Below are positions 1 through 64,000 of a DNA stretch of 64,000 bases, one piece after another. The notes under the pieces are model-generated. The model was not told the origin of the DNA. It was given only the letters and a program-made list of their open reading frames with translations, and did no database searches. Each line of letters begins with the position of its first letter. Positions within the stretch are counted from its first letter, which is position 1. The position numbers and the translations under genes were made by a program. This DNA is from Sarcomyxa edulis (lineage: Eukaryota > Basidiomycota > Agaricomycetes > Agaricales > Mycenaceae). The stretch lies in contig QUOL01000001.1 of NCBI GenBank assembly GCA_009761415.1, forward strand, positions 2,356,001 to 2,420,000, given 5' to 3'.

Positions 1-398
1 GCGACTGATGCTTCAAAGTCTATCGTCATGAACGCAAGCTTAGCTAACTATACATTGTCTAGTTTCCATCGAGGTAAAGGCGGTAAAGGCGTTGACGGTA
101 CAGGTGAAGTGAGAAGACACGTAGAGAGGCTGCTTTTGAGGTTAGATTTTAACGGCGTCTTCTCGAGAGCGAAGAAGACGAGCGAAGATGAGGATGTCAA
201 TATTCTCAAAGAGGGTGGTCTAGTGTAGCTTTTCAGTTTCAGAGTTTCTTGTTACCTAGTGATCAGGATAAAATTTATCCACGATGATAATCGCGACTCA
301 CGAGACCCCGGAAACGGGTGATATCGATGACTTTAGGTTCCTCTGCCCTCAGACGACTTTCTTTACAACTACGACATCTATCCTCAACACAGGAATCG
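1..398. other. Intergenic region, left edge
   Basis: No gene can be supported here. The stretch ends at the start codon of the first pyrophosphatase gene and must contain its promoter. Short open frames exist on both strands but show no family resemblance. Confidence 0.4.
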
Positions 399-1642
399 AT
401 GGCTTTGCGTTCGTGTTCTATTCGTTGATCATGAAGAGTATAGGACTGATTGTACAGCACCTTTTCAGAATACACTCCCCGCCTCGTCGGCGCCGCGAAT
501 ACCCTAGGTAAAAATTGGCCGCACTCGTGTCTTCAATTCTCCAGTCGTCTAACTGACTTATTCTCTTCTAAATCTATCCAGAACACAGAGTCTTCATTGA
601 ACAGAACGGCTCCGTCGTCTCTCCTTTCCATGACATCCCGCTTTTCGCCGACCAAAACAACGGAATTTTCAACATGATTGTAGAGGTTCCCCGTTGGACC
701 AATGCTAAGATGGAGATATCCAAGGAGGAGGCCTTCAATCCTATCAAACAGGATATTAAGAAGGGTAGGTTGCGCTATGTCCGCAACTGTTTCCCTCATC
801 ACGGATACATCTGGAACTACGGTGCTTTCCCTCAGGTGGGCCTTGCTGACTCCTTGTGTTCACCTATCCATACCTATCTCGCTACTTTTCTAGACATGGG
901 AAGATCCTACACAGTCCCACGCCGAGACTAAAGCTAAAGGTGACAACGATCCTCTCGATGTCTGCGAGATTGGCGAGCAAGTTGGCTACGTCGGTCAAGT
1001 CAAACAAGTCAAAGTTCTCGGTATCATGGCACTCCTCGACGAGGGTGAGACAGATTGGAAAATCATAGTCGTCGATGTTCTGGATCCCCTCGCATCCAAG
1101 CTCAACGATATCGAGGATGTTGAGAGGCATCTCCCTGGATTAATCCGGGCCACCAATGAATGGTTCAGGTACGATATTTCTGTATATAATTTATCGTCGC
1201 GAGAACTGAGCGGTTTCTCAGGATCTACAAGATCCCTGATGGAAAGCCCGAAAACACTTTCGCGTTCTCTGGTGAAGCCAAGAACAAGAAATACGCCACA
1301 GAGATCATCCATGAATGTCACGAAGCATGGCGCCGCCTCATTACCGGAGAGAGCGCTGCTAAGACCGCCAGCTACGATCTTTCCATGTGAGCTACCTGTC
1401 GTCTTCTTACTGTTGTGTCGAGACCTAATGTTCGGTATCTAGTCGTAACATCACGATCCAAAACTCTCCTGGATTTGTTAGACGCGATGACCCAGTGTAT
1501 ACCGGTATTCCCTCGGAATCCAGGAAGGCCCCAGGTCCTATCGATCCTTCCGGTGAGATCAATTTATCCTGATACATCATCCATTCTTCTGATGCATTGT
1601 ACAGTTTCGAAATGGTTCTATATCTCATCCGCACAGGTCTAG
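399..1642 (+). CDS. IPP1: Soluble inorganic pyrophosphatase, copy 1 (seven exons)
   Basis: Cytosolic family I pyrophosphatase, which hydrolyses pyrophosphate to two phosphates and so drives biosynthetic reactions. Exons read as 399-408, 469-507, 582-835, 894-1168, 1222-1386, 1443-1552 and 1605-1642, summing to 296 codons plus stop. The protein keeps [32 protein letters not shown], the metal-binding signature [14 protein letters not shown] and [10 protein letters not shown], so all the catalytic aspartates I can place are present. It ends [12 protein letters not shown]. The start was chosen because a 10-nt first exon (ATG, two codons, C) followed by the donor GTTCGT occurs at the same place in all three copies. 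It is the first of three tandem genes and the closest to the usual fungal sequence, so it is probably the housekeeping copy. Confidence 0.93.
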
Positions 1643-2385
1643 GGTATGCGTATTCTCATACCATACGGTGTATCGCGTTTCAACACGTAGGAACACTCGC
1701 CCAACAAATCAATGTATTTTCACGTTTCATAGAGCACAGTTGTCTGAGCAATCTATTCCTGGAAGGTTCACGCATCAGACATCGCACGCATTGCAGATTA
1801 GTCCGATTTTCTTGCACCTGTCATAGTTGATCTCTTCCGACTACACTGCACTGATGATACCGGTCAGTTTGTTGTAAGCTTGGATCATTGCTGTGCTTGA
1901 CTTCTTCCGTGATCTTATCAGCGCTCATGACCCCGAGAGATCTCTCAAACGGAGTGTTATATACCGGAATCTGTCACTTTCAACCGCTGAGACACTCCCC
2001 TGAAGTACAGGTCAAACCTTGTAGATCGGTGCCAAAATTGGATCCAGACGTTGGTTGACAATCTGGAGGAACAAATCGAACTATCTTCCGCTCGCAATAT
2101 GTCTGTGTAGGCTATTTGCGCCAGCCTGTCCAATGTGAGTACATGAACTCTGTTTACTTTTATTTCAGTTACGCGCTGTCGGGAAGCTTCCTCGCCATGT
2201 GTGCTACGCAGATGCACAGAGATAAGTAAATAAGGTGTGGTAAATGCGATGATCAGATGGCATGCTAATTCTGGAACTTCCAGAAAGCCCCGACGAGGGC
2301 GTGCTTTCCACTATATGTACCTAACTTGTAAGCTTTGGTCCGACAGCATTTCCGTCTTTCTTTCATTCGCACCAAGACAACGCGT
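1643..2385. other. Intergenic spacer between pyrophosphatase copies 1 and 2
   Basis: About 740 bases hold the terminator of copy 1 and the promoter of copy 2. I see no convincing coding frame, repeat or RNA gene. Confidence 0.5.
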
Positions 2386-3616
2386 ATGCCACCTCGTTCG
2401 TCTTCCTCCCGTCTTTACATGACCTTGTGTGATTGACACGATCATTGACTCAAATTGTGTTTAGAATACGCACCCAGGAACATCGGTCCTGCAAACACTA
2501 TAGGTAAGCAGCTTCGTACACATTGTCGGGATCTCGACGGTCAAATTATATGTTTCGGGGAAACTAGAGCACCGAGTATACGTCGAACAAAATGGTACTC
2601 TTATATCATGCCTCCATGACATACCTCTCTTCGTCGATCAGAGTAATGGAATCCTCAATATGATCGTCGAAGTCCCGCGCTGGACCAATGCCAAGATGGA
2701 AATCTCCAAGAGCGAAGCGTTTAACCCTATCAAACAAGACACCAAGAGGGGAAAACTGCGCTATGTTCGCAATTGCTTCCCTCATCACGGTTACATTTGG
2801 AACTACGGTGCTTTTCCTCAGGTATGTGCTCAAGATACCGTCTTGAAACTTACTGAGATAGATCGTATCTGCGCAGACATGGGAAGATCCTTCACAAATC
2901 CACCTTGAGACGAAGTGCAAGGGGGATAACAACCCTCTGGATGTGTGTGAGATCGGCGATCGACCAAGTTTTGTAGGCCAGGTAAAGCAGGTGAAAGTTC
3001 TCGGGATAATTGCCCTTATCGACGACGGAGAGACGGATTGGAAGATAGTTGTCATCGATGTTGACGACCCTCTTGCTTCCAAACTCAATGACATCGGGGA
3101 TATTGAAAAGGAGCTTCCTGGACTGATTTGGGGATCTCTCGAGTGGTTCAGGTGAATATTATCTTTCTTGGAGCGGCTCTAATCATACAGCTGATGGTAT
3201 GTCAGGATTTACAAAATTCCGGACGGAAAACCAGAGAATACGTTTGCGTTTCCTCCGAAGAACAAGAAATACGCGATGGATGTCATCTACGAGTGTCACG
3301 AATCCTGGCGCCGCCTCATCACGGGAGAAACACCTGCAAAGTCTGCAATGCATGATATATCTGTGTATGTCATCTGTATATTTGCGCGCCACAAGGTGAT
3401 ACGCTAATATTGTTTTCACAGTCGCAACATTACCATTCAAAATTCTCCTGGTTTCGTCAGAAGAGATGACCCATCCTATACAGGCATTCCTCCGTCATCT
3501 CACCAACCTCCCGCTACCATCGATCCTTCAGGTAAATGATTTTCTTACTAACATCTGTTATTCGTCTGTTGACATACCTACCGCCAGTTTCGAAATGGTA
3601 TCATATTGCCTATTGA
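2386..3616 (+). CDS. Inorganic pyrophosphatase paralogue, copy 2, with an active-site Asp-to-Asn change
   Basis: Second tandem family I pyrophosphatase, with the same exon layout as copy 1. The 10-nt first exon is 2386-2395 (ATGCCACCTC) and the frame ends VSKWYHIAY at a stop at 3614-3616. It keeps [27 protein letters not shown] and DDGETDWK. The metal-binding signature, however, reads [12 protein letters not shown] instead of [12 protein letters not shown]. The middle aspartate of the D-x-D-P-x-D motif, a metal and catalytic ligand in the family, is therefore asparagine. The reading frame and splice sites are otherwise intact, so this is not an obvious pseudogene. It shares [10 protein letters not shown] and [11 protein letters not shown] with copy 3, which suggests that copies 2 and 3 split from each other after leaving copy 1. 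Reduced activity or a regulatory role is possible but inferred. Confidence 0.9.
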
Positions 3617-3970
3617 TCTTATCGCTGATATACAATCGGTTTCGTGTTCTCAAATTTGTTTGCACCGACAACAGTATCTCCCTGCAGATGTCTCCAGACC
3701 TGGAGACAAGTGATTATTCATGTTTGCATCTCCTGGTCTGATTTTGAGCTTTGACGCCTGATCTCGACCTTTGACTCTACTCGAAGCAGTACAAACTGAA
3801 TTCGACGCCCGCAGACTGCAATACACGATATTCCCACCGTGCGAGAAAAGTGCCCTTATAAACGTACAGGAAGCTCCGGCTACGATAGCGATGATGATAA
3901 GACAAAGATAGAAGAACAACCGCCACCAAATATTCCCACTAACACCTCAGCGTCTCTCAGCGTCTCACTC
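3617..3970. other. Intergenic spacer between pyrophosphatase copies 2 and 3
   Basis: About 350 bases with nothing recognisable. It must contain the end of copy 2 and the promoter of copy 3. Confidence 0.5.
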
Positions 3971-5197
3971 ATGCCATCCCGTTCGTTTCTCCTCTGAGAC
4001 TCTAATCCACATAGGGCTAACTCTAATCGTGTCTCAGAATTTGCGCCCAGAATCATCGGTGCACCGAACACGATAGGTTCGTACGAGAATGATTGAAAAT
4101 TGTCTTATCTGTAGCTGACTAGCTAGTCGTATGACTTCTAGAACATCGGGTATATATCGAGCAAAACGGCACCCTTATTTCTTGTCTCCATGATATTCCA
4201 CTTTTCTTCGATCAAAACAACGGGATCGTCAACATGATTGTCGAAGTTCCGCGATGGACCAATGCCAAAATGGAAATTTCCAAGGTTGAAGCCTTCAACC
4301 CTATTAAACAGGATGCTAGGAGAGGCAAATTGCGTTATGTTCGCAATTCCTTCCCTCATCACGGGTACATCTGGAACTATGGCGCTCTTCCTCAAGTGAG
4401 TGCAGCGAGTCCGCGTCTACCCTTCTAAGCCGCTGAATTTGGCTCCACTGCGAAGACATGGGAGGATCCTTCTCAATACCATCCAGAGACGAGATGCAAA
4501 GGTGACAACGATCCCCTTGACGTCTGCGAGATTGGCGAGCAAGTTGGACACGTTGGTCAGGTCAAGCAAGTCAAAGTCCTGGGCATAATTGCACTCCTCG
4601 ATGAGGGAGAGACGGACTGGAAAATCATCGTAATCGATGTCAAGGATCCTCTAGCTCCTAGACTGAATGACATTGAGGATATCGAAAAACTACTCCCAGG
4701 ATTGATCTGGGCAACTATCGAATGGTTCAGGTAAGTTTTTGCACGATGAAAGCATCTCTATACCGTTGATCACAATTCATCTAGAATCTATAAGATACCT
4801 GATGGAAAACCCGAAAACACATTCGCGTTCCCTCCTAAGAACAAGAAGTATGCGATGGACATTATTTACGAGTGTCACGAAGCTTGGAGGCGCCTGATCA
4901 CTGGGGAAACTCCCGCGAAGTCTGCAACTCACGATATCTCCATGTGAGCAATTGCAGATCTCGATGGAGAGGTGATATATTGACACCTTTTGTTTAGTCG
5001 CAATATCACCATCCAAAATTCTCCCGGATTTGTTAGAAGAGAGGATCCGTCGTACGTTGGTATCCCCCAAGATTCGCGTCAACCGCCTGCGTCTATCGAC
5101 TCTTCTGGCAAGTATTTTGACCAAATCGCGTCTCACATGGATCGACTAATGCATCTTAGTATCTAAATGGTTCTACATTTCATCTGCTCCGGTGTAA
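3971..5197 (+). CDS. Inorganic pyrophosphatase paralogue, copy 3
   Basis: Third tandem family I pyrophosphatase. The first exon is 3971-3980 (ATGCCATCCC, donor GTTCGT) and the frame ends [12 protein letters not shown] at the stop at 5195-5197. [43 protein letters not shown] and [10 protein letters not shown] are all present, so the catalytic set looks complete, unlike copy 2. The last intron appears to use a GC donor (GCAAGT) where copies 1 and 2 use GT at the same place. Exon phases are the same in all three genes, which points to duplication of the whole genomic copy rather than retroposition. Confidence 0.9.
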
Positions 5198-5957
5198 ACT
5201 CTCTTCCGTACGACCACTAGCATCAAACGCATCACTGTCCGCCTCTTGATCGCGAAGATCATGGGGAACCGATACTGTCACGGATCTCGTTTTTGTATTC
5301 TCTAGTTCTCTATACTACTCTTCATGTCATTGCCGCCTGATTGGAGATCATCCAATCGAGCTCTCTATGCCCCGTATGACTACCGATGCTCAACCTCCAA
5401 GTCGTGTGTAGCTTGTTCGCTCAATCGAGGTGCTTGGCATAACCTCTAAAGAATCGAGGTACGTGTTATGTGCATGCCACGAGATTCGTAATAACATCAT
5501 GATGCTGATGGATGCTGACGGTTTATCTAGTAAAGCGTGGTGTAGACGTCATTTTGAACCAATAGATTATTGCCTGCACCCTACAGAAGCTATTCTTGCG
5601 CGAGCGCATCGACATCTTTGATGAAATGCTCCGAATGCTATGGCATTTTCTTGGGACTGTTTTCAATGTACTGATCAATAGTTCTCGAGATCTCCGCTTA
5701 CATCCCACGCCTTAGCGCTGGTCAGTGTTTCGCCTTGCTAACGATTTGTGACGGCTGACCACATCATCTGCTCCAAAGTCTATCGATATGGAAGCATATC
5801 CATCGCCCAGCTTTCTGCGTCCGCGTGTTGCCAATGACCCCAGATAATATAGATGCATCTTCTCCGCTCCGCACTTGCGTCGATATCGCCGGACTACTCG
5901 AGCCTCTATAAATGTGGCTCCTCAAAACTGTGCATTCGTCCTCGCAACTCCCTTGCG
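5198..5957. other. Intergenic region upstream of the glucanase
   Basis: About 760 bases between pyrophosphatase copy 3 and the glucanase gene. Apart from the TATA element near the right end I see no gene or repeat. Short open frames on both strands have no recognisable motifs. Confidence 0.45.
5907..5913 (+). promoter_or_regulatory. TATA box of the glucanase gene
   Basis: TATAAAT lies 45 bases before the glucanase start codon at 5958, in the spacing usual for a short fungal 5' leader. Confidence 0.55.
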
Positions 5958-7704
<1,747 letters not shown>

Positions 7705-7733
7705 GGGACTGTCTGACAACCTTTGACGGCTGT

Positions 7734-7864
7734 CTACGGTGGCCAGGGAGTCCATGGTCTAATTTTGGAAATTTTTGGGAAATTTTCAATTTTTTTGGCG
7801 GTTTTGCGTTCGAGCCTCGGTCAAGTCACATTTCGTGCACCACTTTTCGAGCAACCTGAGCTAC
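7734..7864 (+). repeat. Left terminal inverted repeat of the 7.7-8.9 kb element
   Basis: Inverted match to 8726-8856, including GCCAGGGAGTCCATGGTC and an A/T-rich part with short G-A-A-A-T-T-T-T runs. Confidence 0.8.
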
Positions 7865-8725
7865 TGTGCGTTGATTCTAGAAGGCATACTGGGGTTTGTA
7901 GTCCTTTTTTCGAGTTTTTATGATCTGAATGGTACTCGGACAGCCTCGGGGATGGTATTCGTCGACAATTGGTGTCATCACTGTCATGGAATCATAGTAT
8001 AACATCAAGTTATCAGGCAGATGAATTCATAAGGCTATCTCATAGATGGAGGTATCATATATGTGCATGTACCATTGGGGAAGGTCAAGATATAAGACAG
8101 TATGAGAATGAAGATAATAAGCATGGTCAAATGACAATGTGCGAGCCGCGAGCGCATGCAATGCAATGCAAAGCTATTGTCGAGTCGCCGGAGCAGTGAT
8201 TCTGAGGGCCCTACACACGAAAAAGATATATATGCAAACTATAGCACAGAGTATTATGAGACATGATGCTGACGCGACTTGATCTCTGAGTGAAGTTGGG
8301 ATGCAGTGGGCCAAGGCCAGAATCGCCCGAACACAGCACAAGGTCGCTTTCTTCTGCGTGGAAGTCATCAGAGCAGCCCGTAGCTCCCCTGAGGTCTTCA
8401 AGGCGCGAACTCGAACTTTTTGTTGGCTGAACAATGAAACTACCAGCACCGGCGGCGGCAGCACATACCTCGGTACCTTTTCTCCTGCTATGCTGTCAAT
8501 ACTGTTCTGTGGCTGAGGCTTGCCGCCCTGTACCCCTTCTGGACCAACGCACGGTAACGATATCGCACATGTATGCCGCCTGAGGATGATAAGATCTTGG
8601 CCTGCATGGAATCGACGTGGTGTGATGAACAATCGGGGTTTTGGAGTCATTTGCCAACATTGTGGGCTTTTTGGAGGTAGGCAATACCTTCCTAGACAGT
8701 TGAGATGAGTAGAATGTATGAATAA

Positions 8726-8856
8726 GTAGCTCAGGTTGCTCGAAAAGTGCTGCACGAAAAGCGATTTGAGTGAGGCTCGAACCAAGCTCCAACGCGAAAC
8801 TGCCAAAAAATTTGAAAATTTCCAAAATTAGACCATGGACTCCCTGGCCACCGTAG
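8726..8856 (-). repeat. Right terminal inverted repeat of the 7.7-8.9 kb element
   Basis: Reverse-complement partner of 7734-7864. The inner end carries GAGCAACCTGAGCTAC on the minus strand, as at 7849-7864. Confidence 0.8.
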
Positions 8857-9618
8857 CTGTCTGACCGTTGACGCGTTGACGGTTATCTTAGTTTACTTTT
8901 GTTGTATCCGACTAGAATATAAGCGCACATGCCACATGGTATATGTTTGAGTCGTCGACATGGTTCCGCGGTACACTATATCAACGAATGGTATGCGAGC
9001 TATTTCCAACGACATTGTGCAGATTTATATATCGTCGAGCTCGCTGTGTCGAACGGTGAGGTCGATGCGCTGTCGATGCGCGCTTGTGGCGCACGGCAAG
9101 TTCCGAAGTCCCGAGATCTGGACTTCGTTTCAATTTTCCGTGATTGATTTAATTACAGTTATGTCTGTTCTCGACCCCACCGCCGAAATGCCTCGTAAAA
9201 GTCTGGTTCTCTCTGAGGCTATACCTTCCTGCTCTCTCCGGGACTCTGGCCTTTCCCCACCCAGCCCCGCTGTTGTCTTGAATTTCTAGACCGTTCAGCC
9301 GCCCGTACCAAGCGCGTACTGCAAGGCCATGTCCAATCTTGTGATTTGTTTTTGTAGGCCAGACCGTCGATTGTGTATCATCTCCCCTCCTAGCATCCCC
9401 GGACGAAATCCCTACCTATGCGGCGTTCGAGACTTTTTGACTGCGTTTTTTGCGCTCTGGCCAGGATGAGATCTGTCGCCGTCCAAGGTATAAAGGCCAG
9501 CGTCTGAAATCGTTCATTCCCAACAGTGCTATCTGCTACATTCCCCGCTCAGTCGCTTCGCATCCTCCTCTCAATCGAATCCTCATAAAGAGACCTCCCC
9601 CCTCATAACAAATCAACC
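8857..9618. other. Intergenic region between the transposon and the small gene
   Basis: About 760 bases without a supported gene. The right part is a clear promoter: a TATA box at 9489 followed by a pyrimidine-rich leader up to the start codon at 9619. Confidence 0.5.
9489..9496 (+). promoter_or_regulatory. TATA box and CT-rich leader of the small gene
   Basis: TATAAAGG is followed by a C/T-rich stretch (about 9520-9600) ending in AATCAACCATG, the arrangement of a strongly expressed basidiomycete promoter. Confidence 0.55.
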
Positions 9619-9887
9619 ATGTACAACATGATTATGGCACGCCGCAAGGTTAGTTTGATTCGGACCGTTCGAAAATTATGGGCTTCGCTGATAGCTACTC
9701 TTATAGTCCATCCTCCTCTGGACGAGTCTCGAGACCATCTTAGGTGCTTTCGTTTGGTCTCAATACCGGCAACCCAGGTGTGTATCTACAATGACTTTTC
9801 CATCATAACAATTCTAATCCTCATTCTTTTCTCAAAAGAAACGGTTTCCTTTCGTTGAAGTTCCAGAAGCCGTCGATACAAGCATAG
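9619..9887 (+). CDS. Small hypothetical protein (49 residues, three exons)
   Basis: Exons 9619-9648, 9707-9777 and 9839-9887 join in frame to a 49-residue protein starting MYNMIMARRKSILLWTSLET and ending QKPSIQA. It has a basic start, then a short hydrophobic stretch (about residues 11-26, with SILLWTSLETILGAFVW), which could be a single membrane segment or signal anchor. No family is recognised. Support comes from the strong upstream promoter, splice sites that keep frame, and a TAG stop. The codon run is too short to exclude a chance frame. Confidence 0.45.
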
Positions 9888-10164
9888 TCCCGACAACATC
9901 GATGACCGTCATTCCAATACACGCCGGGTCCCATTAATAGTGGAGGATACCCACCAACCCACGCAACCGAGACTATCTATTTATCATACCAGTGTATTTG
10001 TATCGCAATCTTCTGATATCCATAGGAGAGGAAGAATCTGCTTTTATAGCAGTAGTAGACTGGAGGGGCTTTAGATACCTACAGTTTCAACGTCACAATG
10101 CATATATTTTTCAAATGCAAGATTGACTGGATCGAGCCATGATCATGAGTGGAATAGACTACAA

Positions 10165-11360
10165 CTAGTTGGAGTCTTCTTCGTCTTCTGCACCATCCTT
10201 CCAGAGGGCATACATCTTTCTTCTGTTCGAATCCCTAGTTTCCAGTTCACTCGCAACTTCGAACACCCTTCTCAATAGTCTCTTTCTCAGTATTCTCGGC
10301 TCTACTGCTCCAGCGTTCGGATCGTCCACGCACGCATTTTCCACGATATGAGGATACGTTTGCGTGACGGAAGGTGATGCCGACGCTGAAGGGCTGAGGC
10401 GGGCACGTTTTGGATTCGGTGGCTGATCTTCGTCGTCTGAAGCGCATGCAGGAGAAAGAGAAGAAAGGAGAGGGTCGAATAGAGCAGATTGTAGACGCTT
10501 GTAAGTCACAGAGTTGCGTGTACGTGCGGCGAGTGTGAAAAAGGGAGTCAGAAGTGTGGAGAGCGGGGCTGGGAGGGCTGTGGTCGCGGGAGGTATTGGT
10601 GGGATCGATAGTGCTTTATCGAGCTCCTCGACGTAGATATCGGATAAATGATAGGCTAAGCTGGTTGGTACACGGTTGTCGTCTGAGCTGTAGGTGCAAT
10701 AAACTATCAGCATCGACGGTGATGATCGAGAGGAGTAGAGCATACCATAACGGTCCTCCCTTCTGTGACAAGATATCGCTGTATTCATCACATGCACTCT
10801 TCTCCCAGTCTGCGCGGATCAAGAGTCTGAACGTAGCATTGACGAACCTCCTGACAAGCATGTAGTATTTGTCGATTCTGAGAAATTGATCAAATTGGTG
10901 CCCGTTCCTCGAAGGGACATGCAAAAGACATACCGTAACCGATCAATTCCACTCCATTCTCTCACTGTTGTCTCCCAAAACCCACGGAGGAATGCAAGTG
11001 AAGATTTCGTTGTCGTGATGGTCAAAAGAAGTTCTGCGAGTTCGCTCGCTAATGCCTGTTGCACTAGTGGTTTGTCCGACATCCAGAAGCCTAGCAGCAG
11101 TATAGTCAGTGCCATATGTAGTTGGTGTAGTAGCAGCACGCACAGTAGAATATACCCTTCCAGAGTTTATCCATCTCTGATTTTGGAATAGCATCTCGAG
11201 ATGAATCCGAGAGGAATACGGACAAGTTTCGGATAGCTTTATCCCGTGTTTTTTTCTCTGCATACAATCATAAGTATTCTATCTCTCCATCTGTATGATG
11301 GATCTTACCTGTAGAAGCAAGGTATTTTCCCAGAGGAGGTGTTGTTGTCGAAGATGCCAT
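10165..11360 (-). CDS. RRP1: Ribosomal RNA processing protein RRP1 (Nop52 family)
   Basis: Nucleolar protein needed for maturation of the large ribosomal subunit precursor. The gene reads leftward from ATG at 11358-11360 (MASSTTTPPLGKYLAST) to a TAG at 10165. The Nop52 domain is visible across several exons: FWMSDKPLVQQALASELAEL, FLRGFWETTVREWSGIDRLR, DKYYMLVRRFVNATFRLL and RVPTSLAYHLSDIYVEELDK. The C-terminal part is polar and acidic (DDEDQPPNPKRARLSPS, then KDGAEDEEDSN), as is common for nucleolar proteins. It is divergently arranged with the hydroxyisourate hydrolase gene, with about 115 bases between start codons. Confidence 0.88.
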
Positions 11361-11476
11361 TTGTTCTAAAGCTTGTCGCAATTATTTTTCAAAGACATCT
11401 CGATCAGGTTATTAGTAAGCAACGCGATCGCGTCTAATACCACGTGCAATCGGGGCACTTCCTCCGGACGTCCATC

Positions 11477-12039
11477 ATGTCAAAATCACCCATTACTTGT
11501 CATGGTAGGTCTGCAGAGTCTGACGGAATCTACTATGTATTTATGCGCCATATTTGATGTAGTTCTCGACTCCTCGACCGGAAAGCCCGCCGTAGGTGTA
11601 GAAATTCGTCTGCAGGAATATAAACCTGCACAGTTTGACGGCGACTTTGACATCTTCGAGCCGTTCGGGAAGGGGTACGTTTATTGATGATGTCCGCTCA
11701 ATAAGAATTGACTCGACCGGTATGTACGCAGAAAAACCGATGCAGACGGTCGCTGCATGAACCTTCTACCTCCCGCAGGTTCGGAGGAAGCCAAAGAACA
11801 GAAGACGGCCCTCGTCGCAGGGAGGTCGTACAAGGTCGTGTTCAAGACCAAGGAGTACTTTGAGAGCACGAAACGTAAATGTTTCTACCCATGGGTCGAG
11901 GTACATGCCATCCTTCCACTATCTGCCAGTGGACTCATCTCGTGTTTAGATAACATTCGAAGTTGCAAATCCCAATGAACACTACCACATCCCATTGCTT
12001 ATCAGTCCTTATTCGTTTACAACCTACCGAGGGAGTTAG
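11477..12039 (+). CDS. 5-hydroxyisourate hydrolase (transthyretin-like)
   Basis: Enzyme of purine catabolism that hydrolyses 5-hydroxyisourate, the product of urate oxidase. Exon 1 begins MSKSPITCH; joining at the GTAGGT donor gives HVLDSSTGKPAVGVEIRL, the family's N-terminal histidine signature. Later segments are FGKGKTDADGRC, YFESTKRKCFYPWVE and ITFEVANPNEHYHIP. The protein ends TTYRGS, the diagnostic Y-R-G-S tail. Length is normal for the family (about 120 residues). No peroxisomal targeting signal follows the YRGS tail, which suggests the cytosol. It converges on UBC12. Confidence 0.93.
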
Positions 12040-12340
12040 TTATGCAGAATAATCAAGAAGACACATCCAAGTCATCAGAATCATTAAAGAACAGTGTATG
12101 TACGGATGGTGTATGTATCCAGATCAAAGCAATGATGAAAACAACACGATGAAAACCTCTACTGTAATATCCAGGGGTTCATTCTACTCTGGAAAAGCCA
12201 AGTATATGATGCGAGAAAGACGGGATTGCAGTGAGGGAATAGATGAGATGGATGATGGTGATAACACAGCAAAATGAACGAGCACGAAAAGTGAATACAG
12301 CAGATGAAGGATGGAAATTGATGATGCGCATGCGTGTCTG
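12040..12340. other. Convergent intergenic region
   Basis: Shared 3' region between the hydroxyisourate hydrolase and UBC12 genes. No extra gene is seen. Confidence 0.5.
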
Positions 12341-13185
12341 TTACAACACGACTCTGTCGTATTGCACACCTTTGATGTTTCCTCCTCGCATGGAAGATCT
12401 GACGTTGGCTGAGAATTGTTCTCTGTTCTTTCGTAGATCTTCCGCGGCCTCTGCGTACAGACGTGATGATCAGAGCCACTCGTCGAGACCAGACGGAAAC
12501 GAGCTTACCCTTGTTCAGTGGATCATCTGCATTTGGCTCCAAAAACAAGTACTGCAGGCCGACCATTACGGAGTTGAGGTTGAGCACTGGTTTCCAGTCC
12601 TCTCGCAGGATATTTAAGCAGACGTTTCCTTCTAGATCGACATTAGGATGATAGATCTGAGTGTCCCGGTAGACAGAGAATCGATCAGTACTATCAACAG
12701 AGAAAGAGAATTTGAGTGCAATCACCTTGGGCGTGCACTTGACCTTTGGTGGGTCGTGTGGGTAATTGGTGTTGATGGCAAAAGAAAAGACAAACGCGCC
12801 ACCCTTGTACATACCTGCGATGGAATGGAAGATAAATCCACTGACTGCGGGTACGAGCTTGAGCATGAAAAGAAACATACCCTCATCGGGTGTGATGGTC
12901 AAGGTAAAGTTAAGAAGATCGGCGGGATCGGCAAAATGGGTCTTCATGGTTGGTGGCAGGTCTAGCTCGGTCAAATCTATAGTATATAAAGGATAAGAAC
13001 GGACTACATCCACGTCGAGGTCGAAACTGAGGACATACCTTTCTGCACACGAATCTGAGCGGCACTAGTCTTTGGCTTCTTCTTGGCCGCCGCATCCTCG
13101 TTCTTCTTCATACTCCATATCTAATGGATAGAGGTCAGTTGATATGCTGAAAGAGGTTTGTAGAAGTGAACTCGACCTTGATCAT
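12341..13185 (-). CDS. UBC12: NEDD8-conjugating enzyme E2
   Basis: E2 enzyme that receives NEDD8/Rub1 from the E1 and passes it to cullins. The start was set at 13183-13185 because the tiny first exon ATG-ATC-AAG joins to ATATGGAGT to give [19 protein letters not shown], the usual fungal UBC12 start that docks the E1. Downstream are [58 protein letters not shown] (catalytic cysteine in NVCLN), [19 protein letters not shown] and the end GVQYDRVVL. The last exon starts after a CTGTACGCAG acceptor. The N-terminal extension and docking residues distinguish it from ubiquitin E2s. Confidence 0.93.
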
Positions 13186-13501
13186 GATGGTCGATGTGCA
13201 AGTGTAGTTAGTGAGTCAAAGGTGCGGTCGCGGTGCAGTAGGCTGAAGGAGATGTGTAAACCGATCTGGCGTCCATTTTCGGACAGCACGAGTTTGTTCT
13301 ATTTCCACGACGTCCGAATGGACGAGGTCGACTTCTTCCAAGCTGATGCACTTGAGGCCTTGAGGCCTTGAGGCTGTCAAGTACCACATGAACGACACTT
13401 GCTGAGCTTCTACATCCGTGTGATAATCAGCACTTTCGTCCGATACCAGCTGATACCTCGACGAGGCCTTGTTATCGCCTACCAATCTCATTACTAACGC
13501 C

Positions 13502-14916
13502 ATGGATCTCCCAGTGATAGACCTTGATCTCTTTTTGTCCGACCCCAAGTCAGAAGCAGCTGCATTGGAATGCAAGAAGGTGAGTTCTGGAACAGCTTGT
13601 ATCATTCCTATCGTTAACTAGGCACGTTATGATGTGCATGCCAGGCTGCCGATGCACTGATTATCTACGGGGCGCTCCTACTGCACGACTCTAGAGTCTC
13701 AGAGGAAGACAACAACACCTTTCTCGACCTCCTGGAGGACTACTTCGCTCAGCCGGTAGAGAACTTGAAACAAGATGAGCATCCTGAACTGAGCTATCAA
13801 GTAGGTGTGACTCTCGAAAACACCGAGAAACCCAAGTGTGCGGTAGATGAACCCTGTCTTCGTATTATCGAACGTTTGGATCCCGCAGAAAGGCCTTTGG
13901 ATATCACTGCCCATTCCCCGGATCCTAAATGCAGATTTTTCTGGAAAATGAGCGAGAAACCGCCATATGAGACGAAGTATCCTGGGTTGAATGCCCCGAA
14001 TGTGGTTCCACGTGCCGAGGGACTGAAGCAGAGGTGGGAACCCATTATGGAGAAGTGGGGCAAGTCCATGAAGGATGCGTGAGCTTTTTTCATGCGCATT
14101 TGATGCGCACAGACTAACTTTTACGGACAGTGTGGAGAATGTAGGTGAAATGGCTGCAGTCGGATTGGGTCTTTCCGCCAGTGATTTCAGAGGGGCAGGA
14201 AGATACGGGTATAGTCCAAAACCCTCCTTGTGCAAGATCACTTACTCATCTTGCCACTGTTACCAGCCCCCATATTCTGGCTCCAACCGCATCGGATCTC
14301 GTGAAATACGGACGGAAAGATACTATTCTCGCAGGCTTTCATACCGATCTCAATTTCCTTACCATCCACGGTCGTTCGCGTTATCCCGGTCTTCATATCT
14401 GGGCTCGTAACACTGGCAAACGAATCGCTGTCAAATTCCCTCCCACGGGCCGCTATCTCTTGGTTCAAGCAGGCAAACAACTTGAGCATTTCTCAGGAGG
14501 CTTGATCAAGGCTGGATATCACGAAGTGGTCGTGAACGAATCTACGCTGAAGGCAATCATCATCCATCCGTCATGTAGCCCAACCAACATCTGAACCATC
14601 TCGTTTTATGTAGGTGATTGAACAACGCAAAGTGGCATTCCCAGACCGTCCACTCATCCGAATCTCGTCGACCTTTTTCTGGCACCTTTCCTCGGACTTT
14701 GACCTCGTTCCTATTCCTGAATTGGCCGCTCGAGCTCAGTCGATTCGCACAGAGTACGGCAATCTAGGAAAGGATGATGGAGAAGAATTGATGTACGAAC
14801 CGATGAAAGTTGGGCAACAGGTTCAAAAGTAAGAGGTCTGATCTTCTGGTGTTTTCTACATTGTGTGCTGACTCGAAACTTGCAGTGAACTGAAACACAT
14901 TGCATTGATGGCCTGA
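13502..14916 (+). CDS. Isopenicillin-N-synthase-like Fe(II)/2-oxoglutarate dioxygenase
   Basis: Putative cytosolic oxygenase of the isopenicillin N synthase/clavaminate synthase-like family; substrate unknown. It starts MDLPVIDLDLFLSDPKSEAA and continues after the first intron with AADALIIYGALLLHDS, the N-terminal non-haem dioxygenase fold. The iron site is H-x-D in FHTDLNFLTIHGRS, with the distal histidine in QAGKQLEHFSGG. The last exon encodes ELKHIALMA. The distal region differs from plant-type members, so I assign only the fold. It is divergent from UBC12 (about 315 bases between start codons). Confidence 0.8.
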
Positions 14917-15057
14917 ATAGTGAGATTCAGATGAGAGAATGATATCGATAAATAGGGTATGTATAGTGGTGCCTTGTATAACAACGGAAAATTCTCTGTT
15001 CTTCCCACTGCTCACTGAGACCGCATGATATGTGAAGAGTGCAACGCTCTGAATCTC

Positions 15058-16332
15058 TTAGAGGTTGAACAAGACTTTATGAGTCCCAATAGCAGGTGAA
15101 AGTCGCCAGCGCTCGATGATAAGTACCGATATGATAATGTCGTCAAAGAACTCTTGGCCAGCAGGCGTAACCTCAAGTTTGACGAGGTCAGTGGGCACAC
15201 CTGGTTCACGAAGCTTCGTGGTTGGTTTGAACTTTGCGTAGACTATGTCGCGTGTTTTGTTGCTACACTATGCTTAAATCTGAGCATTCGGTACGGCACA
15301 TGGCGAATGAGATGGCGACGTACGATGTGCGGTGTCTTGGTATAATCCCAGTGAAGGGCGAACTTTACAAAGCCCCAGTCCCACCTGCGCTGCCAATCAG
15401 ATTCTGGTGCAACTGTGAACACAAGGAAACTGCAAGGAAACTTACGAGCACTTCGGTCAAGAGAAGAAAATTAGTCAAATTCATCTGCAATGGATAACGA
15501 GACAAGATGCTTACTGATGAGCGAGGACCGTGTTTTCGCAATATCTGGTTCAGCATAAACTCTTTTTTGCGTATATAGAGCGTAGCGGGAGAGTCAGAGA
15601 TACCCATTCTGTGGTGCATATCAGGACTATCTCCTCCATAGTTCTGAAGTATATGTAACTCACTCGAATTCTCCTACGAGTTCACCATTTTCGCTTGCTC
15701 CCCTTCGGACGGTGGTGATATAAGATGATGGTATGAAGCAATTCATACTGACAGAGCTATGGTACACTGGCCGTGTGTCCGGAGCATGCGGTGGAGGTAG
15801 AAGAATCATGGAATTGAAAGAGAGCGGGGAAAAAGTATAGACAATCGGACGCGTTGGAGCTCGCGATGCGACGTACCTATGTCGAATGACATGTCAGTTC
15901 GATATATAGCGTAAATATGAAGATGATTTCGATTTACCCAGGTGGATTGCCAAATGGGATACGGGAAACAGACGAAGGACCTTGATGAGCGAAGTATGGG
16001 TCGTATAGTTCGGGCTCCCAGGTTAGAACAACAGGAGCTGAGGAGCTGGCCCCGGAGGTCCCAGACACATCTGGAAAATCTGCGGTCAGGTTATCATTAC
16101 TGCTGGCATTGCTAACATTCTGAGAAGTGGTAGGATGCAACAACGGTAGAGAGCTCGGAGGCTCATTCGGGCTCTGGGAGTCCGCGTCATAACTAAATAT
16201 AACATTAGTAGCTGTCTTAGATAATTGCAAGAACGACAACCTTGGAGGCGGTCCAGGAGGGAAGACGCTGAATCTCGATTCTGAATCTATGTCTGTCATG
16301 ATATAGGTGCCGGTGTTACCGTCGAGGTTCAA
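15058..16332 (-). CDS. DUF6593-like protein
   Basis: Uncharacterised basidiomycete family. The first exon (16332 down to about 15940) encodes MNLDGNTGTYIMTDIDSESR and a long Pro/Ser-rich segment. Later exons give RRGASENGELVGEFEMGISD, PATLYIRKKEFMLNQILRK, DWQRRWDWGFVKFALHWDY and the C-terminal segment LVKLEVTPAGQEFFDDIIIS followed by VLIIERWRLSP, stop at 15058-15060. The order (strand-rich core, G-E-x-E motif, tryptophan-rich part, final hydrophobic strand with V-E-R) resembles DUF6593 proteins, which are multicopy in Agaricomycetes and have no known function. The exon joins between about 15500 and 15230 are uncertain. Confidence 0.6.
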
Positions 16333-16721
16333 GCTTGGAGGTTAGAGGAGACAAGATGTTGATCCTCTAGACGGCGGTGCAGTGAGATTTATATAAAGAG
16401 ATCAGTTGGCATGACCCTGCCGCTGTTGCCTTGCGGCCAAGGCTAAAGCGCCACTGGCACCTACTGGCACGCACAATTGTTTGGGACAAGCTTTTGATCT
16501 GTTCAATATGCACTATGGGATCACAAAGTCGCGCTAGTCGGTAATTTTGAATAAGTGGGACTTCCTGGACATCTATGGATGTTGAATTGAAGTTGAATTC
16601 AAGTGGTTATACAAGGTTGAGGCGATCAAGGTCTTAGAGATGCTACAGGCTACATATGCAATGAGGGTAATCAGGCGGTCATTAATGCTAAAGATGCGAT
16701 CTGTAAATGAATAGTCCTGGG
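16333..16721. other. Intergenic region upstream of the DUF6593-like gene
   Basis: Contains the promoter of the minus-strand DUF6593-like gene and the 3' end of the p-aminobenzoate synthase gene. No other feature is seen. Confidence 0.5.
16388..16395 (-). promoter_or_regulatory. TATA box of the DUF6593-like gene
   Basis: TATATAAA on the minus strand, about 55 bases before the start codon at 16332. Confidence 0.5.
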
Positions 16722-19107
16722 TTAATTAATATTAGTAAATTCCGGTTGACGGATATCGAAAGCACGAAGAACACTCTGGAGTTTAAGAACCATCTCTTCC
16801 CATTCAGCTTCTGGGTCAGAAAGGGCAGTGATAGCACCACCGGCTCCGATGACCCACTCTTCGGTGCGAGCTGAATTACTGCCGACTTCGGCTGGACAAT
16901 GCTTTTCTATGTGTACGTCGTCGTACTTGAAGCAGCTTCGGATGGTGACAGACCAATCGCCACCACCGCCAACGTCCCAGTATCCAAAGACACCGGAATA
17001 TAGGGATCGTTCACTGTCCTCTAGAGTTTGCAAAATCTCGACGCTACGTTTCTTCGGAGCACCGGTCATGCTTCCTGTAAACCCAAATGAGGGGTCGAAC
17101 AATACCGGGGAAAAAAATGCTTACCGGGAGGTAGGCTTCTTCTCAATACCTCCGGCCCTACTTCGATATCCGGGTTCAAATTCACGGAATCTTGCCCTTC
17201 GATGACGCTGACAAGCTGCCACACCGTCTCGTATTCCTCCACTTGGCAGAACTGTTTGACGACAACATTATCACCGACGACGCCGTGCAAATCGTGTCGG
17301 ATGAGATCCACAATCATCAAGTTTTCGGCCACTTCTTTGGTGCTACCAATCAAAGCATGTTCAGCAACGGTCCGAGTGATCCCAGCGCCCTTTCGGACGG
17401 TTCCTTTGATAGGCCGCAGTTGACATACTGTCCCAGGCGGTCGAGAAAACGAGAGAAAACGTTCAGGAGACGAAGAAAGCAAAGTCGTGGGGTGAAGCCG
17501 GATATATGCAGAGTGGGGAGCGGGATTATTCCGTCGGAGCGTTTTATAACGCTCCCAAGAAGTAGATGATGGTGAGACTGGTACTGATATACGAGTATTG
17601 GCTGTTAGGCAAAGCTCGTAAGAGTCACCTGCAAACAGATACTCTTTAGCTTGCTGAATGCGGGATATGTATAGGGCTTTATCAGGAAGTGTAACGGTGG
17701 GAACGGAGGAGGGAGTTAAGGACGGTTTTAAGTGATCCTTAGCCTGCGCATCTTTGTCTGCAGCTGTTCTGAGATTTTCTGCGGCAGAGTTGATCCAAGC
17801 ATCATCATTCGGGATCAAAGTCTGGATGTAAACTTTCCCTGTTACAGAGTCGAGGACGACGCTTCGCTCGACGAAAACCAGATTGACATCGGGATGAGGG
17901 ACGCGGGATGCTTCAGTGACATCGCGATGTTGAAGAGGGATATTTGAGGAGTAAACCCCCAACTCGTAGCTGAGAGATCCAATGAGACCACCCCAAAACG
18001 GAATGACTGGACTACCACCGTGGACTTTCTTGCTTCGCATGAAGGACGTTAACCACGACCAAATGTCCTGGACTCCGAGATCTTCGCGGGTGCAGACCGA
18101 TCCGTGGTTCATACCAACAAAGGTGTCTCCGATAAAATAAGTGATTTGAGTCGAGGAAGGAGCTAAGGAAGCAATGATCGAAAAGCGGCCGGGTTGAGCT
18201 GCAGAATCAAGGAGCACAAAAGAGGATGAGTCTTGTAGAACGCCGAATGATTCACAGACCGTCGTGACAGAGAGGGTAGGTAGGGTGAGAACGGTGGTAC
18301 TGATGCTTGCACTTGAAGGAGAGATAGAACGGCGAGGCGAAGATTGAGAATGAGGCCAAGGATTACCCATTGCCTGTCTGATCATAGTGTCTAAAGGCAG
18401 AGTGTTTCTCCCATTCTTCTTCGACCATTGGCAAGCCAAACGCCAGAAGTTGCGGATGACCTCCAGACCACCGCCATTGGTGCAGACAGATTCTGGGTGA
18501 TATTGAACTGCGTAGAAGGGTCGTGTCCGATGCTTCACGGCCATGACAACTCTGCCGTTCTCTTCATCATCTGCCCACGCTAGTTCTTCTATATCACCGT
18601 CTTCTGCGAGTTCGATGTGTAACGAATGATAGCGCACGGCATCGATGTTACCCACGCCTTCGAAGATAGTTCCCTCGGTGTGGTGGACACGGGAGATTTG
18701 ACCATGTTTCACAACATGCAATCTTTTCAGACGTGCACCGAATTCGACACCGAGACTTTGGAGACCTAGGCAGACTCCAAAGATTGGTATAAGGTGTTCT
18801 TCTGCAAGTTTCCACAAGTCTTTGACTACACCAATGTCACTTGCATTTTCCGGGGAGCCAGGACCTGGTCCAACGATGATGGCTGAGAAGTATTTGAGCA
18901 AAGGAAGAAGCTCTGAAAGGGGGAGCTGATCGTTCTTTATGATATGGATAGCGCAGTTCGTAATAGATAGTCGACATAGGGAGGCTAGACTGGGAAAATA
19001 GTGTTATTGTTTCATTCAAAGAGCGAAGAAGTTGAGACTGACTTGTAAGTGAAAGAGTCGTAGGAATCGACCAACAAGATTTTCGGATGATCATAGTCAA
19101 AAGTCAT
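16722..19107 (-). CDS. ABZ1: Fused p-aminobenzoate synthase (glutamine amidotransferase plus chorismate-binding domains)
   Basis: Converts chorismate and glutamine to 4-amino-4-deoxychorismate for folate synthesis. The start at 19105-19107 gives MTFDYDHPKILLVDSYDSF; after one intron, LASLCRLSITNCAIHIIKND leads into the amidotransferase half with VGPGPGSP, the nucleophile cysteine in FGVCLGLQSLG and QYHPES for the His/Glu pair. The C-terminal half carries AKEYLFAGDSYELCLTANTR, SSSPERFLSF, RPIKGT, ENLMIVDLIRHDL and, in the last exon, GSMTGAPKKRSVEILQ, IRSCF and IGAGGAITALSDPEAEWEE. The PIKGT threonine/lysine form and the single-chain fusion fit fungal PABA synthase rather than anthranilate synthase. 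Length is about 780 residues, normal for the family. Confidence 0.92.
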
Positions 19108-19327
19108 CAGAATGAATCGGGGGCTCTAGATGTAATAAATAAGATAGGTTATGTATCCCAGAGGTCCCCGGGATAGGATAGAGTGTCTAGCGAAGCATGA
19201 GTTATCTCTCAAGGACGATGTAGTGTTTTTCTGTGGCCGCCGGCGGAGATTTCGGAACTTTTACGAGTCTACCATTTACCGTGATCACCTCCACCGGTCT
19301 CAACGCGTCGCGAACGTTGACCTGACC

Positions 19328-22300
19328 ATGCAACAGCAACTCGGAACTTCATCGAGTCAGCGAATGTTGAGGGATCCACAATCTCAGGAGATCTTCAGAA
19401 GAGTAGGCCGTCAACGTACAGCTTGACAAAGACCACCGCTAATTCTCTACTTAGCTGAAGGTCGTTTGCGTGCCACTATTGGGTACCTCTCTTCTCAATC
19501 CATCATCCATACCTAATGTATCGAGGCTACTCACCGAACTCATTTCGACCCTGCACCAAATCAATGCAGAAGGACACCCGCTTACTGTCTCCTTGATATC
19601 ATATGTGTTTTTCCCGTTATCTTCAATCCTCCAACGCAATGCTTCCCCGACAATTCCAGACCAGATACTCGAGAAGATATTCCTCATTTTGAGCATATTA
19701 TGTGAAACTTGGTGGTGGGATTGCGACCTCACTCTTTGGGAGCAGATGTTCATGCTCTCAGGTGCAGTTATCGGGGGCATAGAAGGGAAAGGGAAAGGGA
19801 AAGATCGTGACGATGAAACGAAAGAGGCAGCTGCTAAATGTTTGTTGTCTCTGCTTCGAAGAAGAGGACCGGACGAGGATGTAGCAAACCATCCTACTCG
19901 TTCTGAAATACGTCTTGCCGAACTCCAAGCTCGAGCGCAGACTTCCAACTTCATACCCGTCCTTGGCCAGACTTTAAACTCGCTTCTCTTGACAGTGGAG
20001 TCCCATCATAGGCCTTTGCAACGACTTTCCTTGCAACTTCTACAAGTACTGATCGTTGAGTATTTTCCAGATGATTTTGTTCCCTCTGTCCTTCCCGGTG
20101 TCGTCAGTGCAATGAGCAAAGTCGCCTTAGGTATATCAGACGGTAAAGGATGGGCCAACGGGGACATCGTCGCTGGAGCACTCGGGGTAATGCAAGAAGT
20201 GATACTAAAATCCATAGGCGACACCATTTGTCTCAAAGAAGGGGCAGTGCGCCACTTTGACAGCCTCGAAGACTTTGCAGAACTGGACAGCGAGCCAAAA
20301 TCAAGTTCTAGGACAAATGACCCACGACCTTATTCAACTGTTCGCAATGCAGCATGGCTGCGAGGGACATCTTCTCAATTGCATATTGCGATGAATGCCT
20401 TGAATCCCCTGGTCGCTCATCCTACGCCTTCAGCTCTTCTCGCGCTGTCTGACTTCTCTTCAAAAGTCCTAGCCGGTACATCCTTAACTTTACCACAATC
20501 CCAGGCTCTCCTACTATCATTCCTCCTCTCGCTTTCCAATTCCACATTCTCCAGCGTGTCATTCAAGTCACATGATTCGTTGATCCGACTTCTTTCTCCG
20601 CCGTCCTCCACTCGACATTCTTTATTGCAGACTCTGATGCAGACCACAAGAGACAATATGACGTCCTTGCCTCGTCTCATACCCTCTCGAGCCGACGCTA
20701 AAGTAGAGCACATAGCTGGTCTGATAGAGGCTGTCTGCCGTTTGACGACATCTGCAGAGTCCTCGTCATCGTCTGGCCTCTCTTCCATCTCTGCCGGAAT
20801 TGGTAAACTGTTAGGTCCCTCTGGCGGAATTGAAAAATGGGGATGGAGTCTTCTCTCTGTCCTGGTTTTGGTCAATCCTCCCGTGGTCGTATCACGAACC
20901 TCTTCTGCCCAGTTGATGTTCGAGAACGATTCTGGGTCCTCGTCACATTGGGTTTATTTTCCTGAGGTGACTTTCGAGAACGTCTCGTCTCGGAACGCTC
21001 ATGACGCGTTAGTGCGGATGTTCCACTCTTTGGGGAAAGCAAGTGGCGATAATTGTCTGTTCTCCGTGGAGTGGTTCGCGAGTGTAGGTCGAAACGGCAA
21101 AGCCGCTAGCTCTGTCGCAGCTCTCTGGTGCGCATGCCGAATCCTGGAGGGCGTCGGAGATGTTTCTTTGACTCCAGAGGATCAGACTGTGCCGACCAGA
21201 AGGGTGCAAAGCAAACGGTTGGAGAAAGTGGCGCGCGGACTAGCGAGGAGTATCGCGGAATCATGGGATGACATGGATGAATCGGCACAACCGGAGGAGC
21301 CTCCGAAATCTGGCCACGATGATCAGCTTCCTGTGCAGCACTTGAAGGGCTTGGAACCTGTCCATCCGATGCTCAAGATTGGTCGACTCTCAAGTGCTCC
21401 CAAGGTCACTCCTTTGCAACCCATGCTACACAAGTCATTCTCCCTTCAGCTGCTATCGATTGCTGCCGGGATTCTTCAAGCTCGCTTCACTCCTCTACTC
21501 CTGTATACCCTCTATCCCGTTCTACATTCCTTAGTGTCCCCAGCCTCCCACTTATCTTCGACAGCGCTTGCCGCCCTCAACTTTCTCACCATCAGTACTT
21601 CTTATGCATCGCCCGCGAACCTTTTACTATCGAATTTTGACTATGCCCTCGACGCTGTGTCGCGTCGACTCACGCGTAGATGGTTGGACGTCGACGCAAC
21701 CAAAGTCCTTGTAGTCTTAGTCCGCCTTGTAGGTAGCGACGTCGTGGAAAAGGCAGGGGATGTGGTAGAAGAATGTTTTGACCGTCTCGATGAATTTCAT
21801 GGTTATCAAGTCATCGTTGAAGGCCTCGTAGAGGTCCTGGGAGAGGTCGTCAAAGTCATTGAGACAGATGACGAAGCAAAGAAGAACGTTGCTCGTTCTG
21901 AGTCGCCGTCAACGATTCAGGTCACTGACGAACAGCGACTAGATGCACTCTTTGAATGGCTGCCCCGGCGTCACGACGTACCACCGAGCGAAGAAGATGA
22001 GATTGAGCAAGATAAGGGTAAAAGCAAAGCAGTCGAGGAGGAAGCAGAGCATGAAGAAGGGGTTCAGCAATCTGACATGGATGCCGATCCGCCTCCAACA
22101 CCTATCCAAGCCTTGACAAAGCAGATAGTCTCGCGATCGTTGTACTTCCTCACCCACGATTCTCCTATCATCCGCGCTCGAATACTTGCGTTGCTAAGTT
22201 CCTCCGTACCAGTTCTGCCAGAACACGCACTTCTTCCTTCTGTGCATCACGCTTGGCCTTATGTTCTAAACAGGTTATCGGACTCTGAGCCATTCGTCAT

Positions 22301-22796
22301 CAGTGCTGCTGCATCTCTTGTCGAATCCTTGGTGACACATGTCGGCAGTTTCATGTTCAGAAGGATTTGGGACGACGTGTGGCCACGTTTCCGCGTCATG
22401 CTGGACAAACTAGATGCTGCAGATGCTAGCAATGCCCTTGCAAGACGAGGACACGGATCTGTTGGGACTGAATCGGCTTACACACATTCTCACCGGCTAT
22501 ACCGGTCGTTGTTGAAGACGATGACTGCTGCTGTCATGGGTGTGGATCCGCAAGACTCGTCGATCTGGCAGGTTTTGGTGGCCTTTCGACGATTTTTGCA
22601 TCAGCATGCGCACCCGGAGCTACAGGAGTCGGCAATTCAACTGTACAGGGCGATATCTATCAATAACGAGGACGCTGTGTGGCTCGCCTTGTACTCGACG
22701 TTAGGCAAGACTGACCCTACTATGGCATTCTTGAGGGAAACCAGATGGGATATTGAAAGAAATGTAGAAGTTATATTACAATGCAATCTATCTTGA
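19328..22796 (+). CDS. TTI1: TELO2-interacting protein 1 (TTT complex subunit)
   Basis: HEAT-repeat scaffold of the Tel2-Tti1-Tti2 complex, which matures PI3K-like kinases such as TOR, ATM and ATR. A first exon from 19328 (MQQQLGTSSSQRMLRDPQSQ, ending IFRR) joins to LKVVCVPLLGTSLLNPSSIP, which is strongly conserved at the start of fungal TTI1. One long exon then runs open to the TGA at 22794-22796. HEAT-like helices cover most of the protein, e.g. LQRLSLQLLQVLIVEYFPDD and SLVESLVTHVGSFMFRRIWD. A charged linker lies about residues 840-880 (EEDEIEQDKGKSKAVEEEAE). Length, about 1160 residues, is typical. Confidence 0.85.
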
Positions 22797-22825
22797 ATAG
22801 TTTTTACGAGATGCGAAGGAGACAG

Positions 22826-24218
22826 TCAAATATCACAGAACTTTATCCCTGGTATCAGAGAGGCCAGTCCGTCATGCTGGTGGGTATCTGGGGCAGGGTG
22901 GTATGCGTGTTTGCGGGGGTCGTATCTGCGTAATACCACGCCAGCCTGTTCCATCAGCTTTGCAGATTCGTCGTCTCTAATTTAGGTAAACCGCTCATCA
23001 GCCGACGCGTGGATTAAGATGCGAGTCACTCACACTTTGTAGGATAGACTATAGACTACCTCCTTCAAACCAGACTGTATGATTTTCACGGTGCATTTCA
23101 TACAGGGGCAACTGTAGATAGCGACATCAATATGACTGAAAACGCGGAGGAAGGGACATCGAACGTGTTGCAGTAGAGAACAGCATCTGAACCTATTCGC
23201 TCTCTACCAGCTTCCAGCAGAGCGTTCTCTTCTGCGTGGAGGCAAATGCATTCTAGATGTACACCGGAATCAGTCAAGGTGCCATTACAATTATGACAAC
23301 CTCCTTCGTGGCAGTTAAGTAGTCCTATAGGGGTGCCGTTATATCTGAAAAGACCGTTCGGATTCCATATAAGTCGCTGCATGAATGACGAAACGAAAGT
23401 AAACTGACCCCGTCGAGACTATACGCTTATTACGGACGATGATAGCACCGACCCGGCGTTTCATACAATTAGACCGATGAGAGGCCAGAGAAGCCAGAGT
23501 CTATATTGTAGATATTCAATACTCGTGACGAGATAACAAATGCGAGGATACTGACCATGAAATAAGTATCCCAATTAGGTCTCAGATGATCACGATGCGT
23601 CAAATCGAGTTCGGAGAGGTGATTGTAGAAATCAGAAAGGGAAGAAAACGCGTTGACCACGGTTAAGTTGATCAAATTCTTCAAACTTTGAAGGGAAGAA
23701 CACGCGCTTGCCAAATTTGTCGCTGAAGGGGTTCCGTATAAAATGTGATCGTTCTCCTGGACAAAGTCATCCAGAGGAATAGCGGGATGAACGCTAGAGG
23801 ATGAGTTTATACGGATGCAATGAAGAATTTCCGAGCAATATCACCTTTTGCACCGTCGATATCGTTCTAGCAATGGAGCATCGACATTCACTAGCATGAA
23901 AAAAGGACGCTTGACAAATGCTTCGACCTGCTCCCTGGTCTGTATGTCGGTGGTAGTGAAATGGGTCCGCCAGTTCAGTGTAACGTAATCCAATAGATCG
24001 GACGTTGATCCAAACTTCAAATGGTCGTCCGCAGAGACAGAAGTCGATGCTACAGTCTGACCGGAGTTTGTAAAAGGACACGACGAGAGACAAGAAACGA
24101 GACAGACCTCTGAGCTAGCTCCTTCACACAAACGAAGAGAAACGAAGCCTTGGGAGACGAGGTAGTCGTGTACAGATGATTTTCCGGCGAAGCGAGTGCC
24201 GACGATAGCGATGAACAT
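22826..24218 (-). CDS. DCD1: Deoxycytidylate (dCMP) deaminase
   Basis: Deaminates dCMP to dUMP, supplying thymidylate synthase. The start at 24216-24218 gives MFIAIVGTRFAGKSSVHDYL, a P-loop-like N-terminal extension seen in fungal DCD1. The catalytic part includes NWDTYFM, VGAIIVRNKRIVSTGYNGTP, the zinc site HAEENALLE and, after an intron, CPCMKCTVKIIQSGLKEVVY (the paired zinc cysteines). The tail is acidic to polar and ends KFCDI. The gene converges on TTI1 (stops about 30 bases apart). A Helitron lies immediately upstream, within about 110 bases of the start codon, and may have replaced the native promoter. Confidence 0.9.
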
Positions 24219-24328
24219 AGTACTACTTGCCGGTGAGGCCGATGAACGGCAATACTCGTCCTTAGTAGGTGAATTGGCATGTCATGCAACATATTAGTAT
24301 AATATACCTCTCCTCATTATTCCAATCA

Positions 24329-27300
24329 TCATTTGCGAGCATATATTACCAGTTTCATGGCTTTACCCTTACAAGAGTGTAGATCAATGTCTGCATCTAT
24401 CAAGGAACCTTCTTTCAGGCATCTAGAAGCTGTTGTTTGACCATCGTGATACCACACAGTCCCATCCTCAGATATTATCCGGGAGGTGAAATGATAGTGT
24501 CCATAGTAGACTATACCTCTCAGTCGGTAGTTCACTTTACCTCTGACAGTAGGCAGCGAAAACGAGTATGCAAGAATTGCTTCTTCAGATAATATATGAA
24601 ATGTGAAAGTATCAGGAATACGCAGAAACTCTGTAATCTTGAACAGTTTAGTCTCCACTGATTCTCCAAAACAGTTTGGGCAATTGGTTCTTAGCTGATG
24701 ACCTATCTTCCGTTTGATGAAATCAGATATAGTTGGTGCGGATCTACCTGGGTTGACCTGTGGCAAGCTCATAACATCATGGACAGTGGCTATAGATGAA
24801 TTTGGTACAACATATTCACAAATCTGACAAAAAGTCTTTGAAAAGCCAGAAGAACTAGAGTTGTTAATGACCTCTGCAATGTCTCCAACAGATGTACCCG
24901 TTGCGCCATAGGGAAATGTATTTGTGTCAGTTTTGTTTAGCTCCAGTCTTAGTTTATCTCGTACCTGTTCTAATGTGGTTTCATTCTTCAGCACCCGCTT
25001 CAATCCTTGAGACAACATTTTCAAATGGAAGCTTGCCGTTGTCCATCGCCTAGACCACTTAGTAGGGTTCTGAAACCAGATATCACACATGATAATTAAA
25101 AGGGAATCATATGCGCAACTCCAGTTAGTGTTGTCCCATATCAATCCCTTAGGACCTGGTTCATAACACATTTGAGGTAAGCCTCTTGGTTTTTTATTAC
25201 TATCTATAGTATCACAAGTGATCTCTTCATCTTGTCGTTTCCGTTTTAAGACATTAGCAAGCTTAGGTTCATCCTTGTTTAATTGAGGTGCTGGCTTGCC
25301 ACGATGTAGTATTTCCCATGCACTGTTTGTATTCACAGCAAGTAAATTCATTGGATCATTAGATGTCCATTTCAATGCATCATGCATGGACTCAGGTACA
25401 TATTGTGGGCCCTTCCATTTCTGATATGAACGTATCAGGGGATTTCTTAACTCTCCAATGATGTGGTCTGGTAATGTACCTTCATATCTCAATTTTGTAA
25501 TTTCATCTAAAATCTCTTGTTCTCTGAATTCTTGTCTAAGATAACCACTTGCTCCACTTGTGATTTTTTTGGGATCGAACCCTTGTAATATAATAGTACC
25601 TTCTGCAGTTGAACTACGAGATAGACATGTATAATAAGAGCAGTGATCTCTGCATTTGTTTAATTCAACAACATTTATTGGTCGGGTTTTCCCCTGCGCT
25701 GCATAATCAGTCATAGAAAAATTTGGCAGTACTAACACCTGGAGTCTATCAACAGTCACAGACGATCCACAGGGCAATTCACATGTGATGACTTGGGATG
25801 ATCTTGGAATAGGAACAATATTAGTGGGCAAACCAGGAATATTGATGTCTTTTGGAGGATTTGTCAATCTAACAAACAAGGTATCAAGTGCTAATTCACC
25901 TGTTGGACATTTTGTAGTTTGCCAGCCATGTACCACACCTTCCTGGCCTTTGGTAATACACAATTCTGTTGCAAAGTTATGTCTTATCATGACTGGCATT
26001 CCAATACAAAGCGATAGTTTCCCAGGTATATGTTGACTTGATGCATGTCCAGATGCCCACAAGGCAGCTTGAAGTTTGGGATCAATTTCACGAGCGGCTT
26101 TAAGTTTTGTACGTGAAGTCTTGCCTTTATCTACCTTTGAAACCCTAACATTGAGTTTGTCAGCAGAATAAAAATCTGTCAGGTCTTGTACGGTATCAGT
26201 AGCAAACCTATGTATTCCTAATTCATTTAATCTGTCCTTTTGTACATTCCAGCCTGTAATAACAGATACATTTCTATATTGTTTCTGAGAGACATGTCTT
26301 TGTCCAGGTTCACCACTAGATATTAAGGTACGTAAAAATGTAATATCATCGGCAGTACATGCTGCATATCTCATATTGATCAATGCCTTGCGTAAATTGG
26401 CATCTTCTTCTGTTTGGGATTTCTGTCTCATGTTTTGTCGCAGTATAACAACTGTTGTTACCTGATGCCACAATACCTTTCCTATAACAGCTTCTTGTAT
26501 ACTGACAGACATCATTGAATTCCGTTGAGTTCCTACGGATCCACTGTACAATGATCCTCCACTACCGACTGGTGGTAATTGAGCAAAATCTCCTGCAAAT
26601 ATAAAATTCAATCCTCCGAACGGAATGCCATGAACATTCAACGCCAAGGCAAGCTGTACACTGATCATATATAGTTCACGGCAAGATACCATGGAAACTT
26701 CATCCAAAAATATATATTCTACACCTTGCAAACGTTCCCGTACTTGAGCTATAGAGGAGGATGCATTTCTGACCCCATCTGTTCCACTCCCAGTTCGAAC
26801 ACCAAACACTGAATGATATGTTGACCCATTCAACAAAGCTGCTGCAGTACCAGTGGGTGCAACAACAATGAAGCGGTGAGACTCTTTGCGTTCATTAAAA
26901 AAGTGAATCAATGACAATATCACACGTGATTTTCCAGTTCCTCCCATACCTCCTAGATACATCTTCAGTTGCTTGACATTTGGAGACGCTGCATGGTTTG
27001 CAACTAGGCGAAAAGCTCTTTCTTGTTCTTCATTGAGCATAAATTTAGTAGCAGTGTCGTCTATCAACTGTTGAGTTTCAGCCTGCTCAGCCTTGAAATT
27101 CCTATTGAAGTACGAAGCATCTAGTATTTTGACATCATCTGGTATTCTTTCCGTCGAAGAAGCATTGACCACATCTTCTTGATTTACTGGTAAATTTTTA
27201 ATTCTCTCTTTAAGTAAAGCTTGTCTTTCTTCTTGCACAACTGCTTTCCATTTACTGGAGGGTTGATATGTTTCAGATTGGAATACAGTAGTGTCTATTG

Positions 27301-30300
27301 GATCGATGCCATCAGAACTAGGTTTTAACCAGCCTGCCCGTCTTGCAATTTGTTCAATAGCCTTCATATCTGCTAGTTGTCTGGAAAACTTTGATCCAGG
27401 TGTCATGTATTCTTCAGTTGTAGTAGTTCCTGAATCACCATCTGCTAGAAAATCATCCATGCCAAAATGTGTTCCACTCATGTCATTGAGGGCATCATCA
27501 CCATCTCCAAATAAATGGTGGCCTTGTCCCGTGTTCTGTTTGTCTTTGGATTTCATCTTCATATTTGCATGGTAATCATCACGGGCGTCATTGCATTCGT
27601 ACCTGATATTGAAGTTGCTGATTAATTCGTTCTGATGTTGTGTGAACGGATGTGTAACAAATGCATGATCCCAAGACTGCATTTCTCTTTTCAGAGTTGT
27701 ACCAGATCGCCACGGCTTAAATAGTGTAAGCATTGTGCAACAATAGTATTCACGATCGCCCTGGTCACATCTTGGCAATGAACCACCAACAAAGTTCGGC
27801 ACTACATTGCGTCTAGTTTTCCGACATACAACCGCATGTGTATAATATTGAGGATGACTATCAGAAAATGCATATCTTTTACATCTGGAAGAGTTTTTAT
27901 TTTGATCATTATACCAGTCATCTACCACATCATCATCGTAGTCTTGGTACGGATCATCTTCAGTTGACATATAATATTCTTCATACTCATCATCTTCGAG
28001 TTCACTGTCCAATATTACTGTATCATCATCAGAGGAACTTCCCATATCACTCTGCTCATCGAGAGATGAGCGAAATTCATCCATTTCAGTTCGAGATCTT
28101 TTCTTCTTATCTGAAGTTTGTATCCATTCATATAATGACATGGTCTCATATCTTTCCGGCCGATAGACATAATCATCAACTATAGAAGATCCCACATAGG
28201 TTTTACCTTCCTTTTTGACAACGACCTTGTCTATATGAACATTAGTTATTTCTGAACCCTCTTGTTCCTCATCGTCTTCTGCCCATGATTGCATCACCTT
28301 GCCCACATAACTCTTCCACCAGAAAACAACAAAATTATGGCCTGTGTAGTGATCAGGATTACCCAACAAAAACATTGATGCCATTGGGCTCCCAATTTCT
28401 AGTTTTGAAGTCAATGAATTCACAATTTGGAGCATTAGACGACGTGCAACCTCTTTACGACTTGAAGTACCAGACATGGCATCTGTGTTCTTTTCAAAAA
28501 TGTGTTTGACAGCAGCAAAAACCTGATATGTTTTGAGACTTTGTTTAGTAACATAATCAGATATATAAGCCACGATAGCCTTGATAGCAGTCCCAGATAG
28601 TAAGCTAGTAACATCAGAGTTACATCTTAGGAGATAAGTCACCAAAGGAGTCAGGGTATTGATCATCGACTCCAGTTTTTTTACATGTAGGTACCCATCT
28701 TTTGGATCTACAGTTGACACATCAAAGATATCTCTGGGAAACCTTGCAGAACAACTACCATCTGGCTTTGTACAACCTTTAACCTCAAACTGTGCAGCTT
28801 TTTTGCGAGGTTTCTTTCCACCAGGTTTAAGTTCGGCCATGCTTGGACCGTTGACATCAGAAGCGTCTCGACAAGTATGTACATTAGAACGGAACATCAA
28901 GTCGTCAACAGTGTCTTGGAATCTACTCCGCCATGATATCAATTTGGCACACTCTGAACAATCCACACATGCATCTTCTTTACAACCAGTCGGTGGCATT
29001 TCAGGCAATGTTTGAGTCGGATTTTTGTAATCGGGATAAGGTAATGGCAATTTAGGCTCAATTATCTTATGAATACCTTTAGATGAAGGAGGTACATATG
29101 GAACTTTGTTCTTGATATCAGCCATAGTACCAGTCAAAAACTCTCCGACATGAACACTCTCAAGATATGCAATCATTTCCTTTTGGAAAGGAGAGTCTTG
29201 ATCCATCAAGCGGCGTCTGATTTCTTGTGGAGAAAGAGCACCTCGTATCCACAATAATAGATGCAAATGAAGTGTCAGTCTGCCTTGTTGTTCAACAGTC
29301 CCATAATATCCAGATGTTTTACCGTAAATTCCTGGGTGGTCTTCGTCTACACCTAGTACATGTTTTATAAACATACGTACCATGAAATCAAAGAATCTAG
29401 CTGCTGCCACTGGATTTCTTGCTACAAGCAAGTTTCTATCATCTGCAGCACGTAAGTCTGGCTTGAATGCCATTTTGGAATCTGCAAAGTACAGACATAT
29501 TGGGTGACAATTGTCTGCTGGAGAAAACGTGATAAACCAAGAAGGAGCACCAAGAAAAGATATAAGCGACCATATTTCGTTTCTCATATACTTCTTAGAT
29601 GTAAGAGATCCTTTCACATGGCCTCCCACATGATCTAAATCTTCAAGTAAGTTGAAACAAGCTTGCTCTTGTGAAGTTTCTGGCTTAACACGTTCACCAC
29701 CAATCATTCTAGTTGCAAGGTCTGTCAGAACATCAGGATTGACACTTAACAATCGATCAGAAATGTGAGAAAAATTTTGACGTTTAGCTAAGATTATACT
29801 TCCAGTCACTCCCCCTTTGATTTGCTCATGATTGAATGCTACCATTGGAAAATACAAATCCATCTGGAATCTCTTATCATGATGCATCAATAGATGTTTC
29901 TTTTGTGCAGCTTCACCCATCTTCTTGAGTATGAATTCATTTCCAATGCCTCCTAATCCATATGGGAATAACCACGGAAACATTTGAGGATAAGCTTGTG
30001 GATTATCGTACATTGACTGTGGTGTAGCAGAATGTCCTATACCTAATGTGTGTCCGTCTTTAGCAAGATGATCAAGAGCTCGGATTTTGATTGCATTCAT
30101 AGATAGATTTTCATACTCATCACCTGTAAGTCCATGTACAGTAAACGTACAAGGACCTGTTTGAGTACCTTCTTCAATCTCATTGTCGTGAGAACTCATA
30201 GCATCAGGTAGCTTGTTAGAAAACACACTTTCTTCCACCAATTTGCAATCAACCGTTACAGGTACACCACTTAAAGGGTAGGACTCTAGATTTTCTTGCG

Positions 30301-32317
30301 AAATAATTAGGTCTGCATAATCTCCGTGGTTTAACTTCAACCATTCCAGCGCTATTCCAACCTTGTTTCTTCTTACCAACATAGGTGTCCTTTTGAAATC
30401 CTCTTCCGTTGGTTGAGCAGAACCTGTATAGATAAAAGCCAACACCTCATCGAGTTCTGCATGACTAGGTGGCAAGATCTGATATACTTTGAGAGTTGGG
30501 TTTGAATACATTATGCAATTTGCTGACATTTTTACTCTGCCAGACGAAACTCTCATCAGGCATTTATTGTGACGGACTCGGGCTATCAATATACGCTCAG
30601 CAAATGTCAAGCCTCGCAGTTCATCTGGGATTGCACCCACCCATAAGCCATTCGCAAGTGCATGAGTTGGCATATTACCGTCCCTGATGCTTCCTTCACA
30701 TATAACACATATATGGCTACAGGTATCATCGAGAATGGGTCCAGTCATCTCTGTTATAGGTTCATCTGAAGACTGTCGTGTCAACCGAGTAACCCCAGGG
30801 ACCTCCAGCAAGCTCAAGTCAATATTCAAGGTAGATAAGAGAGTTAACTCTGTCATAGGAGTCAGCTGTCCACATACAGCGCATCCAGTCTCCATGAACA
30901 TGTCGGGGGCTGTATCAGCGCAAAAGTTAGAAATCACATTCTCCGATAGCTTATCAGACAATGGTGGAGGAGGAAATCTTGTGATTCTAATCTTTCTATT
31001 CAATCTTTTCTTAGTGAGACGTCGTTCGGTTTGCTTGTTTTTCTGTTTGTTTTCATACGCTGAACTATAGACAGGTTTTTTCTTTTTGGAATTTCGTTTC
31101 TTATCATAATTGGCTTGTGTCTCAGTTCTGGTAGTTGTTTTTATTGGTTCAAACATTGACACAAATGGTTCACATGCAGTACACTCGTGATTATTGAGAG
31201 CACCTCTTAACACCGGCAGGGTTGACATTGCTAGAACAGGGATTTTATGACACTTACACAGTGTGAACAGCTCCTTTTTAGGAAGAGAATTTATCAAAGT
31301 GTTGATCGGCACCATGCAAGCCAGGTGTACTGGATGTACAAGAAGATGTGTAAGCGACTCTGGTTGAGTCATGTAGCCACTAAACTTGTATTTCATTGAG
31401 TTTTCTTCACATAGAACAGTATCATCAATTACATAAGGCTTGATGTTGTCGACTGGCCATAGTTTCAAGCCTCTTGCCGATGCACCCCCTTTGTCATATG
31501 GTGCTCTGAATATTTCACACCCTCTTGAGTCATTGTCCACATTCATGCCTCCATATAGAATGATATATACAGCAATAATAGCATATATAAGGATCCTCAA
31601 TCTGCGGAGTCGATAATGTAAGGAGAATATAGCAACCCCAACTTTGTACCATAACTTAATAAGAAATACTTTGAAATCATGGGCAAGGAATGTATTTCTC
31701 ATACTAGTTAATCTCAATAGTTCACATTCAGTGACAATCTGTCTCAGGTCTTTCAGGTAGACATAACTACCTGACCCAATGTATTGTAGCCCATTAGTCA
31801 TAAAGACGCAAAAAATGGAACGACACACCATACATCCATGCAAAATACAGTGTAGGAAGTAATGTACTACAGACACAACATACTCGTGTCCGGTGTTAGA
31901 ATAAGATAATGGATAAATCCAATCAAAAGTACATGGCTTGTGTAACTGTGAATCATACGCCAAACATGTGGGTATAGCAAGTTCTTTGCCAATCAAAGTG
32001 ATCGATAATAATGTTTTTGTTTCTGCACTTGGCATATTTGGATCTGATGACTTTCGTCTAGCAAGTTCTTTGCCAATCAAGTAGTTATTGGAAGATAGCT
32101 CCACATGTGACAAAAGTAATTGGCTGGTCAAAGAGGATTCTCTGACAATGGATTGATTTGAGCTGTTGTTTTCTGCCTCAGATATCACAGACAAAGTACG
32201 AGAAGTATGATATGGTATTCTAGATGGATGGTTCTCGAGAAGAGCAAACAATGACAAAACAATAACGACAGTCAATGCAACTGGTGTGAGTGGCCTCAGA
32301 CGCATATCAGATAGCAA
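24329..32317 (-). CDS. Helitron Rep-helicase with C-terminal cysteine-peptidase-like domain (2662 codons, uninterrupted)
   Basis: Rolling-circle transposase. Visible order: Cys-rich N-terminal motif CKCHKIPVL...CTACEPF (about residues 355-385), a DUF6570-like region with NGLWVGAIPDELRGLTFAER (about 565), the Helitron-like Rep domain with the metal-binding motif LHLHLLLWIRG (about 1015) and the tyrosine motif AYISDYVTK (about 1250), TLKREMQSWDHAF (about 1540), then a PIF1-type helicase with Walker A GGMGGTGKSR (about 1790), Walker B YIFLDEVSMVS (about 1870) and a C-terminal motif YYTCLSRSSTAEGTII. A last domain carries NWSCAYDSLL (about 2400) and YYGHYHFTSRI...WYHDG (about 2605), resembling the Cys and His boxes of ubiquitin-specific peptidases. 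The first 334 residues resemble nothing known and include two hydrophobic stretches; the conserved part could start at the internal Met at 31313-31315. No stop or frameshift is seen. Confidence 0.88.
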   Translation of the reverse strand: MLSDMRLRPLTPVALTVVIVLSLFALLENHPSRIPYHTSRTLSVISEAENNSSNQSIVRESSLTSQLLLSHVELSSNNYLIGKELARRKSSDPNMPSAETKTLLSITLIGKELAIPTCLAYDSQLHKPCTFDWIYPLSYSNTGHEYVVSVVHYFLHCILHGCMVCRSIFCVFMTNGLQYIGSGSYVYLKDLRQIVTECELLRLTSMRNTFLAHDFKVFLIKLWYKVGVAIFSLHYRLRRLRILIYAIIAVYIILYGGMNVDNDSRGCEIFRAPYDKGGASARGLKLWPVDNIKPYVIDDTVLCEENSMKYKFSGYMTQPESLTHLLVHPVHLACMVPINTLINSLPKKELFTLCKCHKIPVLAMSTLPVLRGALNNHECTACEPFVSMFEPIKTTTRTETQANYDKKRNSKKKKPVYSSAYENKQKNKQTERRLTKKRLNRKIRITRFPPPPLSDKLSENVISNFCADTAPDMFMETGCAVCGQLTPMTELTLLSTLNIDLSLLEVPGVTRLTRQSSDEPITEMTGPILDDTCSHICVICEGSIRDGNMPTHALANGLWVGAIPDELRGLTFAERILIARVRHNKCLMRVSSGRVKMSANCIMYSNPTLKVYQILPPSHAELDEVLAFIYTGSAQPTEEDFKRTPMLVRRNKVGIALEWLKLNHGDYADLIISQENLESYPLSGVPVTVDCKLVEESVFSNKLPDAMSSHDNEIEEGTQTGPCTFTVHGLTGDEYENLSMNAIKIRALDHLAKDGHTLGIGHSATPQSMYDNPQAYPQMFPWLFPYGLGGIGNEFILKKMGEAAQKKHLLMHHDKRFQMDLYFPMVAFNHEQIKGGVTGSIILAKRQNFSHISDRLLSVNPDVLTDLATRMIGGERVKPETSQEQACFNLLEDLDHVGGHVKGSLTSKKYMRNEIWSLISFLGAPSWFITFSPADNCHPICLYFADSKMAFKPDLRAADDRNLLVARNPVAAARFFDFMVRMFIKHVLGVDEDHPGIYGKTSGYYGTVEQQGRLTLHLHLLLWIRGALSPQEIRRRLMDQDSPFQKEMIAYLESVHVGEFLTGTMADIKNKVPYVPPSSKGIHKIIEPKLPLPYPDYKNPTQTLPEMPPTGCKEDACVDCSECAKLISWRSRFQDTVDDLMFRSNVHTCRDASDVNGPSMAELKPGGKKPRKKAAQFEVKGCTKPDGSCSARFPRDIFDVSTVDPKDGYLHVKKLESMINTLTPLVTYLLRCNSDVTSLLSGTAIKAIVAYISDYVTKQSLKTYQVFAAVKHIFEKNTDAMSGTSSRKEVARRLMLQIVNSLTSKLEIGSPMASMFLLGNPDHYTGHNFVVFWWKSYVGKVMQSWAEDDEEQEGSEITNVHIDKVVVKKEGKTYVGSSIVDDYVYRPERYETMSLYEWIQTSDKKKRSRTEMDEFRSSLDEQSDMGSSSDDDTVILDSELEDDEYEEYYMSTEDDPYQDYDDDVVDDWYNDQNKNSSRCKRYAFSDSHPQYYTHAVVCRKTRRNVVPNFVGGSLPRCDQGDREYYCCTMLTLFKPWRSGTTLKREMQSWDHAFVTHPFTQHQNELISNFNIRYECNDARDDYHANMKMKSKDKQNTGQGHHLFGDGDDALNDMSGTHFGMDDFLADGDSGTTTTEEYMTPGSKFSRQLADMKAIEQIARRAGWLKPSSDGIDPIDTTVFQSETYQPSSKWKAVVQEERQALLKERIKNLPVNQEDVVNASSTERIPDDVKILDASYFNRNFKAEQAETQQLIDDTATKFMLNEEQERAFRLVANHAASPNVKQLKMYLGGMGGTGKSRVILSLIHFFNERKESHRFIVVAPTGTAAALLNGSTYHSVFGVRTGSGTDGVRNASSSIAQVRERLQGVEYIFLDEVSMVSCRELYMISVQLALALNVHGIPFGGLNFIFAGDFAQLPPVGSGGSLYSGSVGTQRNSMMSVSIQEAVIGKVLWHQVTTVVILRQNMRQKSQTEEDANLRKALINMRYAACTADDITFLRTLISSGEPGQRHVSQKQYRNVSVITGWNVQKDRLNELGIHRFATDTVQDLTDFYSADKLNVRVSKVDKGKTSRTKLKAAREIDPKLQAALWASGHASSQHIPGKLSLCIGMPVMIRHNFATELCITKGQEGVVHGWQTTKCPTGELALDTLFVRLTNPPKDINIPGLPTNIVPIPRSSQVITCELPCGSSVTVDRLQVLVLPNFSMTDYAAQGKTRPINVVELNKCRDHCSYYTCLSRSSTAEGTIILQGFDPKKITSGASGYLRQEFREQEILDEITKLRYEGTLPDHIIGELRNPLIRSYQKWKGPQYVPESMHDALKWTSNDPMNLLAVNTNSAWEILHRGKPAPQLNKDEPKLANVLKRKRQDEEITCDTIDSNKKPRGLPQMCYEPGPKGLIWDNTNWSCAYDSLLIIMCDIWFQNPTKWSRRWTTASFHLKMLSQGLKRVLKNETTLEQVRDKLRLELNKTDTNTFPYGATGTSVGDIAEVINNSSSSGFSKTFCQICEYVVPNSSIATVHDVMSLPQVNPGRSAPTISDFIKRKIGHQLRTNCPNCFGESVETKLFKITEFLRIPDTFTFHILSEEAILAYSFSLPTVRGKVNYRLRGIVYYGHYHFTSRIISEDGTVWYHDGQTTASRCLKEGSLIDADIDLHSCKGKAMKLVIYARK
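31975..32080. repeat. 22-bp direct repeat inside the Helitron 5' region
   Basis: TAGCAAGTTCTTTGCCAATCAA occurs at 31975-31996 and 32059-32080 (minus strand codes LIGKELA twice). It lies in the part of the frame without recognisable domains. Confidence 0.7.
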
Positions 32318-32384
32318 TGCTGCCGAAAGTTCAGAAGAAAATGATGATGGGAGTCCGAAAGAACCCTCATTTAGTCTGGACTTT

Positions 32385-32393
32385 CCTTATATA
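32385..32393 (-). promoter_or_regulatory. TATA box upstream of the Helitron frame
   Basis: TATATAAGG on the minus strand, about 68 bases before the first ATG at 32317. Confidence 0.45.
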
Positions 32394-32509
32394 CCCGAGT
32401 AAGTGGGAAGCTCTTGGTAAATAAGTAACAGCACATAACACTGCCACCCAAGTGCGAATCGACTCCGCTGGACAATGGCCAATAGTAGTTGTCCAAAGAT
32501 TACATTATT

Positions 32510-32600
32510 CAAATAGTACAAGTATATATCAAGCCATCTTTAACTAATCGACAAATAGTACAAGTACATATCAAGCCATCTTTAACTAATCGACAAATAG
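32510..32600. repeat. 42-bp tandem repeat (about 2.2 copies)
   Basis: Units begin CAAATAGTACAAGTA at 32510 and 32552, with a partial third unit at 32594. The first two differ at one visible base. The right end overlaps the stop codon (32586-32588) of the neighbouring minus-strand gene. Confidence 0.85.
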
Positions 32601-35600
32601 AAACCCAAGACGATGCGCCCTGGAGCATTTGCACAACAATGCTTCCAAACCAAGATTATCGAAGCTAATGTCCGACCTTTCGGCGGGTGAAGTATGGTCT
32701 TCGATGAATGCCTTCGCCTTGATGAGACCTTCCAGACAGTCTGATGCCTGAGCCCGTTTAGGCCCCTTTTCAGTCATCTCCCGTGCTGGTATCAGACCAA
32801 GCAACTCTAACCCCCGAACAGCGCCTCGGTTGATTTTGCTGATAATATCGGCAACGTCTTCTATGGAAGGATGGTCGACTATGCCAGCGTAGCAGTAGTC
32901 GGCCGCCAAAAGGAATGCGGTAAGTGGGCCGACCTCCATGAACCGCTTTCGTGGGCGAGATGCTAGAAAGTATTTGTAACAATCCACGAAAGAAACGTTA
33001 CCATGTCCCACGAAGTCTGTCCAAGGTTGGGGTAATACGGTTGCGTCCCAATATCCAGCCGCAAGTCTAGGATGACGTGCGTAATTGGGGTTGCCGTAGG
33101 CCGATACATTGACCATATAAGATGGTGCTAGATGTGAATGGGTATCTACCTCTTCGTTCCATTCCGACACGCTGTTGAATAGCATAGTCCCCGACCTCGA
33201 GAATGTGGTGTTGAACGTAATGCCTCGCATGATTAATGCACTGAACAATCCTTGTCTAGAACGAACGACGTCGTCAGAGAATGGGCTATTCTTGCCGGAA
33301 AATCGATGTCGCGTGGGAGCATATTCGCGAAAGGGAAACAAATGGTCGCGAGATAGATGTACAGCACGCTGCAATGGCGTCATGCATTTAATGACCAGAG
33401 GTGGCCGGCCGGGTAGTAATGGCATGAGATTCTGAAGATAGGCCAACAGGTACCCCAACTTCCCAGTTGGTCCTTCTACGGTGGGATAGGTGATACGCTT
33501 GGTAGTAGGGTTGATGTATCTGATGATACTGTCTCTGTCATCGGTGAATGAGGCGATGTGTCGTGCGATCAACAGGAGAGAGTCTCGATGAGGCGATAGT
33601 GCAGAACACAAAGGGTGTGCCGTCAACTCCTCGACGAACGCGTCGAAAATACCAGGAGAAAGGGACGACGGAGTGAATGACGGGGCAGTTGACAGTACCA
33701 TCTTGCGAATATTGCCGTACGCCGCCCAGACAGACTCGAGGAGGAGCGCCTCCGGTCCACAGTTGGTGATCATCACCATCACGAACCACGATTTAAGTCG
33801 ATGGGTCAAATAAGGCGGGAAACCCAGCCAACATTGTACAATGTCGATCGTGAGCTTGAGAGTTGCTGTGTTTTCTTGTTCAGGACTGAGGTAGTTGTTA
33901 CGCGAGACGGAATAATGGTAAACGTCTCCCGGCAGAAGGTCGGAAAAATGGGAAGGATAGACGTCTCGGGATTTGATCCTGCTCTGTATCATGAGACGGA
34001 GCTGTTTGACTAGCCGTACTATCCAGCTATCTGGAACGACCTCGCCGGCTAAGATTTTGTTCGTCATGGATACACACTGCACATTTAGCCAATTCCACGC
34101 AGTGTATACGGCGAGCATGACGTCTCGACGAAGGCAACGGTTTGCGATGGCATTTTCAGCGACTCGAGTAATCTGCGCGTCCAAGACAGGCCAAAGAGAA
34201 TTGATGACACGAGTTGCGTCGACAGACGTAGGATTGTCGGATATTCTGGCCATGAATTGCCGAACGAAGGCGGTATATTCAGTTATGGGGACTGTGGTCT
34301 TGGAAAGCCTTGCACCGGATATGCACGCTTTCTCCACGGAGCGAAGTTCGAAGTTTATGTGAGTCAGTGTGAACTTGTTCAGCAATGGGATGTCTGAAAC
34401 AAGATGACAGTGAGCCAACCAGGCAACGAACATATTTCGATTACAAACACATACTAGATACAATATCATTGGTAGCTACAACCATGTCCATCCCGGTATC
34501 GTCAAGTCCGGAGTCGTCGAAATCGATGTCTGACGGTACACAATTGAGTGACACGACACAGGCTAGATATAAATTAGACTGACCAGACATAACTCGGTCA
34601 TAGGATACCAACTCTGTACGCTCGTTGTGCAAACCACCACTAGTATCCCCTGATAGCGATCATTAACGCAACACTATAACGGAGACAGGTCGACGAGGTA
34701 CATACCATGACCGAGATGGTGCGGTGTACGTTCACTCGGGGGACATTCATCGAGGTCGCTCGACGGTACGATTTCTCCTGTGACAAGGAATTCAGCTCAT
34801 TATCTTCACAGAAATTGCTCACACAGTGGTACCATTTGAGATATCACTCTGAACGATAAACCTCTTCCGTGGCCTTTGGACGCGTCTGTGTAATTTGGCT
34901 GTTGTAACAATACAATGAGTCGTCAATTTCACGCCGTTGAACTACAACACGTACCATTCGCATAGGTATCATTGCGACCCTGTAGTTCCTCCATCTCTTC
35001 GTCAGCATCGCTCGAAGGTACGACTTCGTCAGCTATTATTTTTGAGTGATTAGTTGCAATGAGACGAACGAACGTGAGACTTACCGGGAGGTACGTTCCT
35101 ACGTCCCGTATCCTTCTTCATAGACCGAGAAGGTTCGGAGACCTTTTCTCGCGGAACTGTGGCAATAGCAGCTGCATATATACGCGTGAAAAACACTGTA
35201 AGGGATAGGTACGAATTATAGATACCAGATTGAACTTCGTCGGAGTCTTCCGCATGTGTCGACGAGACGGTCGCATTACTTTTCTTCTTTGAACGCTTTG
35301 CCCTCTTGTTTGATTTGGTAACACCGATGTTCACTGCAAAAAATGAACATGAGTAGCCGCTATCGATTACAAAAAAAGTCACATACATTTACGCTTAGTT
35401 GCGACTAAAGCTATCATGAAAGGAGACCTGTGAGAAGGGATTCCCAAGCGACAATTGATACGACTTACTAGGCATTCGAACAGGCCGTTCGCCTTTGTAT
35501 AAGTCTATATCTGCATCCGCTGCCTTCTTAGTCTTTCTCTCCCGTTGCGACCTATCGGTGATATATCCAGCATCCTCCTTGTCACACCCGGCGGGACGGA

Positions 35601-37506
35601 TGTCGTTGAGAGATAAACCAGTCACCATGTTGAACACTATCGGGGCCGTGAGTCCTTTCGCGACAGATCTTGGGATAGTGGACGCAATCTTCTCATGATA
35701 AGCGGCCCAACTGACAACATGAGCTGCACGCAAGTCGTCCTGAGGTACAAGCGAGGGGAGGTCCTCCGTAATATGAGATGAGTTTGAGTTTGTTGCATGC
35801 GACCATCCAGGAGCTAGGTCCCAATGTCCAGTCGTTTGTCGAACTCCGTCAACTTCCAGAGTGACACTGTCGAGTATCTTCTGGCTGTCGACTTCGATCT
35901 TGTACTCTTCAGGGAGCTGGCGAACAGCATATAGAAATACCTCGAGCAGAGACCTCACCACATTCCGTGTGTGAGGCAACGGTGTAGCCAATACACCTCC
36001 ATCCGTCGCGTAGGTTGTTGGTACACAAAACCCAATGTCTTCTCTCGATTGACACCTTACACACAAATAAGTTAGATGTAGAGAGACCCGAATATGTATC
36101 GCACTCACCTGATATTGATCATTTCCGGGGGACACTTCAGCATCCTACCACGCGGTAACGCGCATATCGACATACGAGCGGTTCCCGAAAGCATGGTTCT
36201 TGAAACATAGTGGACGGTAGACAACCTGACAGCGTCAGGACGTACACGTTGTCCGGGTGGTGCAATGGGACCAGATGGACCATGTCGACGCAAGCCAGAA
36301 AAGCAGAGAGAGACGTGATTGCGAGTAGTGATATATAGCCCGAGCCCCAAAAGATGAAAGCGACCAGGATGATAGTCAGCTGGAATGTCGGAGCTGACCA
36401 CCATTTGTGTAAAATGACCAGCACTGTCTATCAGGTCCACATGTGCACCTCCAAAAAACCCCATCTCATTCGCGTTGGCTAGGAAAACAAATGATGAATA
36501 GGCGCGGCGGGGATGGAGGAAACGGATGGACGTACTCGAACCATACTCAGCAGCTGGTTGTATGTTGATCTGCACAGCAGAATAGCAGTCATTGCCATCC
36601 ACCCCGACAGTAGGCACATTCAACATGCTAGCATGAGCCTTCAGGTTGTCTCTGACCATCGCCGGCGCATGTTCCATGGACAATTTAGCTAACACCGAAC
36701 TGGTCTGTGACACATTACATATATGAACTATTCAACAAGTGATAAGATAACACTCACTCGTATGATATCTCTGCGCATCATAGAGGATTCTGTTTCACCT
36801 CCCTCAAGCTTGCTGCCCGCACAAGGAGACATGTATCCTGGTTCGTATTGAAACGACGTCCCTATGGTGTAACATCTCCCCCCGTCTGACAATTTCACTG
36901 GGGCGAGGGGCGTACTACCTTTTCGACCGGTGCGCTCCAGAGCGATGCCTCCCACGAATTTTCCAGAACCATCGTCGCTAGGCACGCCAGACGATCTGAG
37001 TTCCTGTGGTCCAAGGAGGACGTCTCGAGCACGAACCAAGTCGGCGATGGCCTGAGGAGGGAAATCTTCACTGTAGAGGAGTTGAGCATATATGCATGAT
37101 TTGAAAGTGAAACGATGCGTACGGTGCCAGGCACCAAGCAACGATTATATCGTCGATTGGATCACCAGTACCATGAACGTCTCGTGAGAACACAAAGTCA
37201 CCAGGCGACAGTTCGGACAAGCCTAACAAAGTGTGAGTGATCTATAGCACGACACGACCACCCGAACGCACCGAGTAGATCCATTGCAGCGTCGTCCCCG
37301 GTAGGGACATCCAAAGACGATTCAAACTTGAACATAGCCTTCATAGCTGACTTGCTGCGATCTTGAAGCATGATTATAACTTGCTTGGCAGTGGGGCATT
37401 GGGGATGGGTGCCTTGAAATACGTGAAAGGAAGGCATCCGACGGTCACGATGGATGTGGTTAGATGCTCCAAACAAAGGTCCGGAAGGGCGAAGGAGAGT
37501 AGACAT
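32586..37506 (-). CDS. Multidomain protein with TET/JBP-like Fe(II)/2-oxoglutarate dioxygenase core
   Basis: Read as one multi-exon gene. Exon 1 (ATG at 37504-37506) starts MSTLLRPSGPLFGASNHIHR; exon 2 has LSELSPGDFVFSRDVHGTGD, shared with the gene at 37948-38490. Later exons give YEPGYMSPCAGSKLEGGE, then the core GFFGGAHVDLIDSAGHFTQM (iron H-x-D), DYHPGRFHLLGLGLYITTRN and CFSGLRRHGPSGPIAPPGQR (distal His, then a candidate 2-oxoglutarate-binding Arg). This order fits the fungal TET/JBP-type dioxygenases, which oxidise methylated DNA bases. A basic segment (KSNKRAKRSKKKSNATVSS) and small acidic exons follow (34.5-35.4 kb, joins uncertain). A final exon of about 600 codons (34391-32586, joined as NDIVSNIPLLNKF) contains KRFMEVGPLTAFLLAADYCY and GAVRGLELLGLI and matches no domain I can name. 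It could instead be two genes split near 34.5 kb. Confidence 0.65.
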
Positions 37507-37947
37507 TGTTTCTTGATTAGCAGTTTGATAGGTGCAAGGTGGGACGTCGACAAGTTGGGATGACTTTTAACGTACTGCAAGAGGGACAGATCGATTCTAT
37601 CAACACAGCCCACACCCACAGTCAGGAGTCGTATAGAAGGAGTCGTCCTGCTCGACCATCGATCGATCGATCATCGGGTCCGACTACACCCAGGCATCGA
37701 CACAATACAGGGGGATCGACGCAAATAAAATCCAAACCCACGAACCGCCTGAGAAGTCGGTGACAGATGACTACAGGCTGCAAAAAGGAGTTGTATATAG
37801 AAAAACATCCAGCCCAATAAAATAAAGGGTAAGGTGTTGAAACAAGTGAAGATCAAAGCTCCCTACGAGCAGCATGTCTGGAAAATTTCAACGACCTGTG
37901 CTCTAACACCATCGACGGGCTAGGAGTTGACACGTCCCGATCCAGAG

Positions 37948-38490
37948 CTATGTACAGTCAGCGGAGCGCTCAACTAATAGTGAAGAAATACCCACCATCC
38001 GTATGGGGAGCCCCGAATATACCCATAGTGTAGACTACAAGCCAAAGTAAACACTGATGACTGTACGGAAAGCGAGACCACTCACTGGTGTTATCGTTCC
38101 AGGAACAACCCAATAAATCGGCAACATGTACATATATGGTACCCCCGTCCGTACAGTCGACATGACCGCGCCTCTCGGAGACGATGATCAACATCCTATC
38201 TTCGAGTGGATCGCCCGTTCCCAGAGCATCACGACTTAACACAACGTCACCAGCCAAAAGTTCGGACAGTACTGAGATGCATATAAGCCGGTGTCATCAA
38301 AAACGATTAATAAGAGCACACCTGAAGAAGTTGCAACATCGGCCCCATTGACGACGTCCGAACGGCTGTCAGAGACCACAGATGGGTTGGCTTCTCCAAA
38401 AGATAGGAATACTCGGTTCGACGTAGGAAACAGAGGATGGACACCTCTAAAACGATATAAGGGTTGTCCAAGTGCTGGGCTGTTCTCCAT
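37948..38490 (-). CDS. Small paralogue of the N-terminal domain of the TET/JBP-like protein
   Basis: The start at 38488-38490 gives MENSPALGQPLYRFRGVHPL. After one intron the protein reads VLSELLAGDVVLSRDALGTG, then DPLEDRMLIIVSERRGHVDC and GGTIYVHVADLLG, with a short C-terminal tail and a stop at 37948-37950. The L-S-E-L-x-x-G-D-x-V-x-S-R-D-x-x-G-T-G-D-P core matches the exon at about 37.2 kb in the next gene downstream on the same strand. No family name is known to me and no catalytic motif is evident. The presence of the same module alone and fused suggests that the two products work together or that the domain was duplicated locally. Confidence 0.5.
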
Positions 38491-38689
38491 TGCGGATTGG
38501 GGTATGGTGCGAGGCGGTGAGTGCAGAAGTATATTGAACTCCGAACGACAGAGGCGGAGAGCGTACGAACGATGAAGAGAATGATTCCAGAACAACCTAA
38601 GGGGTCTTCGCCAAGTCTAAGTTGCCAGGGGTGCATAGTAGGGCGAACACTGAAAAGAGCGGCTTGTAAATCGATCGGGTCAGGAGGAT

Positions 38690-39020
38690 CAGCATAAGAC
38701 CACGTATAGATGTAATGACGACAACAGGGAAAAGATGCCGGATTTTTCGACGACTTTCTCCTATTGACGTCACAAGGATAGGAGTTATGAGGATACGGGG
38801 AAGTACTAACCTGAACCCCCCAATAAGACGTCGTACCTGTTTCTACATATCGATGGTATATGGGGAATCTGTGGTTCAATTTGTCGTCAATAAACATTTT
38901 GGGGTGATTATCGTATACATAGCTAGGGCATTGACCAATGTGCCCCACAAACGACGGCCCCAACAGCCTTATCGCTCTGACTTTTTAAGTCGCCCTTTGG
39001 GCGTTGTCATATTCTTAACA
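38690..39020 (-). CDS. Possible small gene or leading exons of the minus-strand group
   Basis: A minus-strand block encodes LLGPSFVGHIGQCPSYVYDN, then HPKMFIDDKLNHRFPIYHRY and VETGTTSYWGVQ, followed by a plausible GTTAGT intron and SGIFSLLSSLHLYVVLC with a stop. An ATG at about 39016 (MTTPKGRLKKSER) is in a different frame, so either an intron is missed or a frameshift is present. The block is non-repetitive and reads like protein. No family is recognised. Confidence 0.3.
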
Positions 39021-39062
39021 CTTATTAGTTGTCAGGTATGTGTTTAGTTTGAATTGCAGGTA

Positions 39063-39379
39063 CTACTACTAATATAGAGACTACTATGAGGAGACGAACG
39101 ACTTACCGTTGAGTGGAGAGGTGGTGGTAAGAAAGAGAAACCTATAAGGCCAGACGCGAGTTGATGTTTCTGAGAGTGGCGCAAGCCTTTGACAAACAAA
39201 TAAGGGGTGGCTGAAGCCGGCCAAGCCGACCGCCTGTTTACGCACGCGTGCAAAGGCTTGCGCCACTCTCAGAAACATCAACTCGCGTCTGGCCTTATAG
39301 GTTTCTCTTTCTTACCACCACCTCTCCACTCAACGGTAAGTCGTTCGTCTCCTCATAGTAGTCTCTATATTAGTAGTAG
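39063..39379. repeat. Perfect 129-bp inverted repeat with 59-bp spacer (mirrored promoter candidate)
   Basis: The arms 39063-39191 and 39251-39379 are exact reverse complements by direct comparison over all 129 bases. Reading outward, each arm contains CAAAGGCTTGCGCCACTCTC, a TTATAGGTTTC element, a CT-rich stretch ending CTCCACTCAACG and a consensus splice donor GTAAGTCG. Each therefore looks like a promoter, leader exon and intron start. The palindrome lies between two divergent gene groups. Confidence 0.95.
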
Positions 39380-39675
39380 CCAGAATATATGATGAGCTAT
39401 AGATTGGACACGAATCCAATAAGATATACAAGCCAACAGGAACGCCTCAAGGGCTATTGTTGCGATTATGTACGCCAAATGATGTACTTAACGAAGTAAC
39501 TGAATATTGTTCGTCTGATATAGTAGCGTTCTCGACCTTACCAAGGCCAATGCGGTAGGGTGGGGGCGTGGTAGATGGGGGCGAGGTGGAGGGCAAGCTA
39601 GGGCAAGCGGTCTGACTGCGATCGGGACTTCGAAGCTGATGCACAGGACCTCCACATACAGAAGCACAATCAGAC

Positions 39676-42340
39676 ATGCAACGATCCAAACGCACGCACG
39701 CTGAAATCTCAAGTATTGCTCGCAGCTACATAGATGCAGAGGCGGAGGTATCAGATGACGAGGACAATATGTTGGAGGAGGATGCTGATGGGCAAGACGA
39801 CATGGAAACGGACGAAGACGCTAATGACGGTCAGTAAACCTGACACAGCCTACAAAGTGAGTACTTATGCTGGAGGACAGGAATCGACGCCGATAGTAGC
39901 ATTCCACCTCTCCACTTTCAAAACGTCGATGCAGACTTGTTTCTGCAGGAAGCGGAAGAAGACGCCAACGCGATAAGAGACCGGTATAATACGCTTTCAA
40001 AGACACGTGAATCCAGCGAACAAATCGACGATCTGGAGGACAGGATGATTAGAGAACGGACAGACGAGGACGACCCAGTATGGGCAATTAATGTATATGT
40101 GAGCAAAGCCATTATTATCACCCCCGAATCTGTAAGTCTCATGGATCAACACAGCTTGGTTCTGAGGACCGGATCGTTGTAGATTTTGCCCGCATCGCCG
40201 TAATTAACAGGACAAACGGACTCTTGACTGGGATTCGGTCTGTATTCCGAAGACCGAGCATACCAGGTCGAGTTTACATCGAGGCCGATTCTCACTCCAC
40301 CGTCCAACTGGTTTTCAGACAACTATTTCCCCTGGTGTCTACTACATCCATCGCACGTGTATCGAACGAAGACGTATTGCAATTGTTCCGAATGAAGGTA
40401 TCTTGGGTAGATGTGGAGAGATTTCCTTGGATCAGAGTCACGCATGGGACGTATAAAGACGACGTGGCAATGACGGTCGATGAAGAAGCAGGAACGGATG
40501 GTATAACCGTTCGTGTCATTCCCAGAATGTCAATGAACGGACCCACAGTCAAAACTCGTGAAAGAGCTGTCAAGCGACGTAAAGCAAAGTCCAGACAGAG
40601 AGCTGATCCGCGCCTCTTCAATCCATCCGAATGGCCATCCGCGGATCGACGGTCTACGGTTTTTTACCTGGGGAAAAAGATCTATGTGGATGGACTGTTG
40701 GAGATGGTACTACCTCTATCGCACGTCAAGCCCCTCGTCAGTGTATCCGTTGACGAATACTTGTCTTTCAACAACATACAAAACATACACCCGCTTCGTC
40801 TCGACTTCTTCAGAGATCGCATCGCCAGCCTGCGAGAAAGACTCATACAGAGTAGTCTGGAAATAGGAGATCGAGTAGTTGTGGTAGAAGACCGTTCTGC
40901 ATTGAACGTCGGGATGATAGTCAACTTCCGCTCCGACGACACGGACACCGTCGTGATACGGAAATTGGTCTCATCGACGACATTTGAGACGGAAAGACGT
41001 TTGCTTCGGAAGGCTTTCAGAATTGGAGATTTGGTCAAAGTAATGGGCGGAGAAAACGACGGCAGAGAGGCTTGGGTAGTGCATGTAGAGAAGAATAAGG
41101 TCAAATGCGCGTACGTTGTCAAACACAACATGGACGATATATCTACACCCGTAATGCACGGGCGCAAGTCTGTGTCTATCAAGACAGCGTCGGATCAGAT
41201 CACAGAGGTACGCCTTATATCTATAGCTGTGTTGACGTCTCAACTTATTGACCGGGCCAATGCAGTTCAGTTCAGATGAATGGGCACTGAAACTACTGGA
41301 CCCACCTGTCGTACGTTCGCAGCCAGAACCTGACAATTTTCGCATGGTGCCGACACCTCTCTATCCCACCTTACTGCAACCGACAAGCGAGACAATTGAT
41401 GAAGGTTTACTTCGCGAGCGTGAATCTGTTCGCCTCGAAGGCACGCCTGTAACAATTGCCGCCAACAATAATTCTAGTTGCCTCATTGCCCGACAATACA
41501 AGGGGTATCATGGCTTGATCAAAAGTTATCGGAACGGCAATGCTGTAGTCGAATTGTCGGCATCCATTGCTCAACGCAACAGTGTAGTTCGAACAATACC
41601 TTTAGAATATCTGTGGCATTTCGGGTAAGCACTTCCACATGTTTCGTACTCAAACGATATCTCATAAAATGTACTAGGACTGTCATCCCTGTTCGCGAGA
41701 ATGATCATGGGCTGCCCTTGATCTTACGCAATCTGCAGGCGAATGTCTTACCAGAACAATCGTCGACGGCCTCATCAGCAGCCACCCCCTTGTGGACTCC
41801 AGAAGAGTACGGTTCAGGTGCAGTAGAACCGGCCTGGGATCCCAGAGATGCTATTCCACAACTACCTGGTACGTTGCCATATATCACATATGCACGTTGC
41901 TTACAGTCACTTTAGTACGCCTCGAAAGCTGGCTAGAACACCCGAAAATGCGCCAACATGAAGATATTGTGGTCACATTTGAATCGATTGAGGGAAACAC
42001 GAAGAGGGGTAATGTTCGATACAAAGGCGCTATGAGAGACGGGGAAACGAGTATATCTGTCCACACTGCCAAAACACCTTCGAACGCCAGCGAAAAAGTG
42101 TCGATAGCTTCGCTGAAGCCAGTACATCCTGGGAAGATCGGGGACAAGGCGGTAGTAATAGATGGCGAAGATGATCAGATTGGCATGCGAGTGGTACTCG
42201 TGTCATATATGGGGTTTATTAGACGTTGGACGGTGCGCAAAGTTCTTACGCCTCTCGAAGCAGCCAGAGGAGCATCGAGTCCCACTGAAACTTTGTCGTT
42301 ATATGCGACGGACTTAGTACTATGCGACACAGTAAGATAA
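39676..42340 (+). CDS. Spt5-like protein: acidic N-terminus, NGN domain and several KOW-like segments (799 residues)
   Basis: Exons 39676-39829, 39881-40098, 40155-41207, 41266-41624, 41678-41868 and 41916-42340 sum to exactly 800 codons. The N-terminus is basic then acidic (SDDEDNMLEEDADGQDDMET), as in Spt5. An NGN-like domain follows (about 118-205: VWAINVYLGSEDRIV, GLLTGIRSVFRRPSIPGRVY, IEADSHSTVQLVF). KOW-like segments include WIRVTHGTYKDDVAMTV (about 216), EIGDRVVVVEDRSALNVG (about 358), FRIGDLVKVMGGENDGREAW (about 413) and KIGDKAVVIDGEDDQIGMRV (about 730). RADPRLFNPSEW matches the linker in Spt5-like proteins. It lacks the C-terminal hexapeptide repeats of true Spt5 and lies in an accessory region, so it is a divergent paralogue, not the essential elongation factor. 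A leader intron from the palindrome donor (39335/39336) to an acceptor at 39661 is possible. Confidence 0.75.
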
Positions 42341-42542
42341 ATGTCACGAGTAGTATGCATAAATAACAATGCATTGTTTGCTAGGGGAGAGAGTCTTGTG
42401 TGCATAAATATTCGATACCAGGTACGCCCCATTGGATTGAATTGAATGAATAGGGGAGATATAGGGGATAGGAGATGACGATGAGGACCTGAACACTGTC
42501 GTTCCTTATCATTAACCACCCACTACAAAGGCAGGCCGTTCA

Positions 42543-44322
42543 ATGCAGTCAAGGGAGACAATCCCCGATGGTCGATGCATCAACCCTGCGCTACTCTCGC
42601 TCGTTCCAAACACAACTGCACATCACTCGACAAGAACATTAAACCCTACAGAGACTGTGTCTACTTGTACGCCAGGCCACGCGAATGTGCTCTGGCAAGA
42701 GGAAACATGTGGCGACGAAACGGTGCGGAGGAATGATGAAGGTAAGCACGCTCTTGATCGAACAAATTCCAGGACTAATAGGCACAGAGTAGAAGACCAA
42801 ACAGACACGAGGCCAGGCCACCCGGACATGCTCGAGGAAGAGGGACTATACGGCGACGAAACGGGGCGGAGGAACGACAAAGAAATGGTGCAGAGGAACG
42901 ACGAAGGTAAGCACGCCCTTGACTGAGCAAATCGCAGGACTGACGTGGTACATAGTAGAAGACCAAACAGACGCGAGGCCATGCCACCCGGACATGCTCG
43001 AGGAAGAGGGACTATACGGTGACGAAACGGGGCGGAGGAACGACAAAGAAATGGTGCAGAGGACGGACATGCTCGAGGAAGAGGGACTATACGGCGACGA
43101 AACGGGGCGGAGGAACGACAAAGAAATGGTGCAGAGGAACGACAAAGGTAAGCACGCCCTTGACTGAGCAAATCGCAGGACTTACGTGGTACATAGTAGA
43201 AGACCAAATAGACACGAGGGGCAATTCAGAACGTGAAGGCTCTTCGAGTGATTTTACATCAGGTGAGCATGCATGATCATGACTTAGAGGCATGTTCCTT
43301 ACACAAGAGACAAGAAGAACGAACAGTATATTCCAATAGACAAGGATCGTCGGTTGAATACAGCTCATACAATGGCACAGAACAACCGACAGACCCAGAT
43401 GTCTCAGGTGATCACGCACAATCAGAAGGATGTTCGTTTACCGCAGGTATCTAGCCACAAACGTCAACGAGAACGACAAGCTGAACACAGTTCATTTATT
43501 GCTAACAGAGCTTACCCCGACAATATTATCCGTTCCCAAAGGTACATGACAACCTAAGTATGAAACACTCGATTTTTCCTAACATAATCGGACCCATCAA
43601 TGTAGATACAAAGGAGAGCATCGACCTGTCCGACCACAAAGGTGAGCTTGCTATTTTCAAATTCATTGACCGTGCTTATGATTTGGACAGGATCCTCACT
43701 CATATACGAATATGTTTCCGCCGACGAGGAAGAGGAACATACGGATATATGCTCTGTTTCAGACAAGATCCAACCAGTGTCCCTCAAACTAGACTCCCTG
43801 GGATCGACACACAGCGATACGCAAATGAGGACCGTACAAGATTGGAGAAAGAGCATATGGCAAGAGAATGGCGAAGATAAACAGAGTAAAGGGACGTCGA
43901 CGGGAGGTTTACCTGATGATACGGAGGCAATGGAGGCAGGCTCGATGACGTCTAGCTTGAACGCATCAGGTAAGCCGCCGATTATCTGGTGTTATAATAT
44001 CTGACCGGCAATCTCAGGGTCACGGCGTTATGACGAGGTATCACGTCAGGAAATTGGTTGGCAACTGATCAAGAACGTGAAGGATTTAGAGATACAACGA
44101 CGCCACATACTCGACGCTTTAGAATCCTTGGACAACACTGAAAGGAACCATTCCCCTGATATGACTCCCAACACCAAGACAAGAGAATTGCTCACCAGTA
44201 ATTTAGTGCATCACCAACAAGCTCAACAGGCAGCCATGACCGACTTGCTTGTGTTCAAGTATCCACTGCCAGATTTCAATAGGTTGCTTGACGATACAGC
44301 AAGGAAAAGAAAAAGAGTATGA
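42543..44322 (+). CDS. Repeat-containing hypothetical protein with intron-bearing tandem repeats
   Basis: The gene starts MQSRETIPDGRCINPALLSL and ends PDFNRLLDDTARKRKRV at 44322. Its centre is a tandem array in which each unit has an exon (VEDQTD...PDMLEEEGLYGDETGRR, NDKEMVQRNDEG) and a short intron (GTAAGCACGC to ACATAG). The C-terminal part is polar, with EIGWQLIKNVKDLEIQRRHI and LVHHQQAQQAAMTDLLVFKY, probably helical, and ends in a basic cluster. Exons between 43.23 and 43.7 kb are uncertain. It lies about 200 bases downstream of the Spt5-like gene on the same strand. Function unknown. Confidence 0.5.
42741..43215 (+). repeat. Minisatellite of 165-166 bp units, with an internal 75-bp duplication
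   Basis: Splice donors GGTAAGCACG at 42741, 42906 and 43147, and the motif GGACATGCTCGAGGAAGAGG at 42824, 42990 and 43065, show two full unit steps (165-166 bp) and one 75-bp (25-codon) in-frame duplication in the middle unit. Confidence 0.85.
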
Positions 44323-44543
44323 TACTACAATACTACAATATGGTTCGTAGCTTCAATCCAGTCATTCTGCGTTTTTGTTACCGACCTAAGCTTTGCGATG
44401 ACGTCAATGGAAAAAACATACCAGAAATCCCGACAACTTTCATGTATTGACGTCATGACTCTTGTCAGGACTCACATTTCACACGCGATTTCTGAGACTG
44501 ATATGGAGGAGGAAAGAAGAATGCCATTTCAGGTGTCAGACTA

Positions 44544-47500
44544 CTACGGCTCGTAAAGACCCAGTACCGCTGCCCACTGAACATTGCAGCTTGCAGCCCA
44601 TATGCCTGCTCGCTTTGGCTGCGAATATGATGACACTGTATAAGCTACCAGAACGGTGGAATACTTTGGAGGTTCTTCATCGAACAATGGCAGTAACTCG
44701 GCAATGTCAGCCAGATCCGTGTAATCGATGGGAGTAAGACGTCCATCATATATAGGAACTGTATTCAAAGTAAGTGTACTGCAATATATCAGAGAGTATA
44801 ATAATCTCACCTATATCGTCTGAATCTAGAACGAACTTTATGGAAGAGCTGCTTTCAGCCTGCTTGCGTTTGGTGGGCGACACAGAAGCCCTAGAAGGTG
44901 TGGATGCAAACATGCCAGGGGGTGCAGATGTGCTGCTAGTGCCTCCACCACCTTGACAAATATAAATTAGGTTGATCAGTCAGATCTAGGAAGAGAGAGA
45001 TGAGACTCACCACCACTACCAGATTTTGTCGCAAATGTCAAAGCAGCCATAGACATCTGAGCTTGCATCTCTTGATGACCAAATACAGAGCATAGGACTG
45101 CTACAAATCGCTCCCATTCCAAAGTCAAGAGCGTACCTTCTATCCTCTTTGAGGGAATTCCAACGGTGGCCTTTTCTGTAAGATAGGACTGGTTGACTGT
45201 GATGACTGACAAGCAAATAGCGGCCCCCCCTGTTCTCATATAGAGAGCAAATCTAGAGTTGTTCGCCATCAGAGGATGATTACTCAGAAGGCGGGGATCA
45301 ACTCTGGAAAGGTTGACATAGTTTCCATGGTTCTGAAAGGTGACCGCCTTGTATAACAATCTGGAATATATATATATAACTGAATGAACGAAAGTAAGAA
45401 TGGAAGACTTACTTGGACATATGTTTATCGGAATTGTCAATTATTCCAGAGTATTGAACTTGACAACCAATGCGTTCATCCCATGTTGAAGTCAAGGTTC
45501 CACGTCTTTAGATGAAGGTAAAAACATAGGTAAGAATGTGTGATATTGGAAGCAATGAAACGAACACACTTCAAGGGTGTGAGACCTTTGTACGATTTGA
45601 GTAGAGCAGGGTCTGCCCGTTCCTTATCGAAGACCTCACAGACTTTAGGAATAACACTGGAGACAAGATTAAATATGTATTCAAAGACGAAAGAGAATAA
45701 CACACATACATTTTGGTGTCCATCAAATCTTGGAAAAGAGCCGTTTTTGGTTTGACCTTAACGGCAGATCTGTGATGAAATATTAACAAACAAGCATTAG
45801 TTGTAGATGGTAGGATACATACTTTGGTCCAGGTACGATGACTTCAGAGTCACTGAAACCTTCTTCCTTGTCCATTTCCTCAGACCTTTGGGGTTTAGTC
45901 GCTGTGACCTTCTTTTTAGGAGTGCTAACACTGAACGAAGAAACCTGAATATATGACAAGAGAAACTGTAGGGCGGAACAAACATACATGAATGGAGAAT
46001 CTTCCAGTGTAGGTTCTGGAACATCTTCCTTCTTGACTGGTCTATGATACAAGTGAATAATAGATCGACCACCTATATATAAAAGTGACTTACATAAACT
46101 TGAGTACTTTGACGGGCGAAGATTTCTTGACAGCAGACTTCGAAGGGGTAGTAGGAGCCCTTGAGTTATAGATTAAGACACGAAGTACAAGACAAAAGTA
46201 TAAACTAGATGCTCACTGTGAAGGGCGTTTTTTTGGAGAGACCTTGCTAGTGGTCTCTGATATTTTGAACTTCTTGGAACTACGCATCGTGAGTTCCAGA
46301 TAAGCAATAATAATCAATATAAAGCATACATTTCATCTTCTGAAGATGCATTATCAGGGGATACATCAGTTTGAAGTCGCTTTTGACCTCTAGACTTGAT
46401 ATCAGAGCTGAATGTAAGGGTGATGACAAAAGAACTTTACCTGGTAGCCACAGGAGTCGATGGTTTGGTTGGCTTGGAGCCGTGATACATGCTGATGGAA
46501 AGTCAATATATATAGATGTTAAACAAAGCCTATACCACTTACGAATCGTCAGGATCAAGAGGAACAATACTTCGGAGAGACTGTATCAGTCACGATATTA
46601 TAAGTATGATACTAGACTTGATAACATACCCATCAGATTCGTCTGACGATAATTCTATAACTCTGTGGAAACTATTTAGTATGAACCTTTCGAGAATGAA
46701 GTATAGACGTACGATTTGTCCTGGACAATGACTTTGGATTTAGATGGCAAGGTCGTTGTGACATCAATGTCAAGTATGCTGGCAATCTTCTTAGCCGGTG
46801 ACGTTCTAGAAGAGGTTTTCTTTTGAACGATGGGTTTCTTGGTCGAAGGGGTGACAAGGCTAAATCAATCGTTAGATAGGATAGAAAGTTTTCACCAAAG
46901 ATTAGATTGCACGTACTTGGCAGGTAATGTATCATCTCCAGGTAATGGAATACGCCTGAGACTACCATATTTCTTGGTAGGGGTAGGGCTGAGAGAGCAA
47001 TAAGTGAAGAAGATATATATCCATCAGAAAAATCACGAACGTTCCAGGGACAGTGTCTTCGTCGGCAATAACACGTCGAAGTATTCGTTTTTTCGGTGTA
47101 GGGCTGTAATAGAAAGTCAATGAAAAAAAAGGGAAAGAATGATTATTGAAGATGACATACGTGATAGGAGGTTCATCTTCTACTTCACTAAGCTCCTGCT
47201 CGACGTTAGCCTCTTCAGTATCAGAGACTGGTCGTTCACTATAATCAAACATTATCAGATGTACATACAAACATATATTGCTAAGCCTACCTGGCTTCTT
47301 CTCCATCGGATGGCAGCTGCTCTCTATAAATGACGTGAATCCATGCGACAATGAAAGGTCTGACAAATAAACACATACTCGGCATCCATAGGATCATCAG
47401 CTACTTCCAGTTCCACATCGTCGTCTACAATAAAACCTTCAAGGTCTTTATCAAGGTCTTCCGGTTCAAATCTTTCCTCCTCTTCTTCTTGATCTGATTC

Positions 47501-47606
47501 GGGAGGGGGTGACTTGGGTCTGACGAAGGGAAATGAACATTCAAGATGGATATAGGTGGAATAAAAGATCTCACAAGCGTCGCTTAGCAGCAGAACGAGG
47601 AGGCAT
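44544..47606 (-). CDS. Uncharacterised fungal family protein, many short exons, acidic and basic N-terminus
   Basis: The start at 47604-47606 gives MPPRSAAKRRLRPKSPPPES, with an acidic part (SDQEEEEERFEPEDLDKDLE) and repeated P-T-P-x-K-K motifs (PTPKKRILRRVIADEDTVPG, PTPTKKYGSLRRIPLPGDD, VTPSTKKP, PTTPSKSAVKKSSPVKV) over more than a dozen small exons. The C-terminal half is folded-looking: ADPALLKSYKGLTPLKCV, NHGNYVNLSRVDPRLLSNHP, AAICLSVITVNQSYLTEKAT and the final PKYSTVLVAYTVSSYSQPKR with NVQWAAVLGLYEP. From memory, similar C-terminal segments recur as multicopy hypothetical proteins in Agaricomycetes. The charged tail with TPxKK motifs suggests a nuclear or DNA-associated protein (inference). 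Exact exon borders are approximate. Confidence 0.6.
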
Positions 47607-48174
47607 TGGAGGCAAAGTCAACAATTTAACGTATCAGAAGGATATCGCTATTTAAAGGATATCATTTAGGGCAGGGTATCCACCTTTAAATGAGAGTATA
47701 CATTATATGCAAAGATTATAGATTGATAGACCTCATAGTAGCATGATCGACGCTAATAAGCTCCGTTCGGAGCCGAATGGTTGTATCAATGGAATCAAAC
47801 CGGAATCAGGTAATAAATGTAAGCAAATGCTAAACGCGTGATCTGCCAAGCATTATCTGATTGGTCTGGCATATATTGAGTCCGTTCGTATCGAAACCGA
47901 CCACTACTGGATGTTGGTAATTTACAATGATGAGTCAATAAATGTGCATAATCGCTTGGAGCAAGTGTAACCATTTACTTATAGGGTATACGTACCAGGT
48001 ACAGTGAGTCATATGCTTTCACATATGCAAGACAACCACATGGAACTTGCGGGGGCCGACAGGATATTTACTTGGCAGATGAATTGGGAGAAGGTGTTGT
48101 TCGAGCGACTTGAGCATTCAAATTATTCGGTGTGAAATATTGATACAGACTCACCTTTCGAATACAACATTATA
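47607..48174. other. Divergent intergenic region
   Basis: About 570 bases between two divergent uncharacterised genes. It is A/T-rich, with no repeat or RNA gene recognised; presumably it contains both promoters. Confidence 0.5.
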
Positions 48175-49403
48175 ATGGACGGGCATTATAACTTTGCAGA
48201 TGCTAGTAAGTCAGATATCCCACTGCATTGGCTATGTATACAACTAAATAATCAGGAGCAAAACTGGAGGAAATATCCATGGAACGGACAACAAACTCCA
48301 CCAAAGCAAACAAGCCTTCGATACAATTGAGCACAGTTACTGTACGCATTTTCTTGACTCAGTTCATGATTAGCATGGATAATGATATCTTCTCCAAGTT
48401 TGACGACATCTCTTTCATGTCATATGAAAACCCAACGACTGGTCGACTTGGAAGGTCGACGATTGGTGAAGACAGTTTGGATCAAACAGAAGAGGTCGTA
48501 CTGAGGGTACAAGGTATACTGTGTGAGAAAAGTCTTCCTCCAGTACAGCAAAGGTGAGTAACATTACGTTCTCTTGAATCAATAATTTGCTAATTTGTCA
48601 AAGAGCTAAAACTAGCAAAAACGCCTTCCTGCGTCAACATGTTGGCCTAACCGGACTAGGAACTGATTCGTTTGCGACTAGTATCAGGAATCTGAGAGGC
48701 ATCCATGCTATATTCATGTCTTCATATGAGAAAGATGCTGTACGTCCATGGAATCCACCAACCTACTTGGAGCACGGCGAAACTATCACGGCGTCGTGCA
48801 GATATTTCACTCCCATTCAAGAGTCGCCCAACGAGGTATCTGTTCCATTTGGATACATGGTCGATCCAGCAGGGAGGTTACAGGACATGATGGGTGATAT
48901 ATTTATACACGGATCTGATAATAATGTCCTTTATTATGGATATAAAGGGAGTAAAGAGGGAAAACATAGGTGAGTCGCTCAAACTCCATTTAAATGTCTT
49001 GATTGTACGACTTACTGGTAATAGCTACACGGAAATTAATCCGAGTATGTTTAGTTTGGGGGATATAGTCGAAATACAGATCACATTTCGAGCGCTTCCT
49101 CTGAAAAAGGACAAAGTACTGGTTCATTGCACCTTGCAGGCGTTGACATTGTTGGACAACAACCACAGTCTGGTACGTCTTTAGAATCCTTCAAAATTCA
49201 ACTTATAAACTAACGATACATGTAACAAGGCGGCAAGAGCAGCGAGGGCAAACCAATGTATCGCACCTAGTAATCTAATCTTACAGAACAAAATGAAACG
49301 CAAGGTCGGATATGAAGATGAAGATGAAGTAGTAGTCGCTCGTATGGGAATGGCTTTGTTGAATATAGGAGATGGGAAGAGTAAAAGGATGGATATGCAA
49401 TAG
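48175..49403 (+). CDS. Uncharacterised fungal family protein (five exons)
   Basis: The start at 48175 (MDGHYNFADA) is followed by RAKLEEISMERTTNSTKANK, then PSIQLSTVTVRIFLTQFMIS. Further segments are NAFLRQHVGLTGLGTDSFAT, PWNPPTYLEHGETITASCRY, FGYMVDPAGRLQDMMGDIFI and SYTEINPSMFSLGDIVEIQI. The C-terminus is basic/acidic (KMKRKVGYEDEDEVVVARMG) and stops at 49401-49403. All four introns have GT-AG ends and keep frame. The pattern resembles a multicopy Agaricomycete family I recall only as hypothetical. It is mainly beta-strand-like, with no enzyme motif. It is divergent from the gene at 44544-47606, and the two families may travel together. Confidence 0.65.
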
Positions 49404-49527
49404 TTCAAACAAGGTCGTACTCTATAATAAATATCCGGAGACCTACAGCTCCACCACCTATTATCATAATCGTGTAGAGTGAAATGAAAGACGACAATGA
49501 ATGTGTACTTCTATTGGTTGTAAGTCA

Positions 49528-50986
49528 TTATACGTACCGATGTATTCTATCGTATAAACCCTCCTCTACACACGTTTGAAGCAAACTATCATCGAAGTTT
49601 TCCATAATGTATCCTGTAACAACCGAATGATGAAAAGGGGTGCTTGTTGAAGGAATGTATGGTGCACAACGGGATCTAACCATCGATGCATAGGTGGGAT
49701 AATCAATTTTAGGAAGTTGTAGAGGATGGGGTGAGCGGTTGTCCATATCAAACGCCTGCAAGTTTGGAAGAATATCATAATCCGGAGGTCGACGAGTTAA
49801 TAACTCAAAGAAGTCGGTGGTAAGAGGCAATGAGTGCAGTCCAAGATATATGATAGATGGTGATTGGAGAAGGAAGGATACGACTTGAGGAATCGAAGGA
49901 GATTGGTCCTGTAAAATGAACCGTGAAAGTTTGTTCCGAAAGTTTGACCGATGGTGAAGGTCCATCATAATACTATGTGGCCACTGCGAATTTGGGATAG
50001 ATTCGACCGAAATGGACAATCTGTGGAGCGACGGCAAAGTGAGAGGTGAAAAAAACAGCCCCCAACGTCTTGTACGCAAAAATGTTATCTCCAGGTTCTG
50101 CAACGCTGAATGAACAATACTTCCAGAAGGGAATCTATCGACGTCCTCCCATTGCTCTATATGCAATTGGGCTTCCTCCAATCGCTCCAATTGCGATAGA
50201 AAATGTGGACCTGTGGACGGTAGACTGACGGTGCGAAGCTCCAATTGAACAAGTTGGGACCAGGGAATCCTCATGAGGTCTTGTTGTAACACGTAGGATG
50301 TGGAAATCCTCAAGTGTATAAGTTTTGACGCAGATTCCAACAAAGTGATAGGAATGTAAATGTCGAAGTACCGGATATGCCTGATCAGTGGACGGTCACA
50401 GGGAGTAGCAGATGTTAATTCGAAGTACTCCAATAACGGGTATTGTTCGGATGGCGAATACAGAATGGAAAGATAATTGTCATCATTGTGACTTGCCACA
50501 AGTCGTATTTTGACGGATCGATAGCGATGAAAAGAAGCGATTATGGATTTGTAGAAGAATGGTGTGTCGGCTGAAGTTAAGATGAATATGTCCATGGGTA
50601 GGATACGGGAGTTCTGGCACCACATGTTGAACAGTGCTGTAAACTGTGCAGGATAAGCCCTGCGGGATTTTATGTGCAGTTGAAAACTGGTACTCCACAA
50701 CGCAGAAAATCCAAATGCCAACTCCCTCCATAAACGGCAAACCTGAGTCACTACAAGGAGTGATATGATAGGCTGTTGAAAGGCATAATAGCCCACCGAC
50801 ATGTCAAAAATCTTGCCGAGGATTTCATTTGGCAAGTTATGAATAAAATCGCTTTGACCAAAACGAAAGAACCGGTGTTGCGCAGTTGTTAAACATATGC
50901 TGTGTCCATCAGTGGCTCTGTTACATGCAAATGGAATGTAAAGACACAATCAAAAGCATGTGATAGAAAACGGCTCACCGATGCAT
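49528..50986 (-). CDS. F-box protein with leucine-rich-repeat-like C-terminal region
   Basis: Substrate-recognition candidate for an SCF ubiquitin ligase. A two-codon first exon (MHR, start at 50984-50986) joins to ATDGHSICLTTAQHRF, replacing a longer in-frame start inside the intron. The F-box is HNLPNEILGKIFDMSVG...LLVVTQVCRLWRELAFGFSA (about residues 27-75). The rest has irregular leucine-rich segments (LVQLELRTVSLPSTGPHFLS, LTLPSLHRLSISVESIP), typical of the large F-box family in mushrooms. It ends DRIHRYV. The substrate cannot be inferred. Confidence 0.85.
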
Positions 50987-51199
50987 GATGACTGTCTCTA
51001 GTGATGAAAATACATCAAAGAGAGATCGAAAAGAAAAAGGTTATCGGCTTTGAGGAATAACAATGACAAAGTTGAAGAGATCAGAACGCCACAAACCTCT
51101 AAAAATAACAAGTATAAATATGGGGATCATTATAAGCGGCACTTGAAATATTGAAGAAGCCTATTGAAGTCTCTGTCACTACTCAGTATCATTCTTACC

Positions 51200-51916
51200 A
51201 TGGACACCGATTCGAAAGATGACATCAAACCTTTGGAACAAATGCAAAACACCATCGGTCAGCTAACTCAACAAAATCAGTTCCTATTCAATCTCTGGCA
51301 AACACAGATCAAAATAAATGCCGATCTTCGAAAAGACATAATCACGGTCATTGGACAACGTGATGGATTTCAGAATGCAGGGGGTCGTACAAGAGTGGAA
51401 ATAGCAGAGTTGAAGTCCAAGATAATCAGGTTGAAGACCGATTTGAAAGACAGCAAACTATCGACTGTTATACAAAACAACATGGTAAGACTTAACTCAG
51501 ATTCTTATTCGATGGTTTCGTTAATTATCAGTTCAGATGGCACTGAACCAAAACAATGCAGCGACTGGAGACATAGAACCCCGCATGCAAAACGTATTTG
51601 ACGTTTTGACTATGTGCTGCTACAAAAACTGAAGTTAAATCATATCAGATATCGACAACTATTGTCGTCGACACAGACGATGAAAGTGAAGAAGAAAGAG
51701 ACCCGAATGACCAGGTTCAGACCCATTTCCGGGAAAAGACATTTGGTACGTCAAGCAACATTAGAAACATTCAAATCTCTAGTTCCTGACGATATCCAAG
51801 AGTTGCTCCCACATATAGGAAATTCAAACAGCAGACCAATATTTGTCAGAGACACGGTAAACAGTTTATTTGTAACAAGGCAAAGAGATGAGTCACCAGA
51901 AATAGAGTACGAATAG
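51200..51916 (+). CDS. Small coiled-coil hypothetical protein
   Basis: The start at 51200 gives MDTDSKDDIKPLEQMQNTIG, then QLTQQNQFLFNLWQTQIKIN and VEIAELKSKIIRLKTDLKDS, a probable coiled coil (about residues 10-95). After introns come VVDTDDESEEERDPNDQVQT and a C-terminal exon VPDDIQELLPHIGNSNS...QRDESPEIEYE ending at 51916. An upstream in-frame ATG at 51164 is possible, but the sequence there is leader-like. No family is recognised. Confidence 0.5.
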
Positions 51917-51989
51917 TAGATATAGTTAGCAGTGTTTAGAAAACATTCACCAAAATATAGTCGTTGTAAAATATCAGTGGCGGTGCAGA

Positions 51990-52216
51990 GGTTTCCACGC
52001 CGTAGACATGGGAGAGGCCTGCTGCTGAGTGGCAGTGCAGGCGTGACTGGTTGTGACCAGCAGACGCGTTGGTTTGAGTGGCTGTGTAAATGTTCACACG
52101 CCGTAGACATGGGAGAGGCCTGCTGCTGAGTGGCAGTGCAGGCGTGACTGGTTGTGACCAGCAGACGCATTGGTTTGAGTGGCTGTGTAAATGTTCCCAC
52201 GCTGTAGACATGGGGA
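51990..52216. repeat. 101-bp tandem repeat with hairpin-forming units (about 2.2 copies)
   Basis: GTAGACATGGGAGAGGCCTG recurs at 52002 and 52103, with a partial third unit at 52204 (period 101). Each unit holds the palindromes CTGGT-TGTG-ACCAG and GCCTGC...GCAGGC. The copies differ by only a few bases. Confidence 0.85.
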
Positions 52217-52524
52217 TTTTTGGCAAATTTCTCGCTGGAACTGGGATTAAATGAACGAGTTCTTAATAAATTAAGGACTCGTAACCAATTCAGCGAGGTG
52301 GGTAACAGAGGGCCCTGAATAGCCTTAGTTGGCAGTCCAGGTCAGCTGTGTGGCATACGACGCAGGAGAACAACTAGCTTGAGCTTGAACTAACCAATAG
52401 CTTGACTGTTGAAGTTACAAAACACAGTCGGCAGCCGCCGAGACTGTGATTGAAGTGTGACATTACGCGTCTGTGACACCGTTCTAAATTTGAAAGACGA
52501 GTTTCCTGAAACTCAACCCTTACG
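52217..52524. other. Intergenic region upstream of the first paired F-box gene
   Basis: No gene is seen. It probably carries the promoter of the gene starting at 52525. Confidence 0.45.
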
Positions 52525-55032
52525 ATGATGCCCGTTCGCCGTTCTTCACGTCTTCAGGAAGCACGTCTCAAACTTAAATCAACCGGGAACGAAAACGAGC
52601 CTTTGCAGACGACTGGTGACGGCAGTAGCTCGGCTAGCACTAGTCACGATAATCAACCTCCAATAGCCCGAGCCAAACGTCGCAGGATGGAAGGCTTGAA
52701 GTCTGATGACTTACAGAATACTGTCCTTCCCACTGAAACTACTGGAGGAGGAGGAGGAAACCTCTCTAAGCTCCCATCAATGCCCCTGGACATTCTATTC
52801 GAGGTTGGTATCTTTGATATGTTCAAGTTTCATCAAGATAACGCGGCCTTTCCGAGTCTGACATGATACACAGATCTTTGGAAACTTGACACCTCTCGAC
52901 TTATTGCATCTCATTTGGACCACAAAGTCATTGCGAAGCACTCTCATGCAACGACACGCCACATCCGTATGGAAATCTGCTCGAGCCACGGTGGGCATGC
53001 CTGAATGCCCTCCCGACCTTTCCGAACCACAGTTCGCTTTTCTAGGTTATGTTCCTGAGTGTCACGTACGCAATCTAGTGCACTGAGGTTACACTCTGAT
53101 TGTCTCATATATGCTCTGGTCACAGTTCTGCTTCGTGCCCGAGAGTAACACGATGTGGTCAATCCGTGTCAGGTGTTGCTACGATTGCCAGAAAAAAAAG
53201 TACGGACATATTTTTGATTTTATTCTACGCTGACACCTTTTGTCCCAGTATTCTCAAACACGCCAGACTAACTCATTTCCTGCCAAAAGAGGCCGCAGAG
53301 GATGTACATCGTCGCGACCCCCTCATTGGCGATGTCAACCATTATGATTATCTTCCATGTGTCTACGAACAACGCTCCAGTGAGTCTTTATTTCTTTTTC
53401 TAGGCCCACTTATCCATTATACTACGGAAGACAATTTCAATAGATTGTATCTCAAATCAGAAGCTCTTCAGCTAGGTCGTGAGATCATGGCCTTGCGGGG
53501 CGATGGACCTAGATTACAGGCCTTTTACGACCAGAGACGGCGTGATGTCCAGGTGAAAATGCGCCACGCCGATAGGTGTCTGCAATGGCAGATAGCGTGT
53601 GCTGAGGCTCTGGAAGCAACTTATCGCCGACGCAAGGATTTGTGAGTCACGTACGTGCGTTGCATCGCTGAATATCTCTCACGGATAGATCAGTGTGACG
53701 CAGAAACTCAGAGAACTTGGGTGGGCGCTCGAAATACAACGACGAGAGAACTCCGATCCAAAATTTTTGTTGTCAAATCCCTTGGTAGCTAAGGATGACG
53801 ATCTGACGGAAGATAGTGCGTACTCTCGTGGTTTCTCGTGTCTGTTATGCATCTCAACCTGCTCGCAGAATGGACCGAGATCAAGGACGAGATGGTCCAG
53901 TACATGGAACAAATCAAGGAGAAACGACTATCAGAGGAACGGGTTGTCCGGAGATCCCAGCGTCAGCGGATACTTATGAACCAGATACAACGATATCTCT
54001 CATCCCGACCCCGAGACGAGGTTGTTCCTTCGTACGCTGACATCTGCCAGATGGACGAATTCGAAGCCATCCTTGATGCGCCAGCTGATGTTAGCGTTAC
54101 CGCTGAAAGCTTCGCAGAACCTATCGCGAGACTGCCCGAACTAGCCGGACCGTGGCTCCAGTCAATCTTTCAGCGTCTTCTGACTCTTCAGCCGAATTTC
54201 GCCCGCGGGGTAGATGGCTTGTCCCGCCTTGATTTGGCATCGACCTTCTTCACATGTTGCATGCCGGAATGTGGTGAAATGCTGACATATCCGAGGATCT
54301 TGACTCACCACTGTATGACAAAACTGTTTTTTGCGTTTTTGGATTCTCCCAAGAAGGAGATCAACAAATGCTTCATTGCATTGGGCTGCGAACCTTGGAA
54401 CTATGGCGACACAAGCAGGATGTTGTATCATATCGGTGCCAAAACGGTCGCAAATCTTCTCGTGCAAATGTGTGGACTAGACGGGACGGTAACGACACCT
54501 CAAGAGATGGATAATCTTGATCCCAGGTTCACTTGTGAACGATGCATATCGCCGGGTGACCTTTTAATCTTCTCTTGGAGGGCTGCGGCAAGTCTATCAT
54601 GCATGTGGTCCATTGCCTTGTAGCCACTACTTACATATCATATGCAGGTTTGCCATGCTGTACGAAGCATGCATTTCGAGTGGAGGCGCTTCACGGAGGA
54701 TACAACAACAATCATCAAGAGGCAAGAAACCGATCTAAGGCGGGAGATTGCTGGGAAATCGGAGTCGCTCGACTGGTGCTGTACGCGATGTAGGCAAAGG
54801 ATGGCTTTCAAGTCACTTGCATGTCATGCAAAACAAAAGTCAGTGGAGTCTAGATAAAATCCGGTTAGGTATAACTAACATGCATATATACAGACATGCG
54901 GTGAGGAAGTTACGCGAGGTTGACTACTATAGATATGTGGATGCGTCCTGCGAATTTCCATTCCCCTTGGTACTGCATCACGTCACAGGGAAGGTTACTT
55001 TTGACCCTTCGAAGGCCAATAGTTCTACTTAG
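52525..55032 (+). CDS. F-box protein with zinc-finger-like C-terminal motifs, tandem copy A
   Basis: The N-terminus is MMPVRRSSRLQEARLKLKST and a low-complexity Ser/Thr region. The F-box begins SKLPSMPLDILFE and continues after an intron with IFGNLTPLDLLHLIWTTKSL (about residues 88-125). Then come SVWKSARATVGMPECPPDLS and RVRCCYDCQKK. The long C-terminal part has CCMPECGEMLTYPRILTHHC and DWCCTRCRQRMAFKSLACH, spacing that resembles zinc-binding C2H2 or C4 motifs. The gene ends DPSKANSST at 55032 with at least eight exons. Together with the next gene it is a clear tandem duplicate; matching exon borders show genomic duplication. Target unknown. Confidence 0.8.
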
Positions 55033-55474
55033 TATGGTGCAAATGTTGTAGTATCTTCTGTACAAAAAACCTGGCATATCAAATCCACAGATTTGGAATC
55101 ACTGTGCAATTGCACCTTATCTCATCGATTGCAAGGCCTTAGGGGATGTCAAGTTTCAGCCTCAACTTTACGCAATCAACACGTGCGATACGCGATACGC
55201 GTCTGTCACGATGTCGTGACGACATCGGCTACCACGTTTTTCCTTCCCGAGCCTTTACCGTATAAACGGTAGACTTGACAGAACTCTACCCAACCACCTG
55301 TGTTCTCTGGAAGGTCGCGTTACAATAGCAGAGCTAGTTCAATCTGTCTGATCCTCCTTGTTCCTATCCAATTCCTATCTGTCATCGCCTCCGGGTAAGC
55401 CCGGATTTCCCCAACCTCGTTAGAACACAAAAAACGACCCCACGTACCCAAAGCAGCAGTTTACCAGCTGCACG
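55033..55474. other. Intergenic region between the paired F-box genes
   Basis: About 440 bases between the tandem copies. It contains the promoter of copy B, and no other gene is seen. Confidence 0.5.
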
Positions 55475-57719
55475 ATGCCTGACCTGACTCCTCTCGAAAT
55501 CCCTCTTGTTGAAAGAGATGGAACAGGAAAACTATCAATAACTCAGGAAATACCTTTGGACATTCTGTTAGAGGTTCGTACCTCTTAGCTATGTAATCGA
55601 ACTACGCCGTTCCAATCTCATGCAGATTTTCGGACATTTAAGACCTCTCGACCTTCTCCATCTTGTTTGGTCTACGAAATTATTGCGAAGTTTGCTTATG
55701 CGACGACATGCGATATCTGTTTGGCAATCTGCGCGAGCCACAGTTGGGATGCCTGGATGCCCTCCCGATCTCTCTGAACCCCAATTCGCATTTCTCGCAT
55801 TTGTTCCAGATTGCCACGTATGTCATTTATTCCTCTATATCCTGACTCTTGACACTGATTTCGGTTTCGAAGTTCTGTTCAAATAGTGATGTTACCGATA
55901 TCATGTGGTCACTTCGCGTCAGGTGTTGCGATGATTGCCGGAAAGCACAGTGAGTATCTCGATTTTTGAGATTTCACAGAACTCGAGTCTTGATGCTCGT
56001 AAAATCCGTTCAGCCTCGTCAAATCTCGAGCTTTGGTCCGCTTTCTACCAAAAGAGGCAACGGAGCCTGTGCTACTCACTGAAGCCTCCCACGGTTATAT
56101 CAATTGTCTACCTTACTATCGAAACGACGAACGCAGAGGTATGTTCTACCTACCTTCCTCCGTTTCGGCATGAGCTTACTTGCCGTATCTACTGTTAGCT
56201 CAAATGACGGAGTGGTACCTCAAATCTGCAGTCCTAGATCTCCGCCAACAGATCAAGAAGCTACACGGTAACGAGATAGGATTACGGGCCTTCTATGATC
56301 AGACACGATCAGTGGTCGAAGCCACCATAGAACATGCTGAGAAATGTGTCGAATGGAAATCCTCTTGTGCTTGGACTACGCTACTGACTCAAGATCGACG
56401 TAAGGAATTGTGAGTTCAGACTCTAACCTGATACAGGATCCGTTGTCACTGAATACGAATGAAAGCATAACGAAGAAACTCAGGAAACTCGGCCGCAAAT
56501 CCGAATTAGATGCAGTGCGCCGAATCAATCCTTCATTTTTGTTAAGGCACCCCTTGGTACTGGCAAGGGACGTAGATATGACGGAGTGGGGTGCGCGTAA
56601 TCGTTGTTCTCTGACTGCGTACAACGTCCTGATCGTGTCTATCTGTAGAATGGGCAGATATCCAGGACGAGATGGTCACTAGCATGGAACAAGTCATAGA
56701 TGAACGACTGACCAGCGAACGGGCTGCGCGTAGAATTCAACGTCAAGTTATCCTGATTCGGGAGCTCTCTCGCTACCTTTCCACTCGACCTCGGGAAGTT
56801 CTTATCTCGAGTCTGGATATAAGCCGAATGGACGTCTTCCAAACTATCCTCGATGCTCCGGTGGACGTTGAAGTAACACCACAAGACTTTGCAGAACCTA
56901 TCTTTCGACTTTCTCAACTATCCGAACCCTGGCAGAGATCTGGAGCGCAGTCACTCCTTGCTATTCGTGTGCCTACGTCCGTAACTTCATCGAAGGATGA
57001 TTCCGTGGTGCCGAGGCAGGAATTGGCGACTGCACTTTTTTATTGCATCTTACCAGGATGCGGCCAACTTGTAACATATCACAACGTCTCGAGCCACCGA
57101 CTCGGATGCGCGTCAACCTTCGTTTCAGACTGGGAATATCTGGAGTTCATAGAAGATCTAGTCGCGCTTTTTGTGCGCCAATGTGACTTGAATCCGGAGT
57201 TTACGACGGCTGCGAAAATGGACGCGGTTGACCCTAGGTTCGTTTGCTTTAATTGCTCGAGCTCGGAGGGGTTGATGGTTTTCTCTTGGAGGACTGCGGT
57301 ATGATGATTTCGGACCTCTTCTCAATTACTCGTCTCATCGAGTCTACAGATCGCCCATGCCATGCAAAAAATTCACTTACGATTTGGTCGTGTCGATGAG
57401 GATGCCATTGTCAAGAGTCAAGAGGTTGGTCTAAGTCTCAAGGCTGCGAGAAAATCATCCGCGTGTGATTGGTGCTGTACAAGGTGCAGAGAACGGATGA
57501 CATTCAGGAGCCTTGCATGGCATCTGAAGATACGGTGAGTAAACTTCTGCCACACACACTCGTCCGCCCATCTGATCCTTGAAATCTAGACATGGCATCA
57601 AGGCACTTCGAGAAGTTGACTATTATCGGCCAATTGATGCTTCCAGTGACTTCATCTTTCCATTCGTTTATTATCCCGACAAGAAGAAGAGTCGTCTGGT
57701 TTCCATCGATGATGTATGA
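55475..57719 (+). CDS. F-box protein with zinc-finger-like C-terminal motifs, tandem copy B
   Basis: The start MPDLTPLEIPLVERDGTGKL leads to the F-box ITQEIPLDILLE plus IFGHLRPLDLLHLVWSTKLL. SVWQSARATVGMPGCPPDLS is nearly identical to copy A, whereas the N-terminus is shorter and unrelated. Later segments are RVRCCDDCRKAQ, LRQQIKKLHGNEIGLRAFYD, IQRQVILIRELSRYLSTRPR and the finger-like CCTRCRERMTFRSLAWHLKI followed by RH (C-x2-C-x11-H-x4-H). It stops at 57717-57719, about 30 bases from the convergent POP3 gene. The exon between about 55.9 and 56.2 kb is hard to define. Confidence 0.78.
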
Positions 57720-57748
57720 TTGTGCATGGATATATATTGCCTGTAAAA

Positions 57749-58632
57749 TCAAGCCTTGCTCTGTTCAATTCGTGTGCTGGCGTCAGGCCTGGATTTTCTC
57801 CGTGCTTTTGCGGTGGATTTTTCCTCCGCGCGTCGCTCTTTGGCTGCCTTCATATCCTTCGGCGCAGAAGTCCGCACTTGCTTGATATGGGTGGGTATAA
57901 GTTGGTTGGTAGGGGCCATTGTAGCGGTTGTCGCGAGCCACGATGCTGTCAAGGTAGGAACGGACTCCAACATGGATGCGAATAAAGACAATTGAGGCGT
58001 TTCGACCTAAGGCATAGTATGGTTGTGTTTAATCCAGAGATTTTGAGATCGATAGAAAAAGAGGCACGTACGTCCATGGCCAAAATTGCTACTCTTCGCA
58101 AACCCAGGACTTCTGCAAGAGAGGCTTCAGCTCCCCGAGGGAGAGGTACGATCTTGATAGGGTCAAATGTCTCTGTAGGCGTTTGGGATGAAGAATTGAA
58201 AGCTGCAATCAAATGCGGGAAATGATCAATGAGAATGGGTGGGTCGATGTCTGCGCGACAGATGAAAACTAGTTTGATCGCGGGACGTGGTTCTGGAGGT
58301 GAGGATAACGCGTCCTGCTCGCGGTTAAGCACTAGTCGATGACGCTTGTTTCGAATCTGAGATTCCAGTCGTTTTGTCACTTCGTTTATACCGATGGTAA
58401 GATGGCCAAGAAGGGCAGGAGCTTCAGGTTCCGAAGTAGGCAGAGTTTCTTGAGTATTTATGGGTGTTTCGACGCAAGTCCCAGAATCAGTGGTAGAAGT
58501 GGTGGCATCCGACATCTCCACATCGGTCTTTCTTTTCTTCAGCCCATCATTGTTACTCTCAGCCTTTTGAGATCGTTTACGTTTTCTGTTCGATGTGTCT
58601 CGGCCTTTGTGATATTGGGAAATCCCGCTCAT
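57749..58632 (-). CDS. POP3: RNase P/MRP subunit POP3
   Basis: Nuclear L7Ae-like protein subunit of the RNase P and RNase MRP ribonucleoproteins. The start at 58630-58632 gives MSGISQYHKGRDTSNRKRKR, a basic, Ser-rich leader. The domain is visible in HLTIGINEVTKRLESQIRNK, RPAIKLVFICRADIDPPILI, DHFPHLIAAFNSS and LPRGAEASLAEVLGLRRVAI, followed after one intron by LFASMLESVPTLTASWLATT and THIKQVRTSAPKDMKAAKER. The tail is highly basic and stops at 57749-57751. A much longer leftward frame that begins near 59400 includes the promoter region and is not used. Confidence 0.8.
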
Positions 58633-59451
58633 TGTAGAAATTAAGAGAGCCAATACAGAATTTTGAACATTGAGGGGAACTGAAGGCCTGAGATAGATGA
58701 ATAGAACGATAAGAGTGCATTCCTGAGTTGACGAGGATCGTACAGTACCAAGGAATTCGGAATGGATTATCGAGTACACTCTGAAACACGGGTTTTCTGT
58801 CGTTGCCATCCCGAACTTTTGCACGATTGGAAACATGGGAATGCGTTCGCGCCGACATGAGGCTTTGAGACGATCGTGAACCGGAGGATGGGGCACGTAC
58901 GCCGTTGGTACGCCGAGTCCGGACGTCCGTGCAAAAATATGATCGGTGTTTGAGATCAATGGCTGTGCCAAATAGCCGGTGCTCCGGCCACCTGGCCCAT
59001 TGCAGAACGATGCGGCGACATTGGACAAACTCTCTCCACAGCCCGCGTCGATGATGGCGGCCTCCCCGCTCGCTCGGGTAGACCTACAGCTCAGAACGTC
59101 CGTGCGGATGTCTGATCCGCCGTCTCGATCCCGGAGATTGAATGACAACGCCGTAGGCGTCAAAATTTTACAGCTCTTCGTCCGTCCTACAGCTTCCATG
59201 TAGTCGATCGACATATCCTTTCTACTGGACTTGCGTGCGTCCTGAGACGTTCTGGATCTGTATACCAAACCCTCATGCTGTCGTCCACCGGCCGATCCAT
59301 AATCCTGGATATAGGTGTACTTGTACTTTGTCGATCTATAGCATGACCGCACACAATGAAACCATAAGAGGCCTTGCTCTTGAGCCTCAGACACACTCAC
59401 TACCTGAACCAGATTCAGACAACCTCACTTCCTCTACCAACAACCCACACC
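58633..59451. other. Divergent intergenic region between POP3 and the first GNAT gene
   Basis: About 820 bases. The minus strand is largely open, but the translation has no recognisable motif. It most likely contains both promoters. Confidence 0.45.
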
Positions 59452-60597
59452 ATGCCTTCGGTCGGTTCACACATTGATGATCTCGTATATAAATACGACT
59501 CGCCTGCAAGGATCCCAGAGATCGTCTGGGATGCCTGGAGGGCTTTGCCGGAGGCTGCGAATATTATGCTCTCCTGCGCTTTGAAGGCGCTCGACGAGGA
59601 ACACATCGGGTATATCACTCCAGATCAATTTTGGATTGTTTGTGGCCCGAAGGGGCATGGAGGCCCACTCTCGGTAAATTTTGTGCTATCCTGCACCGAG
59701 GGGCCACTAGGGTCATATCCCATCTTCATCTTCTGCGCTAACCCTGACGCCGCGTCTGACGAGCGCTGGATGAGAGCCCGTATCGAAATCATCGCAGAAG
59801 CTTTACATCGAATAGTGAACCCTAGTCGCGTTTACTCTATATTTGCGCCTCAGCAAATCTCACTCGCCTTCTCAGAGGCCTGGAGCGAGTTGACTGGAAT
59901 TGCATCATACGAGGAGCCTTATTATCTAGCAAGGATGAGTAGCTGCACGCGGAATACGTTCATCAACCGGCAGTTCACTATCCAAGCAGATATGAATATC
60001 ACTTACGAACTCCGTCTCGCCGAAGAGAGAGACATACCTGCAGCTGCTGTATTGTGTTACGGCTTCGCTGCTACATCCGTATGTATCTACTGCTTACGCT
60101 GTGCCTACCCATAATGATGCTATCTCGGCCTCAGGAACCGTTCGTATTGACCATGGAACAGGCATTCCAAGAGGCTTCTATGCTTGTTAGCAAGGGTCAG
60201 CTCTGGGTCCATACTATCAGCCGTCCGAACCTTCCAGAGGAAATCGCGTCTATCGTTGCCGTGACGAGAGAGAGCGAGTCATGCGCGGCCATAACGAAGG
60301 TCTTCACCAATATAAAGTGGCGATCTCGGCGATGTGCGGAACGGCTCGTTCGACGTGTATGCAAGCAGTATGTTTTCGAATAAACCCTTCGGGGTCATCT
60401 GCTTACATTTCTCTCTTAGCCTGCTGATAGCAGCCCGAAAAGAAAGCGTGGTGTTGTACGTTGCTCACAATAACCCGGCTGCTAACAAAGTCTATCATCG
60501 TGTTGGATTCGCTGGAATCGATCCAAAGAGACCTGTAGCAGATCCTTGGCTGGAAATTGGGTTTGATAGGGCTGCGGTAGCGCTTGGCCATTGGTAA
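59452..60597 (+). CDS. GNAT-fold acetyltransferase-like protein, tandem copy 1
   Basis: Three exons; the start at 59452 gives MPSVGSHIDDLVYKYDSPAR and the end is AVALGHW at 60597. The N-terminal 180 residues (CTEGPLGSYPIFIFCANPDA, RVYSIFAPQQISLAFSEAWS) form a variable region. The C-terminal GNAT core is EIASIVAVTRESESCAAITK, VFTNIKWRSRRCAERLVRRV, then VVLYVAHNNPAANKVYHRVG, which supplies the last strand and the Y-R-x-V-G-F signature. The acetyl-CoA loop R-R-x-x-G/A-x-A is degenerate (WRSRRCAERL). Substrate unknown. It is clearly paralogous to the gene at 62063. Confidence 0.75.
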
Positions 60598-62062
60598 AGG
60601 CGCTAGGAAAAAGGCGTCAATCTTTTTGTGTCGTTGTGCCCTTCCCCCCTCTTCGTTGATCCATCGGACAGACTTATATCCTTACTTGTTTTATTCAGAT
60701 AATACTATACGAGAACCGCGGACTTTACTATGTAGCAAGTAGTTACTTCCCTATCGCGAGACCGAAGATATGTACTGGCACAGTGACACTATCAATTAAA
60801 CCTTATCACTGTGCCCCATTTGGCAAAAATAACGTGGCGCCTCTGTGGCGCTTACTACCAGGTTCGCTCAAACTTTCCAACCTCTGCAGCATCACAAAAT
60901 CGTGTCTCTGGTTTGCGATGCGACGGAGGATCTGGGCGGGATATGCATCCTCACAAGTGGAACAAAAGGTTCCTCACTCATGACAGATCTTATCTCCCTT
61001 CTCTACAAGGCCATCGATCTCGTAGTTCTCGACAACTTTGCTCGCGACAACGTTTCAGCTGCGCCTTTACTAGTATCCACATGCTCTTCATCTTCAAAAA
61101 TATCGACTTGCAACTGCATCACTTGTTCTGACGGCACCTTCGCTCGCAGGATGGACCTGACGCACTCTGAAAATCTCACACGTCCACATGATCTTCAGAC
61201 AAACCTGCCCTTGCGCATCCTTGCGAGAATCTCGGTCTCGGAAAGTACTAGTACGACTGAACTTGTCAGGAAGTCCCCCAGACTGTTTCATCTCTTGCCG
61301 TCATGATCTGTTCGAGTCATACGGTGAATTCCTAGCCGTCACCGAAGCCGAATGTCTTTGCTACGAGTGGACAGTATGTTCTCATAAATTTAGCTCGGAT
61401 GAGAGCTTACTGCTCCCACAAGACTCTGGAGTGTATCACAGTATGGAAAAGAATCGTACTTTCTCTTGATGAAGCTCATCAATCTTTCTCCCGACAGGTT
61501 TACTGCTGCATGTGTCGCAAAATCCCGTACTTCCACAGTGATTGCCTTTGTACCATCATAAAATCAACCGCCGTAAAATAATTAGCAGCAGGCGTCTTTG
61601 AATTCGGTAGCGGTAGGAGCGCCTCTTCTGGTCGAAGCGCTCATATTGTCCTTCTAGAACCCTTGGAAACATCGTGAGTCATCGTCTTACTTCGAGATAT
61701 TACTCCCAACCCCATTCGAAGTGACATGGACTATCCGATGCGCTCGAGCATCTGGGAGGCATCTTCATCACGTTTCATCGCTCAAATCAACCTGATCCAG
61801 GGAAATCTCGTCTCTTCCGCGACACACTTCTGATTCCCAGGAAAATTTGGCTGTCTTCCGGCTTATGTAGCAGAAAGGATATAGCTGCACCGCGAAAGGC
61901 AGGTAGTAGGCCAGTCTCTTGGTTTTTACATGCCGTTTCCCACCTTACCAGACCTCGGGCCCCACCTTAACGGCCAATTTCAATGCTCGTCCGATCACCA
62001 AGCATCTTTCTTAAATCCAGACTTGCTTCGTCTCGAGATTCCGTCTTGGTCGATCCATTGAC
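60598..62062. other. Region between the GNAT genes, with a possible broken gene
   Basis: About 1.46 kb. Apart from the hypothetical frame at 60845-61581 nothing is recognisable; no intact third GNAT copy is present. Confidence 0.4.
60845..61581 (+). pseudogene. Hypothetical gene or remnant of unknown family
   Basis: A protein-like frame reads HHKIVSLVCDATEDLGGICI and SLMTDLISLLYKAIDLVVLD, followed by FESYGEFLAVTEAECLCYEW in another frame and CSHKTLECITVWKRIVLSLD, as if exons of one gene continue to about 61.58 kb. No proper ATG start or complete splice chain was found, so it may be decayed. Family not recognised. Confidence 0.25.
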
Positions 62063-63234
62063 ATGCCTCAACGTAGTCGAGTGTACGATACCGGCTCTCT
62101 ATCAATTCCGTATTCCGTCTCGATATTCGAATCCGTTACCGCACTACCCCCTTTGATTTGGGATTTCTTGAGATCCAATCCTCTTGAATCCAATCTCATC
62201 TATCCGCATGCCTTGAAGACCCTTGCCGATGAAGAGGAGGGAGTGGCCCCATTGAAGCATCAATGTTGGATTACCGCGGTCTCGGTTGGGTTGAAACCAT
62301 CTGTTGACTTTGTATTAGCGTGCACGGAAGGACCTCTGGGATCATATCCTATCTTCATCGTTGGCGCTCCACCTTCCCTTCGATTCTGCGACAATCTCAT
62401 CCGGTCCTGCTTGCGTACTCTGATAGACTCGCTCCGTAAAACAGTACCTACAACACGAGTTTACTCCGTCTTCGCCCGTCGCTCGGTAGCTATTGCGTTC
62501 TCGGAGCTCTGGGAAGAGACCACCGGAATTTCCTCGTACAAAGTTCCTTACTACGACGCAAATCTTATGTGCTGCATGAAAACAACATTTGGTCCCGCAA
62601 CTCGGCAGCTTGCGATACGTCATGATATAGTCGGCCATAATCTTCGCCTCGCTCGTGAGGATGATGTTCCCGCTGTGGCGAAGCTATGTCGCGATTTCTC
62701 TCAGGATTATGTGAGCACTGTTATTTCCTTGCTCACAAGCGACCTAACTGGACTGTGATATGACATAGGCGCCTTTTGCGCTGACTTCGGAGAGAGCAAC
62801 AGAAGAAGCCAAAATCCTAATCAGAAAAGAATGCCTCTGGGTCCATGCCATCCAGAAGCATGACGGGGAGCCCGAGATAGCCTCTATCGTCGCTGTTGGC
62901 CGTGATGCTGTCTCTATCTCTGTGATCACCAAGGTATTTACGGACTTTAAATGGAGACGATTGGGATGTGCCGAGCGCCTTGTGCGCCACGTTTGTACCC
63001 AGTGAGTGTCATTTTTTCCTCTAGCGCTCGCTGGTAGGGTTCTCACGTTCACATCAATCACGGAGTCTTCTCTCTTCCAAAGAGGCTGTCGCATTGTATG
63101 TTGCGCGCGATAATATTCTCGCCACCAACGTTTATCGCCGTGTTGGATTTACCCACAATGGGTTGGTCGATTCGGATTCGACATGGTTAGAAATAGGGTT
63201 CGACAGAAATGCAGTAGTGCTTGGCCACTGGTGA
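62063..63234 (+). CDS. GNAT-fold acetyltransferase-like protein, tandem copy 2
   Basis: The start at 62063 gives MPQRSRVYDTGSLSIPYSVS and the end is AVVLGHW at 63234, in three exons placed like those of copy 1. CTEGPLGSYPIF, RVYSVFARRSVAIAFSELWE and ASIVAVGRDAVSISVITKVF align with copy 1. Its acetyl-CoA loop is closer to canonical (RRLGCAERLVRHV). It ends with ALYVARDNILATNVYRRVGF. The similarity covers the full length, so this is a whole-gene duplication with later divergence. Confidence 0.75.
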
Positions 63235-63464
63235 AGTTATCGATGAATATAAAATTTGCCTATGTCCCTGTAGATTATTTCGATATTTATATCACTACCT
63301 TCCCAACAAATCATATCGACATGATAAAGCACTAGTGACCTCTTGTAGTTCGCTTTTCGGGACGGACTTGTCATTTCCTCATTGGGACACAATATTGATC
63401 CAAATTTAGACCACAAAGTACTTACACTCTTCCCATCCACTGGCTGGCCACTCGATGCAATCCG

Positions 63465-64000
63465 ATGCTTCCTTGGCTCTCAGGTAAATCGCAAGACCCT
63501 GACGGAGAATCTCGCACTGGGATTAGATCTTCTCTGCCATCTACTGCTCAAGCTGTAGATTCAAATTCTCATACCAGCGCAAAACATGCTTCGAAGTCGG
63601 CAGTAACAGCAGTCTCGACACCGCACGATGAACTGCTAGCACAGATCCATGGGAAACGCTCACAGTTAGATGCGGTGAAGCCAAACTCCCCAGACATACC
63701 CGATCTCACATCGCCCCACCTGCATCGTCACGATTCTACCCATCCCAATCTGAATCTGAACGACCCATTCGCAGAACCTCAGGGCCCAGGATCTGCTGCC
63801 AGGACTTACTCGACTGTGCGCACCACCCCAGACCTCATGCATCACGATGTCGATATTCTTTCCGACCCTTTCGATGGAAAAGAGCTTGGTGTGCTGAAGG
63901 CCGACCCGTATGACATCACACAGCTAGAACCAGGAGAGCTGTCAAGTAAAAACGAAGACATGTGGATGCACCTTTCTCGTATTTCGGAGTTGCAGAACGA
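63465..64000 (+). CDS. 5' part of an unidentified gene running off the right edge
   Basis: From ATG at 63465 the frame stays open for 178 codons to the end of the window: MLPWLSGKSQDPDGESRTGI, HDELLAQIHGKRSQLDAVKP, DPFAEPQGPGSAARTYSTVR, LSDPFDGKELGVLKADPYDI and EDMWMHLSRISELQNE. The first half is Ser/Pro/His-rich and disordered-looking; the last part looks like the start of a coiled coil. No family can be named from this fragment. Confidence 0.55.
   Translation, partial: MLPWLSGKSQDPDGESRTGIRSSLPSTAQAVDSNSHTSAKHASKSAVTAVSTPHDELLAQIHGKRSQLDAVKPNSPDIPDLTSPHLHRHDSTHPNLNLNDPFAEPQGPGSAARTYSTVRTTPDLMHHDVDILSDPFDGKELGVLKADPYDITQLEPGELSSKNEDMWMHLSRISELQN

Follow-up and report, generated by a model that had tools for sequence, protein, structure and literature searches.

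A giant Helitron2-type rolling-circle transposon, which carries an Spt5-like gene and a dioxygenase gene as cargo, occupies positions 24225-52285 (28,061 bp) of the window, the 64,000-nucleotide stretch of Sarcomyxa edulis DNA analysed here. The original prediction was of two divergent gene groups arranged around one palindrome at 32586-49403. This arrangement was confirmed and recurs at other loci, and the interval proved to be the middle of the element. The gene group is thus part of one mobile element. The transposon appears to be autonomous today, and we lean slightly towards the view that its Spt5 paralogue and TET/JBP-like dioxygenase would together act as an anti-silencing kit.

Extent, ends and carrier of the element

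The element lies on the minus strand, with its 3′ end to the left and its 5′ end to the right. It was delimited by common termini and by collinearity with a copy at C34:679812-704053; the flanking sequences are unrelated between copies. The left terminus, ACTTGCCGGTGAGGCCG, is common to the window, C10, C11 and C34 copies, and the right terminus, GGACTCGTAAC, to the window, C11, C17 and C34 copies. AC is found at both outer edges. The asymmetric terminal inverted repeat has its inner copy in the 3′ terminus (24225..24261, minus strand), 28 bp inside the end, within the 20-40 bp expected of Helitron2; the 5′ terminus, GTTACGAGTCC (52275..52285, minus strand), was assigned from the shared ends of copies. 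The inner 3′ repeat agrees with the 5′ repeat at 9/9 positions in C10, C11 and C34, and at 7/9 in the window copy. Both terminal repeats are visible in C11, C34 and the window, the 3′ side only in C10 and the 5′ side only in C17. A hairpin with a 6-bp stem is possible at the 3′ end and is not significant (z -0.94, matched by 37 of 200 shuffles). No Rfam match was obtained at the gathering threshold within 24200-52300.

A second subfamily, compared through its C34 copy, agrees with the window copy in gene content, order and orientation, with 40-72% protein identity over the four genes compared. At least five further copies in this genome belong to it, and both ends were found in two of these as well as in the window copy; this and all other whole-genome counts are lower bounds. 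The C10 copy is cut by a contig end, and only the first piece of its Spt5-like gene is present.

An uninterrupted ORF of 2685 aa (24332..32386, minus strand), just outside the predicted interval, matches DUF6570 (2.1e-37), Helitron_like_N (7.8e-34) and PIF1 (5.6e-25). These profile matches place Rep (HUH) and a PIF1-like helicase in a single protein, as in Helitron2. The motifs HLH and YISDY are visible in this ORF. The Rep-helicase is 72% identical between subfamilies. A mobile or selfish unit with a carrier other than a KDZ element had been proposed, and the neighbouring Helitron is that carrier. Because the Rep-helicase and the shared termini account for mobility, no KDZ transposase is needed, and a KDZ or other DDE carrier was rejected.

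Pairing of the two genes around a palindrome

The sequence between the divergent genes (39063..39379) is palindromic, with 296 of 328 positions identical in an alignment to its reverse complement, and is probably a two-way promoter. A palindrome separates the dioxygenase from the Spt5-like gene in 6/6 copies; its sequence in the window is unrelated to that in the other five. As five of the six copies are near relatives, the palindromes represent two independent, mutually unrelated sequences. This common palindromic intergenic region suggests joint control of the two genes.

All six Spt5-like loci besides the host gene (C36) adjoin a dioxygenase. With this pair at six loci, chance pairing was rejected, and the gene families do co-occur in other elements within the same genome. 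Six of the 12 dioxygenase loci gave no NGN-KOW match at E<=0.1, so the two proteins are not obligate partners. The presence of an NGN-KOW gene in every element of the group was likewise rejected: with a spliced aligner the corresponding slot in a related element, C21:57501-60500, scored 72-119, compared with 1102-1323 for real copies. Interpretation of this slot as another 2OG oxygenase was without Pfam support.

The Spt5-like protein

The Spt5-like gene (39676..42339, plus strand) encodes a spliced protein of 799 aa, with exons at 39676-39829, 39881-40098, 40155-41207, 41266-41624, 41678-41868 and 41916-42339; exon models were made by hand splicing and with an aligner. The protein has an acidic N-terminus followed by NGN, KOW1, KOW4/5-like segments and a single CTR-like EPAWDP. 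Profile matches to NGN (E=1.2e-7) and KOW1_SPT5 (E=5.8e-7) were above the cut-off. The KOW match (E=1.5e-4) scored slightly under the cut-off in the spliced protein and over it in a single exon, and matches to KOW4, KOW5 and the acidic N-terminal region Spt5_N (E 0.022) were below it. A search of the PDB returned 14 sequences at E<=0.001, comprising 13 Spt5 proteins (best 8.6e-23) and one plant RDM3 (6e-10). Among the best 7992 candidates scored in a protein-database search, the sole match was a Mycena Spt5; residues 108-600 of the C2 model gave no match in the protein database. The NGN and KOW profiles and the PDB match to Spt5 bear out the predicted Spt5-like NGN-KOW protein, and at the level of sequence the Spt5 assignment is solid.

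The order NGN then KOW is shared with Spt5 and with plant RDM3, the Spt5-like KTF1. The protein described here differs from them in being transposon-borne and in its C-terminal repeats. One EPAWDP per protein was found in the window and in all four other Spt5-like models, and no repeated TPAW-type CTR was found in these models; host Spt5 (C36), over the stretch examined, contains TPAW three times and TPGW once. In EPAWDP an acidic residue occupies the position of the host T in TPAW, and this single motif would be compatible with a phospho-like constitutive state. Stops were present in the models from C34 (two, in a model that also has forced introns) and C17 (one).

The dioxygenase

The putative TET/JBP-like 2OG-Fe(II) dioxygenase (35469..37506, minus strand) is 610 aa when spliced from exons at 37272-37506, 37123-37222, 36758-37070, 36109-36704 and 35469-36055, to which an unmodelled basic tail is added. 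Its predicted catalytic residues are H304-x-D306, H357 and R376. The H-x-D...H...R pattern is present in 12/12 gene models, at equal spacing in all 11 from other loci, and is invariant in six aligned sequences. This alignment represents 6 of the 12 loci: C38 (two stops), C17:9.5k (partial, and largely the same sequence as C21) and four loci of the C2 subfamily (C10, C11, C17:320k and C34) were omitted, and all six were checked for the motif. Four stops occur in the C11 model.

Profile searches gave no Pfam match, including Tet_JBP. When compared with a profile of the genome's seven Tet_JBP exons, which all lie below the Pfam cut-off themselves, the dioxygenase matched with E 0.026-0.069; for the core 1 of 100 shuffles did as well, and for the full alignment 6 of 100. 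The catalytic H, D, H and R are in register with the genome's Tet_JBP matches. Thus the motif on which the prediction of a TET/JBP dioxygenase was based stood, Pfam did not return the family, and the profile-profile match makes a link to TET/JBP only suggestive. A sequence search of the PDB gave no meaningful match, and the alignment matched neither viral contigs nor the best 7998 candidates scored in a protein database, the latter absence being weak. AlphaFold models of single window exons had pLDDT values of 37.7 (dioxygenase exon) and 33.4, too low for use. C5-methylase family matches were found at three loci of the genome.

A short piece at 38177..38278 (minus strand; 34 aa) resembles a dioxygenase exon, aligns with the dioxygenase region of C34 at 56% identity (E 1e-7), and is perhaps a partial duplicate. 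A longer spliced match at this position scored 127, close to aligner noise.

Selection on the cargo genes

Substitution rates were estimated by Nei-Gojobori counting on single pairs with stop codons omitted; C34 and C38 models were left out, save the gene B and Rep-helicase models of C34. The dN/dS ratio was 0.078 for the dioxygenase at dS 0.96 (C2 versus C11), 0.15 for gene B (C34 versus C11), and 0.15-0.17 for the Spt5-like gene, where it rests on few changes because dS is 0.013-0.038. Between subfamilies, pN was 0.27 for the dioxygenase and 0.44 for the Spt5-like gene, against pS of 0.81 and 0.75. The Spt5-like protein (40% identity between subfamilies) evolves faster than the dioxygenase (60%) or the Rep-helicase, and its conservation spans the full length, C-terminal part included. 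These patterns reveal purifying selection on the dioxygenase and the Spt5-like gene, and dead cargo was rejected. Preservation of both proteins by selection suggests that the element supplies the means of its own activation.

Proposed function and alternatives

In the proposed mechanism the two genes would be transcribed divergently from the palindromic, probably two-way promoter. The dioxygenase would oxidise methylated bases in copies of the element. The Spt5-like protein, possibly together with host Spt4, would associate with elongating Pol II and might either keep it processive through a long, repeated, silencing-prone element or block transcription-coupled silencing. More tentatively, the captured elongation factor and the DNA-base dioxygenase could form a co-regulated system through which the transposon both opens the chromatin it occupies and drives its own elongation, a eukaryotic counterpart of element-encoded NusG antiterminators. 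The original prediction had the unit mark DNA and steer elongating polymerase, by analogy with base J, the JBP product that controls Pol II termination in trypanosomes; both activities, and the analogy itself, are speculative for this element. There are precedents for parts of this scheme: transposon TET/JBP has been proposed as an eraser of silencing (PMC12730594), heterochromatin in fission yeast is restricted by Spt5 CTD phosphorylation (PMC10659198), and transposon-encoded anti-silencing proteins are known in VANC (PMC10398659).

The Spt5-like protein might instead be a private processivity factor for the element's long transcripts, with the dioxygenase acting separately. An 8-kb Rep-helicase ORF in a 28-kb element, the retention of the NGN-KOW architecture with loss of the CTR array, and the dioxygenase loci that lack a detectable NGN-KOW gene would fit such a role. 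The protein would then resemble the operon-specific NusG paralogues RfaH and LoaP. However, equally long Rep-helicase frames (2669-2685 residues) occur in related elements free of NGN-KOW (C22, C38 and C21), and the palindromic region shared with the dioxygenase points to joint control; we consider this explanation unlikely. The missing CTR array and fast evolution could also suit a decoy: by titrating Spt4 or Pol II, the protein would act in trans to weaken silencing or defence transcription in the host. This is improbable, as NGN alone would suffice for a decoy and the protein is conserved over its full length. More improbable still is passive capture of cargo with no role in the life of the element. 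Gene capture by Helitrons is well known (PMC4289320, PMC10799480), and the F-box gene present in the window copy (49528..50949, minus strand; F-box-like 6e-8) resembles such a passenger, being absent from C34, where only about 0.5 kb lies between the flanking matches. The substitution data, in which pS is almost saturated and pN much smaller, speak against passive capture, as does the finding that the two subfamilies agree in their genes and in gene order and orientation.

A separate question is whether the dioxygenase acts on DNA. Its lack of a Pfam match and weak profile score would also be expected of a 2OG-Fe(II) hydroxylase that acts on protein or RNA. We think this rather unlikely, given the register of its catalytic residues and the precedent of a very divergent TET/JBP protein in an Agaricus Helitron2 (PMC12730594).

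Relation to known elements

TET/JBP genes in fungal transposons, including TET/JBP-bearing Helitrons, have already been published (Kojima 2025, PMC12730594). The TET+ Helitron2 of Agaricus bisporus in that study is likewise a Helitron2-type element coding for a highly divergent TET/JBP-like dioxygenase, which was identified there from its structure and not from its sequence. The hallmark of Kojima's PE type is HxE, whereas the dioxygenase here has HxD in 12/12 models. The terms Spt5, elongation, NGN and KOW are absent from the main text of that paper. HELPO1 Helitrons of Pleurotus (PMC4289320) also carry cargo genes described as Helitron-only, but have one to four cap genes and a largest helpo1.3 copy of 12.2 kb. 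The available text of that paper does not mention Spt5 or elongation, and refers to a dioxygenase once, in describing a non-autonomous Helitron of A. nidulans that has captured a fragment of a xanthine dioxygenase. FoHeli Helitron2-type elements of Fusarium (PMC5148889) have an asymmetric terminal inverted repeat of the same kind, its inner 3′ copy lying about 20-40 bp from the end, but are about 5-11 kb, and no such cargo is mentioned in the available text. VANCs of VANDAL transposons bind specific noncoding regions of their own transposons and release them from silencing (PMC10398659), an activity that is hypothetical for the present element.

Literature searches, judged by titles and abstract openings, found no transposon-borne Spt5 paralogue. 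If our reading is correct, this would be, as far as these searches reach, the first mobile element with its own core Pol II elongation factor. It would offer a testable handle on transposon escape from transcription-coupled silencing, and a natural variant that has retained NGN-KOW but lost the CTR array, with which the functions of Spt5 could be separated.

Other genes and repeats

Gene B (32589..34475, minus strand) is a 629-aa ORF with no assigned family and no Pfam match above the cut-off, and is present at 13 loci in the genome. Gene E (44544..47617, minus strand, limits approximate; 10 loci) has a long N-terminal part that is acidic and divided among many exons, and a conserved C-terminal part without a Pfam match; it gave collinear matches in C34, with 70% identity at 45009-45362. 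Gene F (48279..49403, plus strand), of about 320 aa, also gave no Pfam match, and has collinear matches of 44-62% identity and 10 loci (11 rows). Tandem repeats with 166- and 75-bp units (42717..43147) lie where C34 has no matching sequence. Towards the 5′ end, gene G (51155..51598, plus strand), a coiled-coil-like ORF, is 46% identical to C34 over 110 aa, and the subterminal tandem repeats with a 101-bp unit (51996..52214) have a counterpart in C34.

Structure of the element

Comparison of the window (C1:2356001–2420000) with other copies in the genome (35.6 Mb in 40 contigs) placed the originally predicted interval, 32586–49403, inside a larger repeat, which also takes in the adjoining Rep-helicase gene (24332–32386, minus strand; Pfam Helitron_like_N, 7.8e-34, and PIF1, 5.6e-25). 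This giant Helitron2-type element occupies 24225–52285 on the minus strand, with its 3′ end on the left. The copies have the termini ACTTGCCGGTGAGGCCG and GGACTCGTAAC in common, beyond which the flanks are unrelated. The left end is present in the copies in the window and on contigs C10, C11 and C34, and the right end in those in the window and on C11, C17 and C34; neither is visible in the C2 copy. The C2, C10 and C17 copies run off contigs that end inside them, making element copies assembly break points. Copies with both ends measure 28,061 bp (window), 24,110 bp (C11) and 24,242 bp (C34), and the window and C34 copies are collinear end to end. Within 23844–24281 (minus strand), a gene that we take to resemble dCMP deaminase has its ATG about 6 bp downstream of the element's 3′ end; Pfam gave no significant match for its first exon.

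Inverted copies of GGACTCGTA occur at the element ends, the 3′ copy 28 bp inside, an arrangement consistent with the asymmetric terminal repeats reported in Helitron2 elements (PMC5148889). The terminal hairpin expected for Helitron2 was not significant when tested at the element end. By eye, the Rep-helicase C-terminus (24332–25402, minus strand) resembles a cysteine-protease or deubiquitinase domain, as known in Helentrons (PMC9741609); Pfam found neither domain in this segment.

Dioxygenase and Spt5-like protein

The dioxygenase gene (35469–37506, minus strand; 610 residues once spliced) and its H-x-D...H...R motif were borne out, but the TET/JBP family proposed for it was not recognised by Pfam, which returned no match at E≤10. 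H304-x-D306, H357 and R376 are invariant in an alignment with five relatives from the same genome, and at each of the 11 other dioxygenase loci the model has the motif with equal spacing. Seven Tet_JBP matches were found in this genome. They are a weak yardstick, because all fall under the Pfam cut-off and the same search also gave sub-cut-off matches in E. coli. Against a profile of these seven the dioxygenase scored E 0.026–0.069, with H, D, H and R in register; column-shuffled controls did as well in 1 of 100 (core) or 6 of 100 (full) trials, and the reversed profile scored 11.6–12.6 against 20.3–20.5 for the true one. Given the Pfam failure, the sequence warrants the label TET/JBP-like rather than TET/JBP. 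Kojima's PE type, which was recognised by structure, has HxE (PMC12730594), whereas HxD is found in 12/12 models here.

The predicted Spt5-like NGN-KOW gene exists (39676–42339, plus strand; 799 residues once spliced). Pfam matches were Spt5-NGN (1.2e-7), KOW1_SPT5 (5.8e-7) and KOW (1.5e-4), residues 17–441 match solved Spt5 at 8.6e-23, and the closest Spt5 relative among the database matches listed is from Mycena. On the strength of this relative and of its gene structure, the genome is taken to be fungal. The protein retains NGN, KOW1 and KOW4/5-like parts and an acidic N-terminus (Spt5_N 0.022, under cut-off). Host Spt5, on C36, has a repeated C-terminal array (three TPAW and one TPGW within the stretch compared), whereas the window protein and 4/4 other models have a lone EPAWDP, aligning with Mycena TPAWSP. 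The host T is phosphorylatable, and an acidic residue stands at its position in the element. Phosphorylation of the Spt5 CTD restricts heterochromatin in fission yeast (PMC10659198). The acidic replacement and the yeast result suggest an elongation factor set to anti-silencing.

TET/JBP genes in Helitron2 of Agaricus (PMC12730594) and fungal Helitrons with captured genes (PMC4289320) have already been published. Titles and listings, mostly of open-access literature, on helitrons or transposons with Spt5 or elongation factors yielded no report of a transposon-borne Spt5, and neither "helitron" nor "transpos" occurs in the main text of an elongation-factor survey (PMC13289920).

Gene content

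Non-host NGN-KOW proteins were found in the window and on C2, C11, C17 and C34, and C10 has just a short fragment of one at its truncated end; all six loci adjoin a dioxygenase. The genome search gave 12 dioxygenase loci (15 match rows), six of them beside an Spt5-like gene. The other six (C38, C4, C22, C1:4.06M, C17:9.5k and C21) had no Spt5-like match at E≤0.1. Gene B (32589–34475, minus strand) adjoins all of these, genes E (44544–47617, minus) and F (48279–49403, plus) adjoin four (C38, C22, C1:4.06M and C21), and a Helitron_like_N match lies near every one except C4 (5/6). It therefore seems that these Helitrons have a core set made up of Rep-helicase, gene B, dioxygenase, gene E and gene F, to which two subfamilies, the window copy and the C34-type copies, have added the Spt5-like gene.

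In a related element the slot of the Spt5-like gene (L051, C21:57501–60500) holds other reading frames, so cargo may vary between elements; the two frames tested had no Pfam match above cut-off. An F-box gene within the window element (49528–50949, minus strand) is missing from the C34 copy and is probably a passenger or later insertion.

Selection and apparent exchange

Whole-gene protein identity between subfamilies is 72% for Rep-helicase (C34 frame from 680001) and 43% for gene B; between window and C2 it is 60% for the dioxygenase and 40% for the Spt5-like protein. C11 and C34 are 96–97% identical on both sides of gene B and the dioxygenase, yet 75–79% across them, and this block thus appears to have been swapped, in one piece, between subfamilies. 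In the C2 copy, about 24 kb interrupt gene F (C2:1481674–1505933), apparently through insertion of another element.

For the dioxygenase, C2 against C11 gave dS 0.96 and dN 0.075 (ratio 0.078), with the four stops of the C11 model left out. Ratios for C34 against C11 were 0.15 (gene B) and 0.23 (Rep-helicase); those for the Spt5-like gene, 0.17 (C2 against C11) and 0.15 (C2 against C17), have few changes behind them. Between subfamilies, pN was 0.18–0.44 and pS 0.75–0.81, with synonymous sites near saturation. Judged by codon changes, the cargo is not decaying baggage, although some copies are broken.

Proposed function and the palindrome

C5-methylase family matches occur at three loci (the match does not fix the kind), and the host genome may thus have a DNA mark to erase. 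The likeliest mechanism, in which we infer each step, is that the dioxygenase would lift such a mark and the Spt5-like protein would help or protect the element's transcription.

An inverted repeat (39063–39379 in the window) separates the two genes in 6/6 copies. Its arms match at 296 of 328 aligned positions in the window and at 156–160 of 188–193 in the other copies; a single run of about 20 bases is all that the window and C34-type palindromes share. Because five of the six copies are near relatives, they represent two independent cases. The arms remain alike while their sequence changes; a promoter required by both genes would produce this pattern, as would conversion between the arms.
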